DNA of 64,000 bases from Lichina pygmaea (Eukaryota > Ascomycota > Lichinomycetes > Lichinales > Lichinaceae). A program made the translations under genes and the position numbers. The stretch is taken from NCBI GenBank assembly GCA_963422465.1, contig OY730169.1, positions 1,178,001 through 1,242,000 on the forward strand, in the 5' to 3' direction. Of the stretch, positions 1 through 64,000 are shown piece after piece. The number at the start of each line of letters is the position of its first letter. Positions within the stretch are counted from its first letter, which is position 1. The notes below the pieces were generated by a model. The model was not told where the DNA came from and did not search any database. It saw nothing but the letters and a program-made list of their open reading frames with translations.

Positions 1-267
1 GCGTAGAGATTGTCGTCAGCTGCCAGTGTGAATATACGAAAACATCGACGATTGTTGCAGACATGCGTAGTTACTCCACAGTCCAAAATAAAGCTATCAC
101 GGAGCACGTAATCTGTACGGCCCGTCAAGTCTGTTGAGTACGCTGCCACACCAACAATGTCTGCTGTGAACAATGCAGGAATGCCTGCTGGCTCTTCTGC
201 CTGATCAGTGCACTCTCTGCTTGGCTCTCGAGAAGATTGCACACTCCGCCCTCTGTTACAGGCTCTC

Positions 268-750
268 TCAACAGCCTGTGTCAGCCCTGTCCATCTTCTC
301 ACAGATCATACGACTGATCTCCTGGTCCACCACCCAATTGCGGCCTTGTTTTGACTCCACAAGGTACGGGCAATCTGCAAAACAGTGCATCTTGCCACAC
401 AAGCACTCTGTCCTGCAGTCCTGGTTCCCACACTTTGTGGAGCTGTTTGTACAATCAGTCGGTGGGACATCCAGCTTCTCAGATTGCTTTTCAGACAGCA
501 CGCCAGGTGGGCTGGCTACCTGATCCTGAAATGATGCCAAAAAAACTCCATGCCCCGCAGTCTGTGATGTAGGGTCTTCTCGCAGATGTGTACAAAACTT
601 GTTGATCACCACCCTCAGGGAAGGGTATTCCTTGGCACAATGAAGATGGTGTGTCCAGTATGTGTGGAAGCCAGGATCTGCGTCTTGCAGACTTCGTACA
701 AAATCCTTGACTGCCCTGTTGCCCTGAACATCCGGCAGACCAAGATCCAT
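268..750 (-). pseudogene. copia gag, C-terminal zinc-knuckle part
   Basis: Downstream part of gag in the left copia element. It contains closely spaced cysteines (KCGNQDC, ECLCGKMHC, DCPYL) consistent with a nucleocapsid zinc knuckle, and it precedes the protease segment at the window edge. Fossil. Confidence 0.55.
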
Positions 751-799
751 GGCATCTCTGTACGTAGTCTTCTAGCTATGCAGCCACATCTCAAGGTTC

Positions 800-1288
800 T
801 TACTCCTTGGCACATTCTTCAGCTTCTGGTACTTTGCGATGATCGTCTACTCCTGTCTTGTCCGTAGGTGCGAATTGTGTCTGTAGCTCGACAAGCACAT
901 TGTGTGTACCCTCGCAATTCCAGATATACAAGACAATAGCTGGTGACAATGATCTGATGATCTCCGCTGAGTGTGTAGAGATGGCTGTATGCAAGACCTT
1001 GTATTTGTCGTATTCCACCTTGTACTTCTGGTACATGAACTTGTATGCCTCACGCTCTGTTGCATCAAGATCAATGTACATCTCTGCATCAGTGTTGATT
1101 GCTGAGAATGCAGGCTCTGCAGGCTTGATCAGCTTTGGACAACTATCTTCAGGGGTCTCAGGGTTGATGTAGTCCCAAATCAGCTTCCCTTTGGCCACCA
1201 TCTTAATGACTGTGTACCACGTATCCCAATCCGCAGTGCCTGTCAGAACAGTGGTGACCTTTGTTGTTGTCGTCATTGGTTGAGACAT
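800..1288 (-). pseudogene. copia gag, N-terminal part
   Basis: This is the first part of the gag polyprotein of the left copia element. Near the start it has the WDTWYTVIKMVA...LIWDYINP pattern typical of fungal copia gag proteins, followed by a charged helical region (YKVEYDKYKVLHTAI). The ATG at 1288 lies about 70 bp from the primer-binding site, as expected for gag. It belongs to a fossil element. Confidence 0.7.
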
Positions 1289-1360
1289 CTTTGTGTTCCT
1301 GGTAGTCTGTAAGCACAGTAACAGCTGGTTACTGTGATCCTCTTAGCGGGTAGGAAGCAG

Positions 1361-1375
1361 CTCTGGGCTCATAAC
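1361..1375 (-). other. primer-binding site, initiator-tRNA anticodon-loop type
   Basis: The plus strand reads CTCTGGGCTCATAAC directly beside the LTR boundary at 1376. GGGCTCATAAC matches the anticodon stem-loop of fungal initiator-Met tRNA (anticodon CAU). The minus-strand element can therefore be primed by an internal half-tRNA, as described for Drosophila copia. Confidence 0.6.
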
Positions 1376-1930
1376 TGAACCAGCGCCTGGCCGGGGAATG
1401 AGTGTCTTGATTGATCTATCTCCTCACTCAAATCTAGGAGTGACAACAAACAAGGAGAAAACTCTGCACACCGTCACGTGCAGGCAAACAATTTAGCCAT
1501 CACTCAGGGGGAGGCTGATCTCTGAACCCCTGCAAATTCTCAGGCTATCGACTCCCTGTCGAGTCCCCGGTTGACACCAATATACAGTGAGAATTCTCTT
1601 CTCTCACGTGAACTCAGCTCTAGCAGCAAGTGAGGACTGGTCTTCTCACCCCTCCGGCTGACAGTATTGTCATCAGTTACACTTCGTACGGAAGTACGTA
1701 TGTACTCGTACTGGTTTTTGGACAGTCTTGTTTTCATCACGTGACGGAGCCAACACTCCTCTGCTGAGTCAGAATCAGGTAGGGGCGGCAAACACCGCAA
1801 TGTGTACAGTATGCCACACGCCTTTTCACCCTCATCACACTCACCCACACAAACCAACCACGCAAAAATTCTCACCAACGACGACGTCAAGCTGTAAGAA
1901 CCACTTGAGCTTGACGATGGAACGCTGAAC
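1376..1930 (-). repeat. 5' LTR of left copia element (outer end approximate)
   Basis: The LTR begins with TGAACC (plus strand) next to the primer-binding site. The outer end is not defined by a second LTR copy or a target duplication. A stretch about 1596-1640 (CTCTTCTCTCACGTGA, CTCTAGCAG, TGAGGAC) recurs in diverged form at 59,517-59,560. The 130-codon minus-strand ORF inside it has no recognisable product. Confidence 0.45.
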
Positions 1931-2063
1931 ATCGTCGGGATAAGCCCAGCACAGAAACTCGGCAGCCGTCGCTGCTTAGCTTCGAGAAGACGATCGGAGA
2001 AATCCGATATATCCGAGAAATCCGAGAATTTACTCTCGTGACCGGGGGGGCAAGACCGCCACG

Positions 2064-4111
2064 ATGGGCTACAACTGGGAGGGGAAGGAGGAAGTTTGTT
2101 ATCGGATGTATATCGAAGAACGTCGGTCGCTGGAGGACATTATGGAATTCATGCGCACCGAACACGACTTCGCACCAAGGTACCTGTCGCCCGCTCTTCT
2201 CCCTTCCGTGTCTCTGTGCTTGACCGCAGTCGTCGCCGCAGTCGAGGGCGCCAAAGAGCAACAAGTGGTAGTCCTGGCTCGAGATGATGGCTGACGGCTT
2301 GGCCGTCGTCGTCCAACAGCAAGCGCGCCTTCCAGACTCAGTTCAAGCGATGGGAGTTTCCCAGCAAGCAGAACCCCGCTCATCGCAACGTGCCCTTGGT
2401 CACTCGGGTCAGGGAATTATGGGAACACAACACGAGCCAGAAGGACATGCTCCGCATACTCCGCGACGAGGGGTTCGATATCAAAGAGCGAGAGCTGATG
2501 AGAGTCCGAGCCAAGAACCGCTGGCTCCTCCGCGTGCCTAACGGCATGAAATCCGCCGACGAGGCGTCCGGCGCGGCCGCCGCCGCGCCGGTGCCCACAG
2601 CGATGATGATGACGGCGCCGACGGCGATGATGACGACGACGGCGTCGGCGGCCGCGGCCGCCGCGGCGGCACCGAAGGACGGGCCTGCCGGCTTCAGCGA
2701 GTTCGAGCAGGCCATGCTGGAACAACAAGGCGCGATGATGGCCGGGGTGGAAGTACCGCAATCGCTGTCCACCGATCGGGCTCCGACCCCCGGTCTGCCG
2801 CCGGATGAGGTCGCCAGGAGACAAGAGCGCATGGCGCAGCTGCAGCAAGAGAGCGCCGACCGCTGGGCGTCGCGCAAGCGCCGTCGCCGCACGCGCGGAT
2901 GGGCCGGCCTGCCGGCCGACCCGCCTGGACCGCCTCGATTTCCGTCCGAGACGACCATCGACGAGAGCAAGGCGTACCTGAGCCTCGACAACGACCTCTA
3001 TCGCGAACTGCGCGATCGCTTCCAGGGCATCTGCGAGGAGGGTGGCTTCCTGAAGAAGACCGTGGCCGGGCCGGAGCGATGGCAGGCGGCCAAGGATCGC
3101 CTCGTGCACGAGACTCCTCATCTGCAGTCCATCTTCTGGGGCAGCAACTCGCAGCTCGACGCCAAGGTGCTCGCGCTCGACGTCGTGTGCTCGGACGTCA
3201 CCAAGCGGATGCGCACGATGGAGCGCCGCATGACCATCGCCGACGCCAAGAACACGCTCGGCATCAACCCCGAGCAGAGCCGCGAGATCCGCAACGCCTT
3301 CTACCAGACCTTAAAGTCCGATCACTTCTCGAGCAAGCTCGAGGCCGGCGAAGATCACTGGAGGGAGCTCAAGGACCGCTGGATCAACAGCTCCGAGCTG
3401 CTCGTCGCCATCCTCGCGCCCGGCGAGGCAGACCCGCACCACGGGCGCAAGCTGCGCGCCATCGAGGTCCTCTGTCGCGACGTCATGAAGCGCTTGCGGG
3501 ACGACCAGGCCAAGAAGGATCCCTCCAAGAGAAGACCGCGCGTGTTCGGGCCTGGCCCGGGCCCGGCCACGCCCGCGCCGACCACCACGAACCGATCGAC
3601 TCGGAACCAGTCGTCGGCGCTCGCGCAGGCGGCAGCGGCGGCGGCACCGCCGCCGCCCCCGCCTGCCATGTCTCAGCCGAACGGCCACCCCGATCACGGC
3701 GACCTGCAGATCGACCCTTCTCTGCTCCTGGCCGCCAACGATCCTTCGCTCGTCATGGATCAGCACCAGCCGCACTTTGGCGCGGCCTTTGTGACCTCGG
3801 CTCCCTATGCGGCCCGACCGCCGACTTCGCTGCCCGTCTACTTCCGCTTGAGCCCGACCTCGCAGGTGCCTCAGTCGGTCAAGGTGTGGCTGGGGACGCT
3901 GGGCTCGATCTCCGTGCACGAGCTGCGACAACTGGCGTCGTCGAAGAATGCGAACGCCGTGAACGTGCGAATCGAGGGCATCATCCGGGACGAGGGCAAC
4001 AACGAGGTGCCGGTTCCCATCGACGAGGACGACGAGCTCGAGGCCTATCTCACTCACGTCGACGGGGGCAAGGCTACCTTCAACGTCCAGCTCATGCCAG
4101 TCTATCCTTGA
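2064..4111 (+). CDS. Clr5-domain protein with an internal duplication
   Basis: Model: exon 1 2064-2179, intron 2180-2319 (GTACCT...ACAG), exon 2 2320-4111; 635 aa. The ATG at 2064 opens MGYNWEGKEEVCYRMYIEE, a classic Clr5 start. The splice restores the family block APSKRAFQTQFKRW followed by FPSKQNPAHRN. A second helix-rich block (about 65-100) includes RVRELWEHNTSQKDMLRIL. Residues about 120-157 are an Ala-rich linker. Residues about 265-336 and 358-433 look like two copies of one module ending in V(C/L)xDVxKR(M/L)R. The C-terminal about 90 residues form a compact domain with an acidic DEDDELEAYL stretch. Clr5 domains are found in ascomycete nuclear or regulatory proteins; the exact role here is unknown. 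The preceding copia LTR ends close to the start. Confidence 0.85.
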
Positions 4112-4465
4112 CCTCCTTGCTTTTCGCCGATATCTCTCTAGGGCAGGCGTCGGTGGTTAGTGTGCTACGGGGCGTAAAGCAGCTCTCTGCGCTGGGAGAC
4201 GACGTCTATGATTCGATCAGCCCAGATTTTTTTTTTTTTGCTGGAATAGCTAGCCTTCGCGCGCGCACTGTACCCGCAGAGTTGAGAGATATATCGCCGG
4301 AAATTTCGAGCAGAGACGTGTTTGAACGTAAAACATCAGCCGCCGCATTTCGTCCCCGGCTCGAGTGTGCCGTCGAACTACGTATGTCAGCCTGTCCGCA
4401 AAGCGACTTGATGATCGTTCGTCAAAAGTGCTCCGCGCACGCACCATTAGACAGCGGTCAGGATT
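4112..4465. other. intergenic spacer between Clr5 and D-lactate dehydrogenase genes
   Basis: About 350 bp with a T11 run near 4208-4218 and AT-richer patches. It should hold the Clr5 terminator and the D-lactate dehydrogenase promoter, but I see no clear TATA box or poly(A) signal. Confidence 0.5.
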
Positions 4466-6872
4466 ATGTCCAAGCCCGGCGGCGCCGTCGTCATCCGCTA
4501 CCTAGGCCGACGTAGGGTGCTGACGAGATGTCAATGGGCGACGTCGAGACCAGCTGCATGTCTACCGGGGACACGGCGTTCGCTTGCGACGGCGAAGGAC
4601 GACCCGCCGAGCAAGAGGGGGTCCTTCCGGGGCCAGCTCATGGAGAGCACCGTCCGACGCATCGAACAAGAGCGGGCGGATCGAACTCGGTTTGCGCAAG
4701 AGCGGGGGACGGACGGTCGAGGACGTTATGCGGCCATCACATTCGGTACGCACGAGAAAGGACGGCTTGCTTGCATCGTCAATTGACCTCGAGTTGCGTT
4801 CCCGCAGTCATCTTGAGCTCATCCATCGCATGCTACTTGCTCGGCAGGCGCCTGCCTGCACCGCCGCCGACAACCTCGACTCTCCCGCTCTCGGAGACGA
4901 CGCCGCCCAAGCATGACGTGTCGAAAGCCACCGTACACGCCGCCTGGGCCGACTTTGTCGACATTGTAGGTCGGGAAAATGTTTCGACCGAGGCGACGGA
5001 CATCGAGGGCCATTCCGGGTCCGGCTGGTCCACGTACAGCGCGTCGCCGGGCGAGCGGCCGTTCATGGTGGTGTATCCCTCGACGACGGACGAGGTGAGC
5101 GGCGTCGCCCGGGTCTGTCACGAGCGAAGGATACCCATGACGGCCTACTCGGGAGGGACGAGCCTGGAGGGACACTACGCCGTCACCCGCGGTGGCATCT
5201 GCGTGGATTTTGGCCGGATGGACAACATCGTCGCGCTACACAAGGAGGACCTCGACGTCGTCGTGCAACCGGCGGTGGGCTGGGAAGCCCTGAACGAGAA
5301 GCTCGCGCACGACAACCTGTTCTTTCCGCCTGATCCGGGCCCGGGGGCGATGATCGGAGGCATGGTGGGCACGGGCTGCTCCGGCACGAACGCCTACAGG
5401 TACGGCACGATGAAAGATTGGGTCGTGAGCTTGACGGTCGTGCTCGCGGACGGGACCGTCGTCAAGACGAGGCAGCGGCCGCGCAAGTCCAGCGCCGGCT
5501 ACGACCTGACCCGGATCTTCATCGGCAGCGAAGGCACGCTGGGACTGGTGACGGAGGCGACGCTCAGGGTGACGGTGAGGCCGAAGAGCCAGAGCGTCGC
5601 CGTGGCCAGCTTCGGCACGATCCGAGACGCGGCAGAGTGCGTGGCGCGCGTCGTCGGCGAGGGCATCCCGATCGCGGCCGTCGAGGTGCTCGACGACGTG
5701 CAGATGAAGTGCATCAACGCGGCGGGATCGACGTCGAGGAAGTGGAAGGAGGCGCCGACGCTGTTCTTCAAGTTCGCGGGCACGCCGACGGGCGTCAAGG
5801 AGCAGATCTCGGCCGTGCAGAAGCAGGCCAGGGCGCAGGGGAGCCGGTCGTTCGAGTTTGCGCGGAACAACGAGGAGGCGTCGGAGCTGTGGTCGGCGCG
5901 GAAGGACGCGCTCTGGAGCGTCATGGGCATGCGCCGGAGCGAGACGGATCGCGTCTGGTCGACCGACGTGGCCGTGCCCATCTCCAGACTCCCCGACATC
6001 ATCGAGGAGACCAAGGACGACATGCAGCGCAGTGGACTTCTCGCCGCGATCGTGGGACACGTCGGGGACGGGAACTTTCACGGTATGAACTGTCACGCCC
6101 GTTACGTCTCATGCCACTGCATCTCCTTCATGTCTTCCATGGCACGTCGTCCCCCCAAGTCCTTCTTCTCTTCTTCTCCTGGCGCAACAGCCCTCACAGA
6201 CCCCTCTCTATCAATTGCATGAAAGCTGACGAACCCCTATGCCCGAAAAAGCCCTCATCGTGTTCAACGAGCGCGAGCGCACAACGGCCGAAGAGGTCGT
6301 CCATCGGATGGTGAAACGCGCCATCGAGATGGAAGGCACTGTCACGGGCGAACACGGCGTCGGGCTCATCAAGCGGGACTATCTCGATCGCGAACTGGGC
6401 GAGTCGACGGTGGATCTCATGCGAAAGGTACGTCCCACTCCGCCCTTTCATTATCCGTTCTTCCTCCATGGCTGTTCATCACCTCCAATCGACAACCGCT
6501 TTCCTCCACTTTCCCTCTCCATCTCTTACCATCACCGCACCGTCATCACATGTCAATCCACCACCCATCGCTACTACACAGAAAGGCACGACTAACGCTG
6601 ACCCGCACCCCGCGACCCGACCTCCCTCCTTCTCTTTCTTCTCCTTCTTCTTCTCCCTCTACCCCACTTCTCTCCTTCCTCCTCGTAGGAAAGGAGTAGG
6701 AATAGAAGGAGTAGGAGGAGGGGAAGGAAGACGAGGAGCGGAGGAGCAGCGGGGACGCGAAGCACTTGACATCGCTCAACAGTTGAAACTCGCCTTCGAT
6801 CCTCTCTGCATCTTGAACTGCGACAAAGTGGTGCGAGTCGAGAAACAAAAACAGGCTCTTCCTGGGTGGTGA
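4466..6872 (+). CDS. DLD1: mitochondrial D-lactate dehydrogenase (cytochrome)
   Basis: Model: exons 4466-4745, 4808-6082, 6252-6427 and 6783-6872; introns of 62, 169 and 355 nt; 606 aa. It oxidises D-lactate to pyruvate with FAD and passes electrons to cytochrome c. The N-terminus is Arg-rich with RRSLAT, a plausible mitochondrial presequence. A short hydrophobic segment VILSSSIACYLLG (about 94-106) would anchor it to the inner membrane. The FAD-binding PCMH fold starts near residue 175 (VVYPSTTDEV, YSGGTSLEGH, PGPGAMIGGMVGTGCSGTNA, GSEGTLGLVTEATL). The C-terminal oxidase half has VGHVGDGNFH (about 515) and GEHGVG (about 550), and the last exon ends KLAFDPLCILN. The splices restore DGNFH-A-LIVF and MRK-LKLAFDP. 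The second acceptor (AAAAAG) is weak. The start at 4466 is preferred over in-frame upstream-less alternatives because only that frame gives a presequence. Confidence 0.9.
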
Positions 6873-8117
6873 CCGTTTGGTTTTTCGTGACAGCACAAGA
6901 ATGTGTCTGTGAGCGGTGACAGAACAATAGAGGGGTGGGAAATCAGCTGGGTGAACAATCACCCCCATGATCCCACTCCTACAAAAAGCAGACGCCACTA
7001 CTTTCGAACCATGTTGTCTAACTTTGTACCTTCACCTCTGTACTCCACTTACTCCTTCCTCCACTTGTACGGATGAGTAGCTCTATCTACTCGTCATACA
7101 ATTCTCTTGTCATGTGTGGCCAGATGACTCTCGCCATCTGGGGTCATATCACTACTACCTCTGTTGACCGTGCCCGCACACGTACTGGTACGGTGTGTGC
7201 TTTGGCAGAGACAGATGTCCAACCGACCCGTAGTCCACAGAGATGTCTGTCTGTCTGTCAAAAAAACCCCCCCGGGAACCATGCGCCCCATGGTATCTCT
7301 GATCGTAGGGGCGTGGGAGTGCACGGACAAGTACGTATCACGGTCATCGTCAGAGAAGACCTGTCCTGACTTGGTCGGCGCGGCCCTCTGGGCCTGTGGT
7401 GGAGCACTACTACTACTACTACTCATCGCCTGGCATCGACAGTGTAGATATCTGACAGCATGGATACATTCAGCACATTCAGCACAGATATGCTTGTCCG
7501 GATCGGCTCCACCGTCAAGAGATCTGTTCCAAGTCAAGTGGTCCTGGCACCGTACCGTACGTATACAGTACAAGATGAGTTTGCACTAGCCATTCTCATC
7601 GTAAGACAGGGTAGCGTCGTACAGTACGGTACGGTACTTTATTTCTGCAGGTAGAACGGGTATGGACGGAAGTATAGTACGGTACATTACAACCGATATG
7701 ATGACGATGATGACGTAAATAAGTCAAGATGGGGAAGTCGACCTCGGAAGAGACCGATGAAGCGAGAAACCAACGAGTCGGGAGGTATGAAGTATTCACA
7801 GGAAAAGAGAGAAGGAGAAGAAGAAGACGAAGACGAAGGGGATGAAGAGGAATGGGAGACACGCCAGATGCATCCTCAGAGGTGCAGAGTCGGAGCAGCA
7901 TTACAAAAGCTTATAACAGATGGAAGATAAAAAAAACATGATTAAAAAGGAATATCGTGGTTGTCCCAGTCCCTCACCTCCCCCGGAGTTCGGCAGAGGC
8001 TCGTCCTTGCTTTGACTCTGGCCGATGTAGGAAGGAGAAGAAGGAAGAAGCAAGAAGAAGACGTTCTCCTGGCTCTTTTGGTGTGGCGAGTGGCTGTTTG
8101 TTCCTCGGGCGATTCAT

Positions 8118-8141
8118 CCCCCCCCCCCCCCCCCCCCCCCC
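8118..8141. repeat. 24-nt poly-C tract
   Basis: Uninterrupted run of 24 C on the plus strand (poly-G on the minus strand). Such tracts can form G-quadruplexes or i-motifs and are prone to length slippage. Confidence 0.9.
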
Positions 8142-8354
8142 TGGAACTGCTTCGAATGATCAAAGATCCTCCCGGGCTTTTATGCTGAAGACAATGAGAA
8201 GAAAGACGGAATGGAACATGCTGATGAGAGGTTTCGGTGGTAGAGGGCGCTCCCGGTGACAGGTTGCGGAGACAAATCTCCCAAGGCCGGCAAGGCTCGT
8301 CTCGAAGAGCGACGGTCCCCCCGGATGCCTGTTCGATTTGCTGGTTGTGTTGCG

Positions 8355-8381
8355 GGTGGTGGTGGTGGTGGTGGTGGTGGT
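8355..8381. repeat. GGT trinucleotide repeat
   Basis: Near-perfect (GGT)n array of about nine units, non-coding as far as I can tell. Confidence 0.85.
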
Positions 8382-8629
8382 ATGTTGGAGGTGGGACACT
8401 GTCAAGACGGTTTGGTTGCTCCCAGACGTCGTCTTTGACGCATCTGGCACTGCTTCCAGACCCGTCCCTGCGCGGCCGTCAGCGTGGGTCGACTCTCGGA
8501 GACTTGCTCATCTGTGGGGCAACTTCGGGGAGTCGGGTCGCCGCAGGTTGAAGAGGGTCACGGAGGGAGACTGGATGGTGGAAAACTCACGAGATTCATC
8601 CTGTCCGCTGGAGCGTCGGCACTTTAGTA

Positions 8630-9010
8630 TCAAGACCAAGGCCGACTTGGTGGTGATGGATCTGTGGATCCCGACTTCCACGCTTTCCTCTGCGATGGTC
8701 GTCGTTTGTTGTCGCGTGGACGCCGATCCGGGGAAGGGCTGGCCGTTGTACGCCCATCTGGGGAAGGGCTGGCCGTTGTACGTCCAGATTTATGTGTCCG
8801 TTCACCTGAGCGACCTCTAGAAGGTGTACTTTGACGTCCAGTCTTGGGGGGATTGACCGCGGGCCCTGTCCTTTGTGGCGCTTTCTTGTGGATCCACGTA
8901 TAGCCACTGGCCGGATTGTAGATCGGCCACAACGGGTTTCCCGGCTCAGGCATGGGGATCGCCGAGACGGCGACGGCAAGGACCAGGAGGAGTGCCGACA
9001 TAGAACGCAT
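8630..9010 (-). CDS. small predicted secreted protein, Pro/Ser/Arg-rich tail
   Basis: Single-exon ORF of 126 aa. It starts MRSMSALLLVLAVAVSA, a good signal peptide with a likely cleavage before IPMPEPG. The mature part is basic and low in complexity, with no cysteines. It carries a duplicated 10-residue unit (GRTTASPSPD) that matches a 30-bp tandem duplication at about 8735-8795. A TATATAA box lies on the minus strand at 9185-9191, about 175 bp upstream of the ATG. No family is recognised; the size and leader suit a cell-wall or effector-like secreted protein. The unstructured tail means a chance ORF cannot be excluded. Confidence 0.5.
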   Translation of the reverse strand: MRSMSALLLVLAVAVSAIPMPEPGNPLWPIYNPASGYTWIHKKAPQRTGPAVNPPKTGRQSTPSRGRSGERTHKSGRTTASPSPDGRTTASPSPDRRPRDNKRRPSQRKAWKSGSTDPSPPSRPWS

Positions 9011-9184
9011 GGTGCCGGGGCGCCGGCTTGGTGTTCTCGAAGATGTGCGGCGGGCTCTTCGAGGACGGCGTTTCGTCGACTGGAGAGAATAGGCGAAATC
9101 TCTCCCGTCGGAGCAAAATTTTCGAAGAGATGTGCCTCGGAGTTGCTAGCGATGGCAGACGAGGGGCGACATGGGCGTGGAGCG

Positions 9185-9191
9185 TTATATA
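9185..9191 (-). promoter_or_regulatory. TATA box upstream of the secreted-protein ORF
   Basis: TATATAA on the minus strand, about 175 bp before the ATG at 9010. Position and orientation fit a promoter for that ORF. It is supported by sequence only. Confidence 0.4.
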
Positions 9192-12100
9192 TGTGTGTCT
9201 GTGCACGTTGCTTTGTCCGACTCAGAACCCCTGACACGTGCGAGCATGCATCCCTGCACCCTGTACAGACCTAAAACTGGTCCTTGGCAAGATCGTCACA
9301 GCACAAAGGTGCAGAGTATATAGAGACGATACTTCAGCGGAGGCGCAGTTGCCTACTTGTCATAGGCGTACAGAAATGACTGCGGCGCAAAAGGAAGAGT
9401 GAGCGAGCACCACATCTAGCAGATACGAGGCTGCCAGGATGCTTGAATTTTCTCCGCGGATGCAGATCGGTCTTGGACCTGGGAGAGGCACGAGAGGGCA
9501 CGGAGGGGTTCGACACGAGGGCTTGCCGCCTCCTTTTCTGGAAGGCACCGGCGACGACTCCTTCGTATTCGCGGAAGATAACAAGATGACCAGTGTTTCA
9601 GGATGGATGTGCGTCCCATTTCATCCGTGCATCAGGCCGATCTTTTGCCTGAAGGTGACATACAAGATGATCGTGCCTTGACTTTGATCATCGCACCGGA
9701 CGAAAATTTCAGTCCGAAGGCAAAACCACTGTCATGCAAATTTAGAGGTTCAGTTGGTGCCACGTCGAGCACTGAGTTGCGAGAGATGAACGATACAGCT
9801 CTGTGCTGTATCGATTCATGCGCGATGGGTCATCTTCGGATGCATCAGGGAGACCCGAAGAAGAAGAAGAAGGCCGCGAGAAGGACATTCGAGCGTACGG
9901 AGTACACGTATCAAGGGAAGCGGAGACATGCGCCACCATCGTAGTGACTCCACCGAGGACAGACACTCCGAGTAAAGAACAGAGTAGAGCTCTTCTCAAC
10001 GGGCTGGCAAGCAGTTGAGTCTATGAGGTTCCACTCAGATGCCGTGACGTTTTCAAGCGTGTGTTTCGCGGAGATGGAGAATGCTCACTCCCTATCCTCC
10101 ATCTTGAGGACGCATATCGTCGGCTTATGCTCCGCTTATGTCAGTGCAATTGCACGTGACACTACCACGTGACCCGATGGATCGGATTCCCCAAGGTACA
10201 TGCGTACCTCTGCTCCAGTCTGATCTACTCCGTACAGTAGGCGCAGCATGTGCCTTCGTGTACGTATGTACTTGATACGAGTACACAGCAAAGGTGGGTC
10301 CAACATGAACGTGACGTACGTACTGTACGGCCCAGTACACATGTAGATCCGTAAGAAAAATCCTTTTCCTTGATCGCGAAGAAGCCCGATCAAAGCCGGG
10401 AGGCCCGTCCACGCCGTCCTCCCGCGCCCCTCCCCAACTCTTCTTTCCATTCTCTTGGCAACCCTTGTCGGCGTTAGTTCGGCGTACCAAGGACTGAATC
10501 TAGATCGACGATGGATGCCGGCAATCGTTCGTGCTCCTGCTGCGGGGCCTTGTACAGTAAGCTACGGTAAGGTACAGTACGGTACTCACGTACGGTAGCT
10601 CCGTACGAGGTACGGAGGTACTCTGTACGGGAGTACGCAGCTACGTAACGGAGTATAGTAACCTAACTTAGAGGGTGGGGGAGGGGGGTTGGGGGGGGGT
10701 GTAGGCAGTTTGCACGTTGCTACCTAGCACGCCTAGTTACTAGCCACAAGCTATTTCAGTACTCCGAGAAGCTAAGTTACCGTTCAACCTTTCTTAAAGC
10801 AACTCAAACTTCTCGCTTCGTCGTCATTTGCAGACCGTCCACTTTGTGCCGATGGCGGGCCGTGACCTTCCCTACAGTTACCTCCGTACGGTACGTAGCT
10901 CCGGCGGAGGTACGGAGTAGTCCCTGGTAGCTCCGTGCGCACGAAGGTACGAGTATGTACGTATCATCACAGTGCGATGTTGGTCACGAAAGTAATGCTA
11001 GCGGTTTACTTTCAAGGTCTATCAAGGAGCCTTGTACGGAGTACGGAAGCACGGAGGTACACTGACGTGGCTGTCTGTGCTTTTTATGTACCGGTTGCCA
11101 CCGGTCTTGGGATCAGTAATTGCTGAACATCAACACGTCTGGAGTGTACTGTCCTCGATGTTTTCAAACAATATATCTTGCTTTATTGTCGTAGAGTCGA
11201 CGGGGGAAGCTGGGCGATTCTCGTACGAGGTACACTTTCCCCTTATAGCGATGTGTTCGAATGAATTTTCCGTAGCCTAATCATTTGCCTAATCAACAAC
11301 ATCTGTAATGTACTACTGCCGATGACCTTGCGGACAACCTCATCATCATACTGTTAGAGGAAAAGCTCCACAACCTGATCTACAGTACCATTCAGATCAG
11401 ACAGTCTATCTACAGATTGACCTTACTCAGATGTACGAGTATTGGACCAACATCACTTACGTCAACAACCTCACAAGTTTTTCCCACTCGGAGCTACTGT
11501 AAGTTCAAGACCAGGAAGATCAATTACGCACTAGAGGCTACTACCAATTAGTAACTTTGCGGAACGGATGGTCTGCTTGCTAAGTTCGTAGTAGTCTCTC
11601 TCCACGCCATAGTACATTCTTTCCTGAGCCTTATCTGCTATAGGCTAGCGCTGACTCGGCCGAATTGAATCGTGATTCGTAAGGTCGTGCTCCAAAATTA
11701 AACGGCCCAAGTCTCGGGAGGACCTGTCAAAGCCGGCCCAGCGATCGGTCGAAGGACGATGAGGTGAGACCACGCCATTGAGCGAGCTGCTCATCTTCCT
11801 CCGCCTCCTCGTCCCGGCCTTTGGCAGATCCTCAAAGTGGCTTGCTTGTCTTGGTTGTCGATCCGTTGCGCCACCATGCCTGCCGCACTGACAAGAGCAT
11901 TTCGTGAGATTAGAAGGTTGACGCCAGCAGAAACTCTTGTCGGAGATCAGAGTATTATGCCCAGCAGACGTCATCGACGAGCATCGTCTGATGCCAGCGG
12001 ACGACGACTCAGATGGAATGATAGAGAAACAGCCTTTAGAGTCCCCCCCGACGATGAACCCCCTGTAAAGCATGCCAGCTCTTCGCAACGAACTGTGTAT

Positions 12101-12449
12101 GTAAATGAGCTTCCCTCCTGCGCTGGTTGAATGCGTGTGGCTGGCGAATGCAAATGCCGACATGGCAACCCCCAAGAAAGACCGACTCCGACTCAAAGAA
12201 GAACCTCGTTGCTCGATCTGAACGCCAACCGTGATCGAGAGCGAAACGCTTTTCCGCTGCAATGCACCGCCCGCATTTATCGCTGATATTGACCATCGAT
12301 CGGCCCGTCCCCCTAGAGTCTCGAAAGAAAAACTGAAAGATTGGGAGCGTTGGTGGAAGTAGTTGGCGTAACTGTAGGAATCGAGGCGCAGAGCATACCC
12401 TGGTGGTGGCGTTGTTGGTGGTAGCGTGACCGTGTTGGTAGCGACGATG
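9192..12449. other. intergenic region, GTAC-rich
   Basis: About 3.2 kb without a convincing gene. Dense GTAC/CGTACG words occur at 10,258-10,360, 10,540-10,660, 10,880-10,960 and 11,030-11,065. A G-rich patch lies at 10,672-10,700. Short ORFs at 9742-9999 (-) and 11,837-12,130 (+) have no recognisable product. Confidence 0.5.
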
Positions 12450-12694
12450 CTACTGCTTTTCCGTCTCGCTAAGTCGCATCATCCGGTACGCGTCATCCGT
12501 GTCGGCGCCTTCGCGGCTTCCCCATGTTGTCTGATCGCACGCGGTATGCATTTCCCCCCATCAGAAAGACAAGCTCTGAGCCGTTTTCGGGAAGGTCCGA
12601 GAGGGGGGCTTGGTTGGGATTGAGGACGGGGATTCAAGAGGTGGGATCCGCAGTAGATGGACGCGGGAGGGAAAAAATGACAGCAACCATCAGT

Positions 12695-12738
<44 letters not shown>

Positions 12739-14471
12739 CAGACCATCCCACAATCGCACTGACCTCGTTGAGACTAAGACATGCGTGAACCTTGATGACG
12801 CCGTGAAGGTAACCGAAGACGATCGACACTGGAAGGAGGAGGACGTCGACGGGGTAACGAATGAAGTGGCCTATGATCTTGATGCATTTGCTGATGGAGA
12901 TCCACATGGCCAACACCGAGAGAGCCGTCGTGCGCAGGTGGTCGTCGTCCCACGACGCCGTCATCTGGAGAAGGAGATACACGAGGAGGAAGTCGCTGAC
13001 GATTGCCGGCGGCGAGAAGGTCGCAAGGTGCAGCGCATACGCGCTCCAGGGCTGCCGTCTTCCCGCGAGGGCCCGAAGACACGGTTCGATTGTCAGCATG
13101 CGGGGCAAAAGCATGTGATGGCCACGACGGGTCTAGACCGCGAAACGGGCACGGGCCGATACGGGCAACGACGAGAAGACCCGAGGGAAAGATGGGACGC
13201 CGTTCCGGGGAGTCGAGGGGGGGGGGGGGGGGGGGGGGGGGGGAAGGCCATGGGTGGTGGGGTCGTCGCGGCTCTTGAGAAGGCCCGGCTCTCTGGTTGG
13301 GGAAGCTCGAACTGACCTCCAGATGAGCCGTTCGCCGAACATGCTCGTGAGGTTGCTACGCCAGTTGCTCCGCGACCAGCGTAGGCACTGCTTCAGGAAC
13401 TTCGGATTGTCCTCCAACGTCGTCTGCACCTCCGCCTCCTTGCAGTACTGGACGTGGATGCGCCAGCCGTGCGAGAAGATCCATCGGGTCATGAAGTTGT
13501 CGTCGTCGGCGTTCAGCTGGTACTGTTTGCGCCAGTATTCGTGCGTGAAGCCGTACATGAAGGCCGGGTCCTGCAGGATGTGGGTGCGGTAGGCCGCCGT
13601 CCGACCCGACAGGCACGAGATGCCCCCGTCCAGATGCGTCGTGGCCGAGATCTCAAAGTTTCGCCGCTCGAGGTAGACGGCGCCCAGGAAGCTCCAGAGG
13701 TTGGGCCTCTCGGCGCGCCGGAGCCGCTGGCACGTTCCCACGCCGCCGACGCCTTCCTCCTCGAACGCGGCGAGCACCCACTGCAGGATCGTGGAGGGCC
13801 AGCTCACGTCGTCGTCGGCGAGGACGGTGATCCTCGTGCGGACCTCGGGGATGGCCCGGCACATCTGGCGACGCTTGTTGGCCTGGGCCACGCTGAAGGT
13901 TCGCAGCCGCGTCGTCGGCAGCATGGACCGCACCAGCCTCGCCAATCGCTCGCGATGGGCGTCGGTCGTCACCAGCAGGACCTCGAACGGCCGGGTCGCG
14001 AGACAGCTCCGGACCGTCTCGCGCAGGCTCTCGCCATCGCCCTCGAGCGTCGGTATGATGACCGTCACGTCGTCGGCGTCGAGGGTCGGCTCCTCGGGGA
14101 GAGGGATTGGTCGGAAGGTCCAGTGTGAGATGCAATTAACAATTAGGCGGAGGTAGCGATATAACCTATGCTCTCCGTCCCCAGCCATCCGCAGCATGGG
14201 GGCGCGTCTTCCGTCAGCTGAGGGGGGTCCCCAGGGCCATGCAGGGCCAGCCGACCTGGCCCGAGCCAGCCGAAACGGGGAGGGGAGGGGAGGGGGGGGG
14301 GGGGGAGGGGGGGGAGGGCCGTTTTGGACGAGAAGGTGGGGAGGAGGGGTGTTGCAGCGTCAAACACAGTCGGCAACGTCGTCGCTCTCGTAGTATGACG
14401 TGGGAGTACCAAGGGACCACGTACCATAACGAGATGAATAAGTTTGCATACGAGAACATGGCAAGAACCAA
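12450..14471 (-). CDS. GT2 family glycosyltransferase (Cps1 / hyaluronan-synthase-like)
   Basis: Model on the minus strand: exons 14471-14425, 14165-13317, 13058-12764 and 12530-12450; 423 aa. It is a membrane-bound processive glycosyltransferase of the fungal Cps1/GT2 type, which uses a UDP-sugar to make a surface polysaccharide. Motifs in order: DVTVIIPT (about 50), ADDDVSW (about 132), ADDDNF (about 235), TLEDNPKF (about 265) and QCLRW (about 275). The C-terminal half has several membrane helices, GHFIRYPVDVL and FGYLHGVIK, and the tail WGSREGADTDDAYRM. Splices rebuild LIW-RRQPWS and SLNE-TTWGSR. The 15-residue first exon (MVLAMFSYANLFISL) is the least certain part. All three introns carry simple repeats. 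A minus-strand TATATAG lies about 100 bp upstream of the ATG. Orthologues in plant-pathogenic fungi are needed for hyphal growth on surfaces. Confidence 0.85.
12694..12741. repeat. AGC/CAG trinucleotide repeat inside a GT2 intron
   Basis: About 13 pure CAG units flanked by interrupted units. On the coding (minus) strand it is a CTG repeat inside the last intron (12,531-12,763) of the glycosyltransferase gene. Confidence 0.9.
13217..13243. repeat. 27-nt poly-G tract inside a GT2 intron
   Basis: Uninterrupted run of 27 G on the plus strand, so poly-C in the sense direction of the glycosyltransferase transcript. It sits in intron 13,059-13,316. Confidence 0.9.
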
Positions 14472-14567
14472 ACGCGAGGAGCGAGAGTAATGACTGAGTG
14501 CATGGACGGCGTGTCCACGTCGAGGGATGTGGACTCTTCCCTCGTCCTTGATCGGAGCTCTCTCGAC

Positions 14568-14577
14568 GCTATATAGG
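14568..14577 (-). promoter_or_regulatory. TATA box of the GT2 gene
   Basis: CTATATAG (palindromic) lies about 100 bp upstream of the ATG at 14,471 on the minus strand. Distance and direction suit the glycosyltransferase promoter. Confidence 0.45.
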
Positions 14578-15500
14578 CAGGCTCCCGAGCCCGGGCCCGT
14601 CGACCTCGCGAGCGAGAGAGCGAGACGCAGAGAGAGCCCAGCATGCGATCTCGGTGTTGCATGGTCTTTCGGATATGTTTAGCATGGACGAAATCGGTGG
14701 TCGAGGACGGAACCATATCTTGGGGACCCAAAAACGACGCATACAGTTCCGTAGTCGGCAGGATTTGGGGGTGTCAAGGTGCTGTCTTGGAAGAAAAGGA
14801 AAAAGGAAGAGAGGGGTTTCCCCGTTCCATCGCTTTGCCTGGCCTTGCTGCTTTGCCGTCGTCCTCGCATGCCTTCTGGTGTCTCTCCTGCTCGTCTGCT
14901 CCGTCGCCTCCCCACGTACGTTCCGTACGTACATCACCTCTCCTCGCCTCCGTCTGCGCTGGCGCAGCATCGGGCCCCGTAATGGTGGTCCCAGGTAAAC
15001 CTCACAGGGAAAGCTTTGCATGTGCCCGCAAGGATGGGGGGTCCCTTCCAAGCGAGGTAGGCCCACGAGATCCCGCCCCGGCCCCACCTTCACGACGCCT
15101 CCGAAAGAGAGGTACTTCGTTCTATACGAAGTATAGTACCAGTGTACGTATGTACAAAGGTGCTATCCGTACGTGCGTACTTCCAGTACAGTGAGGTACG
15201 GAGCGTATGTGGGAGCGCAAAAGCAAGCGCGGAGGAAGGACGACGGTAGCTGGCCACGATCGTGATCGCGACGACCGCGAACACCTCGGGGTGGGAAGCA
15301 AGGGCCCGCGCTCGCGCAGAGCGCGGGTGAGGTTCGCCGAAACCCCACTAGCTTCTTTGGAAACATCCAAAGAGCCGTTATCGAAACGGGAATGAAAGTT
15401 GCTGAGGCGCCAAAAAAGCAAGCGCCTGCCCCGCCGCGAAGGGAATCCGAGCCGCGACCAGCACGACGGGGCCAGAAGATAGATACCATGATCGAGCGCT

Positions 15501-15530
15501 GTCCTCGTCCTCGTCCTCGTCCTCGTCCTC
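15501..15530. repeat. CCTCGT hexanucleotide repeat
   Basis: Five near-perfect units of CCTCGT/TCCTCG in the intergenic region. Confidence 0.8.
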
Positions 15531-15591
15531 CCCTAGAAACCGAGGACGAGTGTTTCGAGGTCCGATCCTCATGCCAGAGGTGAGGGAACAA

Positions 15592-15613
15592 AGAGAGAGA
15601 GAGAGAGAGAGAG
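15592..15613. repeat. GA dinucleotide repeat
   Basis: Eleven AG/GA units in the intergenic region. Confidence 0.85.
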
Positions 15614-18600
15614 TGCGTTTGTGAGAGACAGGAGTGTGCATCGGGTGCGTCTGTGGCGTCAGGTGAGTGGTCAAGCTTAAGCGACGACCTCAACTTCGGG
15701 TGGTCTAGGTTGCCGTGAGAAGCGTACACACGTGCAGCTCGAGCAACGCCAGGTGCGGGCGGTATTGGGGGTCGGCATTGTGTCGTGCAGTGTCGTGCAG
15801 GAGGCGGACGATGAAAATGTGATAGATGGAATGTGATAGATGATGACTAGACGCAAGTGGTGATGGTGGTCTTGTTCATCCAGTATAGGATTGTTCCTCG
15901 CTCGATTTCCTAGCTTGGGCACCGTATGATTGTTTGCCCTAGTACAAAGCACGAGCCCCCATACGTATCGTTCTTGAGTCGAGTGGAGTCGAATCGGAGC
16001 CGCCGTCGCGAGCATCCCAGCTAGCAACCCTCCGGCCGCCAGGCTAGTCATCCGAGTGGCAACTGGCCGTAAAGCGTCTGGTTCCAGTACGCATCGTACC
16101 ACCACCGCCGTGCTGCCAGTACGAGGGCGTGGAGGGGTACGACGATGGTTTGGACGTCCAGCACGTTCCCGTGTCGTGGCGGTACCCGCGGAGAGGCGGT
16201 GCGGGAGTGTTGAGCTTGGGCCCCTCTGCCCTAGTCCCCCAAATGCCATCTCGAATCGTTCTCGCGATCTTGATTTTGCCGGAGCGTGGAGCATGTTGTC
16301 GAGCACATGACAGCAGCCCGTCCAACGGCTGACGCGTCGATCGCCCACGACGCGGGGTTCGCGCTGACTGTATCTGTTCCGGACCTCTGTCAATTCTCTG
16401 GTTTCTGGGGTGCCCTCTTGTCCAGGGGATGATCGTCCTTCAACACCGGGCGGCAGTCTTGTTCTTGCCATTCGTACCGTAGATACGTACGACCTGGACG
16501 GTACCGGTACATGGCCGGGCTGAGCTCCTGCGCTTTCCCAACACCGTACACATGTACTGTCGGATATCATAGCCTTAGCAGCCGCGTGCGGCTGCTTGAT
16601 GCGGAATCCTCGTCGTCGACATTCAAGCATGTGCGTGACTGCGGCACTCCGATCCGTTTCGGGAACAGGGAGCCGCGATGCCTGCTTCCTCGGAAGTCTT
16701 TCCCGTACGCAGAGGGCCGGAGCAGGCCATCGCTGTCAACTGTCGTGACCGGACATGGAACGGCTTAAGGTTACCCGGCGGTACGAAGTAGGTACCTGCA
16801 GCTCGAGCGAGGCTGCAGTCGCTCGCTCGTTTGGTCGATCGCTGTACTCGTGATCCCGAGAGGGCGAGGGTGGTTCGCATGCTGAGACCTGCCTCCGCGT
16901 GTCAGTACGGGATCGTTTTCTGTCAGTTGGAGAGCCAAGTCTACCGCACGTACGGAGGTACAAGGTACGGCGCTGACGTACGCACATACGTGCTCACATA
17001 CGTACCGGTACGGACTACCCCGTAGACCTATGGAGATTCCGAGAGCAGAGCATTAGTCCGTCGATGTGGAAACCTGCTGAAGCATCGACGACACAGCTGC
17101 CGATACTTCGTGACGCCTTGGACGGAAGAGACACCGAGACAAAGCTCATCTCGGCCACGAGCACAGACCAGGCCCGTACGGAAAGGTTCCATCGGTTTGA
17201 CCGGAAGGCGGGCCATGTCCGAACTTCCCCCCAGAGGATCTTCGTGCGGGAAGCGGGGATCGCCTGTGTCCGGCACCCGGCTCGATGGTGACAGCTTGCG
17301 AGATGCTGCACCGTTCTCGGAGGCGAAAGGGTGCTTCTGCACTCGATCGAGTGCCGACTCGAAAGAAAGCATGATGGCACGTAGCGTACGTATGTACGTA
17401 CGTACGGTAAGTAGACTCTTCCAAGTCGCAGCTGCATCTGGCAGTGCATACCAATGGAGCAGCTCAATGCGGAGACCGGGTAACTCCTGATGGCGACCGA
17501 GCGGCCGGTAGAGACTCTCTCTGCCTCGGCATGCGATGCAAGCAAGCAAGCAAGCTCGGTCGAACCCTAGAGCCTTCCCCCCAATCGCCTACCGCAAGGC
17601 GAGATGAGCCACGGGGAGATGAGAGAGAGGCCGAGAGAGAGGATGCACGGGCTGGGAGTCAGTCGCCATTTGCGCGAGCGTTCAAAAGGTCGCATGCGGC
17701 GGACCAACGACCGACTCAAATAGCTTGATTGGATAATGTTGTTCTTGCGAAGATCCGCCGCCGGCCCCCAAAAACCGGATCCGAGAGGGAAGACCGAGAC
17801 ACGAACGCTGCAATCAAAATGCGGGTGGTGGGGGTCGTGCTCGCTTGGAACGTCTTCCGCTTCCACGCGAGTCGGCCCTGCATGTGGCCAAGTGACACGT
17901 CTTTGGTGCGACTTGCAGAAACGAGCGAAACATGCCGGGAGATGCACGACCGCAGAAGATAAGGTGAATCCAGGCACCGCCTGGTACCACCGCGTCAGCT
18001 GCACATACGTAGACGAGGTCTGGATCTGCGCTTTAGCCACCTTTTTCGCGTCGTTGCGCTGTCCGACTCCAAGCTTCCTTTCTGCATCTCTACGAGTATT
18101 CCTTCGGGTTCTTGGCAGGGATGGTTGGGTCAGCGGTGACGCCACAGTACACGCAGCAGGGGTCTTCGACGCGCCTTCTGCGGCCCAGACGTTCGAAGAG
18201 ACGTCGTGGTCTGACAACGTCCGTGGGGAAGCGCCATCATCTCATCCTTCTCTCTGGCCAGATCCTGCAACTTCCGTAACCGCTCCCCGCACTGCCGGAG
18301 GACTAGCCAGATCTCTGACAGATGAAACGAGCTCGCTCTAGTCGAGGAGGGGATGACGGCACGGCCCCAGACCCGGCATCCCGCCCTGCTTTGGTAGCTG
18401 AAGCCCTGTGTTGCCGGACCGCATTGCACCAGGTACCGGTAGCGGACAGGGTGCCTCACTTGCGAGTCTTTGCGGCACGCGAGAGTTCGTATCGACAGCT
18501 TCATGGGAGATGGAGATCAGAGTGCTGGAGACGATCGCAGAATCTTCCCAGACTGATCATGTTCCAGCCAAGAGCAATCGGAAGAATGTGTGATTCACTC

Positions 18601-20911
18601 GCATCCCGTACCGGACGGTCGCTATCCTGGGCCGTTCTCGATCGACGTGAGTGTGACCCGAATACAGCGAAGAACCTTTTGAATTCTATGAGGGATCAGA
18701 ACCGTTGTGTGTTACAAGCTTGGGAATCCGAGCTCCTGATAGTACGACCGTACAGTTGTACTGTATGGAATGCATGCATGCCAGCCCAACATATTTCTGG
18801 AGACGTCAAAGCCCCTCTCGGCTGCTTCCGAGCCGGCAGCGCGAAAAATTCAGCCGCCTGACGGTCCAAGTTGCATAAATATGCAAGTTCGAGAAATCGA
18901 GACGCTTCTCGGTTGCCAAACAATATTCGTGTTTATCATCGAGGGCGGAGCATCCTTGATTTCCGTTTGTAGGTGTTCGCAGGAGCAACGTGTCATGTCG
19001 ACGATGCTCGAGCTAGTCTTCCGAGCGAAGCCGACTTCAGGGACAGACAGCAAGAAAGAGGCTCCGTCGCAGCCGCGACAGATGCCAGGTATGGCCTTGT
19101 GAAATGGTCCGGGTCGAAAGCAACGGCTTGTCTGAGCCGAGAAGAACTGGCAGCCATCTTTAAAGCCAAGAAGATGGGGCAGTGTTACGGTCGTGGGCTG
19201 GGCCCTGGCCCGGCCAGCCTTAGTCAGTCGTTAGTCAGCGTAGCTAGACGACCAGAGAGGCTCCAATACTCGCAGACATCCTCTCATCCCCTCTCTGAGC
19301 AGGCCGATGCCATGTAGTCGTGCCAGGCAGCTTCACAGAATGTACAGTATGTATTGTTTGTTTGTTTGAGTTCCTACTCTGTTCCGAAAACGGCCAGGCT
19401 TAGATCATGCTGGGAGACTATGAAAGTGGTGAGGAAACCCCCAGGTCATCTGACACGACGCCTGCTGGTCACATGACCCCAGGGCAGAAACTCCCCTGCG
19501 ACCCCTAGATAGGCGCCCTCCTATCGAGAAGCTGTGAACAAGTTAGGTGACTGTAGTGCAGTCAAGCAAGGAGAGGGAGCTGGTCCCGGGACCAAGAGAA
19601 TTAGGGGAGGAGATCGAGGCGTAGAGACCACGTTGTCAGGGCGGTGGCTGCCCGGAGGCCTGATGTCAGCTGTAGGAAGTCAGTACCGTACAGGAGACTG
19701 CTTGCCGCAGTCTGTCTTTCTCTAGAGAAGCGGGGGAAGTCAAGAAGCACGTGCTTTGCCGTCTGCCACTACCACTGGCAGGGGCAGACCAGAGACTCGA
19801 AGCCAGGGACCCGACACTTTGTGGAGGAAGGCGACAAGGCCCATCTCACCTGTGCGGATCTGCGTCAGGAGACTGCTGTGCGCCTTCGAGAGGCCGGCGT
19901 GGAGCCGAAGTGCTGCCTTCTACAGTATCTATTGAGGTATGATATACGATACCTTCGGTGCTACCACCTAGCCAAGACGATGGAGCCGGCGCTTGAAGAA
20001 GGCTTCCGTCGGAAGAAGAATATACCTTCCACGGGGCATCAAACAGCGCTACGGTAATACTGTACCGGTAGATCGTGTTGGACATGCATGGTACGGTACA
20101 GGACAAAGGTAGCCTATTGACTTCCTATCAGTAGAGATAAGTAGGCACAAGTGGTTCATAGCTCTACCTACGGCCAAGGGCAGCAATGTCCGTCGTGTAT
20201 TGATTTGTGCACACTACGATAGGTACGGAGTACGGAAGTACATACGTACCGTACGTAAAAGGCAACATGTGCGAGTCAGGGCTAGGTTGAGAGTCACATG
20301 ACTAACCACGTGACCTCGCAGTCGCCACACTTGTAAGCGTCGGGCGCTTACTAATCAGCTTTGAGGCACCACGGCCAGGATTTGTCACGTCTTACGTCAC
20401 TGATGGTCATCTACGACTTGAATCACGTGGCTCGAAGTGGCGTATACCGGTACAACTGAACTCCGTACGTGGCTGACAACCCCACAAAAGAGCCCCGCTG
20501 GTTTACCCGGTTTCGACCAAGAACCAACCGAACGTCCGTTTGGGTCGGCAAAGGGCTGAGCGACAACGACCATTCTCTAGGACTACATGAGTAAGGTACG
20601 CATGCATTCCGAGTAGGCCGAGAACTATTGGTATAGTGGCTGACCACGATATCAGTGTACATCGTACTGTTTCGCGGGCTGAAGGCACAATCTGGTGGCT
20701 CTGCGGTTGTCTCTTGTCGATGACTTCGACGCGAGAGCGAACGATCTTGCTGGCCATTCACATGGCACGTCTTTGTGCCATGTGCTAGCCCCTGCCAATT
20801 CCTGGTGCGGGGGAGGCTTGCTGCTGCCTTTTCTGTTCCCTGTAGTCAAGTCGTCGACCCCCTACAACGGATTCTCGCATCTTCTGGACCTTCCCAGTCT
20901 CTCTGGATGAG

Positions 20912-23900
20912 GTGACGCCTTCATCAATGCCAACGACACGTTCTGACACTTTGCGTGCTGCAGACCGCATTCGTTCGTGGGCTCGGAGCAGAGCAGATGC
21001 CGCCGGTGTCGATACTTTCGCCACCAATGTTCGGCAGCCCACGATTCCTTTGCAGTCCGTCACCTCAGCAGACGCCGATGACGCAGCCACGTCAGATGGG
21101 GCCAATGGTGACCCTCGGCGGTCCGGAGAACGTCGATCGCAGGCTTCGCCTTCGGTCGAGACCGCCACCCTATCGGGCGAGGCGCAGTGCACGCCCTCGC
21201 CGCCTCAGGAGTCCGAGGCCGCCGTAGCAGGGGGGAAGTCCACGCTGAAGACCTGGTCCCGGAGTTTCTACCGAACTACACGTATGATAATTCTTTCCAG
21301 CTGGCTCAACATCCTCCTGGCTTTTGTGCCGGTGGGGATTGCCATGAACTTCTCCAAAGCCAGCCCCACCGCCGTGTTCACCGTCAATGCTCTCGCCATC
21401 ATTCCGTTGGCAGGACTCTTGAGTTATGCCACCGAGGCTGTTGCACGAAAACTCGGCGATATGGTTGGAGCCTTGATGAATGTCACCTTTGGAAATGCCG
21501 TGGAGCTTATCGTTTAGTGAGTCGCAGCTCGAACGCCGAACGCAGGGACTATCTGCTGACGTACCTGTACTTGCTTAGCATGTACGTCATAGTTGCATTG
21601 CGCTTCTCGCGCACCGAGCTAGTATTCGAGGGTGGTTCGACGCCCTCGGCTTGGCCGTTTTGTACTCGTTTTGGTTGCTTTTTGCCTTCGTCGGCCCTTC
21701 ACCATGACTAACTGATCCCTGTTTCTGGCCGTTGCTCGTACAGCATTGCCCTGGTGAAGGTATGCTCCTTTGGCGAGATCGGCTCCTTCGAATTGGCGTT
21801 GACGGCAGCGCCGCAGGACGAAATTCGTATTGTCAAGGCGTCACTAATAGGATCCATACTCGAGAACCTGCTGTTGATACTGGGCATGTGCTTCCTCTTT
21901 GGAGGCTTGCGCTTCCGTGAACAGGTAACTTCGGCTCAGACTGCTTCTTCGCTTCGGCAGCTCACTACGATCCTAGATCTACAACAGCACGGTCACGCAG
22001 ATGAGCGCGTGCTTGCTGAGCTTGAGCGTCACTAGCCTCCTACTGCCGGTCAGCGAGACCCTGCCCTCTCTCCCGCCGGCGACGTTCAGAAGCAAAGCAA
22101 CATGGCCGGCTTGGTTTTGGTCGATCACGGGCTGATTTCCAGGTTCAATCAGACCGCCTTCCACGCCTCGTTCACCGACGAGACACAAGCAGACCTTGCG
22201 GTGCTGAAGGTTAGCAGAGGAACGAGCGTGGTAAGCACATGGTATGAAATCAACCTTGGAATTGCGGGCCTGACGGTCTCGACAAAGATTCTACTCATCA
22301 CATACGTCATCTACCTGCTCTTCCAGCTCAAGTCGCACACGTACATCTATCAGAGCGTGCCGCAGGAGCAGATTGACGAAGAATCCCACCCGGGTATCTT
22401 GGCGAACATCATAAGGCAGTCGAGCCGCTCAAGTTCGTCGAGCTCGTCGAGCTCATCCACGTCCGGCGGCTCGAGCAGCGATTCGGACTCGGATGCTACC
22501 GCGCACCACCGGTTCAGAAGAGTACTTCCAAAGGGCCGTAGGCGTCGTAAATCCAGCGCCAGCTCGAAAAACCCGTCGTCCGGTGTGACGCCGTCCCGAC
22601 GTCGAGGATCGGCGGCATCCGCCACCGCGCCCGTGGAGAACGCTCCGGGTCACGCTGTCGATTCCGCCGCGGAGGGAAGCGCTGTCCGACCTCCCGCTCT
22701 GACCATCGTCACCAGCTGCGATGGAGCTGAGGCCGACGGGGAAGTCGAACGAGGGGGGCGACGTCATCGCCATCGTCGTCGTCGTGAAGAGGTGGTTGAT
22801 TTCGACGGCGCTGTCTCCGACGACACCGACGCAGCGCGTCCGGAGGGCGGTCGAAGGCGCCGGAAAAAGAAGCGACGGCAAGACCGAGGCGATGAAAAAG
22901 TCCACGATGCCAAGGACGCAGAGGCCACCGCGGCCACCGAGGCCACCGAGGCCACCGAGGCCACCGAGGCCACCGCGGCCATCGAGACCACCGCGGCCCC
23001 TGGGCCTTCTGAACCAATGCCCAAGGCAGAGCTCGCCCCGCCGAATAGCGCGGCGGTCGGCCTGTTGCAGCCGCAGCCGCCGTCACCTTCGCCGTCGACA
23101 AGGCGCCCTCTGAGCATTCGCAACCTGTCAATCTTTCCTAGACTACCGAGGAACTCTTTCAGCGCCGTGGACCCTGGCGCAGACAAGCAGTCGGGCTCAC
23201 TTCCGCCACTGCAACTGGCTCGACCGGATCATCCGCACAACATCAGACGCACGCACTCTCTGCCCGATCGACTCAACCGGCAGGATGGAGGCCGAACGGC
23301 CCACCGTCCCCCACCTTTCGGTCCTGTCAATCTGTCCAGAGCGACACTCGACTCCAAGGCAAGCGGCAACGAGAAGAGGTACATATCATCGATGACAGCT
23401 GTCGCCCTGCTGGTCGTCTCGACGTCCCTCGTTGCCGTTTGCGCCGAGGCTCTTGTCGGCAGCATCAACGAATTGGTCGAAGATACTGGCATCAGCGCGG
23501 CTTTCGTGGGGTTGATCATCCTGCCAATCGTCAGCAACGCGGCGGAACACATCACAGCCGTGACGGTGGCTTCAAAGAACAAGATGGATCTCGCGATCGG
23601 CGTGGCCGTCGGAAGCAGCCTTCAGATTGGTGAGTGTATTGGTCATCTCCTCTTGCGCCCCAGGAGTATTCACATTTCTCCTTTTTCTGTCTTCTGCCAT
23701 CAACGTCTCAGGAAGATCACAGCCCCCACGCACGCCACGGGGCTAACCGGATATCCTTTAGCCTTGTTCGTGACCCCGGTGATTATGATCCTCGGCTGGA
23801 TCCTTAGCAAAGAGATCTCGCTGTACTTCACCATCTTCGAGACAATCTCGCTCTTCGTGTCGGCCTTCTTGGTCAACTACCTTGTGCTCGATGGCCGGAG

Positions 23901-24153
23901 CAATTATCTCGAGGGCACGCTGCTCATTGCGGCATATGTGATCATTGCGTGAGTTGTTGCTTTCTTTCTGCCGTCCTATCTTCGCGCACCATGTTTTACT
24001 CGCCTACTGCCGTGGGATCGATGACCTGTGTCATACGTGTCAACTCTCCTTTTTCGAACTCCTTGCTAATCTCTATCTTTCCCGCGCTGTAGCCTCGCAG
24101 CGTTTTACTATCCGGACTCGGAACAGCAGAGTGCTATCGGTGGTGGCATTTGA
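20912..24153 (+). CDS. VCX1: vacuolar-type Ca2+/H+ exchanger (CAX/VCX1 family) with a giant loop
   Basis: Model: exons 20912-21516, 21744-21759, 21817-21924, 21977-22048, 22153-22230, 22288-23629, 23762-23948 and 24093-24153; 822 aa. It exchanges vacuolar H+ for cytosolic Ca2+. The two CaCA alpha repeats are visible: GNAVELIV (about 195) and PIVSNAAEH (about 705). Other family blocks are ASLIGSILENLLLILGMCFLFGG, TVTQMSACLLSLS and KVSRGTSV. The C-terminus has ALFVTPVIMILGW and a short tail ending FYYPDSEQQSAIGGGI. Each splice restores family sequence in frame; exon 2 is only 16 nt. Yeast Vcx1 has about 410 residues. The excess here is a Ser-rich N-terminus and a roughly 330-residue charged, low-complexity cytosolic loop (about 320-658) with Ser, Arg/Lys and an Ala-Thr-Glu repeat. 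Most orthologues lack so long a loop. Confidence 0.9.
22921..22980. repeat. 9-bp coding minisatellite (GAGGCCACC)
   Basis: About six to seven tandem 9-bp units inside the exchanger's cytosolic loop, encoding Glu-Ala-Thr repeats. They are likely polymorphic in length. Confidence 0.85.
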
Positions 24154-25573
24154 CCGGGTGAGTATGGTAACATCGATGGTGGGCATGTCGGCCTACAACT
24201 GAAAGGACAGTGACGAAAGAACGTGAAACGTATCGGTTTGCTAGGATTACGGTTATGCTGAGACTCGATGGGTGGAAATCTGTACATATTCTTCTCTTTT
24301 TATAAGATATGTAATTTCAGTTCTACAGTATCTGCCAACCGACATGGAATGAAGAAGTGACTTCCCCAAAAAAGAGACAAGGAAGCCCTAGGAGCAGGTG
24401 CGACCGGAAGCTCCGGGTACGGGAGGTGCGGGAACAACTACCTCCTAGAAGGTTTCTCTTTTGTTCTGTTGGCCAGTTAGACGTCTCTAGATTCTTTGAT
24501 TGTTTGATAGATCCAGACTACATCCGAGTAGAGCAACTGTCTATACAGTTGCTGCTTTTTCATAGGTAGGAAGAATCATGAACGTGACCGTTGATCCCGC
24601 TCTTCCTGCTTCTGGGCAAACAGTATCCAAGCTATCCAATTAAGAACACTTTTGTTGCGCAAAGAAGAAAAACCTTTAGTTCAAGGATTTCCAGTAATCA
24701 GCACTTTCATTTTGCAACCTACCAAAATATCACAAGTTGACAAAGTGATAAGAGGATCAGCCTGTCAGAAGGCCCAACCAACTCGGCCAAAAGACCCGAC
24801 AGCCCTGATCAGGTGATCAGAACTGCGGTTGGTTGATTTATAAGGCTGCGCATAACACAGCCCTACAAGATCAATCGAGGTTTAGGTACCGTACGGAGTA
24901 CAAAGGGTAGATGTCACAGCTCAGGATCTTCCATGTCTCTCTTGGGCCCAGAAGTCTGATCTAGCTTCTAACTGCATGCTTACGAGTAATTCTTGATTTT
25001 ACTACTTCCGTACTTCTCAATAGAAGCGTGTTTGTGAAAGACTTGGCAGTGCAGAGAGCTAGCGAGTTGAATCAATCAACTCATCACACACAATAGAAGC
25101 ACATCTTCACCCTAGGCGTCTCCCATGTGCAAGCAGCGCTGATGGCTTCGGACACATGGAACATGGACGAGTAAGTACCTACGCACGTACGACTACCACA
25201 GTCCCAACGTTCGAAGGACCACCATCAGGTCGCGAATGTCTGGACACATCCCCTCTGTGTCGAGTCACCGCGCAGACTATGCGACGTTACTCTGGTACAG
25301 AAGTCCATTGACACAATCTCGCGACACGTACGGGAGTAGTCCTGCGCGGGTTGATTCAGACATTCGCGACCTCATCGCAGTCGGTTGCGCCGACGGAAGT
25401 TGCTGATCGACGAGTGCGGAACGTACTCTCATGAACCCCTCCCAGTCCATACGTACGTACGTAAGTGCGTACGTACTGTCGGTATGTAAGTACCGTACCC
25501 TAGACGTGCACAAGTCAGAAAAAGCAACCCAAGATCGGCATAACTGAAGTGCGGGCGGACAGAGGGGAGGAAG
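24154..25573. other. intergenic spacer
   Basis: About 1.4 kb, AT-richer than the flanking genes. GTACGGAGTAC occurs at 24,891-24,901 and CGTACGTACGTA-like words at about 25,450-25,500. No gene is supported. Confidence 0.5.
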
Positions 25574-28569
25574 GTGGATTTCAGCCCCGTCGGACCACCA
25601 TCAGATGGTCTTTCTGATGTTCCTTCCTTCCTCCATCTCATCGAGATTCCACACCAGCTCCGCGGCACCTCCTCTTGCTCAAGAATCAAACACTGCGACA
25701 TCGTCGACGAGCCTCTGGGGCCGTTCGTCACCACCATCGCAGCCATGCTCAACGCCAGTATAAGACGGGTGCGCACTCTCGGGAGGAGGAAGAGTAAGAG
25801 CGCCAGGCAGCAGTTGGTTAGTCCGCTCGGTCCACCCAGTGAGATAGCATGTTTGCGATGCTAAAGGTGTCTTCTGGCAGGGGCTCGAGGGCTTTCCAAA
25901 AGCTCCCTCGACGCCGGTCCTTGCAGGGCCTGAGGCCGTCGACGACCTTCCAGTTGAACTCTTGGGCTCGCTGCCTCCCGCCACGCCCACTCGAAACACG
26001 GTCGTCGACGCTTCGTCGCCGGAAGAGCGTTGGAACAACGCCGGAACTACCGGTAGCTTCGCTCAAGGACCGCTCACTGAGGACTCTCCCCGCCTGCAAG
26101 ACCTTCAGCGACAGTATCTATCAGGGGCGGACGGTCGGGAGCACGCGATGATCGGTCAGCTGCTCGACTCAGGCGAGTCGAGAGTCGTCGCCGCCACAGA
26201 GCACTTTATCGACAGGGTACATCAGTCTAAGCACCAACCGGGTAACGAGGAGAGAATCCGACACGTCGAAAGTATGGTGTTCGGATACCGAATATTTGAG
26301 TCGAACTGGATTCGGGAACTGAGATCGAGCATGGAGCTCGTGTACCGGAAAGTGCGGCCGCTCGCGTCGGACGAAGATGTGACGGCACTGTTGGACGACT
26401 TTGACGTTGTGATCGCGGTAAGTAGGGAGTCGGCGAGCGTTTGTCGCCGTCGGACGGTTCCGCGATGTTGATCCCTTTGCGCTCTAGCGGCTGGATCGAA
26501 CTTCTCACACGACCGAGGAGCGCGCGACGGTGCGGATCCTCCGGGATCGGTATCAGTCGGTGATGGATGCCAAGGGCCGTTTGTCCGCGCTCGACTATCG
26601 CTGGGCGAACGTGGTTGCCGAGACGGTGACGGTGACGGTGACGCAGCATCCGTCGCCGGCGGCGAATTCGTCGGATCGAGCGTCGAAGGTCGTCATCGCC
26701 CCGCATGGCGATACCATCCTGGAGCTGGGCTCGCAGCCCTGCTTCAAGTTCAGGGTCTCGTCCCAGGTCCTCAGCCAAGTCTCGCCGTTCTTCGACTACG
26801 CCTTGAAACCGTATCGGCAAGACCCGATCGACGGGCGTAGCCCTCCGCCGCCGACCATGCAGCACGAACTCGAGAGCACCGAGTTTGTGCACACCGCCGG
26901 GACGCTGCCGACGACCTTGCGGCTGGCCATGGACGGGTACCTGACCGTGGAGGCGGTCAGCACGCTGCTGTACGCAGCCCACATGCGAACCGACAAGGTA
27001 CCGCGCCGCGTGTCCTTTCAGAATTTCGTCGACATCGCCTATGCGTGCCACAAGTATCGTTGCACCGCGCCGGTCGAGATCTTCGTGGAGTGCTACTGGT
27101 TGGAACAGTGGGGGGACCGCCTCGGCGGCGAAGGCTACGGCGATTTCTTCTTCATCAGCTACGTCTTCGGACTCGAGCGGATCTTCGTCAAGTCGTCGAA
27201 AGCGGCCCTGATGCGGATGTGCGAGCACCCCACCAGCCCGCAGGTGGACAGCAGGCTGCCCGAGGCGGTCTGGTCGCGTCTTCGCCACCTTCGCACGACC
27301 AAGCTCCGCAAGGTGCTGCAGCTGGGTCGCAGGACGCTGGACTTGTACCTCCTGCCGGGGGAGCCCAGCTCGGCCCGGTTCCGACGATCGGCATCGATTT
27401 CGGATGCGGCATCACTAGGCGACTTGGACGAGCTGCAGCTGAAGCGGCAAGCTCGTTGTCTCCATGGCTCACACGAGTGCGACGCCGCGAACCTCGGCTG
27501 GCTCATGTTCGTGCTGAGCGAGGTCGGGTTGCTGCCGGTCGTGCTGGATCCTACGAAGGAGGAAGAGTTCTTCGCTTACCAGAGCCGGTCGCTGAAGAGC
27601 ATCCTGTGCAAGCTGTGCGCGGCCCCGAGCGCTGTCGGCGTGCACGGAGCTTCGTGCGACTACGCCCCGGTGTTTCGCGAGGCCGTGTGCGACATCTACA
27701 ACAGCATACGAGGCCTCAGCACCTGGGAGGTCAACGATCGTCCGACGGATCATCGGCCCGGCATGGCGAACTACCCGGGGGCAGCAGCAGCCGCCGACGA
27801 CGACGACGACGACGACGACGAGCGCGACTCTCGAGGGCTTGGGCTTGATGATGTCGCGCCCGCCGTCGAGCCCGCTCATGGTCGCTCCAGAAGCACCGGT
27901 CGCTCCGTGACGGTGGTCAATAATCCTGGCAACCGACTCTTCCAGCAGAGCAAGACGAACTCTGTGGGAAATACCTCTGTCGAGACGATATCGGACGGGA
28001 ACACCGACCTGACCGACATCTCCCGCGGGAGCCGAGGGTCGCGGTTGAGCTGGCAGAACCTGCAAGCGCTTGAGGCAGACATGCGCTCGGTGGCTTCGAC
28101 CGAGGTCGACCTTCGAACGGATCATTGCGCGAGTCCGACCCTGACGGCGATTAGCGTCCGCACGCTCTTGGTCTCGCAGGATGTGCCAAGCGCGGTTGGC
28201 GAAGAGAGCGTCGAAGGGTCATCGAGCGAGCGGCATAGGCGCGAGGCTCAGAAGCAGAAGGCATCGTTTACGGACCGGCCGCCGAAGGAGATTATACCTC
28301 CGAACACGAGAGAGCAGGTGGTCTTGCGCTCGCGGATGCTCAGCCTCCAGCAAGGAGCCAGCTCTGACGACGGTCTCCAGCCGGAAGAAGCGTCGGCAAC
28401 GGCAGCAGAACAACAGTCGACGCAAGCAGAGTCGTCGCAGACACGGTCTCCGCTTGCGGAGGCATCTTCGACGCACCGAAGGGAGGCGTCCCACGACGGG
28501 GAGAATACCGCATTGAGCTCTACGGCGGGCCGAATCAGACGTTGGGCGGGGGACCCATCTGAGGTTTGA
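25574..28569 (+). CDS. BTB/POZ-domain-like protein, acidic Ser-rich C-terminus
   Basis: Model: exon 1 ends 25,793, exon 2 25,927-26,417, exon 3 26,488-28,569. The phases agree (A|GG and GCG|CGG). The start is uncertain: ATG 25,574 gives 930 aa and ATG 25,745 gives 873 aa. A helical N-terminal region (HVESMVFGYRIFESNWIREL, LLDDFDVVIA-RLDRTS) precedes a BTB-like fold. That fold has FKFRVSSQVLSQVSPFFDY (about 265 in the short model), TLRLAMDGYLTVEAVSTLLY, and the block IAYACHKYRC plus ISYVFGLERIF seen after the BTB core in many fungal BTB proteins. The last about 270 residues are disordered, with a D8 run, Ser-rich and Gln/Glu-rich stretches. Such proteins often act as adaptors; the function here is unknown. 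Intron 2 (26,418-26,487) is well supported; intron 1 is inferred. Confidence 0.75.
27796..27820. repeat. GAC repeat encoding Asp8
   Basis: Eight GAC codons in the BTB-like gene, marking the start of its disordered acidic tail. Confidence 0.85.
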
Positions 28570-28668
28570 GGCATCCGAACGGAGTCTCTGGCCAGAACCC
28601 TGGCTTTCACCCTTCAGAGCGAGCCAAGAAGCATGTCGTCTGACCTGCTCTTGGGATGCGTCCTCAGC

Positions 28669-28670
<2 letters not shown>

Positions 28671-28700
<30 letters not shown>
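28671..28700. repeat. CAG trinucleotide repeat (10 units)
   Basis: Ten perfect CAG units just downstream of the BTB-like gene. Confidence 0.9.
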
Positions 28701-28704
<4 letters not shown>

Positions 28705-29913
28705 TACGGTCGTGCATGAAAGCGTTTGTCGTGACGGAAATCGACCATGATGGTGTGTGTGCCGTCCGGACATTTTGTGGAGCTGGTCGATAAGCAGAAG
28801 AGGGAAGCAGATGTGGCCAACAAGCTTCTCGGCTTCCCCTGCTCCGGCTACCATGCTCTGCCGACCTTTATGAAGGTGCCCGGCCACGTGCCAGGGTGAG
28901 CCAAAGAAGCAGCTCAAGACTAAGCCGAGGCACTCTTCTGTGTTGACGTCGCGTCAAAGTGGACGGGCGGCATCAGGCACCAGCCGAAGAACAGCGACGA
29001 AAGAACGTGCTCCTCGCGGAGAACAAACGACCATTGACGATCACGCAACAGCCTTCTATAATCCAAGCAGGGAAAAGGGTAGGTCATTCCAGCACGAGGG
29101 AATTGATGCTAGACATGGAAGAAATCTACAGACGAGGTGAATGACTAAACTAGACAATGTTCGCAAGGGGGGAAAAGAGGAAAGGATGGGAACTGGAGAG
29201 AAGACTAATGGACCGAGCTTCCTCTTCTACTGTCGTCTTCTACTGCATGTAGAGTAGGGGCATCTCCGGCAGAAAGTAGCCACCAAGCATACCATGATAA
29301 CAATGACAGACAGTGAACCAAGACTCAAGTCATCTATCACTTCTCCTTGTTTGCCGTGCCAGCAGCACTCACTCAGGATACTCGTGAGTCTCAGACACAA
29401 CTCTGGTTATGATACTCTTCATAAGACGCTCTTCACGTACTCATCAAACAATATAAAGAAGAACTTTCATGTGATTTTTGCTTGGTCAATGACTGACTGG
29501 TGAGGTATCTGCTACTACCTTGCTACATGGCATCCTGCTACATGGCACCTCGCCATAGACCTACTACTACAGACCTATCAAGCTGGCCAGAGTCCTGCTG
29601 TACCTGAGTACAGCACTGTCTTGTTTCATTCTCCGCATCATACGTATAGCACTGCGCCAAGAAAATAGGAAACTCCTTACAGCGCTGTGCTGGAAGTCAC
29701 CTCTATCAGTACGGTACCCGTACGTACTGTACCTTACTACGTAACGTACATGCCGACAATGTTGCGGTGATTGTCCCTGACTTTGTCATTGATGCTGTCG
29801 TTGTTGTTGGTACTGCAGTACAGCACTAAGGTAAGGGGGCAAGCAGCGCAGCCAGCGACCAGCGGCTGGTAGTTGGCAGTCGGCAGTTAGCAGTCGGCAG
29901 TCGGCAGTGAGCA

Positions 29914-29945
29914 GCATCAAGCATCAAGCATCAAGCATCAAGCAT
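29914..29945. repeat. ATCAAGC tandem repeat (4 units)
   Basis: Four perfect 7-bp units next to a cluster of GCAGTCG/GCAGTTA units. Confidence 0.85.
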
Positions 29946-30103
29946 CGACTATCCGTTAACTGTATCCAGTAGTTTTCACATCTCTCACATCCCATCCTGC
30001 GCAACAGCGTGCCTGCTCCTGCAGAACTGTTGAGCCATAGGACTGTTTAGGACTGTTCTGTATCTGTTAAACAGCCAGGCGACCAGTCAGCGTGCGGTGT
30101 CGG

Positions 30104-30792
30104 CATTGTACAGAAGAGACTCCCAGTGTCAAGATGTCACATTTGACATTTCCTTCTGCTGCTGCTGTGGCTGCTGGTGCATTGCCACCTGCACCACCAC
30201 TGGTGGTTGTAGTGGTGGTGGTGGCCCTTTCAAGAACTCCCCAGAGATGCTGCAGGAGACAGCAGCCCTGTGTCGTGGCTTCAGACATGTCTGACAAGAG
30301 ACTGTTGGACCAGGTGCCCTCTGTGTCATGTACAGTGGTGTGCCACCAGACCCAGAATCACATCAGGCTTGGCATGACCTGGCTGAAGGCAGTCTGGATG
30401 CTCATCTCCTGACTGGCTTGCTGCATAGCCAGATTGAAACTGTCAACAAAGAAGGTGAAGGCAGTTGTGATAGCCATGTCAGTGTCTGGAGCCCAGACAG
30501 GTGGTGTGGTGCCATGTCTCTGCCACATGTTCTCCATCCTGATGTCATCTCTGTTGATGGCATCAGCAACAACATCTGCCAGCTACCTCTTGTTATTGAC
30601 CAGGTTGTCAACATCCAGCTGCAGCAGATCCAGTCTCTCCCACAGTTCTGCCTTGGTGAACTGTGGCCTCAGACTCTGCTGTGGAAGACAACTGTGTGGC
30701 CAAACTGGCACTGGCTGTCATCATCTGTATCCTCTTCTCTGCCTGTCCTTGTAGGTGTTGGGTTGTGGTGATGGCCTTGATGTTATTGAAGT
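30104..30792 (-). pseudogene. decayed dioxygenase unit, 3' segment
   Basis: The far part of the same remnant, on the other side of LINE copy 1. The minus strand has a coding-like frame with FTKAELWERLDLLQLDVDNL, an in-frame TAG, LADVVADAINRDDIRMENMW, and AITTAFTFFVDSFNLAMQQA, followed by a Thr/Ala-rich tail. It has one CpG in about 670 bp. The left limit is placed where normal CpG density resumes. No domain is recognised. Confidence 0.35.
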
Positions 30793-30980
30793 CAGTGTCA
30801 AAATTTTTATTTTTTATTTTTATTTGATTCTTACACTGGTAGTAGCTTTACAGCCATGCAGATCTTCTAGCTAATAGTGAACTCCTTCAGAAAACCTTTG
30901 AAGGGATAAAAACTGAAGGCAGGGTGTGACTAGGGAATGTAACAGAAGGAATCTTGAAGTTTCTGGTAAGAGAAGAGAAT

Positions 30981-31404
30981 CTAGGTATTGGATTGGGAAT
31001 AGTGGAGTTTGAAAGCTAGATTAAACTGGTTTAGTCTTTTCAAAGACATAAACCAGTACAAGAACTTCTGTAGTAGCTCTGGGTTTGAAATAATAGTGGT
31101 GAAGTCTTGGGGATTAAAAGAGACTTGTTGTCTTTGTCTTGAATAAAGAGAGCATGAAGAGGTGATATGTTTTGCAGTTTCTTCTGCTTGGCCACACACA
31201 CATAGTGGGGTAGGGAAGTCAGGAACTCCAGCTCTGAAAAGAAAACTTGCCAGACCAATTCTTCCAGTCCTGATTTGCAGTAGCAGACTTGCCTCAGCTT
31301 TCTGTAACTCTTTGTAGAGCTTCAGATTGTTTTTGTGTGGCTTTTGACAGAAAGTCTGCCAGCCTGGATAGCTTCTTCTTTTCTTCTCTTCCCATTGGTC
31401 TTCC
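30981..31404 (-). CDS. LINE copy 1 ORF2, C-terminal end
   Basis: Continuation of the LINE reverse transcriptase protein beyond gypsy C, ending with the CVCGQAEETAKHITSSC zinc-knuckle-like motif and a short helical tail. It corresponds to 55,285-55,707 of LINE copy 2. A frame difference from copy 2 near its end (around residues LKRLNQ) is small. Confidence 0.7.
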
Positions 31405-31408
31405 CACT

Positions 31409-31902
31409 TGTTAAAGGCCGGGCCGGGTTCACACAGAAACCGGTACGGTCTGTTGCTTCGCAGGGCGGATTCTAGACAGGGACTCGGTAGAGGAATAGAC
31501 AGGTGGGGTAACTCTCCTGTGCTATTGTCTCAGTACGATGTGTGCATTGGTGTTCAGCCTGGAGAGCTAATCCCTCCGGGCCCTTGGGGTGGTCTTTATA
31601 CAGATGCCCTAGGGGGGGGGTCTCCTCCGAGGGGTATCATCCTTTTGCGTGGACGAGCTCCTTGCTTAGCTCCTGCTCGTCCACTGGACGAGCTCCTCGC
31701 TTAGCTCCTGCTCGTCCACTGGACGAGCTCCTCGCTTAGCTCCTGCTCGTCCACTGGACGAGCTCCTCGCTTAGCTCCTGCTTGTCCACTGGACGAGCTC
31801 CTCGCTTAGCTCTTGCTCGTCCACCGGATCGGTCAGATGTTGTTCCGCATGACTAACACTCCTCCCTCGCTTACCTGGGCTGTTCCGGCCTAGGCCTTAA
31901 CA
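31409..31902 (-). repeat. gypsy C 3' LTR (494 bp, five 35-bp units)
   Basis: Begins TGTTAAAGG and ends GGCCTTAACA. It contains five tandem 35-bp units (31,651-31,825), each with inverted arms GGACGAGC and GCTCGTCC. The 105-bp length difference from the 5' LTR equals exactly three units. Confidence 0.95.
31651..31825. repeat. 35-bp hairpin-forming tandem array (5 units)
   Basis: Each unit runs from GGACGAGC to GCTCGTCC plus a 3-bp linker, so single-stranded DNA or RNA of each unit can fold on itself. The sister LTR has two units (37,716-37,785). Confidence 0.95.
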
Positions 31903-31963
31903 CTATCCTCTTTCTCCAAGGGTTCTGTCCCCAGATCCTTTTCGTTCCTGCTCCTCTTTTGTC

Positions 31964-32536
31964 ATGAACCAAGGCCAGACAACTCGAACTTGTCGTCGCA
32001 GTTTTCTTTCTTGTCGTATTGGCAAAATAGGCAAGGAATCAAAAATCGCATGTGGTGCTTGTCGTCATGACTACGCCAAGTGTGTCGTGAGCTCTGCATC
32101 ATCTTTTTGTTGTCGGTGTGTTGAGAAGGGTTGTCGCTGCGACCTTCATCTCTCAGAATCAGAATGGAAGAAGATGGAACTTGAGCGTGAGCAGCTCAAG
32201 GCTCAGCTGCGGGAGACTGATGACCAATTGTCAAAGTTACTTCCCCAGCAGATCTGCCTCCGCTGGCAGCTGGGTTGTCTCTCACAGAAGAAGGCTGATG
32301 CCATCTGTTGTGAACTGTCAGCCATCAAGGATCAAGAGTCCCTTGATGCTCAGGAACAAGAGGCTCTCCGCGTTATCTGTGAACAGGAGGCCAGTCAGGC
32401 TGCTGCTCCGCTGTCCTTTGAGGATGTCTTCTCTTCAGAGACTTTGGCTTCTCTCAAGCTGTTGTCCCTGTCAGACCTGGTCGCTGCGGGTTTGCTTGGT
32501 GGTAATCCACCAGCTTCTGGTTCATCGCAGAGCTGA
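31964..32536 (+). CDS. antisense Zn2Cys6-type coiled-coil protein of gypsy C
   Basis: A 190-codon open frame on the strand opposite to gag-pol, 62 bp inside the 3' LTR. Residues about 28-60 have the cysteine spacing CX2CX6CX8CX2CX6C (CGACRHDYAKC, then CCRCVEKGCRC), which is the GAL4-type zinc binuclear cluster signature. A long Glu/Gln/Leu-rich helical region follows (SEWKKMELEREQLKAQL onwards), likely a coiled coil, with an acidic-hydrophobic C-terminus. It ends tail-to-tail with the pol chromodomain-like end. A DNA-binding dimer is inferred. Host Zn2Cys6 regulators are usually much longer. It is open throughout although the element's gag-pol is heavily broken. Confidence 0.65.
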   Translation: MNQGQTTRTCRRSFLSCRIGKIGKESKIACGACRHDYAKCVVSSASSFCCRCVEKGCRCDLHLSESEWKKMELEREQLKAQLRETDDQLSKLLPQQICLRWQLGCLSQKKADAICCELSAIKDQESLDAQEQEALRVICEQEASQAAAPLSFEDVFSSETLASLKLLSLSDLVAAGLLGGNPPASGSSQS

Positions 32537-35500
32537 AGTTTTCAGTTGGTTCCCACAAATTCTCCTCTTCGTCAAATCCTAACCACTTCACCAGGTACTC
32601 AGTTTTCTGTCTGTTTCTTCAACTATCCAGGATTCTTTTGACATTGTACTCTTCTTTGTCATCCTCGAAGTTCTATTCTGTCTTGATTTCTGCGTTGCTG
32701 GGTGCTGGTTTGAGCAGCGAGATGTGGAATACTCAGTGTATCCTTGCTTTTTGTGGTAGTCTCAGTTGATAGTTGATCTTCCCAGTGTGCTTCTTGATTT
32801 CGAATAGTCTGATTTGTACGTGGTCCAGCTTTTTGCTCGGTCACTTTGAGCGCAGGTTTTTTGTTGATAGGTAGACCTTATCCCCTCTTTCCAGGGTTGG
32901 TCTCTTCAACCTTTTGTCGTGTAATCAGTGGGTGGTGGTGTTCTGGGCACAGTCAATCGTTGTTTTCATCATCTCGTGCATAGCAGCGAGTTTGCTAACA
33001 TCAACAACATTGCCTCCTGCTGTTGCCTGCCATCAGGGGTTTCTTCCGTAGTTTGCAAAAAACAGTGTTATCCCTGTCACGCTGTGTTGCTGGTTGTTGT
33101 ACACAAACTGGGCTATTGGTAGCAGTTCCACCCAGTTATCCTGCTGGTGGTTGACGTAGTGTCGTAGATACTGCTCTATTGTCTGGTTTGTCTGTTCAGT
33201 TTGTCTGTCAGTTTGTGGGTGGTAGGCTGTTGACATCCTTGTATCAATGCCAAGTTGCCTTGTCCACGTGTTCCAGAATTTTGAGGTGAAGAGTTTGTCT
33301 TGATCTGAGATGATTGTCTTTGGTAGCTCTCAGTGGCTTACCAGCTCTTTGAGTAGAACACTTGCAAGTTTGTTTGCGGTTCCTGACTCTTTCCACAGGA
33401 CCAGGTGGGTGTATTTGGTGAGCTTGTCAACAACCACCAAAATGCTATCGTATACCACCTTTGTTGCTGGGTCTGTTGACTTTGGCAACTTGACCACAAA
33501 ATCCATCATGATAGTTTCCCATAGTGCCTCGGGTAGGTCTATTTGCTGTGCCTGCCCATAGGGCTTATGTCTTGATGGCTTGTTCTTCGCGCACTGTTCG
33601 CAGTTGCAGATAAACTCTGTCACCTTGCACTTTATTCTGTTGAAGTGGTAGTTCCTTTAGATTTTCTCCAAGATTTTATCTTGCCCGGGGTGTCTGTGCA
33701 AAGGCCTGTCATGGTGCCTCTGGATCACCTCCTCTTGTGCTTTTTCTGGCACAATTTCCTTTTTGTTTGCCACCTTGTGGCCAAGGGTAAGGAGTGGACT
33801 CTTTGTTTCAGTTGTTGCCAGTTGGGGTTGGGCATAGACCAGAGTTTGTCCTTTTGTCGCTAGGATTGGGTGTTCCTCTGTTGTTTTCTTGTCTATCAGG
33901 TCTGGTCACCTGCTGAGTGCGTCCACTCGAGCATTTTCAGTGCCCTTCCAGTAGAGGATTTAGAAGTTGTATGATGCCAACAACTCTGCCCATCAAACTT
34001 GTTGTCAGTTTAGCTTCTTTGTTGTTGTGAAGTAAGCTAAGTTCTTGTGGTCTGAGTACACATCTACTGTGTATTTTACCCCCTCCAAGTAAGGCCTCCA
34101 TTCTTGGAATGCGTTGATGATTGCTAGCAACTCTTTGTTGTGAACATCGTACCTCAGTTCTGGGCCAGAGAACTTTCTTGATCAGTACGCAACAGGGTGT
34201 AAGCAGTTGTCGGCGTCTGGTTGACACAAGCAGGATCCCAATGCTTGGTCTGAGGCATCAGTTTCCAGAATGATTCTTTTCTCAGGATCAAATGATGCCA
34301 AAATAGGTGTGGAGATGAATTTATTCTTCAACTCCTGGAAGGCTGCTTGTTGGCTCTCCCCCCACCTGAAAGATTTGTTCTTTCTGGTTAACTCTGTCAA
34401 GACTGCTGCTGTTCTTGAGTAGTCCTTGATGAATTGTCGGTAGAAGTTTGCAAATCCTAGGAAGGATTGTACTTCTTTGAGGTTTTTGGGTGTTGGCCAG
34501 TCTCGTACTGCTGCTGTCTTTGTGTTGTCTATTCAGATTCCTTCTGTTGTCAGGATTGACCCCAAATATTCCACTTCTTTCGTGTGGAAAACACTTTTAT
34601 CAAGGTGTAACCTCATGCCTGCTTTCTGGAGCGCATGTAGGATTGTTTTGACATGCTGTTTATACTCCTCCAAGGTTCCATTGGTGTATACCAAGACATC
34701 GTTGATATAAGCAGTGACAAATATGTCCAGGTATTATTGGAGGACAGTGTTAATAAGTGATTGGAATGTTGCCAGTGCATTTGTAAGGCTGAATAGCATC
34801 ATGGTATACTTGTAGTGCCTGTACCTTGTACGAAAGGCTGTCTTCCATTCTTCACCATCTTTTATCCTAACCAGGTTGAAAGTGCCTTGAATGTTGAACT
34901 TGGTAAACTATTTGACTCCTTGGATCTGGTCTTGGATTTCTGATATCAATAGCAGTGGGTAGTGGTTTTTCACTGTAATCACATTTAGCCACTGATAATC
35001 AACACACAGTTGAAGTTTGCTGTCTTTCTTTGGCACAAACAATATTGGGTATCCAGCTGGTGATATTGAAGGTCTTATGAACCCTTTCGCTAGGTTCTTG
35101 TCCAGGTAGTCTCTCAGGGCCTCAAGCTCTTTTGCTGACAGAGTGTAGATAGAGCTGTGTGTGGGTTTTTTTCTGTCTTCCAGCAGAATCTTGTAGTCCC
35201 ACTCCTGATGTTCTGGTAGTGTCGTGATCGCTGTTTCTTCAAACATCTCCTGGTATTCTTTATACTCACTTGGCAACTGCGGTGCCTGAGTCTCACTCAC
35301 AGTGTCTTGCGTAGTGCAAAGTTGTTGTGTTTGGGGTTTCATCCAGGCCACACAGGCCTGCCCGTGCCGGTGGTATTTCTTCCAGTGTGTCAGTGAGATT
35401 TCTTTAATCGTCACCCCTGGTTCTGACATAACCAGTGTTCTGTCCGGAAAGACTAGTTACCTTCTTCTCCAGTCAATCCTTGGGTTTTGTTTTTCCAACC

Positions 35501-35984
35501 ACAGAAGTCCCAATATAACTTTGTGTAGTATCTGGACCAAGTCGAATTCCTCTGTTCCGATCGTCATGCCATGGACACTCAGTCTCAGGCTCTTGGTCTC
35601 CTTCATCACTTATCCCTTATCTTTGGAGAGTGGTGTTCTGTCCACCACTGTCAACTGGTAGGGGTCTTTCTTGCCTTGGACTGGAACCTTGTTTCTTCTG
35701 GCAAAGCTTTCTGACATGAAGTTGCCAGTCGCACCAGAGTTGATCATGGCCTTAGCCAACCACCCATTGACTCTGATCTTGATGTGAAAGTGCAGGCTGC
35801 AGGCTGTTGTGTCAAGGCTTGGCTTGACTCCTTCCTCCCGGGGTGTTGTCTTGCCTGCTCTTCCGACCCCAGTTTTGAAGAGTGCTGCTAGTTTTTTGAG
35901 CTGCCTAGGCCCTGGGCCTGACGCTCTACCACGTGTTGTTTGCATCATGTGGTGAGGCATTGTTCCCACAGATCTTGGTTGCAA
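32537..35984 (-). pseudogene. gypsy C pol remains (PR, RT, RNase H, IN, chromodomain-like)
   Basis: Recognisable parts, from 5' to 3' on the minus strand: protease (35,984-35,610), RT start (35,429-34,908), RNase H region (34,400-33,937), integrase zinc-binding and core pieces (33,623-33,033) and a chromodomain-like block (about 32,640-32,540; EYLVKWLGFDEEENLWEPT). Fossil, with many breaks. Confidence 0.8.
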
Positions 35985-36451
35985 TCATCTTGTTCAGGGT
36001 TGACTTTTTGGATGTGCATATTCCATCATGCTTCCACCTCAGACTCTGGGAACTACATCTTCTTTCTTTTCTCTAGAAGGTGTTCCTTGCAGTGGTCGTT
36101 CTCACACACCTTCCAATAAGGTTGTCCGCAGGCTGCTGTTGTGGCCTGGTGTAGGTCCACTTGTGTGGTGATGTCTCTGACCTGTGTGATGCTGAGGGTA
36201 TCGTCAACCCATTGTGACACTTGCGTCTCCCCTATTTCTGATAGAGTTGTGTCCTGTTGTTGAAGGACAGGTTTGTCAGGGACTGGTGGTGGCTGGGCTT
36301 CTTCGTCGTCAACCTATTCCTCTATATAGCCAGTTGTGTCAAACTTGGAGATCAGGTCTTGCTCCCAGTGGATTCCGTCAACCTTCCTTTGGATCTTGTT
36401 AAGATGATCCAAGGTTTCCTGAAGCATGTTCTCAAGTTTTTCAGTGTGTTG

Positions 36452-37435
36452 TCAGAGGTCATCCTCCTCTCTGAGGAGTGCTGCCTCAGGGTGATTGTGG
36501 GGCAGTGTGCCTTGGGGAGCTCTCTGGGGCTCCTCTGTCTCCCAGCCTTTCCAGGCGCTTGTAGTGTTCAACTGCTTCCCTTTGCCCTTCTTGTTCTTCT
36601 TCTTGCTCCTGCAGTTCACTGCAAGGTGGCCCACTTTCTGACAGTTGTAACACTTCCGTGTTTCCTTCTTTTGTGGTTCCACTGTATTGATTTCCATGGG
36701 TACCAAGCCGTAGTTATCTTTGGCAGGTGTTGGCTTTTTCTTCACCCATGGTTTTGTCTGCTTGCCTCACTTCTCAAGCTCTCTCTCGAACTGTCAGTCG
36801 TTGATGCGAGCTGCAGTCTTGATCATTTTGTAGAGCTTGGTTGGTCAGTCTCCTCGCGTGATGTCATCCTTGACTTGTTCCTTGAGGCCTTGGTAGAATA
36901 GTGCTGTTAGTGCACTGTCTCCCCACTGGGTCCTCACTGCTAGTTGTTGGAACTTTGCTGTGAATTCCGATGCTGATCCAGTTTGCCGCAGTGCTTGGAA
37001 CTTTTGTTCTGTATCTCTTTTCTTGTCAAGGATCCCAAACATCTTTCTCATGGCTGTCTTAAAAGTTTTCAAGCTTTCCATGACCTGTCGGGTATTGTCT
37101 TCTTACTCCTTGGGGTCTGCCTGATTGTCTAGGTAATCTCTTAAGTAGATGTTGAACCAAGCGAAGACTGGTCCTTCCAGGTAGGAGGCTGCAAATAGCA
37201 CCTTCTCCTGGTCTGTCGGGAACTAGGCTGTGTTGAACCTATAGTAGAGCTCCAGTTGTGAGAAGAACAACTCCAGTCCTCCCCTGGATCCATTGTACCT
37301 CTTCGGAGCACCTACCTTCAAGGGCTTCAGGGGTAGGTTAACAATAGGTGCTGCCTGGACAGCCTGGGCCTGAGCCGCCTGAGCAGCCTGGGCTTGGGCT
37401 GCCTGAGAAGGGGTAGGGCTTTGTAGATCCACCAT
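36452..37435 (-). pseudogene. gypsy C gag remains
   Basis: Starts at 37,435 close to the 5' LTR with an Ala-Gln repeat region. Capsid-like parts lie at 37,223-36,845 and a CX2CX4HX4C knuckle (CYNCQKVGHLAVNC) near 36,650. Fossil. Confidence 0.75.
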
Positions 37436-37473
37436 CGTATCAAGTCAGTGTCCTATGTGTTAGAGGCTGAAAC

Positions 37474-37862
37474 TGTTAAAGGCTGGGCCGGGTTCACACA
37501 GAAACCAGTACAGTCTGTTGCTTCACAGGGTGGATTCTAGACAGGGACTTGGTAGAGGAATAGACAGGTGGGGTAACTCTCCTGTGCTATTGTCTCAGTA
37601 CAATGTGTGCATTGGTGTTCAGCCTGGAGAGCTAATCTCTCCGGGCCCTTGGGGTGGTCTTTATACAGATGCTCTAGGGGGGGGGTCTCCTCCAAGGGGT
37701 ATCATCCTTTTGCGTGGACGAGCTCCTCGCTTAGCTCCTGCTTGTCCACCGGACGAGCTCCTCGCTTAGCTCTTGCTTGTCCACCAGATCGGTCGGATGT
37801 TGTTCCGCATGACTAACACTCCTCCCTCGCTTACCTGGGCTGTTCCGGCCTAGGCCTTAACA
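37474..37862 (-). repeat. gypsy C 5' LTR (389 bp, two 35-bp units)
   Basis: Begins TGTTAAAGG and ends GGCCTTAACA; two 35-bp units at 37,716-37,785. In the first about 90 bp the six differences from the other LTR are all CpG versus TpG/CpA. Confidence 0.95.
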
Positions 37863-37867
37863 CCACT

Positions 37868-39356
37868 CTTTAGTAAAGAGCTTTTGTAGTTCTTTCTTTG
37901 AACTAGCCTGGTTAGTAGTTATTTGACTTAACCAAGTGAATTTCCACTTAGGAGAGATAGTTGGGGATTCCTTTAAAGATTTCTTCAAGAGAGAGGCATA
38001 GCTGGAAATAGTGGAAAAGATACTGTCAAGAAAGTATTTGAGAGAGGAGTTTTGAATAGAAGAAAGAAAACAGGCAGTGCGAAATTTAAAGTAGAGGTCT
38101 AGAGGTAGAAGAAAAAGCTCACTCTCTAATAGAAAAGAAGGAGTGGCTTTGAAAGCACCCCCAATAAGTCTTAGGTATCTGTTTTGAAATGAAACAAGAG
38201 AAGAGATATTGGAGGATTTTCTTAGAGGGTTAAACCAGATCCCCACTGCATAGCTCAGTAGAGATCTCAGTATAGCAGTGTACACCAGACATGATGTGTG
38301 AACTGGAAAGCCCCAAGTAGAATAGGAAGTTCTAGAAAGAGAAGAGAGTGCTTTCTGTGCTTTTTGAAGAATAATCCTCTGGTGTTTGTGCCAGTGGAGC
38401 TTTGCATCTAGGTACACTCCAAGTACTCGCACTTCTTCTTTTGGTTTGAGAATCACATTCCCCAGTCTGAGCTTGAGCTGAAGATTGTCTGATCTTCTTC
38501 TGGAAAAATAAAGTATTTCATATTTCTCAGGTGAGAAGACTATTCCATGTCTTGCAGCCCAGGATAGACATTTGTGGTGTGTGTTCTTTAACTTCAGAAG
38601 GTTACTTTTCAAGGAGTGACCAAAAGCAAGCAGATTTGTATCATCTGCAAACCCCAGGGCAGATACACCAGAAGAGGGAGTATGCACAGTCTTATGCAAT
38701 TCAGAAATGTAGAATAGAAAAAGAATAGAGGATAATGGAGAACCTTGAGAAACTCCACAATGAATAGGAATAGAATAAGACTCAGAATCATCAAAGACAA
38801 GAGTGGTAGAGCGCTTATCACAGAAGGAGTAGATCCAGGAAGCTAGCCAGGCAGGTATTCCTTTTCTTTTCAGAATTTGCTGTAGTATCTTGGGGAGAAC
38901 TCTGTCATAGGCTCCTGAGATATCCAGTGAGAGTAGGGATGCAACCATGCCTTCCTTCCAGACTTTTTCCACTTGGGAGGTTAGAAGGAAAAGTACTGCT
39001 TCTGTGGATCTTCCTTTCCTAAAGCCCATCTGGATATCTGGCAATAGTCCAGCTTCTTCTGCTATCTTGCTTAGTCTGGCTGCAGTAATAGCTTCCATCA
39101 GCTTGCCTGTTGTGTTTAGCAGAGCTATAGGGCGCCAGGCTTTAGCTTGATTGTAGGTTCCCTTGCCAGGTTTCCTCAAGCAGACTGTTTTTGCACTCTT
39201 AAATCTTTCAGGGAAGTACTCCAGTTTCCAGCATGTTGAAGTCAGAATAGCTAGAGCTTGGCAGAACCTAGGCCCCAGAGCTCTCAGAAATCTATTTGGC
39301 AGCTTATCTCTCCCTCCTGCTGTGAAAGGTTTCTTCTTGGCCAGAATTTGCTCCAC
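37868..39356 (-). CDS. LINE copy 1 ORF2, reverse transcriptase part (cut by gypsy C)
   Basis: RT domain with WRPIALLNTTGKLMEA, GFRKGRSTEAV, LDISGAYDRV, HCGVSQGSPLS and the catalytic FADDTNLLA. The C-terminal part is interrupted at the gypsy C insertion and resumes at 31,258-30,981 with the CxCG...H...C knuckle (CVCGQAEETAKH). Confidence 0.85.
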
Positions 39357-39490
39357 TTCTTCACATGTTACCTCCTGGGAGAGCTGTATCTCAGAGATAG
39401 TCTGGGAGCTTTCTGAGCCTGGTTCTGGAACTAGAGCTTTTGGAAAGAACTATTGTGAGAAGGCTTTAGTCTTTTCCTCAAAGGTTTTGG

Positions 39491-40681
39491 CTATTCCTTC
39501 TTGTGTTTCCAGGTCAGGAACCAGAGGAAGATCAGGAGTCTTGTTGGCTTTGGACTTTCCCCACTTTGCAAGCTTCCAGAACTTTGAAGAGCTGGCCAGC
39601 TCATGGATTTGGTGTCTGAAAGTGTTCTGTTTTCTATCTCTGACTGCTTTTTTCTTGAGCTTAGTTGCTTGCTCAAGTTCCTCTTGACTTGCTTGCTTTT
39701 TTGCACTTTTCTTCTTACTCTTCTTTCCTCTTTAACTTTGTTTTGGATCTCTTGATTCCACCAGGGAACTGAGTGGCCAGATTGCTTCTGGAGCTGTGTG
39801 GATTTGCTTGCTATTTCTTGGAGAAAGTTGTCAAGATACTCCAAGTACTCATCCACTTCATATTTGTCTTGGAAGTGGAAGGGCAGGTGTAGCTTCTCAC
39901 ACTCTACTCTTGCAAGGTTTGAGTCCAGTGTTCTCCAGTTTCTTTCTGGTTTCCAGATTTTCCTTGGAGGATCCAGGTCCAGGCAGGTTAGTACAGGTCT
40001 GTGGTCAGACCCATGAAAGAACTGAAGAGCCACTTTAGAGAAAATCAGAGAGTTAGAAAGAGAAGAAGAAATAAAAGACAGATCAATAGAAGAACATGGT
40101 TTTTCAGAAAGAGATCTTGCTCTGGTAGGGGTGAAAGGTGCAATAGCTAAATCCAGATTTAAATCTTTCATTAGGTCTTGAAACTTGTTTGCAGTCTCAG
40201 AGTACAGTCTTCTTTTCTTTGACCAGTCTGGGTGGTGAAGATTTGAGTCTGTGAGAAGAATATGTTGTCCTTGTTCTTGTAAAGCATTTTGGAGTAAACA
40301 GAGAAGAGCTTCTGATGCCTCTGTGTAGTTTTCTTGACTTGATGGGGTGAAGTAGAGATTATGTACCCAAAGAGAAGTAGAAGAGTTTTCCAAGTAGATT
40401 TCAAGAGAAACAAAGTCTTTATTCCAGAAGGTAGGATGAAGAGAAGAGAGTTTCAGATTTTTATTAATAAGAAAAAGTGTTCTGCCAATCTCTGAACAGT
40501 AGAGAGGAAGAAAGGAAGAGAAAACAGTTGAAGTGCTTGTTTCTAGGTGAGGGTTTTTCCAGGGCTCTTGAAGTGCAATAATGTCCACCTCTTGGAGAGC
40601 TGAGGTTGCTAGCAGTAGCTCTTGGACTGATTGGCTTTTTTGTACATTATACTGGAGAAGTGTCAGCTTTGTGTCTTTCAT
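39491..40681 (-). CDS. LINE copy 1 ORF2, endonuclease part
   Basis: Starts MKDTKLTLLQYNVQKS. It is an apurinic-type (EEP) endonuclease with LQYNVQ, IIALQEPW, LLTDSNLHHPDWS and FHGSDHRPVLTCLDLD, which nicks target DNA for target-primed reverse transcription. The last stretch after about residue 325 is out of frame relative to the conserved continuation, exactly as in copy 2. Confidence 0.8.
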   Translation of the reverse strand: MKDTKLTLLQYNVQKSQSVQELLLATSALQEVDIIALQEPWKNPHLETSTSTVFSSFLPLYCSEIGRTLFLINKNLKLSSLHPTFWNKDFVSLEIYLENSSTSLWVHNLYFTPSSQENYTEASEALLCLLQNALQEQGQHILLTDSNLHHPDWSKKRRLYSETANKFQDLMKDLNLDLAIAPFTPTRARSLSEKPCSSIDLSFISSSLSNSLIFSKVALQFFHGSDHRPVLTCLDLDPPRKIWKPERNWRTLDSNLARVECEKLHLPFHFQDKYEVDEYLEYLDNFLQEIASKSTQLQKQSGHSVPWWNQEIQNKVKEERRVRRKVQKSKQVKRNLSKQLSSRKKQSEIENRTLSDTKSMSWPALQSSGSLQSGESPKPTRLLIFLWFLTWKHKKE

Positions 40682-41148
40682 GCAGACATCTCAGCATCAA
40701 AGATCTTGAAGGAGTTAGCTGGTAGCTTTCCTCCAGAGTTGGCTGATCTTGAAGAAAGAATTTGTACTTCTGGGAGTGCACCTCTGAGTTTCTCTGAGCT
40801 TCTGCTTGGCTCAGCTGTTTTACGTTTTTTCCCCCCTGGTAGAGACTGAGAGAGAGGGAAAGACATAACTGGGGGGGGTTGTAGAGCTGGAACAGAGGTA
40901 GCTGTTGGGATCTCATATTTTCCTGGGCGTGTGTTCCATGCTTCTCTTGCCTTCTTGGCTGCTTCCTGGCGTACTGGACAGACACTGGCCCAGGCTGGGT
41001 GAGCTCCTCTGCAGTTGCAGTATTTTGGCTTGAGAAGCTGTTCAGGAACTTGGCAGGCTCTCCTTTCATGCTGGCCTCCACAGGCACCACACACAGCTTT
41101 GTTCTTGCAGAAGCGTGCTTGGTGCCCATAGCCAAAGCACTTGAAACA

Positions 41149-42069
41149 TTATGCAATAACTGTGTCTGCCAGAAAAGGTTCTGCTTCATGCATCCTGTGC
41201 CCCAGCACTAGCCCACTCTCAATCAAAAGATTAGCTTGTTCAGGGGTAGCCAGATCCAGGTGGAGAGAGGTAACTGGCTTCTTTTGAGCTATAGCCTTCT
41301 TAGACCAGTAGGCTCTCAGGATGGTGATTTGCTTGCTCAGAGATGGGTTGCTGTTCTGGATTATCTGGCAGGTTTTCTCCAGGTCTTCAGGTTGGATATC
41401 TTCTGTTCTGACTCCATGGATCAGAACTGGAAATCTCTTGGGCTGGATGGTTGCTTCCTTTGTGAAGATAGCTGATACCCAGGCAGGGTTTTTCTCTAGG
41501 AAGACTTTAGTCTCTTGGCTTTCTGTGTTAATAAGGATATCCCCTGAAGGAAGTTTCCTTACTGCTCTGACCTGCTTGTTGTAGGGGCTGGGTAGTCTGT
41601 CTTGAAGAGTCTGGAAAAGCTGGATGTGAGTTCTATTAGCCATGTCAGGTGGCTGGATACCAGGATGTACAAGAACTTCTTTGAGAATTCTTGCAGGTAG
41701 AGGGATTTGTGCTAGAATAGATTTTTGGACAGCCTGGGCATATGATGGCTTGGCTTCTTGTTTGTCCAGCCACTTGTTGATATTCTCCAGCTCCTGGAAG
41801 ATTCTGTTGGTGAGGCTAGTAGAGCTAGACTGGGCTTCTGTAGGGAAGGAGTTCTTTTTGATATTTTCCCAGCTTTTCAGAATGGATTCTGGGACTGGTT
41901 GAGTTTTGATCCAGGAGTCTACTAGTTTGTAGTCACTCTGGGGAGCTGGTTGGGGGGTAGGAGAGCTGGACTGGGTGCTAGCCAGACTGGGAGCTGGTTG
42001 GGAGAGTATAGCTGGTGTAGCTCTGGTGTTACTTTCTGAAAAGGTGGGTTTTTTCTTCTTGGGAGCCAT
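41149..42069 (-). CDS. LINE copy 1 ORF1 (gag-like), first part
   Basis: 306 residues from ATG 42,069 (MAPKKKKPTFSESNTRATP). It has a Pro/Ser-rich start and a helical nucleic-acid-binding-type region. It ends at TAA before the zinc-knuckle part, which continues in the same frame down to 40,678 (CFKCFGYGHQARFCKNKAVC, CGACGGQH). The product should coat LINE RNA. Confidence 0.8.
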   Translation of the reverse strand: MAPKKKKPTFSESNTRATPAILSQPAPSLASTQSSSPTPQPAPQSDYKLVDSWIKTQPVPESILKSWENIKKNSFPTEAQSSSTSLTNRIFQELENINKWLDKQEAKPSYAQAVQKSILAQIPLPARILKEVLVHPGIQPPDMANRTHIQLFQTLQDRLPSPYNKQVRAVRKLPSGDILINTESQETKVFLEKNPAWVSAIFTKEATIQPKRFPVLIHGVRTEDIQPEDLEKTCQIIQNSNPSLSKQITILRAYWSKKAIAQKKPVTSLHLDLATPEQANLLIESGLVLGHRMHEAEPFLADTVIA

Positions 42070-42586
42070 GTTAGAGATTGTTTGGCACTGGTTGGGTGTT
42101 TCCTGTCTGCAGAGTACTGCCAGAAAGAAGAGTCACCTGGTTTCCCAGTAGTAATAATCTAGTCCTGGGACCAATCCCCAAGACTAGACTTTCCTGGGCA
42201 GCTTTTTCCAACTAAGCTCTGGGCAAAGCTAGAAGTATTAACCTAGACTAGGGACCAGACCCCCTATCTAGACTTTCCTTGAGCCAAAGACTCTGCTAGC
42301 TCCAGAGTCAGTCAGACTCTAACCATTCCTCTTATCCTAAGACTCTCTCTCTCTGGTTCTGGGTAGATTGCTGGTTGTTGAAGAAGAAGATCGTGGATTC
42401 AAGATCACAACTTTTGACAAACAGGTGTGATTCTCAAAGGTGATGGGTTTTCACCTTAAGGTTTGGGTGGTTTCAGAGAGGAACTCAGCTGTTTTCCAGA
42501 ACATATGACAAATTGTGGTGTTTGTCAAAAATGATGGTCCTTGAAGAACGTGGTTCTGGGAAGAGTTGTTTCTGCAGTGTCAAAAT

Positions 42587-43336
42587 AGTTGTTAGGAACA
42601 AGACTGGTGGTGGTGGCAGTGGTGGCAGTGGTGGTAGTGCTGCCACTGCTGGCCACTGCAAGATGTGCTTTCTCCTCCATCTGCCAGACACAGCTTATAG
42701 GATTGATGTTGTTGTTGGCCAGTGGTGGCTTGGCACCTACCCCTCAGGTATAGTGGACCTCAGTGGCAAGCTGCTCCTGGTGGGCCTGTCTCTGCTGCCA
42801 TATCTTCTTCTCTCACACCTGCACACCTCTCCTTGTAGTCACCCCTTGGGCCTGGGCTCTGGCTGGACTGTCATTGACAAGCTGGAAGACTCTTGATGTT
42901 CTCTTCAGACAGACAAGCTGGGCTCTGAGTCTTGCCCACAGCTGGGCTTTGGTGTTCTTGCTGAAGATAGTCTGTGATGATAAGATGCTGATCAAGTCCA
43001 GCATTTCCTTGATGTCCATCATGGTGGTGGTGGTGGTGGTGGCAGTGGTGGGTTGCAGTACAGGTCAGACAAGGTCAGCTGGTTTGACATAGCCCAGTCC
43101 AAGGAACTTGTGGAGGTTGTCAAGGTGCATGTGCATGACCTTGCACTTGATCCAGGCCTACTGCATCCTTTCAGACCTGAATGCAACAAGAGAGTGCTTG
43201 TACAGGTTGAAGTGTGTTGGGTTGTGGTGCAGAACCTTCTTGGCTATCCTTGGTGTTGCTCTCTTAAGCTGGTTGTTGAGGATGCCCAGCTTTGGGTAGT
43301 ATATGATGTTAAACCATCACTCCACCAGATAGCCAG
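42587..43336 (-). pseudogene. decayed dioxygenase unit, middle segment
   Basis: This continues the same remnant between LINE copy 1 and gypsy A. Across the gypsy A target site the reading frame continues from SSLPPG into a coding-like stretch (NNQLKRATPRIAKKVLHHNP, NLYKHSLVAFRSERM, VMHMHLDNLHKFLGLGYVKP) with a few in-frame stops. Further on, MMDIKEMLDLISILSSQTIF is open in another frame. No CpG occurs in about 750 bp. A GGT-rich patch (42,603-42,640) encodes or mimics a low-complexity stretch. The function of this segment is not recognised. Confidence 0.4.
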
Positions 43337-43699
43337 TGTTGCGGTCCGTACCGTACCGTCCTATCCGAGTATAGGATGAGGGCGAGATGCGGAAGGCGGG
43401 TTGGTTCTCGCAGGAGAGGAGTGTCAAGGAGCGTGAAGGGGTTTGGTGGAACGTGGTGGTGATGACACCTGATCAGTGGCTTCGTACAAGATTGTATTGA
43501 AGTAGATCTAGTTGTCTGGATCACAACATGAGTTGAAAACGATCGTTCCATAAGGGAACTATCGCCGGACTATATAGTGCTCAGTCCGTGAGCTCAGTGA
43601 GCTCTGCTCACTTTGCTCACTGCTCATGCATGCTGCAGCGAGCTGGGTGAGCTTTGCTCACTCTGCTCACGCATATGCGTGCTGCGGCGAGCAACCCCT
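43337..43699 (-). repeat. gypsy A 3' LTR, outer part
   Basis: Begins TGTTGCGG after GCCAG. It contains inverted GTGAGC/GCTCAC motifs that can pair (about 43,590-43,690) and the bidirectional CTATATAG box near 43,570. It is interrupted at 43,700 by the copia element, whose CCCCT duplication is 43,695-43,699. Confidence 0.9.
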
Positions 43700-43891
43700 T
43701 GTTGGGATAATCGGTGTCGGTGACACTTCAGAATGACAAGGCACTTAGAAGACAATAGGATCTTGTATTCAATAGGATGTACTAAGACATTCGTCTACAA
43801 TGAAAAATAAGAAAACCCTTCTTCCCAATCTAGGGTTAGCGCCCTTCTGTAAGTCACGTGGTATGACGTTGCAGATCACCCAACTTCAACA
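43700..43891 (-). repeat. copia 3' LTR (192 bp)
   Basis: TGTTGGGATA...CTTCAACA on the plus strand, preceded on the element's sense strand by a G-rich polypurine tract (GAGGGGGG). It differs from its partner at about two CpG-related positions. Confidence 0.95.
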
Positions 43892-44013
43892 CCCCCCCTC
43901 GAGCTGCACCTCCACTCGAGCTGCACCTCCACTTTGCAATTTAGCTCTCCAAGGTGAGTATGTAGGCCCACCGTCCTCTGCTACTTCCGTTAGCTGACAT
44001 CTCGTCTACTGTG

Positions 44014-44700
44014 TCAGACCAAGTCCCTGCAGCTTCTCCTTCCGTGCCTGAATGCTGAGTGGCTTGTCCGCAAGCATTTCCGCAGAAGGCACGTATCCGA
44101 CCTCGGAATCATCGGTACAGACACCGATTCTTCTGTTGCGAAGGCACCTTCCTTTGCCTTCCCTGTTGCCTTGCGGATCCGCGTACTCCGCCTCGCTGGC
44201 TCGGTTTCCTGTGCCCTTTCGGACCCTTCCTTCGTGGCCTTGCCTGCGGCCCTGTTCTCTTGTGGACCTCTTTCAGGCTCCACACGACCTCTTCCTTCAG
44301 ACTCGTTCGACTCCTGAGCTCCTTCCTCAGGTGCTTCAGCTGGTCCTTCAGCCACTCCTTGTCGGGGCTGCCAAGGTGAGTCTTCCGTCCCTTCCGCGTC
44401 GTATCTTACTGACTCTTCGTCACTGTCTTCTTCGTCCGGTTCGTCTGACCGATCAGGTACGCCTTGCACCTGTCTCTCTGTCCTGGTTTGCTCAGGCACT
44501 GAGGTGACCTGTGGCCACCCCCCCTCAATGCTGACCTTCTCCTTAGGTCGCACCTGCGCTCGTTGTCCGACGATCTCCTCATCGTAGTCGAACCCTTCGA
44601 GTTTGCCGGTGAGTGCTGCCCTCTTCATGACAGCCTTGCTTGCATGCCCTAGCCTCCGGTGCCAGGTCTTCTTCTTCGCGTCTGCAGGACTCTCCTGTCC
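44014..44700 (-). pseudogene. copia C-terminal segment (pre-integrase block and charged tail)
   Basis: WHRRLGHASKAVMKRAALTG is a GAG-pre-integrase signature. It leads into a highly charged Glu/Arg-rich tail with ARRSTRIRKATGKAKEG, the type of sequence that follows the integrase core in copia proteins. Fossil. Confidence 0.65.
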
Positions 44701-44721
44701 TGGCCCACTGGTCGGGCTCTC

Positions 44722-45312
44722 CTACCCCGTCACGAGGACTACCTCGCCATTTGCCTTCAAGTGGTACGTGCCCTTTTCTCTTCTGGCCGTTACCCTTCTT
44801 CTGCCATTCTTTATTATGGCCATCTCCCCATTCTTTGTTGTTGTCTCGAACCCCTTCTTGTCCAGATCTGAAACTGACATCAAGTTGGCAGTCAATCCAG
44901 GTACGTACAGCACTCCTGTGACTGTCGCAACACCGCTCTGCTGGTTGAACCAGGTCCGTACAGTTCCTACACCTTTGATCGCAAGCCTGTCTCCGTTGGC
45001 TACTGACAGGTGGCCTCCCATGGGTTTCAACTCAACGAATAGTCCGAGATCCCAGCTCATGTGTCGGGTCGCACCGCTGTCAACGATCCAATCGCTCGTC
45101 CGCGGTTCCCCGATCGCCAGATCTGGTACAAGGCAAGTGAGGTAGGTCTTCTCTCCTTCCTCATCCTCCCGGTACATTGCCACTCTTGCCTTCTCCCCTC
45201 TCTTCCTGGGTTTCACTGGGGGTTTGTCTTCCAATGGGGTTCTGTCTGCTGACCATGTCGCGAAACATTCAGACTTCCTGTGCCCTGTCTGGTCACACCG
45301 GAAGCACTTCAT
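44722..45312 (-). pseudogene. copia zinc knuckle and protease
   Basis: CFRCDQTGHRKSEC is a CX2CX4HX4C knuckle. WIVDSGATRHMSWD is the copia aspartic protease signature, followed by the conserved GVLYVPGLTANLMSVSDLDK block. Fossil. Confidence 0.85.
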
Positions 45313-45327
45313 GTCCTTTCCGTCTTG

Positions 45328-46017
45328 TCAGCCCTTGCTCCGTCCTTTGCCCTTGTCATCTTTACGGACAGTCAGTGCCTGCTCCGCTTCTCCCTTGACG
45401 ATCCGTGCCTCTTCTCCTGCTAACTTCCGCAGGACCTTGTCCAGTTCGTCGATCTGATCTGTTGTTATGAGGATCTTCTTCATGGTGTCGTATTCTGGCG
45501 TCAACAACTCTAGGAGCAGGATCACTAATGTCTTTTCCGGCAGTTTCAGTGTCGAGTCGTAGCTCTCTATTTCAGCATTGAGCACACGGATCCTCGACCC
45601 TCTCTCTTCGATCGTTCAGCCGAGGTCCTTCGAAAACAGCTGTACCATCACATTGTGCAGCTTCTCGTTGTTCGGCCGTTCGTGGATCCCTTTCAGGGTC
45701 TTCCAGATGTGGTAGGGGTGCTCGATCTGTCTGACGTGTTTTTGCTGCTCTTCACTAATTGACAACAGTATGATGTCTGCTGCCTTTCCTTCTTCTGCCT
45801 TGCTATCCTGCCACTCCTTTGTGGCCTCGATCCGTTGACCTTTGGATCCTGTTGCTGACGTTTGGGCAGGCTTCATCTCTGACTCTTCTGGCTCTACAAG
45901 GACAGTGTGCCAGACTCTTGCGGCCAATAGCCGCATCCTGATAACTTGTGCCCAGTCTTCATAGTTCTCTGGGCCCCGGAGCAGGACCTTCCTGGCCTGT
46001 TCCTTCTTGTCTTCCAT
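45328..46017 (-). pseudogene. copia gag
   Basis: Starts MEDKKEQARKVLLRGPENYE 154 bp from the 5' LTR. It has the WKTLKGIHERPNNEKLHNVM pattern of UBN2-like copia gag proteins and a following helical piece (LLELLTPEYDTMKKI). Fossil. Confidence 0.8.
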
Positions 46018-46170
46018 CCTATTGGCTTGCCTTCTGCTAACGTCGTGGCTAGCCCTTCCTTACGGCCTTTTCCTCTAGGCTCTTCTTTGCAGCCTTTTCC
46101 TCTAGGCTCTTCTTCTCCTCTTCTTCTTCGACTTCTTCACAGTCGATTCAACCTTGTCAGCGGGATTCCC

Positions 46171-46182
46171 GGGCTCATAACC
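46171..46182 (-). other. copia primer-binding site (initiator tRNA anticodon loop)
   Basis: The plus strand reads GGGCTCATAACC directly next to the LTR at 46,183. It matches the initiator-Met tRNA anticodon stem-loop and therefore pairs as GGTTATGAGCCC in the element RNA. Confidence 0.7.
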
Positions 46183-46374
46183 TGTTGGGATAATCGGTGT
46201 CAGTGACACTTCAGAATGACAAGGCACTTAGAAGACAATAGGATCTTGTATTCAATAGGATGTACTAAGACATTCGTCTACAATGAAAAATAAGAAAACC
46301 CTTCTTCCCAATCTAGGGTTAGCGCCCTTCTGTAAGTCACGTGGTATGACGTTGCAGATCGCCCAACTTCAACA
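46183..46374 (-). repeat. copia 5' LTR (192 bp)
   Basis: Same ends as the 3' LTR (TGTTGGGATA...CTTCAACA), followed by the CCCCT target duplication. Confidence 0.95.
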
Positions 46375-46379
46375 CCCCT

Positions 46380-46497
46380 GGTCGGTCTCACCGGTCACGT
46401 GACTGCTTCCCGTGTTATGCTGCCTGGTACTTCCGTCCAGTATCCTGTCTGCTGCTTCCTGTGAGTATAAAGACTGTGTTCCTCCTGGGTCGTAACA
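46380..46497 (-). repeat. gypsy A 3' LTR, inner part
   Basis: Resumes after the copia duplication (CCCCT, 46,375-46,379) and ends at TCGTAACA. It carries the CACGTG core and, on the plus strand, TATAAA at 46,466-46,471 pointing at the antisense ORF region. Confidence 0.9.
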
Positions 46498-46549
46498 CTA
46501 TCCTCCTCTCCATCTTTCATTGTCTTGATGAAACTTGGTCATATCTCCA

Positions 46550-46944
46550 AAGTCACGTGCGACTGTTAGCTAAACTCAGCTTGCTGCTCAAATCCGCGAT
46601 CAGGATTTTGTTTCGCGTACGCCCTGTGATTTTTGTGTTTTCTGTGGTCGTCTGTGCTTCCAGATGCCAGGAGAAGACGATAAGTTGAAATGTGCTGCGT
46701 GCACTCAGCGTGGGAGGTCTTGTGTCTCTGTGTCCTGGGAATCTCTGAACATATCCCAGGACAACCTTCGTGAGGATGTGGCCGCTGAAGAGGTAACGCG
46801 CGACGCACTCTTCGAACAACTTGCTGCGGTGCAAGTTCATCTGTCTCAGAAGCGAAAGGTGTTGGAAGACGCCAAGGTCTGTGCGAGGTAGAAGCTTCAG
46901 TGTCTGGTGGAAGAGATAGAGTCAGATGGCGAGGATTTGACTTG
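46550..46944 (+). pseudogene. gypsy A antisense zinc-cluster ORF remnant
   Basis: Plus-strand counterpart of the gypsy B antisense ORF, at the same place between the LTR and the end of pol. The region is similar throughout; an open part at 46,664-46,891 contains the second CX2CX6C half of the zinc cluster (CAACTQRGRSC) and the coiled-coil-like stretch. Broken. Confidence 0.6.
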
Positions 46945-46949
46945 ATCAG

Positions 46950-49900
46950 TCATTGACACATCCCTCCTGCAGGCCAAGCTGTTCGGTCCTGCTCCTGCCG
47001 AAACTGTCGCAGAAGAAGCTGGCAGTTCGCGAGGTTCTTGAGTGGTTCCCAGGTATTCTCTGAGTCTGGGTATCCTTTCCACTTGACAAGGTATTGCTGA
47101 CTTTTCCTAGCCAGGATCTGTTCAACTTCAAACTCCTGTTCTTCTTCGGGTTGGTAATGAAATGTCTCCTGCAAGGGTGTGCTCTGGTCCGCTGGTTCAA
47201 TCATTGATATATGAAAGTTTGGATAGACTTTGGCATCCCTTGGTAGTTGTATCTTGATGTTGACTGGTCCTGTTTTCTCTTCGACTGAAAATAGTCCAAC
47301 CTTGATATTGTCAAGTTTCTTCATCTTTGGCTTTTTTGTTTTCCAATTTTTTGTGAGAAGGTAGACTTTATCCCTCTTCTTTAGCTGAGGTGCTATTTTC
47401 AATTTTTTGTCTATTTGACACTGTATTTTTTCCGAGGTCTCTTGAAGGTAGTGCCTCATCATTGTGTGTATTTGTCGCAGGAGCTTGTCATGTCAGAGTA
47501 CTTTCTCCATGTTTGGTGAAGCTCTGCTTGGCATTCTGATGTTCGCATATTGTCCAAAATTGGCAAAGAATGGTGATTCCTTTGTTGAATCTGATCTGTG
47601 CTGGTTGATTACCAGCTGTGCCACCAGTAATAACTGTACCCAATTACTGTGGGTCTGGTTGATGTAATACCGCAAGTAAGTCTCCAGGACTTGGTTTGCT
47701 TGCTCTGTCTGGCCATCTGTCTGTGGGTGATAGGCTGTAGACATTTTGGGTTTTGTTCCCATGGCTGCACTGATTGTCTTCCAGTAGTTAGATGTGAAGA
47801 GTTTGTCTCTGTCTGTAATGATTATGATTGGAACTCCGTGGTCTCTGACCAATCTGTCCAGTAAGAGGTGTCCCAACTGTTCTGCTGTGTGGGTCTCCTT
47901 GAATAGTACTGCTATCAGATATTTTGTGAACCTGTCCACTATCACCATAATCAAGTTGTAGGTGATTCCTGTGACTGGGTCTTTAGACTTGGGTAGCTTT
48001 GTGATGAAGTCTATTGACACATCTTCCCACAGGCCTCTTGGTATTGTGTTCAGGTATCCTTCTCCATATAGCTTGTGTCTTCCATGTTTGTTTTTCTGGC
48101 ACAATAGACATTTGCTGATGTAGCTTGTGACATGTTGTCAGAGATTGATGACATTGTTCTCTGCCTGTTGGATAAGGTCTGTGGTCTTGGTGATTCCTGG
48201 GTGACTATGTGCTAGGTTGTCGTGGTAGTTCTTTATTAATTCTTCAGTGTCTTCTGCCGTGAGCTTGTTGATCTGTAGTCAAGGCACCAGGTTTCCTTGC
48301 TGGTCCTACTGTAAGATTGTTCCTTGGTGTTCATCATCTTCCATGTGGTCTTTTTGTCAGCTTAGTGTGTCTGCTCTTCTGTTGTCTTGTCCGGGGGTGT
48401 ACAAGATCTTGAACTTGTATTACCCTAGAAGTTCAGCCCATCTGACTTGTTGTCTATTCAGCTTCTTGGTTGTTGTGAATGTTGTCAGATTCTTGTGGTC
48501 TGTGAGAATAGTGAGTTTGGAACTGCTTTCCGTGTACACTCTCCAGTGTTTGAGTGCATTGACAACTGCCAGTAGCTCTTTGTTGTGGATATCATAGTTT
48601 TGTTCTGCTTATGTCATCTTCTGTGAGTAGTAGGCAACTGGGTACCACTTGTTGTCTGCCTGTTGGCATAAACATGCTCCTACTGCTTGGTCTGAAGTGT
48701 CTGTTTTGATTCATGTTGGTTAGCCTATCTTGAAGTTGAGGAGAACTGGTTTCTTGGTGCAAGTGTCCTTGAGCTGTTGGAATACTTTTTGTTATCTCTC
48801 CGTCCACCAGTACTCCACATCCTTCTTTGTGAGTTCTGTCAGTGGTGTTGCCATCTGTGAGTAGTTCTTAATGAACTGTCAGTTGAAGTTGGTAAATCCT
48901 AGGAAGGCTTGTACTTCCTTAACTGATGTCAGTGTTGGCTATTGTTGAATCACTTTGATTTTCTCAGGGTCAATCTTGATCCCTTCAATTCCTATGATGT
49001 ATCTGAGGAATTCAACTTCCAGTTTGTTGAACTTGTATTTCTTCAGGTTGAGCTTGAGCCCTACCTCTTGTAGACATCGTAGAATATCCTTCACATGTTT
49101 GGTATGTTCCTGTTACGTGTTTGAGTAGACAAGAATGTTGTCCAAGTAGACGATAGCTGTTTGGTCCAGGTGTGCTCTGATGATATTATTGATCAATGCT
49201 TGACATGTTGCTGGTGTGTTCGTGAGTCTGAATAGTATAACCAGATACTCGTAGTGTCTATATCAGGTTCTGAAGGCTGTCTTCCATTCTTCTCCTTCTT
49301 TCATGCGTATCAGGTTGTATACTCCTTTCAAGTCTAGCTTGGTGAAGGTTGTAGCTTGGCTGATCCTGTCTTGCAGTTTGTTTGTATTTGGTAACAGATA
49401 TCAGTTTTTGATGGTAATGTTGTTGAGTTTCCTGTAGTCCACACAAAGTCAAAGACTTCTGTCTTTCTTTGGTGCAAATAGTATCAGATATCCTGCTGGT
49501 GATTGAGATTCTTGAATGAAATCTTTTTTCAGGTTCTCCTCCAGGTACTTGCAAAGTACTTGGAGCTCTTTCTCTGATAACTGGTAAATTAGTCCAAATC
49601 CTGGCTCTGTCCCTGGTTGCAACTTGATCTTATGATCCCAAGGTTGGTGCTTAGGTAACACTGCTGTTATTGTCTCTTCCTGAAAGAGGTTATCATACCC
49701 AGGTCAGTACTCTTCAGAGATCTCCAGAAGGTTAACAACTTCCTCTCTTTTCATCTCTGACTGTTTGGCCACCTGGTTCTAGAGTATGCCTGTCAAGGCA
49801 GACCTCTTCTCTTGAGAGTTGTTCTTTCTGTTGATGAGGTTCCACTGAGGATCCCTTCCCTTATCTGTCCACACCTTCTGCGGCTGGTAACAGGTCTGAG

Positions 49901-50108
49901 CTGTGTTGTTAGTATAGTTCCTAAACATAAGTACTCCTGTCCTCCAGTTAACAACTGGGTTGTGCTTCTTTAGCCAAGACATCCCCAAATAGATATCCTG
50001 AGTGGCCAACTCAACAATATCAAGGTGGATCCTTTCAGTATGGTGTCCAGTAACTATTTCTATTGGCTGTGTCTTGTGGTAGACTAGCTCTGTCTGTCTA
50101 TTTGCCAT
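46950..50108 (-). pseudogene. gypsy A pol remains (PR, RT, RNase H, IN, chromodomain)
   Basis: Protease at 50,160-49,779, RT at 49,661-49,258, RNase H at about 48,810-48,400, integrase at 48,104-47,493 (DFITKLPKSKD, TDRDKLFTS, STAYHPQTDGQTEQAN), and integrase C-terminal part plus chromodomain at 47,462-46,950 ([20 protein letters not shown]). Fossil, with several breaks. The chromodomain marks it as a chromovirus, a group known to target heterochromatin. Confidence 0.85.
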
Positions 50109-50320
50109 CGCAAGCTGATAGAGCTGCCACTTGCGTCTTCTTCCAGTGCTGAGGGTGTCATGAAATTATCTTGAAATGTAGTTTCCACTGGCTCCAGAAT
50201 CAACAAGCACATATGTCTGTACTGGCATGTTGGCGTGTAGTGACACAGGTAATCGCAGGTGCTTTGTGTTGCTAGGGGTCATGTTGTTGAGCTCCTGATG
50301 TCACCCCTTGACAAGGGAGT

Positions 50321-50565
50321 TCAATCTTTTCCTGATTGAAGTGTCTTTCCACTGACTGGGCAATAGGTCCAGCTATTCCCATCAGTTCTGAGAAATCTAT
50401 TCATGAATTTGTCTTGCTGATGCTTGTCACATCCAGGCTTAAGGCAGTACTGCCAATTGTTGACGTAGCAGTTGTGGTTGTTGCCTTGCTGTAGGAACAT
50501 GAGGTGTTCGTGCCAATCATGTGTGTGCCCGGGGAATGCGGTGTGTTGGTGTTTGTCCCAGAGAT
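50321..50565 (-). pseudogene. gypsy A gag, part downstream of LINE copy 2
   Basis: WDKHQHTAFPGHTHDWHEHL and CLKPGCDKHQQDKFMNRF continue the His/Cys-rich gag C-terminal part that ends at 55,898 on the other side of LINE copy 2. The same His/Cys style occurs in both pieces. Fossil. Confidence 0.6.
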
Positions 50566-51077
50566 AGATCTCACACCACAACTCTTCCCAGAACCACATT
50601 CTTCAAGGACTATCATTTTTGACAAACACCACAATTTGTTATATGTTCTGGAAAACAGCTGAGTTCCTCTCTGAAACCACCCAAACCTTAAGGTGAAAAC
50701 CCATCACCTTTGAGAATCACACCTGTTTGTCAAAAGTTGTGATCTTGAATCCACAATCTTCTTCTTCAACAACCAGCAATCTACCCAGAACCAGAGAGAG
50801 AGAGTCTTAGGATAAGAGGAATAGTTAGAGTCTGACTGACTCTGGAGCTAGCAGAGTCTTTGGCTCAAGGAAAGTCTAGATAGAGGGTCTGGTCCCTAGT
50901 CTAGGTTAATACTTCTAGCTTTGCCCAGAGCTTAGTTGGAAAAAGCTGCCCAGGAAAGTCTAGTCTTGGGGATTGGTCCCAGGACTAGATTATTACTACT
51001 GGGAAACCAGGTGACTCTTCTTTCTGGCAGTACTCTGCAGACAGGAAACACCCAACCAGTGCCAAACAATCTCTAAC

Positions 51078-51998
51078 ATGGCTCCCAAGAAGAAAAAACC
51101 CACCTTTTCAGAAAGTAACACCAGAGCTACACCAGCTATACTCTCCCAACCAGCTCCCAGTCTGGCTAGCACCCAGTCCAGCTCTCCTACCCCCCAACCA
51201 GCTCCCCAGAGTGACTACAAACTAGTAGACTCCTGGATCAAAACTCAACCAGTCCCAGAATCCATTCTGAAAAGCTGGGAAAATATCAAAAAGAACTCCT
51301 TCCCTACAGAAGCCCAGTCTAGCTCTACTAGCCTCACCAACAGAATCTTCCAGGAGCTGGAGAATATCAACAAGTGGCTGGACAAACAAGAAGCCAAGCC
51401 ATCATATGCCCAGGCTGTCCAAAAATCTATTCTAGCACAAATCCCTCTACCTGCAAGAATTCTCAAAGAAGTTCTTGTACATCCTGGTATCCAGCCACCT
51501 GACATGGCTAATAGAACTCACATCCAGCTTTTCCAGACTCTTCAAGACAGACTACCCAGCCCCTACAACAAGCAGGTCAGAGCAGTAAGGAAACTTCCTT
51601 CAGGGGATATCCTTATTAACACAGAAAGCCAAGAGACTAAAGTCTTCCTAGAGAAAAACCCTGCCTGGGTATCAGCTATCTTCACAAAGGAAGCAACCAT
51701 CCAGCCCAAGAGATTTCCAGTTCTGATCCATGGAGTCAGAACAGAAGATATCCAACCTGAAGACCTGGAGAAAACCTGCCAGATAATCCAGAACAGCAAC
51801 CCATCTCTGAGCAAGCAAATCACCATCCTGAGAGCCTACTGGTCTAAGAAGGCTATAGCTCAAAAGAAGCCAGTTACCTCTCTCCACCTGGATCTGGCTA
51901 CCCCTGAACAAGCTAATCTTTTGATTGAGAGTGGGCTAGTGCTGGGGCACAGGATGCATGAAGCAGAACCTTTTCTGGCAGACACAGTTATTGCATAA
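51078..51998 (+). CDS. LINE copy 2 ORF1, first part
   Basis: 306 residues, MAPKKKKPTFSESNTRATP onwards, apparently identical to copy 1. It is a Pro/Ser-rich N-terminus followed by an RNA-binding-type helical region. It ends at TAA; the same frame continues to 52,469 with the knuckle motifs. Confidence 0.85.
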   Translation: MAPKKKKPTFSESNTRATPAILSQPAPSLASTQSSSPTPQPAPQSDYKLVDSWIKTQPVPESILKSWENIKKNSFPTEAQSSSTSLTNRIFQELENINKWLDKQEAKPSYAQAVQKSILAQIPLPARILKEVLVHPGIQPPDMANRTHIQLFQTLQDRLPSPYNKQVRAVRKLPSGDILINTESQETKVFLEKNPAWVSAIFTKEATIQPKRFPVLIHGVRTEDIQPEDLEKTCQIIQNSNPSLSKQITILRAYWSKKAIAQKKPVTSLHLDLATPEQANLLIESGLVLGHRMHEAEPFLADTVIA

Positions 51999-52469
51999 TG
52001 TTTCAAGTGCTTTGGCTATGGGCACCAAGCACGCTTCTGCAAGAACAAAGCTGTGTGTGGTGCCTGTGGAGGCCAGCATGAAAGGAGAGCCTGCCAAGTT
52101 CCTGAACAGCTTCTCAAGCCAAAATACTGCAACTGCAGAGGAGCTCACCCAGCCTGGGCCAGTGTCTGTCCAGTACGCCAGGAAGCAGCCAAGAAGGCAA
52201 GAGAAGCATGGAACACACGCCCAGGAAAATATGAGATCCCAACAGCTACCTCTGTTCCAGCTCTACAACCCCCCCCAGTTATGTCTTTCCCTCTCTCTCA
52301 GTCTCTACCAGGGGGGAAAAAACGTAAAACAGCTGAGCCAAGCAGAAGCTCAGAGAAACTCAGAGGTGCACTCCCAGAAGTACAAATTCTTTCTTCAAGA
52401 TCAGCCAACTCTGGAGGAAAGCTACCAGCTAACTCCTTCAAGATCTTTGATGCTGAGATGTCTGCATGA
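51999..52469 (+). CDS. LINE copy 2 ORF1, zinc-knuckle part
   Basis: In frame with the first part after TAA: CFKCFGYGHQARFC, CGACGGQHERRAC and CNCRGAHPAWASVC are three CCHC-type knuckles, the usual end of a LINE ORF1 protein. It ends TGA at 52,467-52,469, overlapping the ORF2 ATG (ATGA). The in-frame ATG at 52,053 would lose the first knuckle. Confidence 0.75.
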   Translation, partial: CFKCFGYGHQARFCKNKAVCGACGGQHERRACQVPEQLLKPKYCNCRGAHPAWASVCPVRQEAAKKAREAWNTRPGKYEIPTATSVPALQPPPVMSFPLSQSLPGGKKRKTAEPSRSSEKLRGALPEVQILSSRSANSGGKLPANSFKIFDAEMSA

Positions 52470-53656
52470 AAGACACAAAGCTGACACTTCTCCAGTATAA
52501 TGTACAAAAAAGCCAATCAGTCCAAGAGCTACTGCTAGCAACCTCAGCTCTCCAAGAGGTGGACATTATTGCACTTCAAGAGCCCTGGAAAAACCCTCAC
52601 CTAGAAACAAGCACTTCAACTGTTTTCTCTTCCTTTCTTCCTCTCTACTGTTCAGAGATTGGCAGAACACTTTTTCTTATTAATAAAAATCTGAAACTCT
52701 CTTCTCTTCATCCTACCTTCTGGAATAAAGACTTTGTTTCTCTTGAAATCTACTTGGAAAACTCTTCTACTTCTCTTTGGGTACATAATCTCTACTTCAC
52801 CCCATCAAGTCAAGAAAACTACACAGAGGCATCAGAAGCTCTTCTCTGTTTACTCCAAAATGCTTTACAAGAACAAGGACAACATATTCTTCTCACAGAC
52901 TCAAATCTTCACCACCCAGACTGGTCAAAGAAAAGAAGACTGTACTCTGAGACTGCAAACAAGTTTCAAGACCTAATGAAAGATTTAAATCTGGATTTAG
53001 CTATTGCACCTTTCACCCCTACCAGAGCAAGATCTCTTTCTGAAAAACCATGTTCTTCTATTGATCTGTCTTTTATTTCTTCTTCTCTTTCTAACTCTCT
53101 GATTTTCTCTAAAGTGGCTCTTCAGTTCTTTCATGGGTCTGACCACAGACCTGTACTAACCTGCCTGGACCTGGATCCTCCAAGGAAAATCTGGAAACCA
53201 GAAAGAAACTGGAGAACACTGGACTCAAACCTTGCAAGAGTAGAGTGTGAGAAGCTACACCTGCCCTTCCACTTCCAAGACAAATATGAAGTGGATGAGT
53301 ACTTGGAGTATCTTGACAACTTTCTCCAAGAAATAGCAAGCAAATCCACACAGCTCCAGAAGCAATCTGGCCACTCAGTTCCCTGGTGGAATCAAGAGAT
53401 CCAAAACAAAGTTAAAGAGGAAAGAAGAGTAAGAAGAAAAGTGCAAAAAAGCAAGCAAGTCAAGAGGAACTTGAGCAAGCAACTAAGCTCAAGAAAAAAG
53501 CAGTCAGAGATAGAAAACAGAACACTTTCAGACACCAAATCCATGAGCTGGCCAGCTCTTCAAAGTTCTGGAAGCTTGCAAAGTGGGGAAAGTCCAAAGC
53601 CAACAAGACTCCTGATCTTCCTCTGGTTCCTGACCTGGAAACACAAGAAGGAATAG
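52466..53656 (+). CDS. LINE copy 2 ORF2, endonuclease part
   Basis: EEP endonuclease beginning MKDTKLTLLQYNVQKS, with LQEPW, LLTDSNLHHPDWS and GSDHRPVLTCLDLD. After the A6 run (53,445-53,450) the conserved continuation (RHQIHELASSSKFWKLAKWG) is in the +2 frame, which is the frame of the RT part. Confidence 0.85.
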   Translation: MKDTKLTLLQYNVQKSQSVQELLLATSALQEVDIIALQEPWKNPHLETSTSTVFSSFLPLYCSEIGRTLFLINKNLKLSSLHPTFWNKDFVSLEIYLENSSTSLWVHNLYFTPSSQENYTEASEALLCLLQNALQEQGQHILLTDSNLHHPDWSKKRRLYSETANKFQDLMKDLNLDLAIAPFTPTRARSLSEKPCSSIDLSFISSSLSNSLIFSKVALQFFHGSDHRPVLTCLDLDPPRKIWKPERNWRTLDSNLARVECEKLHLPFHFQDKYEVDEYLEYLDNFLQEIASKSTQLQKQSGHSVPWWNQEIQNKVKEERRVRRKVQKSKQVKRNLSKQLSSRKKQSEIENRTLSDTKSMSWPALQSSGSLQSGESPKPTRLLIFLWFLTWKHKKE

Positions 53657-53790
53657 CCAAAACCTTTGAGGAAAAGACTAAAGCCTTCTCACAATAGTTC
53701 TTTCCAAAAGCTCTAGTTCCAGAACCAGGCTCAGAAAGCTCCCAGACTATCTCTGAGATACAGCTCTCCCAGGAGGTAACATGTGAAGAA

Positions 53791-55707
53791 GTGGAGCAAA
53801 TTCTGGCCAAGAAGAAACCTTTCACAGCAGGAGGGAGAGATAAGCTGCCAAATAGATTTCTGAGAGCTCTGGGGCCTAGGTTCTGCCAAGCTCTAGCTAT
53901 TCTGACTTCAACATGCTGGAAACTGGAGTACTTCCCTGAAAGATTTAAGAGTGCAAAAACAGTCTGCTTGAGGAAACCTGGCAAGGGAACCTACAATCAA
54001 GCTAAAGCCTGGCGCCCTATAGCTCTGCTAAACACAACAGGCAAGCTGATGGAAGCTATTACTGCAGCCAGACTAAGCAAGATAGCAGAAGAAGCTGGAC
54101 TATTGCCAGATATCCAGATGGGCTTTAGGAAAGGAAGATCCACAGAAGCAGTACTTTTCCTTCTAACCTCCCAAGTGGAAAAAGTCTGGAAGGAAGGCAT
54201 GGTTGCATCCCTACTCTCACTGGATATCTCAGGAGCCTATGACAGAGTTCTCCCCAAGATACTACAGCAAATTCTGAAAAGAAAAGGAATACCTGCCTGG
54301 CTAGCTTCCTGGATCTACTCCTTCTGTGATAAGCGCTCTACCACTCTTGTCTTTGATGATTCTGAGTCTTATTCTATTCCTATTCATTGTGGAGTTTCTC
54401 AAGGTTCTCTATTATCCCCTATTCTTTTTCTATTCTACATTTCTGAATTGCATGAGACTGTGCATACTCCCTCTTCTGGTGTATCTGCCCTCGGGTTTGC
54501 AGATGATACAAATCTGCTTGCTTTTGGTCACTCCTTGAAAAGTAACCTTCTGAAGTTAAAGAACACACACCACAAATGTCTATCCTGGGCTGCAAGACAT
54601 GGAATGGTCTTCTCACCTGAGAAATATGAAATACTTCATTTTTCCAGAAGAAGATCAGACAATCTTCAGCTCAAGCTCAGACAGGGGAATGTGATTCTCA
54701 AACCAAAAGAAGAAGTGCGAGTACTTGGAGTGTACCTAGATGCAAAGCTCCACTGGCACAAACACCAGAGGATTATTCTTCAAAAAGCACAGAAAGCACT
54801 CTCTTCTCTTTCTAGAACTTCCTATTCTACTTGGGGCTTTCCAGTTCACACATCATGTCTGGTGTACACTGCTATACTGAGATCTCTACTGAGCTATGCA
54901 GTGGGGATCTGGTTTAACCCTCTAAGAAAATCCTCCAATATCTCTTCTCTTGTTTCATTTCAAAACAGATGCCTAAGACTTATTGGGGGTGCTTTCAAAG
55001 CCACTCCTTCTTTTCTATTAGAGAGTGAGCTTTTTCTTCTACCTCTAGACCTCTACTTTAAATTTCGCACTGCCTGTTTTCTTTCTTCTATTCAAAACTC
55101 CCCTCTCAAATACTTTCTTGACAGTATCTTTTCCACTATTTCCAGCTATGCCTCTCTCTTGAAGAAACCTTTAAAGGAATCCCCAACTATCTCTCCTAAG
55201 TGGAAATTCACTTGGTTAAGTCAAATAACTACTAACCAGGCTAGTTCAAAGAAAGAACTACAAAAGCTCTTTACTAAAGAGTGGGAAGACCAATGGGAAG
55301 AGAAGAAAAGAAGAAGCTATCCAGGCTGGCAGACTTTCTGTCAAAAGCCACACAAAAACAATCTGAAGCTCTACAAAGAGTTACAGAAAGCTGAGGCAAG
55401 TCTGCTACTGCAAATCAGGACTGGAAGAATTGGTCTGGCAAGTTTTCTTTTCAGAGCTGGAGTTCCTGACTTCCCTACCCCACTATGTGTGTGTGGCCAA
55501 GCAGAAGAAACTGCAAAACATATCACCTCTTCATGCTCTCTTTATTCAAGACAAAGACAACAAGTCTCTTTTAATCCCCAAGACTTCACCACTATTATTT
55601 CAAACCCAGAGCTACTACAGAAGTTCTTGTACTGGTTTATGTTTTTGAAAAGACTAAACCAGTTTAATCTAGCTTTCAAACTCCACTATTCCCAATCTAA
55701 TACCTAG
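53791..55707 (+). CDS. LINE copy 2 ORF2, reverse transcriptase part
   Basis: 638 residues: RT fingers and palm with WRPIALLNTTGKL, GFRKGRSTEAV, LDISGAYDRV, HCGVSQGSLLS and FADDTNLLA, thumb, then the C-terminal CVCGQAEETAKH knuckle. Gypsy C cut copy 1 in this region; here it is whole. The conserved frame extends upstream to about 53,445, with a TAG at 53,695-53,697. Confidence 0.9.
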   Translation: MEQILAKKKPFTAGGRDKLPNRFLRALGPRFCQALAILTSTCWKLEYFPERFKSAKTVCLRKPGKGTYNQAKAWRPIALLNTTGKLMEAITAARLSKIAEEAGLLPDIQMGFRKGRSTEAVLFLLTSQVEKVWKEGMVASLLSLDISGAYDRVLPKILQQILKRKGIPAWLASWIYSFCDKRSTTLVFDDSESYSIPIHCGVSQGSLLSPILFLFYISELHETVHTPSSGVSALGFADDTNLLAFGHSLKSNLLKLKNTHHKCLSWAARHGMVFSPEKYEILHFSRRRSDNLQLKLRQGNVILKPKEEVRVLGVYLDAKLHWHKHQRIILQKAQKALSSLSRTSYSTWGFPVHTSCLVYTAILRSLLSYAVGIWFNPLRKSSNISSLVSFQNRCLRLIGGAFKATPSFLLESELFLLPLDLYFKFRTACFLSSIQNSPLKYFLDSIFSTISSYASLLKKPLKESPTISPKWKFTWLSQITTNQASSKKELQKLFTKEWEDQWEEKKRRSYPGWQTFCQKPHKNNLKLYKELQKAEASLLLQIRTGRIGLASFLFRAGVPDFPTPLCVCGQAEETAKHITSSCSLYSRQRQQVSFNPQDFTTIISNPELLQKFLYWFMFLKRLNQFNLAFKLHYSQSNT

Positions 55708-55897
55708 ATTCTCTTCTCTTACCAGAAACTTCAAGATTTTTTTTGTTACATTCCCTAGTCACACCCTGCCTTCAGTTTTTATCTCTTCAAAGGTTTTCTG
55801 AAGGAGTTCACTATTAGCTAGAAGATCTGCATGGCTGTAAAGCTACTACCAGTGTAAGAATCAAATAAAAAAATAAAAAAATAAAAAGATCTCACAC

Positions 55898-57141
55898 GTA
55901 TCCTTCTTGCAATCAACCCAATGTTTGTGGCAGGTGGTGTGGTAGGGTGAATGCCCTCTGTATCTTCGTAGCTGTTCGTGGTAGGTGCAGTAATGCTTTG
56001 TGCAAAACCTCCACTGTAGTTCACCATGCTGTAGGTTTCGTGGGTCTATACTGTAAGCATAGCTTCCTTGCAGTATTTCTTCTTTGATAGACATGGGTTT
56101 ATCTCGGTCCCCATCAGAGGTGGTTAAGGACTCCTGTCTCTTGTCCTGACCTGTCTGTTCTGGTAGGTTCTTGCCTCCTGATGTTGCCAGTTGGTGCGCT
56201 GCTTCCAATGTCTGGTTGTATTTGTCCTATTGTTCAAGGGATAGCTGCACCTCTCCTGGTGGGTCCTCTGGCTCAATGACATTCCAGTCTCTGTCAAGTG
56301 TATTAAGTTGCTGTCAGTGCACCTTGTTCTTTGAACAACAGTCTCTTGCCATGTGGCCTAGCTTGCCACAGGCATAGCACTTCAGTGCTTTCCCCTTCTT
56401 GTTGTTCCTTCCTTTTGTGAACCTTCCCTTGTGGTGGACTGCACCCAGTTCCATAGGTGCATAGCCATATGGGTCATGTGGTGGTGCCTTGTTAGGTGAC
56501 TTGTAGTGGTTGCTCACATGCCATGCGGGGTGGCTGTATTCTCTGTCATGGTGTTTCTCCATCACTCGCTTGAATAGCTTGTTGTCAATGTTGATTGCTT
56601 GTGCGATGAACTTGTCCAGTGTGTTAACCACTTGTCTGTCAAAGGTGATTTTATCCTTCATGTTTTCTTTGAGTCCATGTCAGTACATGACCATCAGGGT
56701 GTTGTTGTCCCAGTTGGTCAGTACTGAGTATTGCTTGAACTGTGTGGTGTACTCAGTGGCAGAGTGTTGTTGTTTGATGTGCTGGATCATTTGTATAGCC
56801 ACTTTGTCTTTGTTAGATAGTCCAAGGATTTTTCTGACTTTATTCCTGAATCATGTCCATTTTGTCATCTATTCTGTTGTGCCGTCACAGTCTCTGTCTT
56901 CTGAGAGGTATTTGTTGACGTAGGGCTTGATCCATCGATGAGCATTACCTCTCATGTAAGTGGTTGTAAAGAGGGGCCACTTCTCCTTAGGCAGCTTCAT
57001 CTCTGGTTGGAATTGAAAGTAGACTTGGAGTTGCATGAGCCAGTTGTCAACCTTGTTTCTTTCACTGTAGAACAGGTCTGGCTTGGTGACACTAATCTTT
57101 CCATCTGGGAATCTGGGGTTGGTTACTCCTGAGGTACTCAT
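55898..57141 (-). pseudogene. gypsy A gag, 5' part
   Basis: Begins MSTSGVTNPRFPDGKISVTK 18 bp from the 5' LTR, with a capsid-like part (WLMQLQVYFQFQPEM) and a knuckle CYACGKLGHMARDC near 56,340-56,380. A His/Cys-rich region (about 56,000-55,898) is then interrupted by LINE copy 2. Fossil. Confidence 0.75.
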
Positions 57142-57159
57142 CCTTGAGGGTCTTCAAAG

Positions 57160-57675
57160 TGTTGCAGTCTGTACTGTACCATCCTATCCGAGTATAGAAT
57201 AAGGGCGAGATACAGAAGGCAGGTTGGTTCTTGCAGGAGAGGAGTGTCAAGGAGTGTGAAGGGGTTTGGTGGAACATGGTGGTGATGACACCTGATCAGT
57301 GGCTTCGTACAAGATTGTATTGAAGTAGATCTAGTTGTCTGGATCACAACATGAGTTGAAGACGATTATTCCATAAGGAACTATCGCCAGACTATATAGT
57401 GCTCAGTCTGTGAGCTCAGTGAGCTCTGCTCACTTTGCTCACTCAGTGAGCTCGGTGAGCTCTGCTCACTTTGCTCCCTGTTCATGCATGCTGCAGCGAG
57501 CTGGGTGAGCTTTGCTCACTCTGCTCACACATATGCGTGCTGCGGCGAGCAACCCCTGGTCAGTCTCGCCAGTCACGTGACTGCTTCCCATGTTATGCTG
57601 CCTGGTACTTCCGTCCAGTATCCTGTCTGCTGCTTCCTGTGAGTATAAAGACTGTGTTCCTCCTGGGTCGTAACA
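57160..57675 (-). repeat. gypsy A 5' LTR (516 bp)
   Basis: TGTTGCAG...TCGTAACA. It is longer than the 3' LTR partly through a duplicated GTGAGCTC...GCTCAC unit (about 57,410-57,480). On the plus strand it has TATAAA at 57,644-57,649, so its antisense promoter points out of the element. Confidence 0.92.
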
Positions 57676-57680
57676 GCCAG

Positions 57681-59076
57681 GTGGCAGAGAGCTGGTGTCA
57701 GTGGTGTCAACAAGCAATAGCATCCTATAGTGCTATTTGATGCCAGAGAAGATGATGACTCTGCCAGGGATGACAGGGACAGCACAGCCCAGAGTCAGAA
57801 AGAGGAAGTATCCAGTGTGGGTGCTGTGCTGTAGGACAGAGCAGTTGAAGCTGACAGAGTACAAGACTGAGTTGTCACCACAGTCTTGATGTATGTCACT
57901 GGCTATGCCCTGAACATGAGTCTCCACTGTCAACAAGTTGACCTGGATTGACATGACATAGCAGTTTCAGCTGGGTGTGTTGCCAGGGCAGAGAGGGTTG
58001 GTGATGTCTGCTCAGTCCTTGACAACAGCCTGGAAGTCCTGGCTGAAGACACAGTCAAGCAGATTGCCAACAAAGTCACCTGTCAGGCTGTTGAATCTCT
58101 GCAGCCAGTTGTGGTGGGGCTGGTGACTGTTGGGCTGTGCTGGGTCAAGGCTGGAGTGGGTGATAGGTGTGACAAGGAAGCTGTTGGCAGCTGTGAACAT
58201 GGTGGTGAAGGTGGTGTTCTGGCTGTCCTGATTGCTGGCAAGCTGTGGCTTGTGGTGCTTGAATCCAGTCTGAAGAACAGTGCTGTCTGGCCAGGCAGAT
58301 CCTTGTATGTGTGTGATGATAGTGTCCAGCTCCTGGCCCAGGTGGGAGCTGTCTGTGTCAAACTGTGCAAGATCACTGTGTTTGATAGACATGACCTTGA
58401 TGGCCTTGGCACAACAGCCTTCCAGTGGGATCTTGTAGACTTTGTTTGACTGCAGCAGTCAAAGCCAGGGATAGTTGGCAAAATCAAAACAGCCAGCCTT
58501 GTATTCTCCAATAAGGTTGTTGATGGTGGAGTGACAGATGCCATGGTTCTGCTGGCCTTTGACAATGTGGAAGGGTGTTGTGGAGGGCAAGACAGACAGG
58601 AACAGTCTGTGGATCTTATCAATACTATTGTCTTCTGTTGTGCCTTCCTCCACTACTTCTTCTTCCTCTTCTTCTGCTTGTTGTTCTTTCTTGTTTTTGT
58701 CTGACCACTGGTCTTGGTTGTCAGAGGTATCTTGGAATTCAGACCCAGTCTCTGAATTGTTGTCTTCTTCTTCTTCTTCTTCTTCTTCTTGTGTCACCAA
58801 CCACCTGAATCTTCTATGATCAAGTCTGTGTTGCCTTTTTGCAAGTCTTTCCAAGAACTTTGAACAGGTTGAAAGGGAAGCTATGCTACTATTGCTGTTG
58901 TTGCAGAGCTGAAAAGAAGAGAGACAGGAAGATGGAGCTGAAAGAATGAAGGACAGAGAGGGAGAGAGAGTGTGTGTGGGAGAGAGAAGAGAGAGGCTTT
59001 TAAAATAAGAAGGTTGGTCTTGTGACCAGGAGCTATTTGGAAGTTTCCAGAACCAGAGATTATGTGAGAATAACAC
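57681..59076 (-). pseudogene. decayed TET/JBP-like 2OG-Fe(II) dioxygenase unit, 5' segment
   Basis: Minus-strand coding remnant and the first of three segments separated by later insertions. 59,076-58,459 encodes a Ser-rich, then strongly acidic region (E8, E6 runs) and a helical block (STTPFHIVKGQQNHGICHST). 57,954-57,733 resembles the jelly-roll core of TET/JBP-type oxygenases: an HxD motif (IHQDCGDN, His at about 57,890), then TGYFLFLTLG, VPVIPGRVIIFSG and a second His at 57,730-57,732, just after an in-frame TAG at 57,733-57,735. Fungal TET/JBP genes are often carried by KDZ DNA transposons; I see no transposase or terminal repeats, so the carrier is unknown. There are several stops and frame changes. 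The segment 57,676-59,529 contains no CpG at all. Confidence 0.45.
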
Positions 59077-59762
59077 ACAACTGTGACAAGTATGACCAAC
59101 TTCTGCAAAATCCTTCCATTGTTGCTATTGAATAACACACTACCTCTATCACCTACATACAAACAAGACAATGTCTTGGGGTGACTGAGCACTTCACTGG
59201 TGTTTCCAGCACCACCTAGCTCTGCAGTGCTCAACAGCTGTGGGAGAGCTTTGATCAGCTCTTGAGAGCCTACTATTGGCAAAGGCAGACTGTAGTTGCT
59301 TTGTGTCTCCACTTCCACATGAATGCAATAGACAGTAGCACAGTAGGTATTTTACCATAGAGTTCTTGTTGACATCACTCTTTGTCCTCTTGCTTCAGAA
59401 GCTTTGACTGATTTGGCCTGTCTTGTCAGACCAGAGTGTTTCCTGTTAAGACTCTCTTGATTCTCTGTGTTGTGATCTAGCAGGTCTAATATACCAGTAC
59501 ATTACAGGAAAAAATCTCTTCTTCTCTCACGTGACCTCGCCTCTAGCAGTGACTGAGGACCCCCCTCCAGATCAACAGTATCATACCTACCAGTACTGTA
59601 CTGTATGTAGAGCCAAGGAAGCTGGAGAGCTCAACACTGCACAGCTGTCAAGCTATCAAGCTGTAGAGTGGAAGAGCTACAGATCTGTAGAGCTGAAGGC
59701 ACTGTCAAACTGTACAGTACCAGTACTGTACTGTAGTTGATCACATGACACTTGTTATCACC
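59077..59762. other. upstream flank of the decayed unit plus an LTR-like scrap
   Basis: 59,077-59,529 is still free of CpG and may be the upstream region of the decayed unit. 59,450-59,740 shows diverged similarity to the LTR of the left copia element (CTCTTCTTCTCTCACGTGAC, CTCTAGCAG, TGAGGAC), so it may be an old solo-LTR fragment. It abuts gypsy B at 59,763. Confidence 0.35.
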
Positions 59763-60097
59763 TGTTGCGGTCCGTACTGTACCGTCCTATCCGAGTATAG
59801 GATTAGGGTGAGAGGTGGAAGGCGGGTTGGTTCTCGCAGGAGAGAAGTGTCAAGGAGTGCGAAGAGGTTTGGTGGAACGTGGTGGTGGTGACACCTGATC
59901 AACAGCTTCGTACAAAAGGATTGTATTGAAGTAGATCTAGTTGTCTGGATCACAACATGAGTTGAAGACGATCGTTCCATAGGGGAACTATCGCCAGACT
60001 ATATAGTGCCCAGTTTGTGAGCAGAGTGAGCTCTGCTCACTTTGCTCACTTGTTCGTGCATATGCATGCTGCGGCGAGCACCCCCTGGTTTGTCTCG

Positions 60098-60113
60098 CCG
60101 GTCACGTGACCGG
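60098..60113. promoter_or_regulatory. 16-bp palindrome with inverted CCG/CGG triplets in the LTR
   Basis: CCGGTCACGTGACCGG reads the same on both strands: CCG-N10-CGG around a CACGTG core. It is shaped like a Zn2Cys6 dimer site and lies about 60 bp upstream of the antisense TATA box. Gypsy A LTRs keep the GTCACGTGAC core. Binding is an inference. Confidence 0.5.
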
Positions 60114-60172
60114 TTCCCGTGTCACACTGTCTGGTACTTCTGTCCAGTATCCTGTCTGCTGCTTTCTGTGAG

Positions 60173-60180
60173 TATATAAA
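60173..60180 (+). promoter_or_regulatory. antisense TATA box in the gypsy B LTR
   Basis: TATATAAA on the plus strand, 70 bp upstream of the ATG of the antisense ORF. The matching TATAAA is present in both gypsy A LTRs (46,466-46,471 and 57,644-57,649). Confidence 0.55.
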
Positions 60181-60249
60181 GACTGTGTTCCTCCTGGGTC
60201 GTAACACTATCCTCCTCTCCATCTTTCATCATCTTGATGAAATCTGGTC

Positions 60250-60654
60250 ATGCCTCCAAAGTCATGTGCGACTGTTAGCCGAACTCAGCTGGCTGCTCAA
60301 ATCTGCGATCAGAGTTTTGTTTCGCGTACGCCCTGCGACTTTTGTGTTCTCCGTGGTCGTCCGTGCTTCCAGATGCCGGGAGAAGACAATAAGTTGAAAT
60401 GTGCTGCGTGCACTCAGCATGGAAGGTCTTGTGTCTCTGTATCCTGGGAATCTTTGAACATGTCCTGGGACAACCTCCGTGAGGATGTTGCCGCTGACAA
60501 GGCAACACGTGATGCACTCTTTGAACAACTTGCCACAGTGCAGGCTTGTCTGTCTCAGAAGCGAAAGGTGTTAGAGGGCGCCAAGGTCTGTGCGAGGCAG
60601 AAGCTTCAGTGCTTGGTGAAAGAGATGGAGTCAGATGGCAAGGATTTGACTTGA
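60250..60654 (+). CDS. antisense Zn2Cys6-type coiled-coil protein of gypsy B
   Basis: 134 codons on the strand opposite to pol, starting MPPKSCATVSRTQLAAQICD. Residues about 29-58 carry CX2CX6CX11CX2CX6C (CDFCVLRGRPC, then CAACTQHGRSC), within the GAL4 zinc binuclear cluster rule (CX2CX6CX5-12CX2CX6-8C). A Leu/Glu/Lys-rich heptad-like stretch follows (NLREDVAADKATRDALFEQL, then LSQKRKVLEGAKVC). The last 49 bp overlap the end of pol tail-to-tail. LTR sequence upstream supplies a TATA box. No other domain is seen. It could be a DNA-binding dimer or simply a nucleic-acid chaperone; the family is not one I recognise. Confidence 0.7.
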   Translation: MPPKSCATVSRTQLAAQICDQSFVSRTPCDFCVLRGRPCFQMPGEDNKLKCAACTQHGRSCVSVSWESLNMSWDNLREDVAADKATRDALFEQLATVQACLSQKRKVLEGAKVCARQKLQCLVKEMESDGKDLT

Positions 60655-61664
60655 TCAGTCATTGACACGTCCCTCCTGCAGGCCGAGCTGTTCAGTCCTG
60701 CTCCTGCCGAAACTGTCGCAGAAGAAGCCGGCAGTTCGCGAGGTTCTTTTCTAGCCAGGATCTGTTCAACCTCGAACTCTTGTTCTTCTTCGGGTTGGTA
60801 ATGGAATGTTTCCTGCAAGGGTGTGCTCTGGTCGGCTGGTTCAATCATTGATATATGAAAGTTTGGATGGACTCTGGCATCCCTTGGTAGTCGTATCTTG
60901 ACGTTGACTGGTCCTGTTTTTTCTTCGACTGAAAATAGTCCAACCTTGATGTTGTCAAGTTTCTTTGTCTTTGGTTTCTTTGTTTTCCAATTTCTTGTAA
61001 GGAGGTAGACTTTATCCCCCTTCTTTAGCTGAGGTGCCATTTTCAATTTCTTGTCCATTTGACGTTGCATTCTTTCTGAGGTCTCTTGAAGGTAGTGCCT
61101 CATCATCGTGTGTGTTTGTCGTAGGAGCTTGTCATTTTGGAGTGCTTTCTCCGTGTTTGGTGAAGCTCTGCTTGGCATCCTGATGTTCGCATGTTGTCCA
61201 AAATTGGCAAAAAATGGTGATTCCTTTGTTGAGTCTGATCTGTGCTGGTTGATTGCCAGCTGTGCCACCGGTAATAACTGTACCCAATTGCTGTGGGTCT
61301 GGTTGATGTAATGCTGTAAGTAAGTCTCCAGGACTTGGTTTGCTTGCTCTGTCTGGCTGTCAGTTCGTGGGTGATAGGCTGTAGACATTTTGGGTTTTGT
61401 TCCCATGGCTGCACTGATTGTCTTCCAGTAGTTGGATGTGAAGAGTTTGTCTCTGTCTGTAATAATCGTGATCAGAACTCCGTGGTCTCTGACCAATCTG
61501 TCCAGTAAAAGGTGTCCCAACTGTTCTGCTGTGTAGGTCTCCTTGAATAGTACTGCTATTAGATATTTTGTGAATCTGTCCACTATCACCATAATCAAGT
61601 CGTAGGTGATTCCTGTGACTGGGTCTTTGGACTTGGGTAGCTTCGTGATGAAGTCCATTGACAC
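60606..61664 (-). pseudogene. gypsy B integrase and chromodomain region
   Basis: Long open stretch with the integrase DDE residues in DFITKLPKSKD, TDRDKLFTS and TDSQTEQANQVLE, then a GPY-like integrase C-terminal part (GPVNVKIRLPRDARVHPNFH) and the start of a chromodomain ([10 protein letters not shown]). It belongs to the fossil gypsy B. Confidence 0.85.
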
Positions 61665-61781
61665 GTCTTCCCACGGGCCTCTCGGTATTGTGTTCAGGTG
61701 TCTTTCTCTGTATGGCTTGTGTCTTCCATGTTTGTTTTTCTGGCATAGTAGACACTTGCTGATGTAGTTTGTGACATGTTG

Positions 61782-63926
61782 TCAGAGGTTAATGACATTG
61801 TTCCCTGCCTGTTGGATAAGGTCTGTGGTCTTGGAGATTCCTGGGTGACCATGTGCTGGATTATCGTGGTAGTTCCTTATTAGTTCTTCAGTGTCTTCTG
61901 CCGTGAGCTTGTTGATCTGTGGTTGAGGCACCAGGTTTCCTTGCTGGTCCTGCTGTAAGATTGTTCCTTGGTGTTCATCATCTTCCATGTGGTCTTTTCA
62001 TCAGCTTAGTGCGTCTGCTCTCCTGTTGTCTTGTCCAGGGGTGTACAAGATCTTGAACTTGTGTTGCCCTAGGAGTTCAGCCCATCTGACTTGCTGTCTG
62101 TTCAGCTTCTTGGTTGTTGTGAATGTTGTCAGATTCTTGTGGTCTGTGAGAACAGTGAGTTCAGAACTGCTTTCTGCGTACACTCTCCAGTGTTCAAGTG
62201 CGTTGACAACTGCCAGTAGCTCTTTATTGTGGATATCATAGTTTTGTTCCGCTTGTGTTATTTTTTGTGAGTAGTAGGCAACTGGGTGCCACTTGCCGTC
62301 TGCCTGTTGGCATAGACATGCTCCCACTGCCTGATCTGAAGCGTCCGTCTCGATTTGTGTTGGTTGGCCTGTCTTGAAGTTGAGGAGAACTGGTTCCTTG
62401 GCGCAAGTGTCCTTGAGCTGTTAGAATACTTTTTGTTGTCTCTCTGTCCACCGGTACTCCACATCCTTCTTCGTGAGTTCTGTTAGTGGTGTTGCCATCT
62501 GTGAGTAGTTCTTAATGAACTGTCGGTTGAAGTTGGCACATCCTAGGAAGGCTTGTACTTCCTTAACTAACATCGGTGTTGGCTATTGCTGAATCACTTT
62601 GATTTTCTCAGAGTCAATCTTGATCCCTTCAATCCCTATAACATATCCAAGGAATTCAACTTCTGGTTTGTTGAACTTGCATTTCTTTGGGTTGAGCTTG
62701 AGCCCTGCCTGTTGTAGGTATCGTAGAACATCCTTCACATGTTTGGTATGTTCCTGTTGCGTGTTCGAGTAGACAAGAATGTTGTCCAGGTAGGCGATAG
62801 CTGTTTGGTCCAGGTGTGCTCTGATGACATTGTTGATCAATGCTTGACATGTTGCTGGTGTGTTTGTGAGTCTGAATGGCATAACCAGATACTTGTAGTG
62901 TCTGTATCAGGTTCTGAAGGCTGTCTTCCATTCTTCTCCTTCTTTCATGTGTATCAGGTTGTATGCTCCTTTCAAGTCCAGCTTGGTAAAGATTGTAGCT
63001 TGGCTGATCCTGTCTTGCAATTTGTTCGCATTTGGTAACAGATATCAGTTCTTGATGGTAATGTTGTTGAGTTTCCTGTAATCCACACAAAGTTGAAGAC
63101 TTCCATCTTTCTTTGATGCAAATAGTATCGGGTATCCTGCTGGCGATTGAGATTCTTGAATGAAACCCTTTTTCAGGTTTTTCTCCAGGTACTCGCAAAG
63201 TACTTGGAGCTCTTTCTCTGATAACTGGTAAATTGGTCCAAATCCTGGCTCCATCCCTGGTTGCAACTTGATCTCATGATCCCAAGGTTGGTGCTTAGGC
63301 AACACTGCTGTTGTTGTCTCTTCCTGAAAGAGGTTATCATACCCAGGTCAGTACTCTTCAGGGATCTCCAGAGGGTTAACAACTTCCTCTCTCTTCATCT
63401 CTGACTGTTTGGCCACCTGGTTCCGGGGTGTGCCTGTCAAGGCAGACCTCTTCTCTTGAGAGTCGTCCTTTCTGTCGGTGAGGTTCCACTGAGGACTCCT
63501 TCCCTCATCTGTCTACGCCTTCTGCGGCTGGTAACAGGTCCGAGCTGTGTTGTTAGTGCAGTTCCTAAATGTGAGTACTCCTGTCTTCCAGTTAACAACT
63601 GGGTTGTGCTTCTTTAGCCAAGGCATCCCCAAATAGATATCCTGAGTGGCCAACTCAACAATATCAAGGTGGATCCTTTCAGCATGGTGTCCGGTAACCA
63701 TTTCCATTGGCTGTGTCTCATGGCAGACTAGCTCTGTCTGTCCATTTGCCATCGCGAGCTGATAGGGCTGCTGCTTGCGTCTCCTTCCAGTGCTGAGGGT
63801 ATTGTAAAGTTGTCTTGAGATGTAGTTTCCACTGGCTCCAGAGTCAACAAGTGCGTATGTCTGTACTGGCGTGTTGGCGTGTAGTGACACAGGCAATCGC
63901 AGGTGCTTTGTGTTGCTAGGGGTCAT
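61782..63926 (-). pseudogene. gypsy B protease, RT and RNase H remains
   Basis: Protease with YALVDSGASGNYISRQLYN (63,926-63,513). RT parts at 63,305-63,045 ([20 protein letters not shown]) and 62,882-62,583 (TNTPATCQALINNVIRAHLD). RNase H at 62,327-62,001 (WHPVAYYSQKIT, LTVLTDHKNL, DNRRADALS). The integrase zinc-binding part is at 61,988-61,782. Fossil with a handful of breaks. Confidence 0.85.
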
Positions 63927-64000
63927 GTTGTTGAGCTCCCGATGTCACCCCTTGACAAGGGAGTTCAGTCTTTTCCTGATCAAAGTGTCTTACCACTGAC

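What the first reader, a model, noticed from the sequence alone, without database searches (positions are those of the whole stretch)
60250..60654. Gypsy element carries an antisense GAL4-type zinc-cluster protein
On the strand opposite to pol, next to the 3' LTR, gypsy B has a 134-codon ORF whose six cysteines follow CX2CX6CX11CX2CX6C exactly, the Zn2Cys6 signature of fungal transcription factors, with a coiled-coil-like tail. It overlaps the end of pol tail-to-tail by 49 bp. A retroelement encoding its own fungal-type DNA-binding regulator in antisense is not something I know as a described system. Plant Tat elements have unrelated antisense ORFs.
Basis: partly seen in the sequence, partly recalled or inferred. 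Interest (0 to 1): 0.87.

Follow-up and report, generated by a model that had tools for sequence, protein, structure and literature searches.

The report
Jumping gene's backward DNA-binding protein gene
A family of fungal jumping genes carries, on its opposite strand beside one end, a real protein gene that looks like a zinc-cluster DNA-binding protein and has moved between element lines together with the element's own control region, so the element probably makes its own regulator.

Summary
Confirmed, with corrections. The 60250-60654(+) ORF and its CX2CX6CX11CX2CX6C cluster are real, not chance and not a shadow of pol. At least 150 copies of its subfamily, and a second subfamily, lie in the 32.5-Mb host genome. 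In all 60 copies examined (the best-scoring ones) the ORF is antisense to integrase and chromodomain. Between subfamilies the ORF shows dN/dS 0.11 (integrase 0.18), with changes at its own third codon positions. The six cysteines are invariant in 19 chosen relatives at 26-45% identity. Models of two relatives match Zn2Cys6 domains, weakly by score. The window copy is damaged: other copies encode 166 aa, and their tail overlap with pol is 92 bp, not 49.

An antisense gene in a fungal gypsy element is already in print (brtn of Boty). Self-regulation through U3 is inferred, not shown.

The parts
60250..60654 (+). antisense ORF of gypsy B as it stands (134 codons; the frame is 166 codons in other copies)
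60334..60432 (+). zinc-cluster stretch, CX2CX6CX11CX2CX6C
   Evidence: fold comparison of a relative
60445..60633 (+). predicted long helix (coiled-coil-like tail), by position from the model of relative P0003
60655..60750 (+). in-frame continuation homologous to the last codons of the ORF in other copies; lies opposite pol
59753..60206 (-). 3' LTR of gypsy B (TGTTA...TAACA)
60173..60180 (+). TATA box in U3, placed for antisense transcription; a TATA is at the equivalent place in 58 of 60 copies
59999..60006 (-). sense TATA box of the LTR (CTATATAG); identity between subfamilies changes sharply about 30 bp downstream of it
60098..60113 (.). palindrome CCGGTCACGTGACCGG in U3; its CACGTG core is present in 58 of 60 copies
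60207..60226 (-). purine-rich tract (on the element strand) next to the 3' LTR
60606..61658 (-). pol 3' end of gypsy B: integrase core, SH3-like domain, chromodomain region broken by a 65-bp loss
63513..63926 (-). aspartyl protease part of gypsy B pol
46541..46945 (+). degenerate copy of the same ORF in gypsy A (cluster at 46625-46723)
   Evidence: ends by register with the window ORF
31964..32536 (+). antisense zinc-cluster ORF (190 aa, CX2CX6CX8CX2CX6C) of a second gypsy family, F2
31409..31902 (-). 3' LTR of F2; the element runs to 37862 with a 5-bp direct repeat CCACT at both ends
31650..31828 (.). 35-bp x 5.1 tandem array in U3 of F2; the unit has perfect 9-bp inverted arms
32454..33656 (-). 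pol 3' end of F2 (integrase, chromodomain by eye from its motif; stop at 32454), tail-to-tail with its antisense ORF (83 bp overlap)

Best explanation
Shown by computation: chromodomain gypsy elements of an unnamed fungus carry a conserved antisense gene for a 166-aa (family F1) or 190-aa (family F2) protein with a Zn2Cys6-type cluster and, modelled for F1 relatives, a long helix. The gene lies between pol and the 3' LTR and overlaps the end of pol tail-to-tail. Inferred: in F1 it is transcribed from a promoter in the LTR's U3, pointing inward from the 3' LTR. The protein dimerises through the helix, enters the nucleus and binds DNA, most likely the tandem-repeat array in the element's own U3, where it controls or de-silences the element's main transcript, like a retroviral Tat in role or a plant VANC protein in logic. 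Because U3 and gene sit side by side, reverse transcription (first strand transfer at the U3/R border plus one switch inside pol) passes them on as one cassette, so a regulator stays with its matching target.
For: 60 of 60 loci have the ORF antisense to integrase, with the chromodomain match ending at locus 1913-1928. Between subfamilies dN/dS is 0.108 in the ORF frame against 1.0-1.9 in four other frames and 0.21 in the shadow frame; integrase 0.183. Of 86 fixed differences 51 are at ORF third positions. Six cysteines are among 13 invariant columns of 19 relatives that I chose (26-45% identity to the first), with loop lengths varying; 57 of 63 spanning relatives keep the pattern. Pfam Zn_clus is the commonest match among those 19 (11 of 19 at E up to 1, best 0.0011). 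Models of two relatives match Zn2Cys6 domains over the cluster. U3 TATA in 58 of 60 despite U3 divergence. U3 type agrees with ORF type in 60 of 60. Subfamily-label changes on trees: ORF 1, chromodomain 1, near integrase 3, far integrase 12, upstream pol 13 (55 copies); R-U5 17 and adjoining U3 1 (58 copies). U3 tandem repeats in copies of subfamilies S1-S4 of F1 and in F2. A second family repeats the layout.
Confidence: 0.5

Rival explanations
1. The ORF is a real protein gene but serves the particle or the integration step (nucleic-acid chaperone, nuclear import or integration-site choice), not transcription.
For: Small Cys-rich protein with a long predicted helix; it shares the tail of pol with the chromodomain, and the exchange cassette includes the chromodomain.
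Against: Its own TATA in U3 and Zn2Cys6-like rather than CCHC-knuckle matches; expression from an antisense transcript would not naturally put it in the particle.
Confidence: 0.2
2. The antisense transcript is the functional product (dsRNA and small RNA control of the element); the protein matters little.
For: Antisense transcripts and dsRNA are discussed for such elements in PMC7264820 (passages seen); a promoter-like TATA points antisense.
Against: Codon-level constraint outside the pol overlap and conserved cysteines point to selection on the protein.
Confidence: 0.1
3. U3 and ORF travel together only because they are adjacent; the U3 repeats are ordinary enhancer or minisatellite repeats bound by host factors, and the protein acts elsewhere.
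For: Mixing rises with distance from the ORF along pol and the U3/R border is a built-in strand-transfer point (established, recalled); a CACGTG core is kept in both subfamilies.
Against: Arrays differ between the F1 subfamilies seen while the cluster differs too, and F2 pairs a cluster ORF with a palindromic array.
Confidence: 0.3
4. Chance ORF, or a shadow of constraint on pol.
For: The last 92 bp do overlap pol, and there 4 of 7 fixed differences fall in the phase of pol third positions.
Against: Codons 1-133 lie outside pol, with third-position changes in ORF phase and dN/dS 0.11.
Confidence: 0.02

Closest known systems
brtn, antisense gene of Boty-like gypsy elements of Botrytis cinerea (Zhao et al. 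2011 Virology 417:248; paper not held, known here through passages of PMC8365987, PMC7264820, PMC4227169, PMC5987419)
   Same: Extra gene antisense to gag-pol in an element with gag-pol and a CHROMO domain (PMC4227169); BRTN-like transcript reported in Monilinia (PMC5987419)
   Different: BRTN sequence not at hand, so homology, zinc cluster and U3 repeats are untested; the exchange cassette and selection tests here are additional
GAL4-type Zn2Cys6 proteins (PUT3, PPR1, Leu3, Pho7, HAP1)
   Same: Six-cysteine spacing, helix after each CXXC, following long helix; best fold matches over the cluster
   Different: No Pfam hit for the window ORF, very small, mobile, and antisense in a retroelement
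Antisense ORFs of plant Grande, RIRE2, Retand, PvRetro13 (PMC7264820, passages seen)
   Same: Position between pol and 3' LTR, antisense
   Different: The word zinc does not occur in that review; sequences not compared
VANC anti-silencing proteins of Arabidopsis VANDAL elements (PMC5735166, abstract and sections 8 and 9 seen)
   Same: Element-encoded protein; targets often form tandem repeats that differ between related elements
   Different: Arabidopsis VANDAL elements, a DNA transposon kind (recalled), with other protein domains; binding and methylation loss shown there, not here

Membership tests
Fungal Zn2Cys6 zinc-cluster proteins | CX2CX6CX5-12CX2CX6-8C spacing (pattern recalled) | tested here: met
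   Window ORF; 57 of 63 spanning relatives match CX2CX6CX5-14CX2CX6C, loops 8-14; invariant cysteines in 19 chosen relatives
Fungal Zn2Cys6 zinc-cluster proteins | Pfam PF00172 profile match | tested here: inconclusive
   No match for the window ORF or F2 ORF, none listed for 12 close members; 11 of 19 diverse relatives at E up to 1, best 0.0011
Fungal Zn2Cys6 zinc-cluster proteins | Binuclear-cluster fold | tested here: inconclusive
Fungal Zn2Cys6 zinc-cluster proteins | Coiled-coil dimerisation helix after the cluster | tested here: met
   Predicted helix 66-128 in relative P0003 and 62-117 in P0143, pLDDT mostly above 90; dimerisation itself not tested
Fungal Zn2Cys6 zinc-cluster proteins | Binds two zinc ions and specific DNA | not testable with these tools
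   needs protein
brtn-type antisense genes | Antisense gene between pol and 3' LTR of a chromodomain gypsy element | tested here: met
   60 of 60 loci antisense to the pol end; Pfam Chromo in window copy A, E 9.7e-17
brtn-type antisense genes | Sequence homology to BRTN | not testable with these tools
   paper not held, no BRTN sequence at hand
VANC-type self-recognition systems | Tandem repeats in non-coding parts that differ between related elements | tested here: met
   50-bp (S1), 42-bp (S2), 50-bp (S3, S4), 35-bp (F2) U3 arrays; that they are targets is not shown
VANC-type self-recognition systems | Protein binds the repeats and removes silencing | not testable with these tools
   needs experiments

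The most novel reading that the evidence does not exclude
Fungal gypsy retrotransposons of at least two families carry a self-recognition module: an antisense gene for a zinc-cluster DNA-binding protein, driven from the LTR, plus a U3 tandem array that is its private target. The two co-diverge and are traded between element lines as one cassette by reverse-transcription recombination, which lets each line activate or de-silence only its own kind under host silencing.
Probability: 0.27. Interest if true: 0.86.

Novelty: new variant of a known kind. Interest (0 to 1): 0.66.

Why it matters
Antisense extra genes of LTR retrotransposons are described without a known function (PMC7264820, passages seen). 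Here one has a recognisable DNA-binding-type cluster, clear protein-level selection, a promoter-like site, and a candidate target array that travels with it. That turns 'function unknown' into a simple binding experiment. If right, fungal retroelements would join the few mobile elements known to encode their own sequence-specific regulator. The family is also a caution for annotation: its hundreds of copies could be mistaken for host transcription-factor genes.

Tried and rejected
Chance or pol-shadow ORF: rejected for codons 1-133. GAL4-type CGG sites as the U3 target: CGG and CCG average 2.5 and 4.1 per S1 U3 and 1.4 and 1.9 per S2 U3, not pursued. Half-site arrays: clear in F2 only, partial in S1, not in S2, S3 or S4. 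My U3 extraction for L061 and L062 picked the wrong stretch, so those S3/S4 rows are ignored; one search is used instead. Showing that distant relatives also lie opposite a chromodomain: four extended relatives were compared with the in-frame downstream sequence of four loci; P0127 was reached by 0 of 500 shuffles with two loci but by 51 and 40 of 500 with the other two, the remaining relatives were weaker, so inconclusive. Context of relatives outside this genome: the scans of viral contigs and genome contigs confirmed none. Sequence search of the PDB at E up to 10: tektins and nitric oxide synthase, taken as chance. Another family near P0143 in this genome: none; the best match is 44% identical. 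Paper searches for such a gene in gypsy elements (listings seen: 2 of 2, 30 of 51, 5 of 5, 10 of 68 papers, few opened) showed none by title or start of abstract; PMC3248453 has no occurrence of antisense or zinc. NG86 medians leave out saturated pairs: 812 of 900 kept for the ORF, 658 for the cluster, 337 for the tail. Integrase comparisons leave out L001, L039, L041, L044 and L059 for indels; one search leaves out L029 and L055. S1 and S2 loci are the 30 best by similarity each, so intactness counts are biased upward. The 16 F2 copies are the 10 best plus 6 picked for a longer open frame.

Full report
THE OBSERVATION. The ORF at 60250-60654(+) encodes 134 aa with six cysteines in CX2CX6CX11CX2CX6C. 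It lies antisense to the pol end of a gypsy element (SH3-like match E 1.4e-11, integrase E 1.9e-6), beside a 454-bp 3' LTR at 59753-60206 with TGTTA...TAACA ends and a purine-rich tract next to it on the element strand. In all stop-free frames of 60 aa or more in the window (486 frames) the pattern with a 5-14 residue loop occurs three times, each time in an antisense frame of a gypsy element. The copy is damaged. Its ORF ends early compared with the 166 codons of others, and its pol lacks 65 bp in the chromodomain region. The 49-bp overlap is therefore particular to this copy; in the others it is 92 bp. Its 5' LTR, outside the window, differs from the 3' LTR at 15 of 427 aligned bases, plus 100 bp equal in length to two U3 repeat units.

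COPIES. The own-genome search (32.5 Mb, 8 contigs) scored 150 of 505 candidates for the window protein and all 150 matched, at 80-100% identity. A second subfamily (S2, 60-66% identical to the window ORF) also filled the 150 scored places of 501. I took the 30 best loci of each. In 60 of 60 the ORF is antisense to integrase and the chromodomain match ends at locus 1913-1928. All six cysteines are present in 28 of 30 S1 and 28 of 30 S2 copies, and ATG in 27 of 30 and 30 of 30; 16 of 60 are stop-free over codons 1-166. Variants within subfamilies are mostly transitions at CpG and CpA sites, as in copies decayed by RIP or methylation (established for fungi, recalled).

SELECTION. Between S1 and S2, codons 1-133, which do not overlap pol, have median dN 0.228 and dS 2.07 (near saturation), dN/dS 0.108 (812 of 900 pairs finite). 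The other two forward frames give 1.2 and 1.6; reverse frames 1.0, 1.9 and, for the shadow frame, 0.21. Integrase gives 0.183 over 754 pairs. Of 86 fixed differences in codons 1-133, 51 are at third positions, 20 first, 15 second. In the pol overlap only 2 of 7 are at the ORF's third position and 4 of 7 are in the phase of pol's third position. Codon-model omega over stop-free copies is 0.425 for the ORF (29 of 60 copies) and 0.387 for integrase (24 of 55), both probably diluted by decay after insertion. Non-modal residues average 0.33 per cysteine codon against 2.0 (S1) and 1.7 (S2) for other codons.

A SECOND FAMILY IN THE SAME WINDOW. At 31409-37862 lies another gypsy element (F2) with a 5-bp direct repeat at its ends and integrase 54% identical to F1 over 91 aa. 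Beside its 3' LTR, antisense, is a 190-aa ORF at 31964-32536 with CX2CX6CX8CX2CX6C. The genome search scored 150 of 273 candidates and all matched, at 80-100%. 12 of 16 fetched copies keep the cysteine pattern. The family profile A4 aligns to it over helix, cluster and the start of the coil (hhalign E 3.9e-4 but probability 36%), so homology is likely, not certain. It overlaps the pol end by 83 bp. Within-family pN/pS is 0.42 in frame against 0.55 and 1.06 in the other two forward frames, so selection there is suggested rather than shown.

THE CASSETTE. In 6 S1 and 6 S2 loci aligned, identity between subfamilies is 92-98% in R-U5, 34-52% in most of U3, 56-75% in the ORF, and 89-97% in the integrase. 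Synonymous difference between subfamilies is 0.60-0.80 in the ORF, 0.27-0.47 in the last 360 bp of pol, and in the integrase close to the level within subfamilies. On trees of 55 copies subfamily labels change once for the ORF and once for the chromodomain stretch, 3 times for near integrase, 12 and 13 times further upstream, where the minimum of 500 shuffles is 13. On trees of 58 copies they change 17 times for R-U5 (shuffle mean 19.7, minimum 14; identity 0.950 within, 0.947 between), while the U3 next to it gives 1 (0.915 within, 0.359 between). In the pair aligned base by base the U3/R step lies about 30 bp past the sense TATA. This is what reverse transcription would give if first strand transfer goes to a co-packaged RNA and a later switch falls in pol (established mechanism, recalled; its application here is inference). 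U3 type and ORF type agree in 60 of 60 copies, which adjacency alone could explain.

PROMOTER AND U3 REPEATS. A TATA box lies 77-80 bp before the ATG, inside the LTR, in 58 of 60 F1 copies although the surrounding U3 is diverged. A CACGTG core is present in 58 of 60. U3 holds tandem arrays in the copies tested with TRF: 50 bp in S1 (L019), 42 bp in S2 (L036, L063-L065), 50 bp in S3 (L061) and S4 (L062), 35 bp in F2 (14 of 16 copies). The window's own 3' LTR holds a single unit. The motifs are private: GTGAGC and GCTCRC were found only in S1 U3s, TCRAGAC and GTCTYGA only in S2 U3s (30 copies each). F2 units have perfect 9-bp inverted arms (4 of 1000 shuffles). One S1 unit repeats a 6-mer four times (1 of 2000 shuffles), another three times (61 of 2000). 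S2, S3 and S4 units show no such excess, nor does S1 for inverted arms. F2 has no TATA at the equivalent place.

HOW IT MOST LIKELY WORKS. Shown by computation: selected antisense gene, six-cysteine cluster, predicted long helix, U3 arrays, cassette exchange. Inferred: LTR-driven antisense transcript; a dimeric DNA-binding protein; action on the element's own U3, as activator or anti-silencing factor. I put 0.5 on regulation through U3; 0.3 on mere linkage with another site of action; 0.2 on a particle or integration role; 0.1 on the RNA alone. These overlap and are rough.

AGAINST WHAT IS KNOWN. An antisense extra gene in a fungal gypsy element is not new: brtn of Boty (Zhao et al. 2011, not held; seen only as cited in passages of PMC8365987, PMC7264820, PMC4227169 and PMC5987419). 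A Zn2Cys6 cluster, codon-level selection, U3 arrays and cassette exchange were not in the passages I saw; the brtn paper itself may report some of them. The listings showed no paper on such a gene. The closest logic is VANC, whose targets often form tandem repeats that vary between related elements (PMC5735166, abstract and sections 8 and 9 seen).

Noticed in passing
window 31409-37862: A second gypsy family (F2) with its own antisense six-cysteine ORF and a palindromic 35-bp U3 array; it lies between two parts of a LINE copy and is flanked by CCACT repeats.
   Followed up: partly
window 37863-42569 and 50578-55284: Two LINE stretches in inverted orientation, 4707 bp at 100% complementarity as one search prints it; unusually fresh beside so many decayed repeats.
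   Followed up: no
window 43335-57675: Gypsy A looks like a nest: a copia-like element between 99% identical 196-bp direct repeats sits in its 3' LTR (43700-46378) and a LINE in its body (element kinds read by eye).
   Followed up: no
P0019, P0023: Relatives that look chimeric by eye: P0019 begins S2-like and ends S1-like, and P0023 mixes both, so exchange may also break inside the ORF.
   Followed up: no
L036, L054 upstream of 1501; P0030, P0034: In these S2 loci the ORF frame is open 28 codons further upstream, into the LTR, and some database proteins of a related group start there; an alternative N-terminus is possible.
   Followed up: no
L002-L060, pol upstream of locus 2640, and R-U5: S1 and S2 copies are intermixed there, which points to frequent recombination during replication.
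   Followed up: yes
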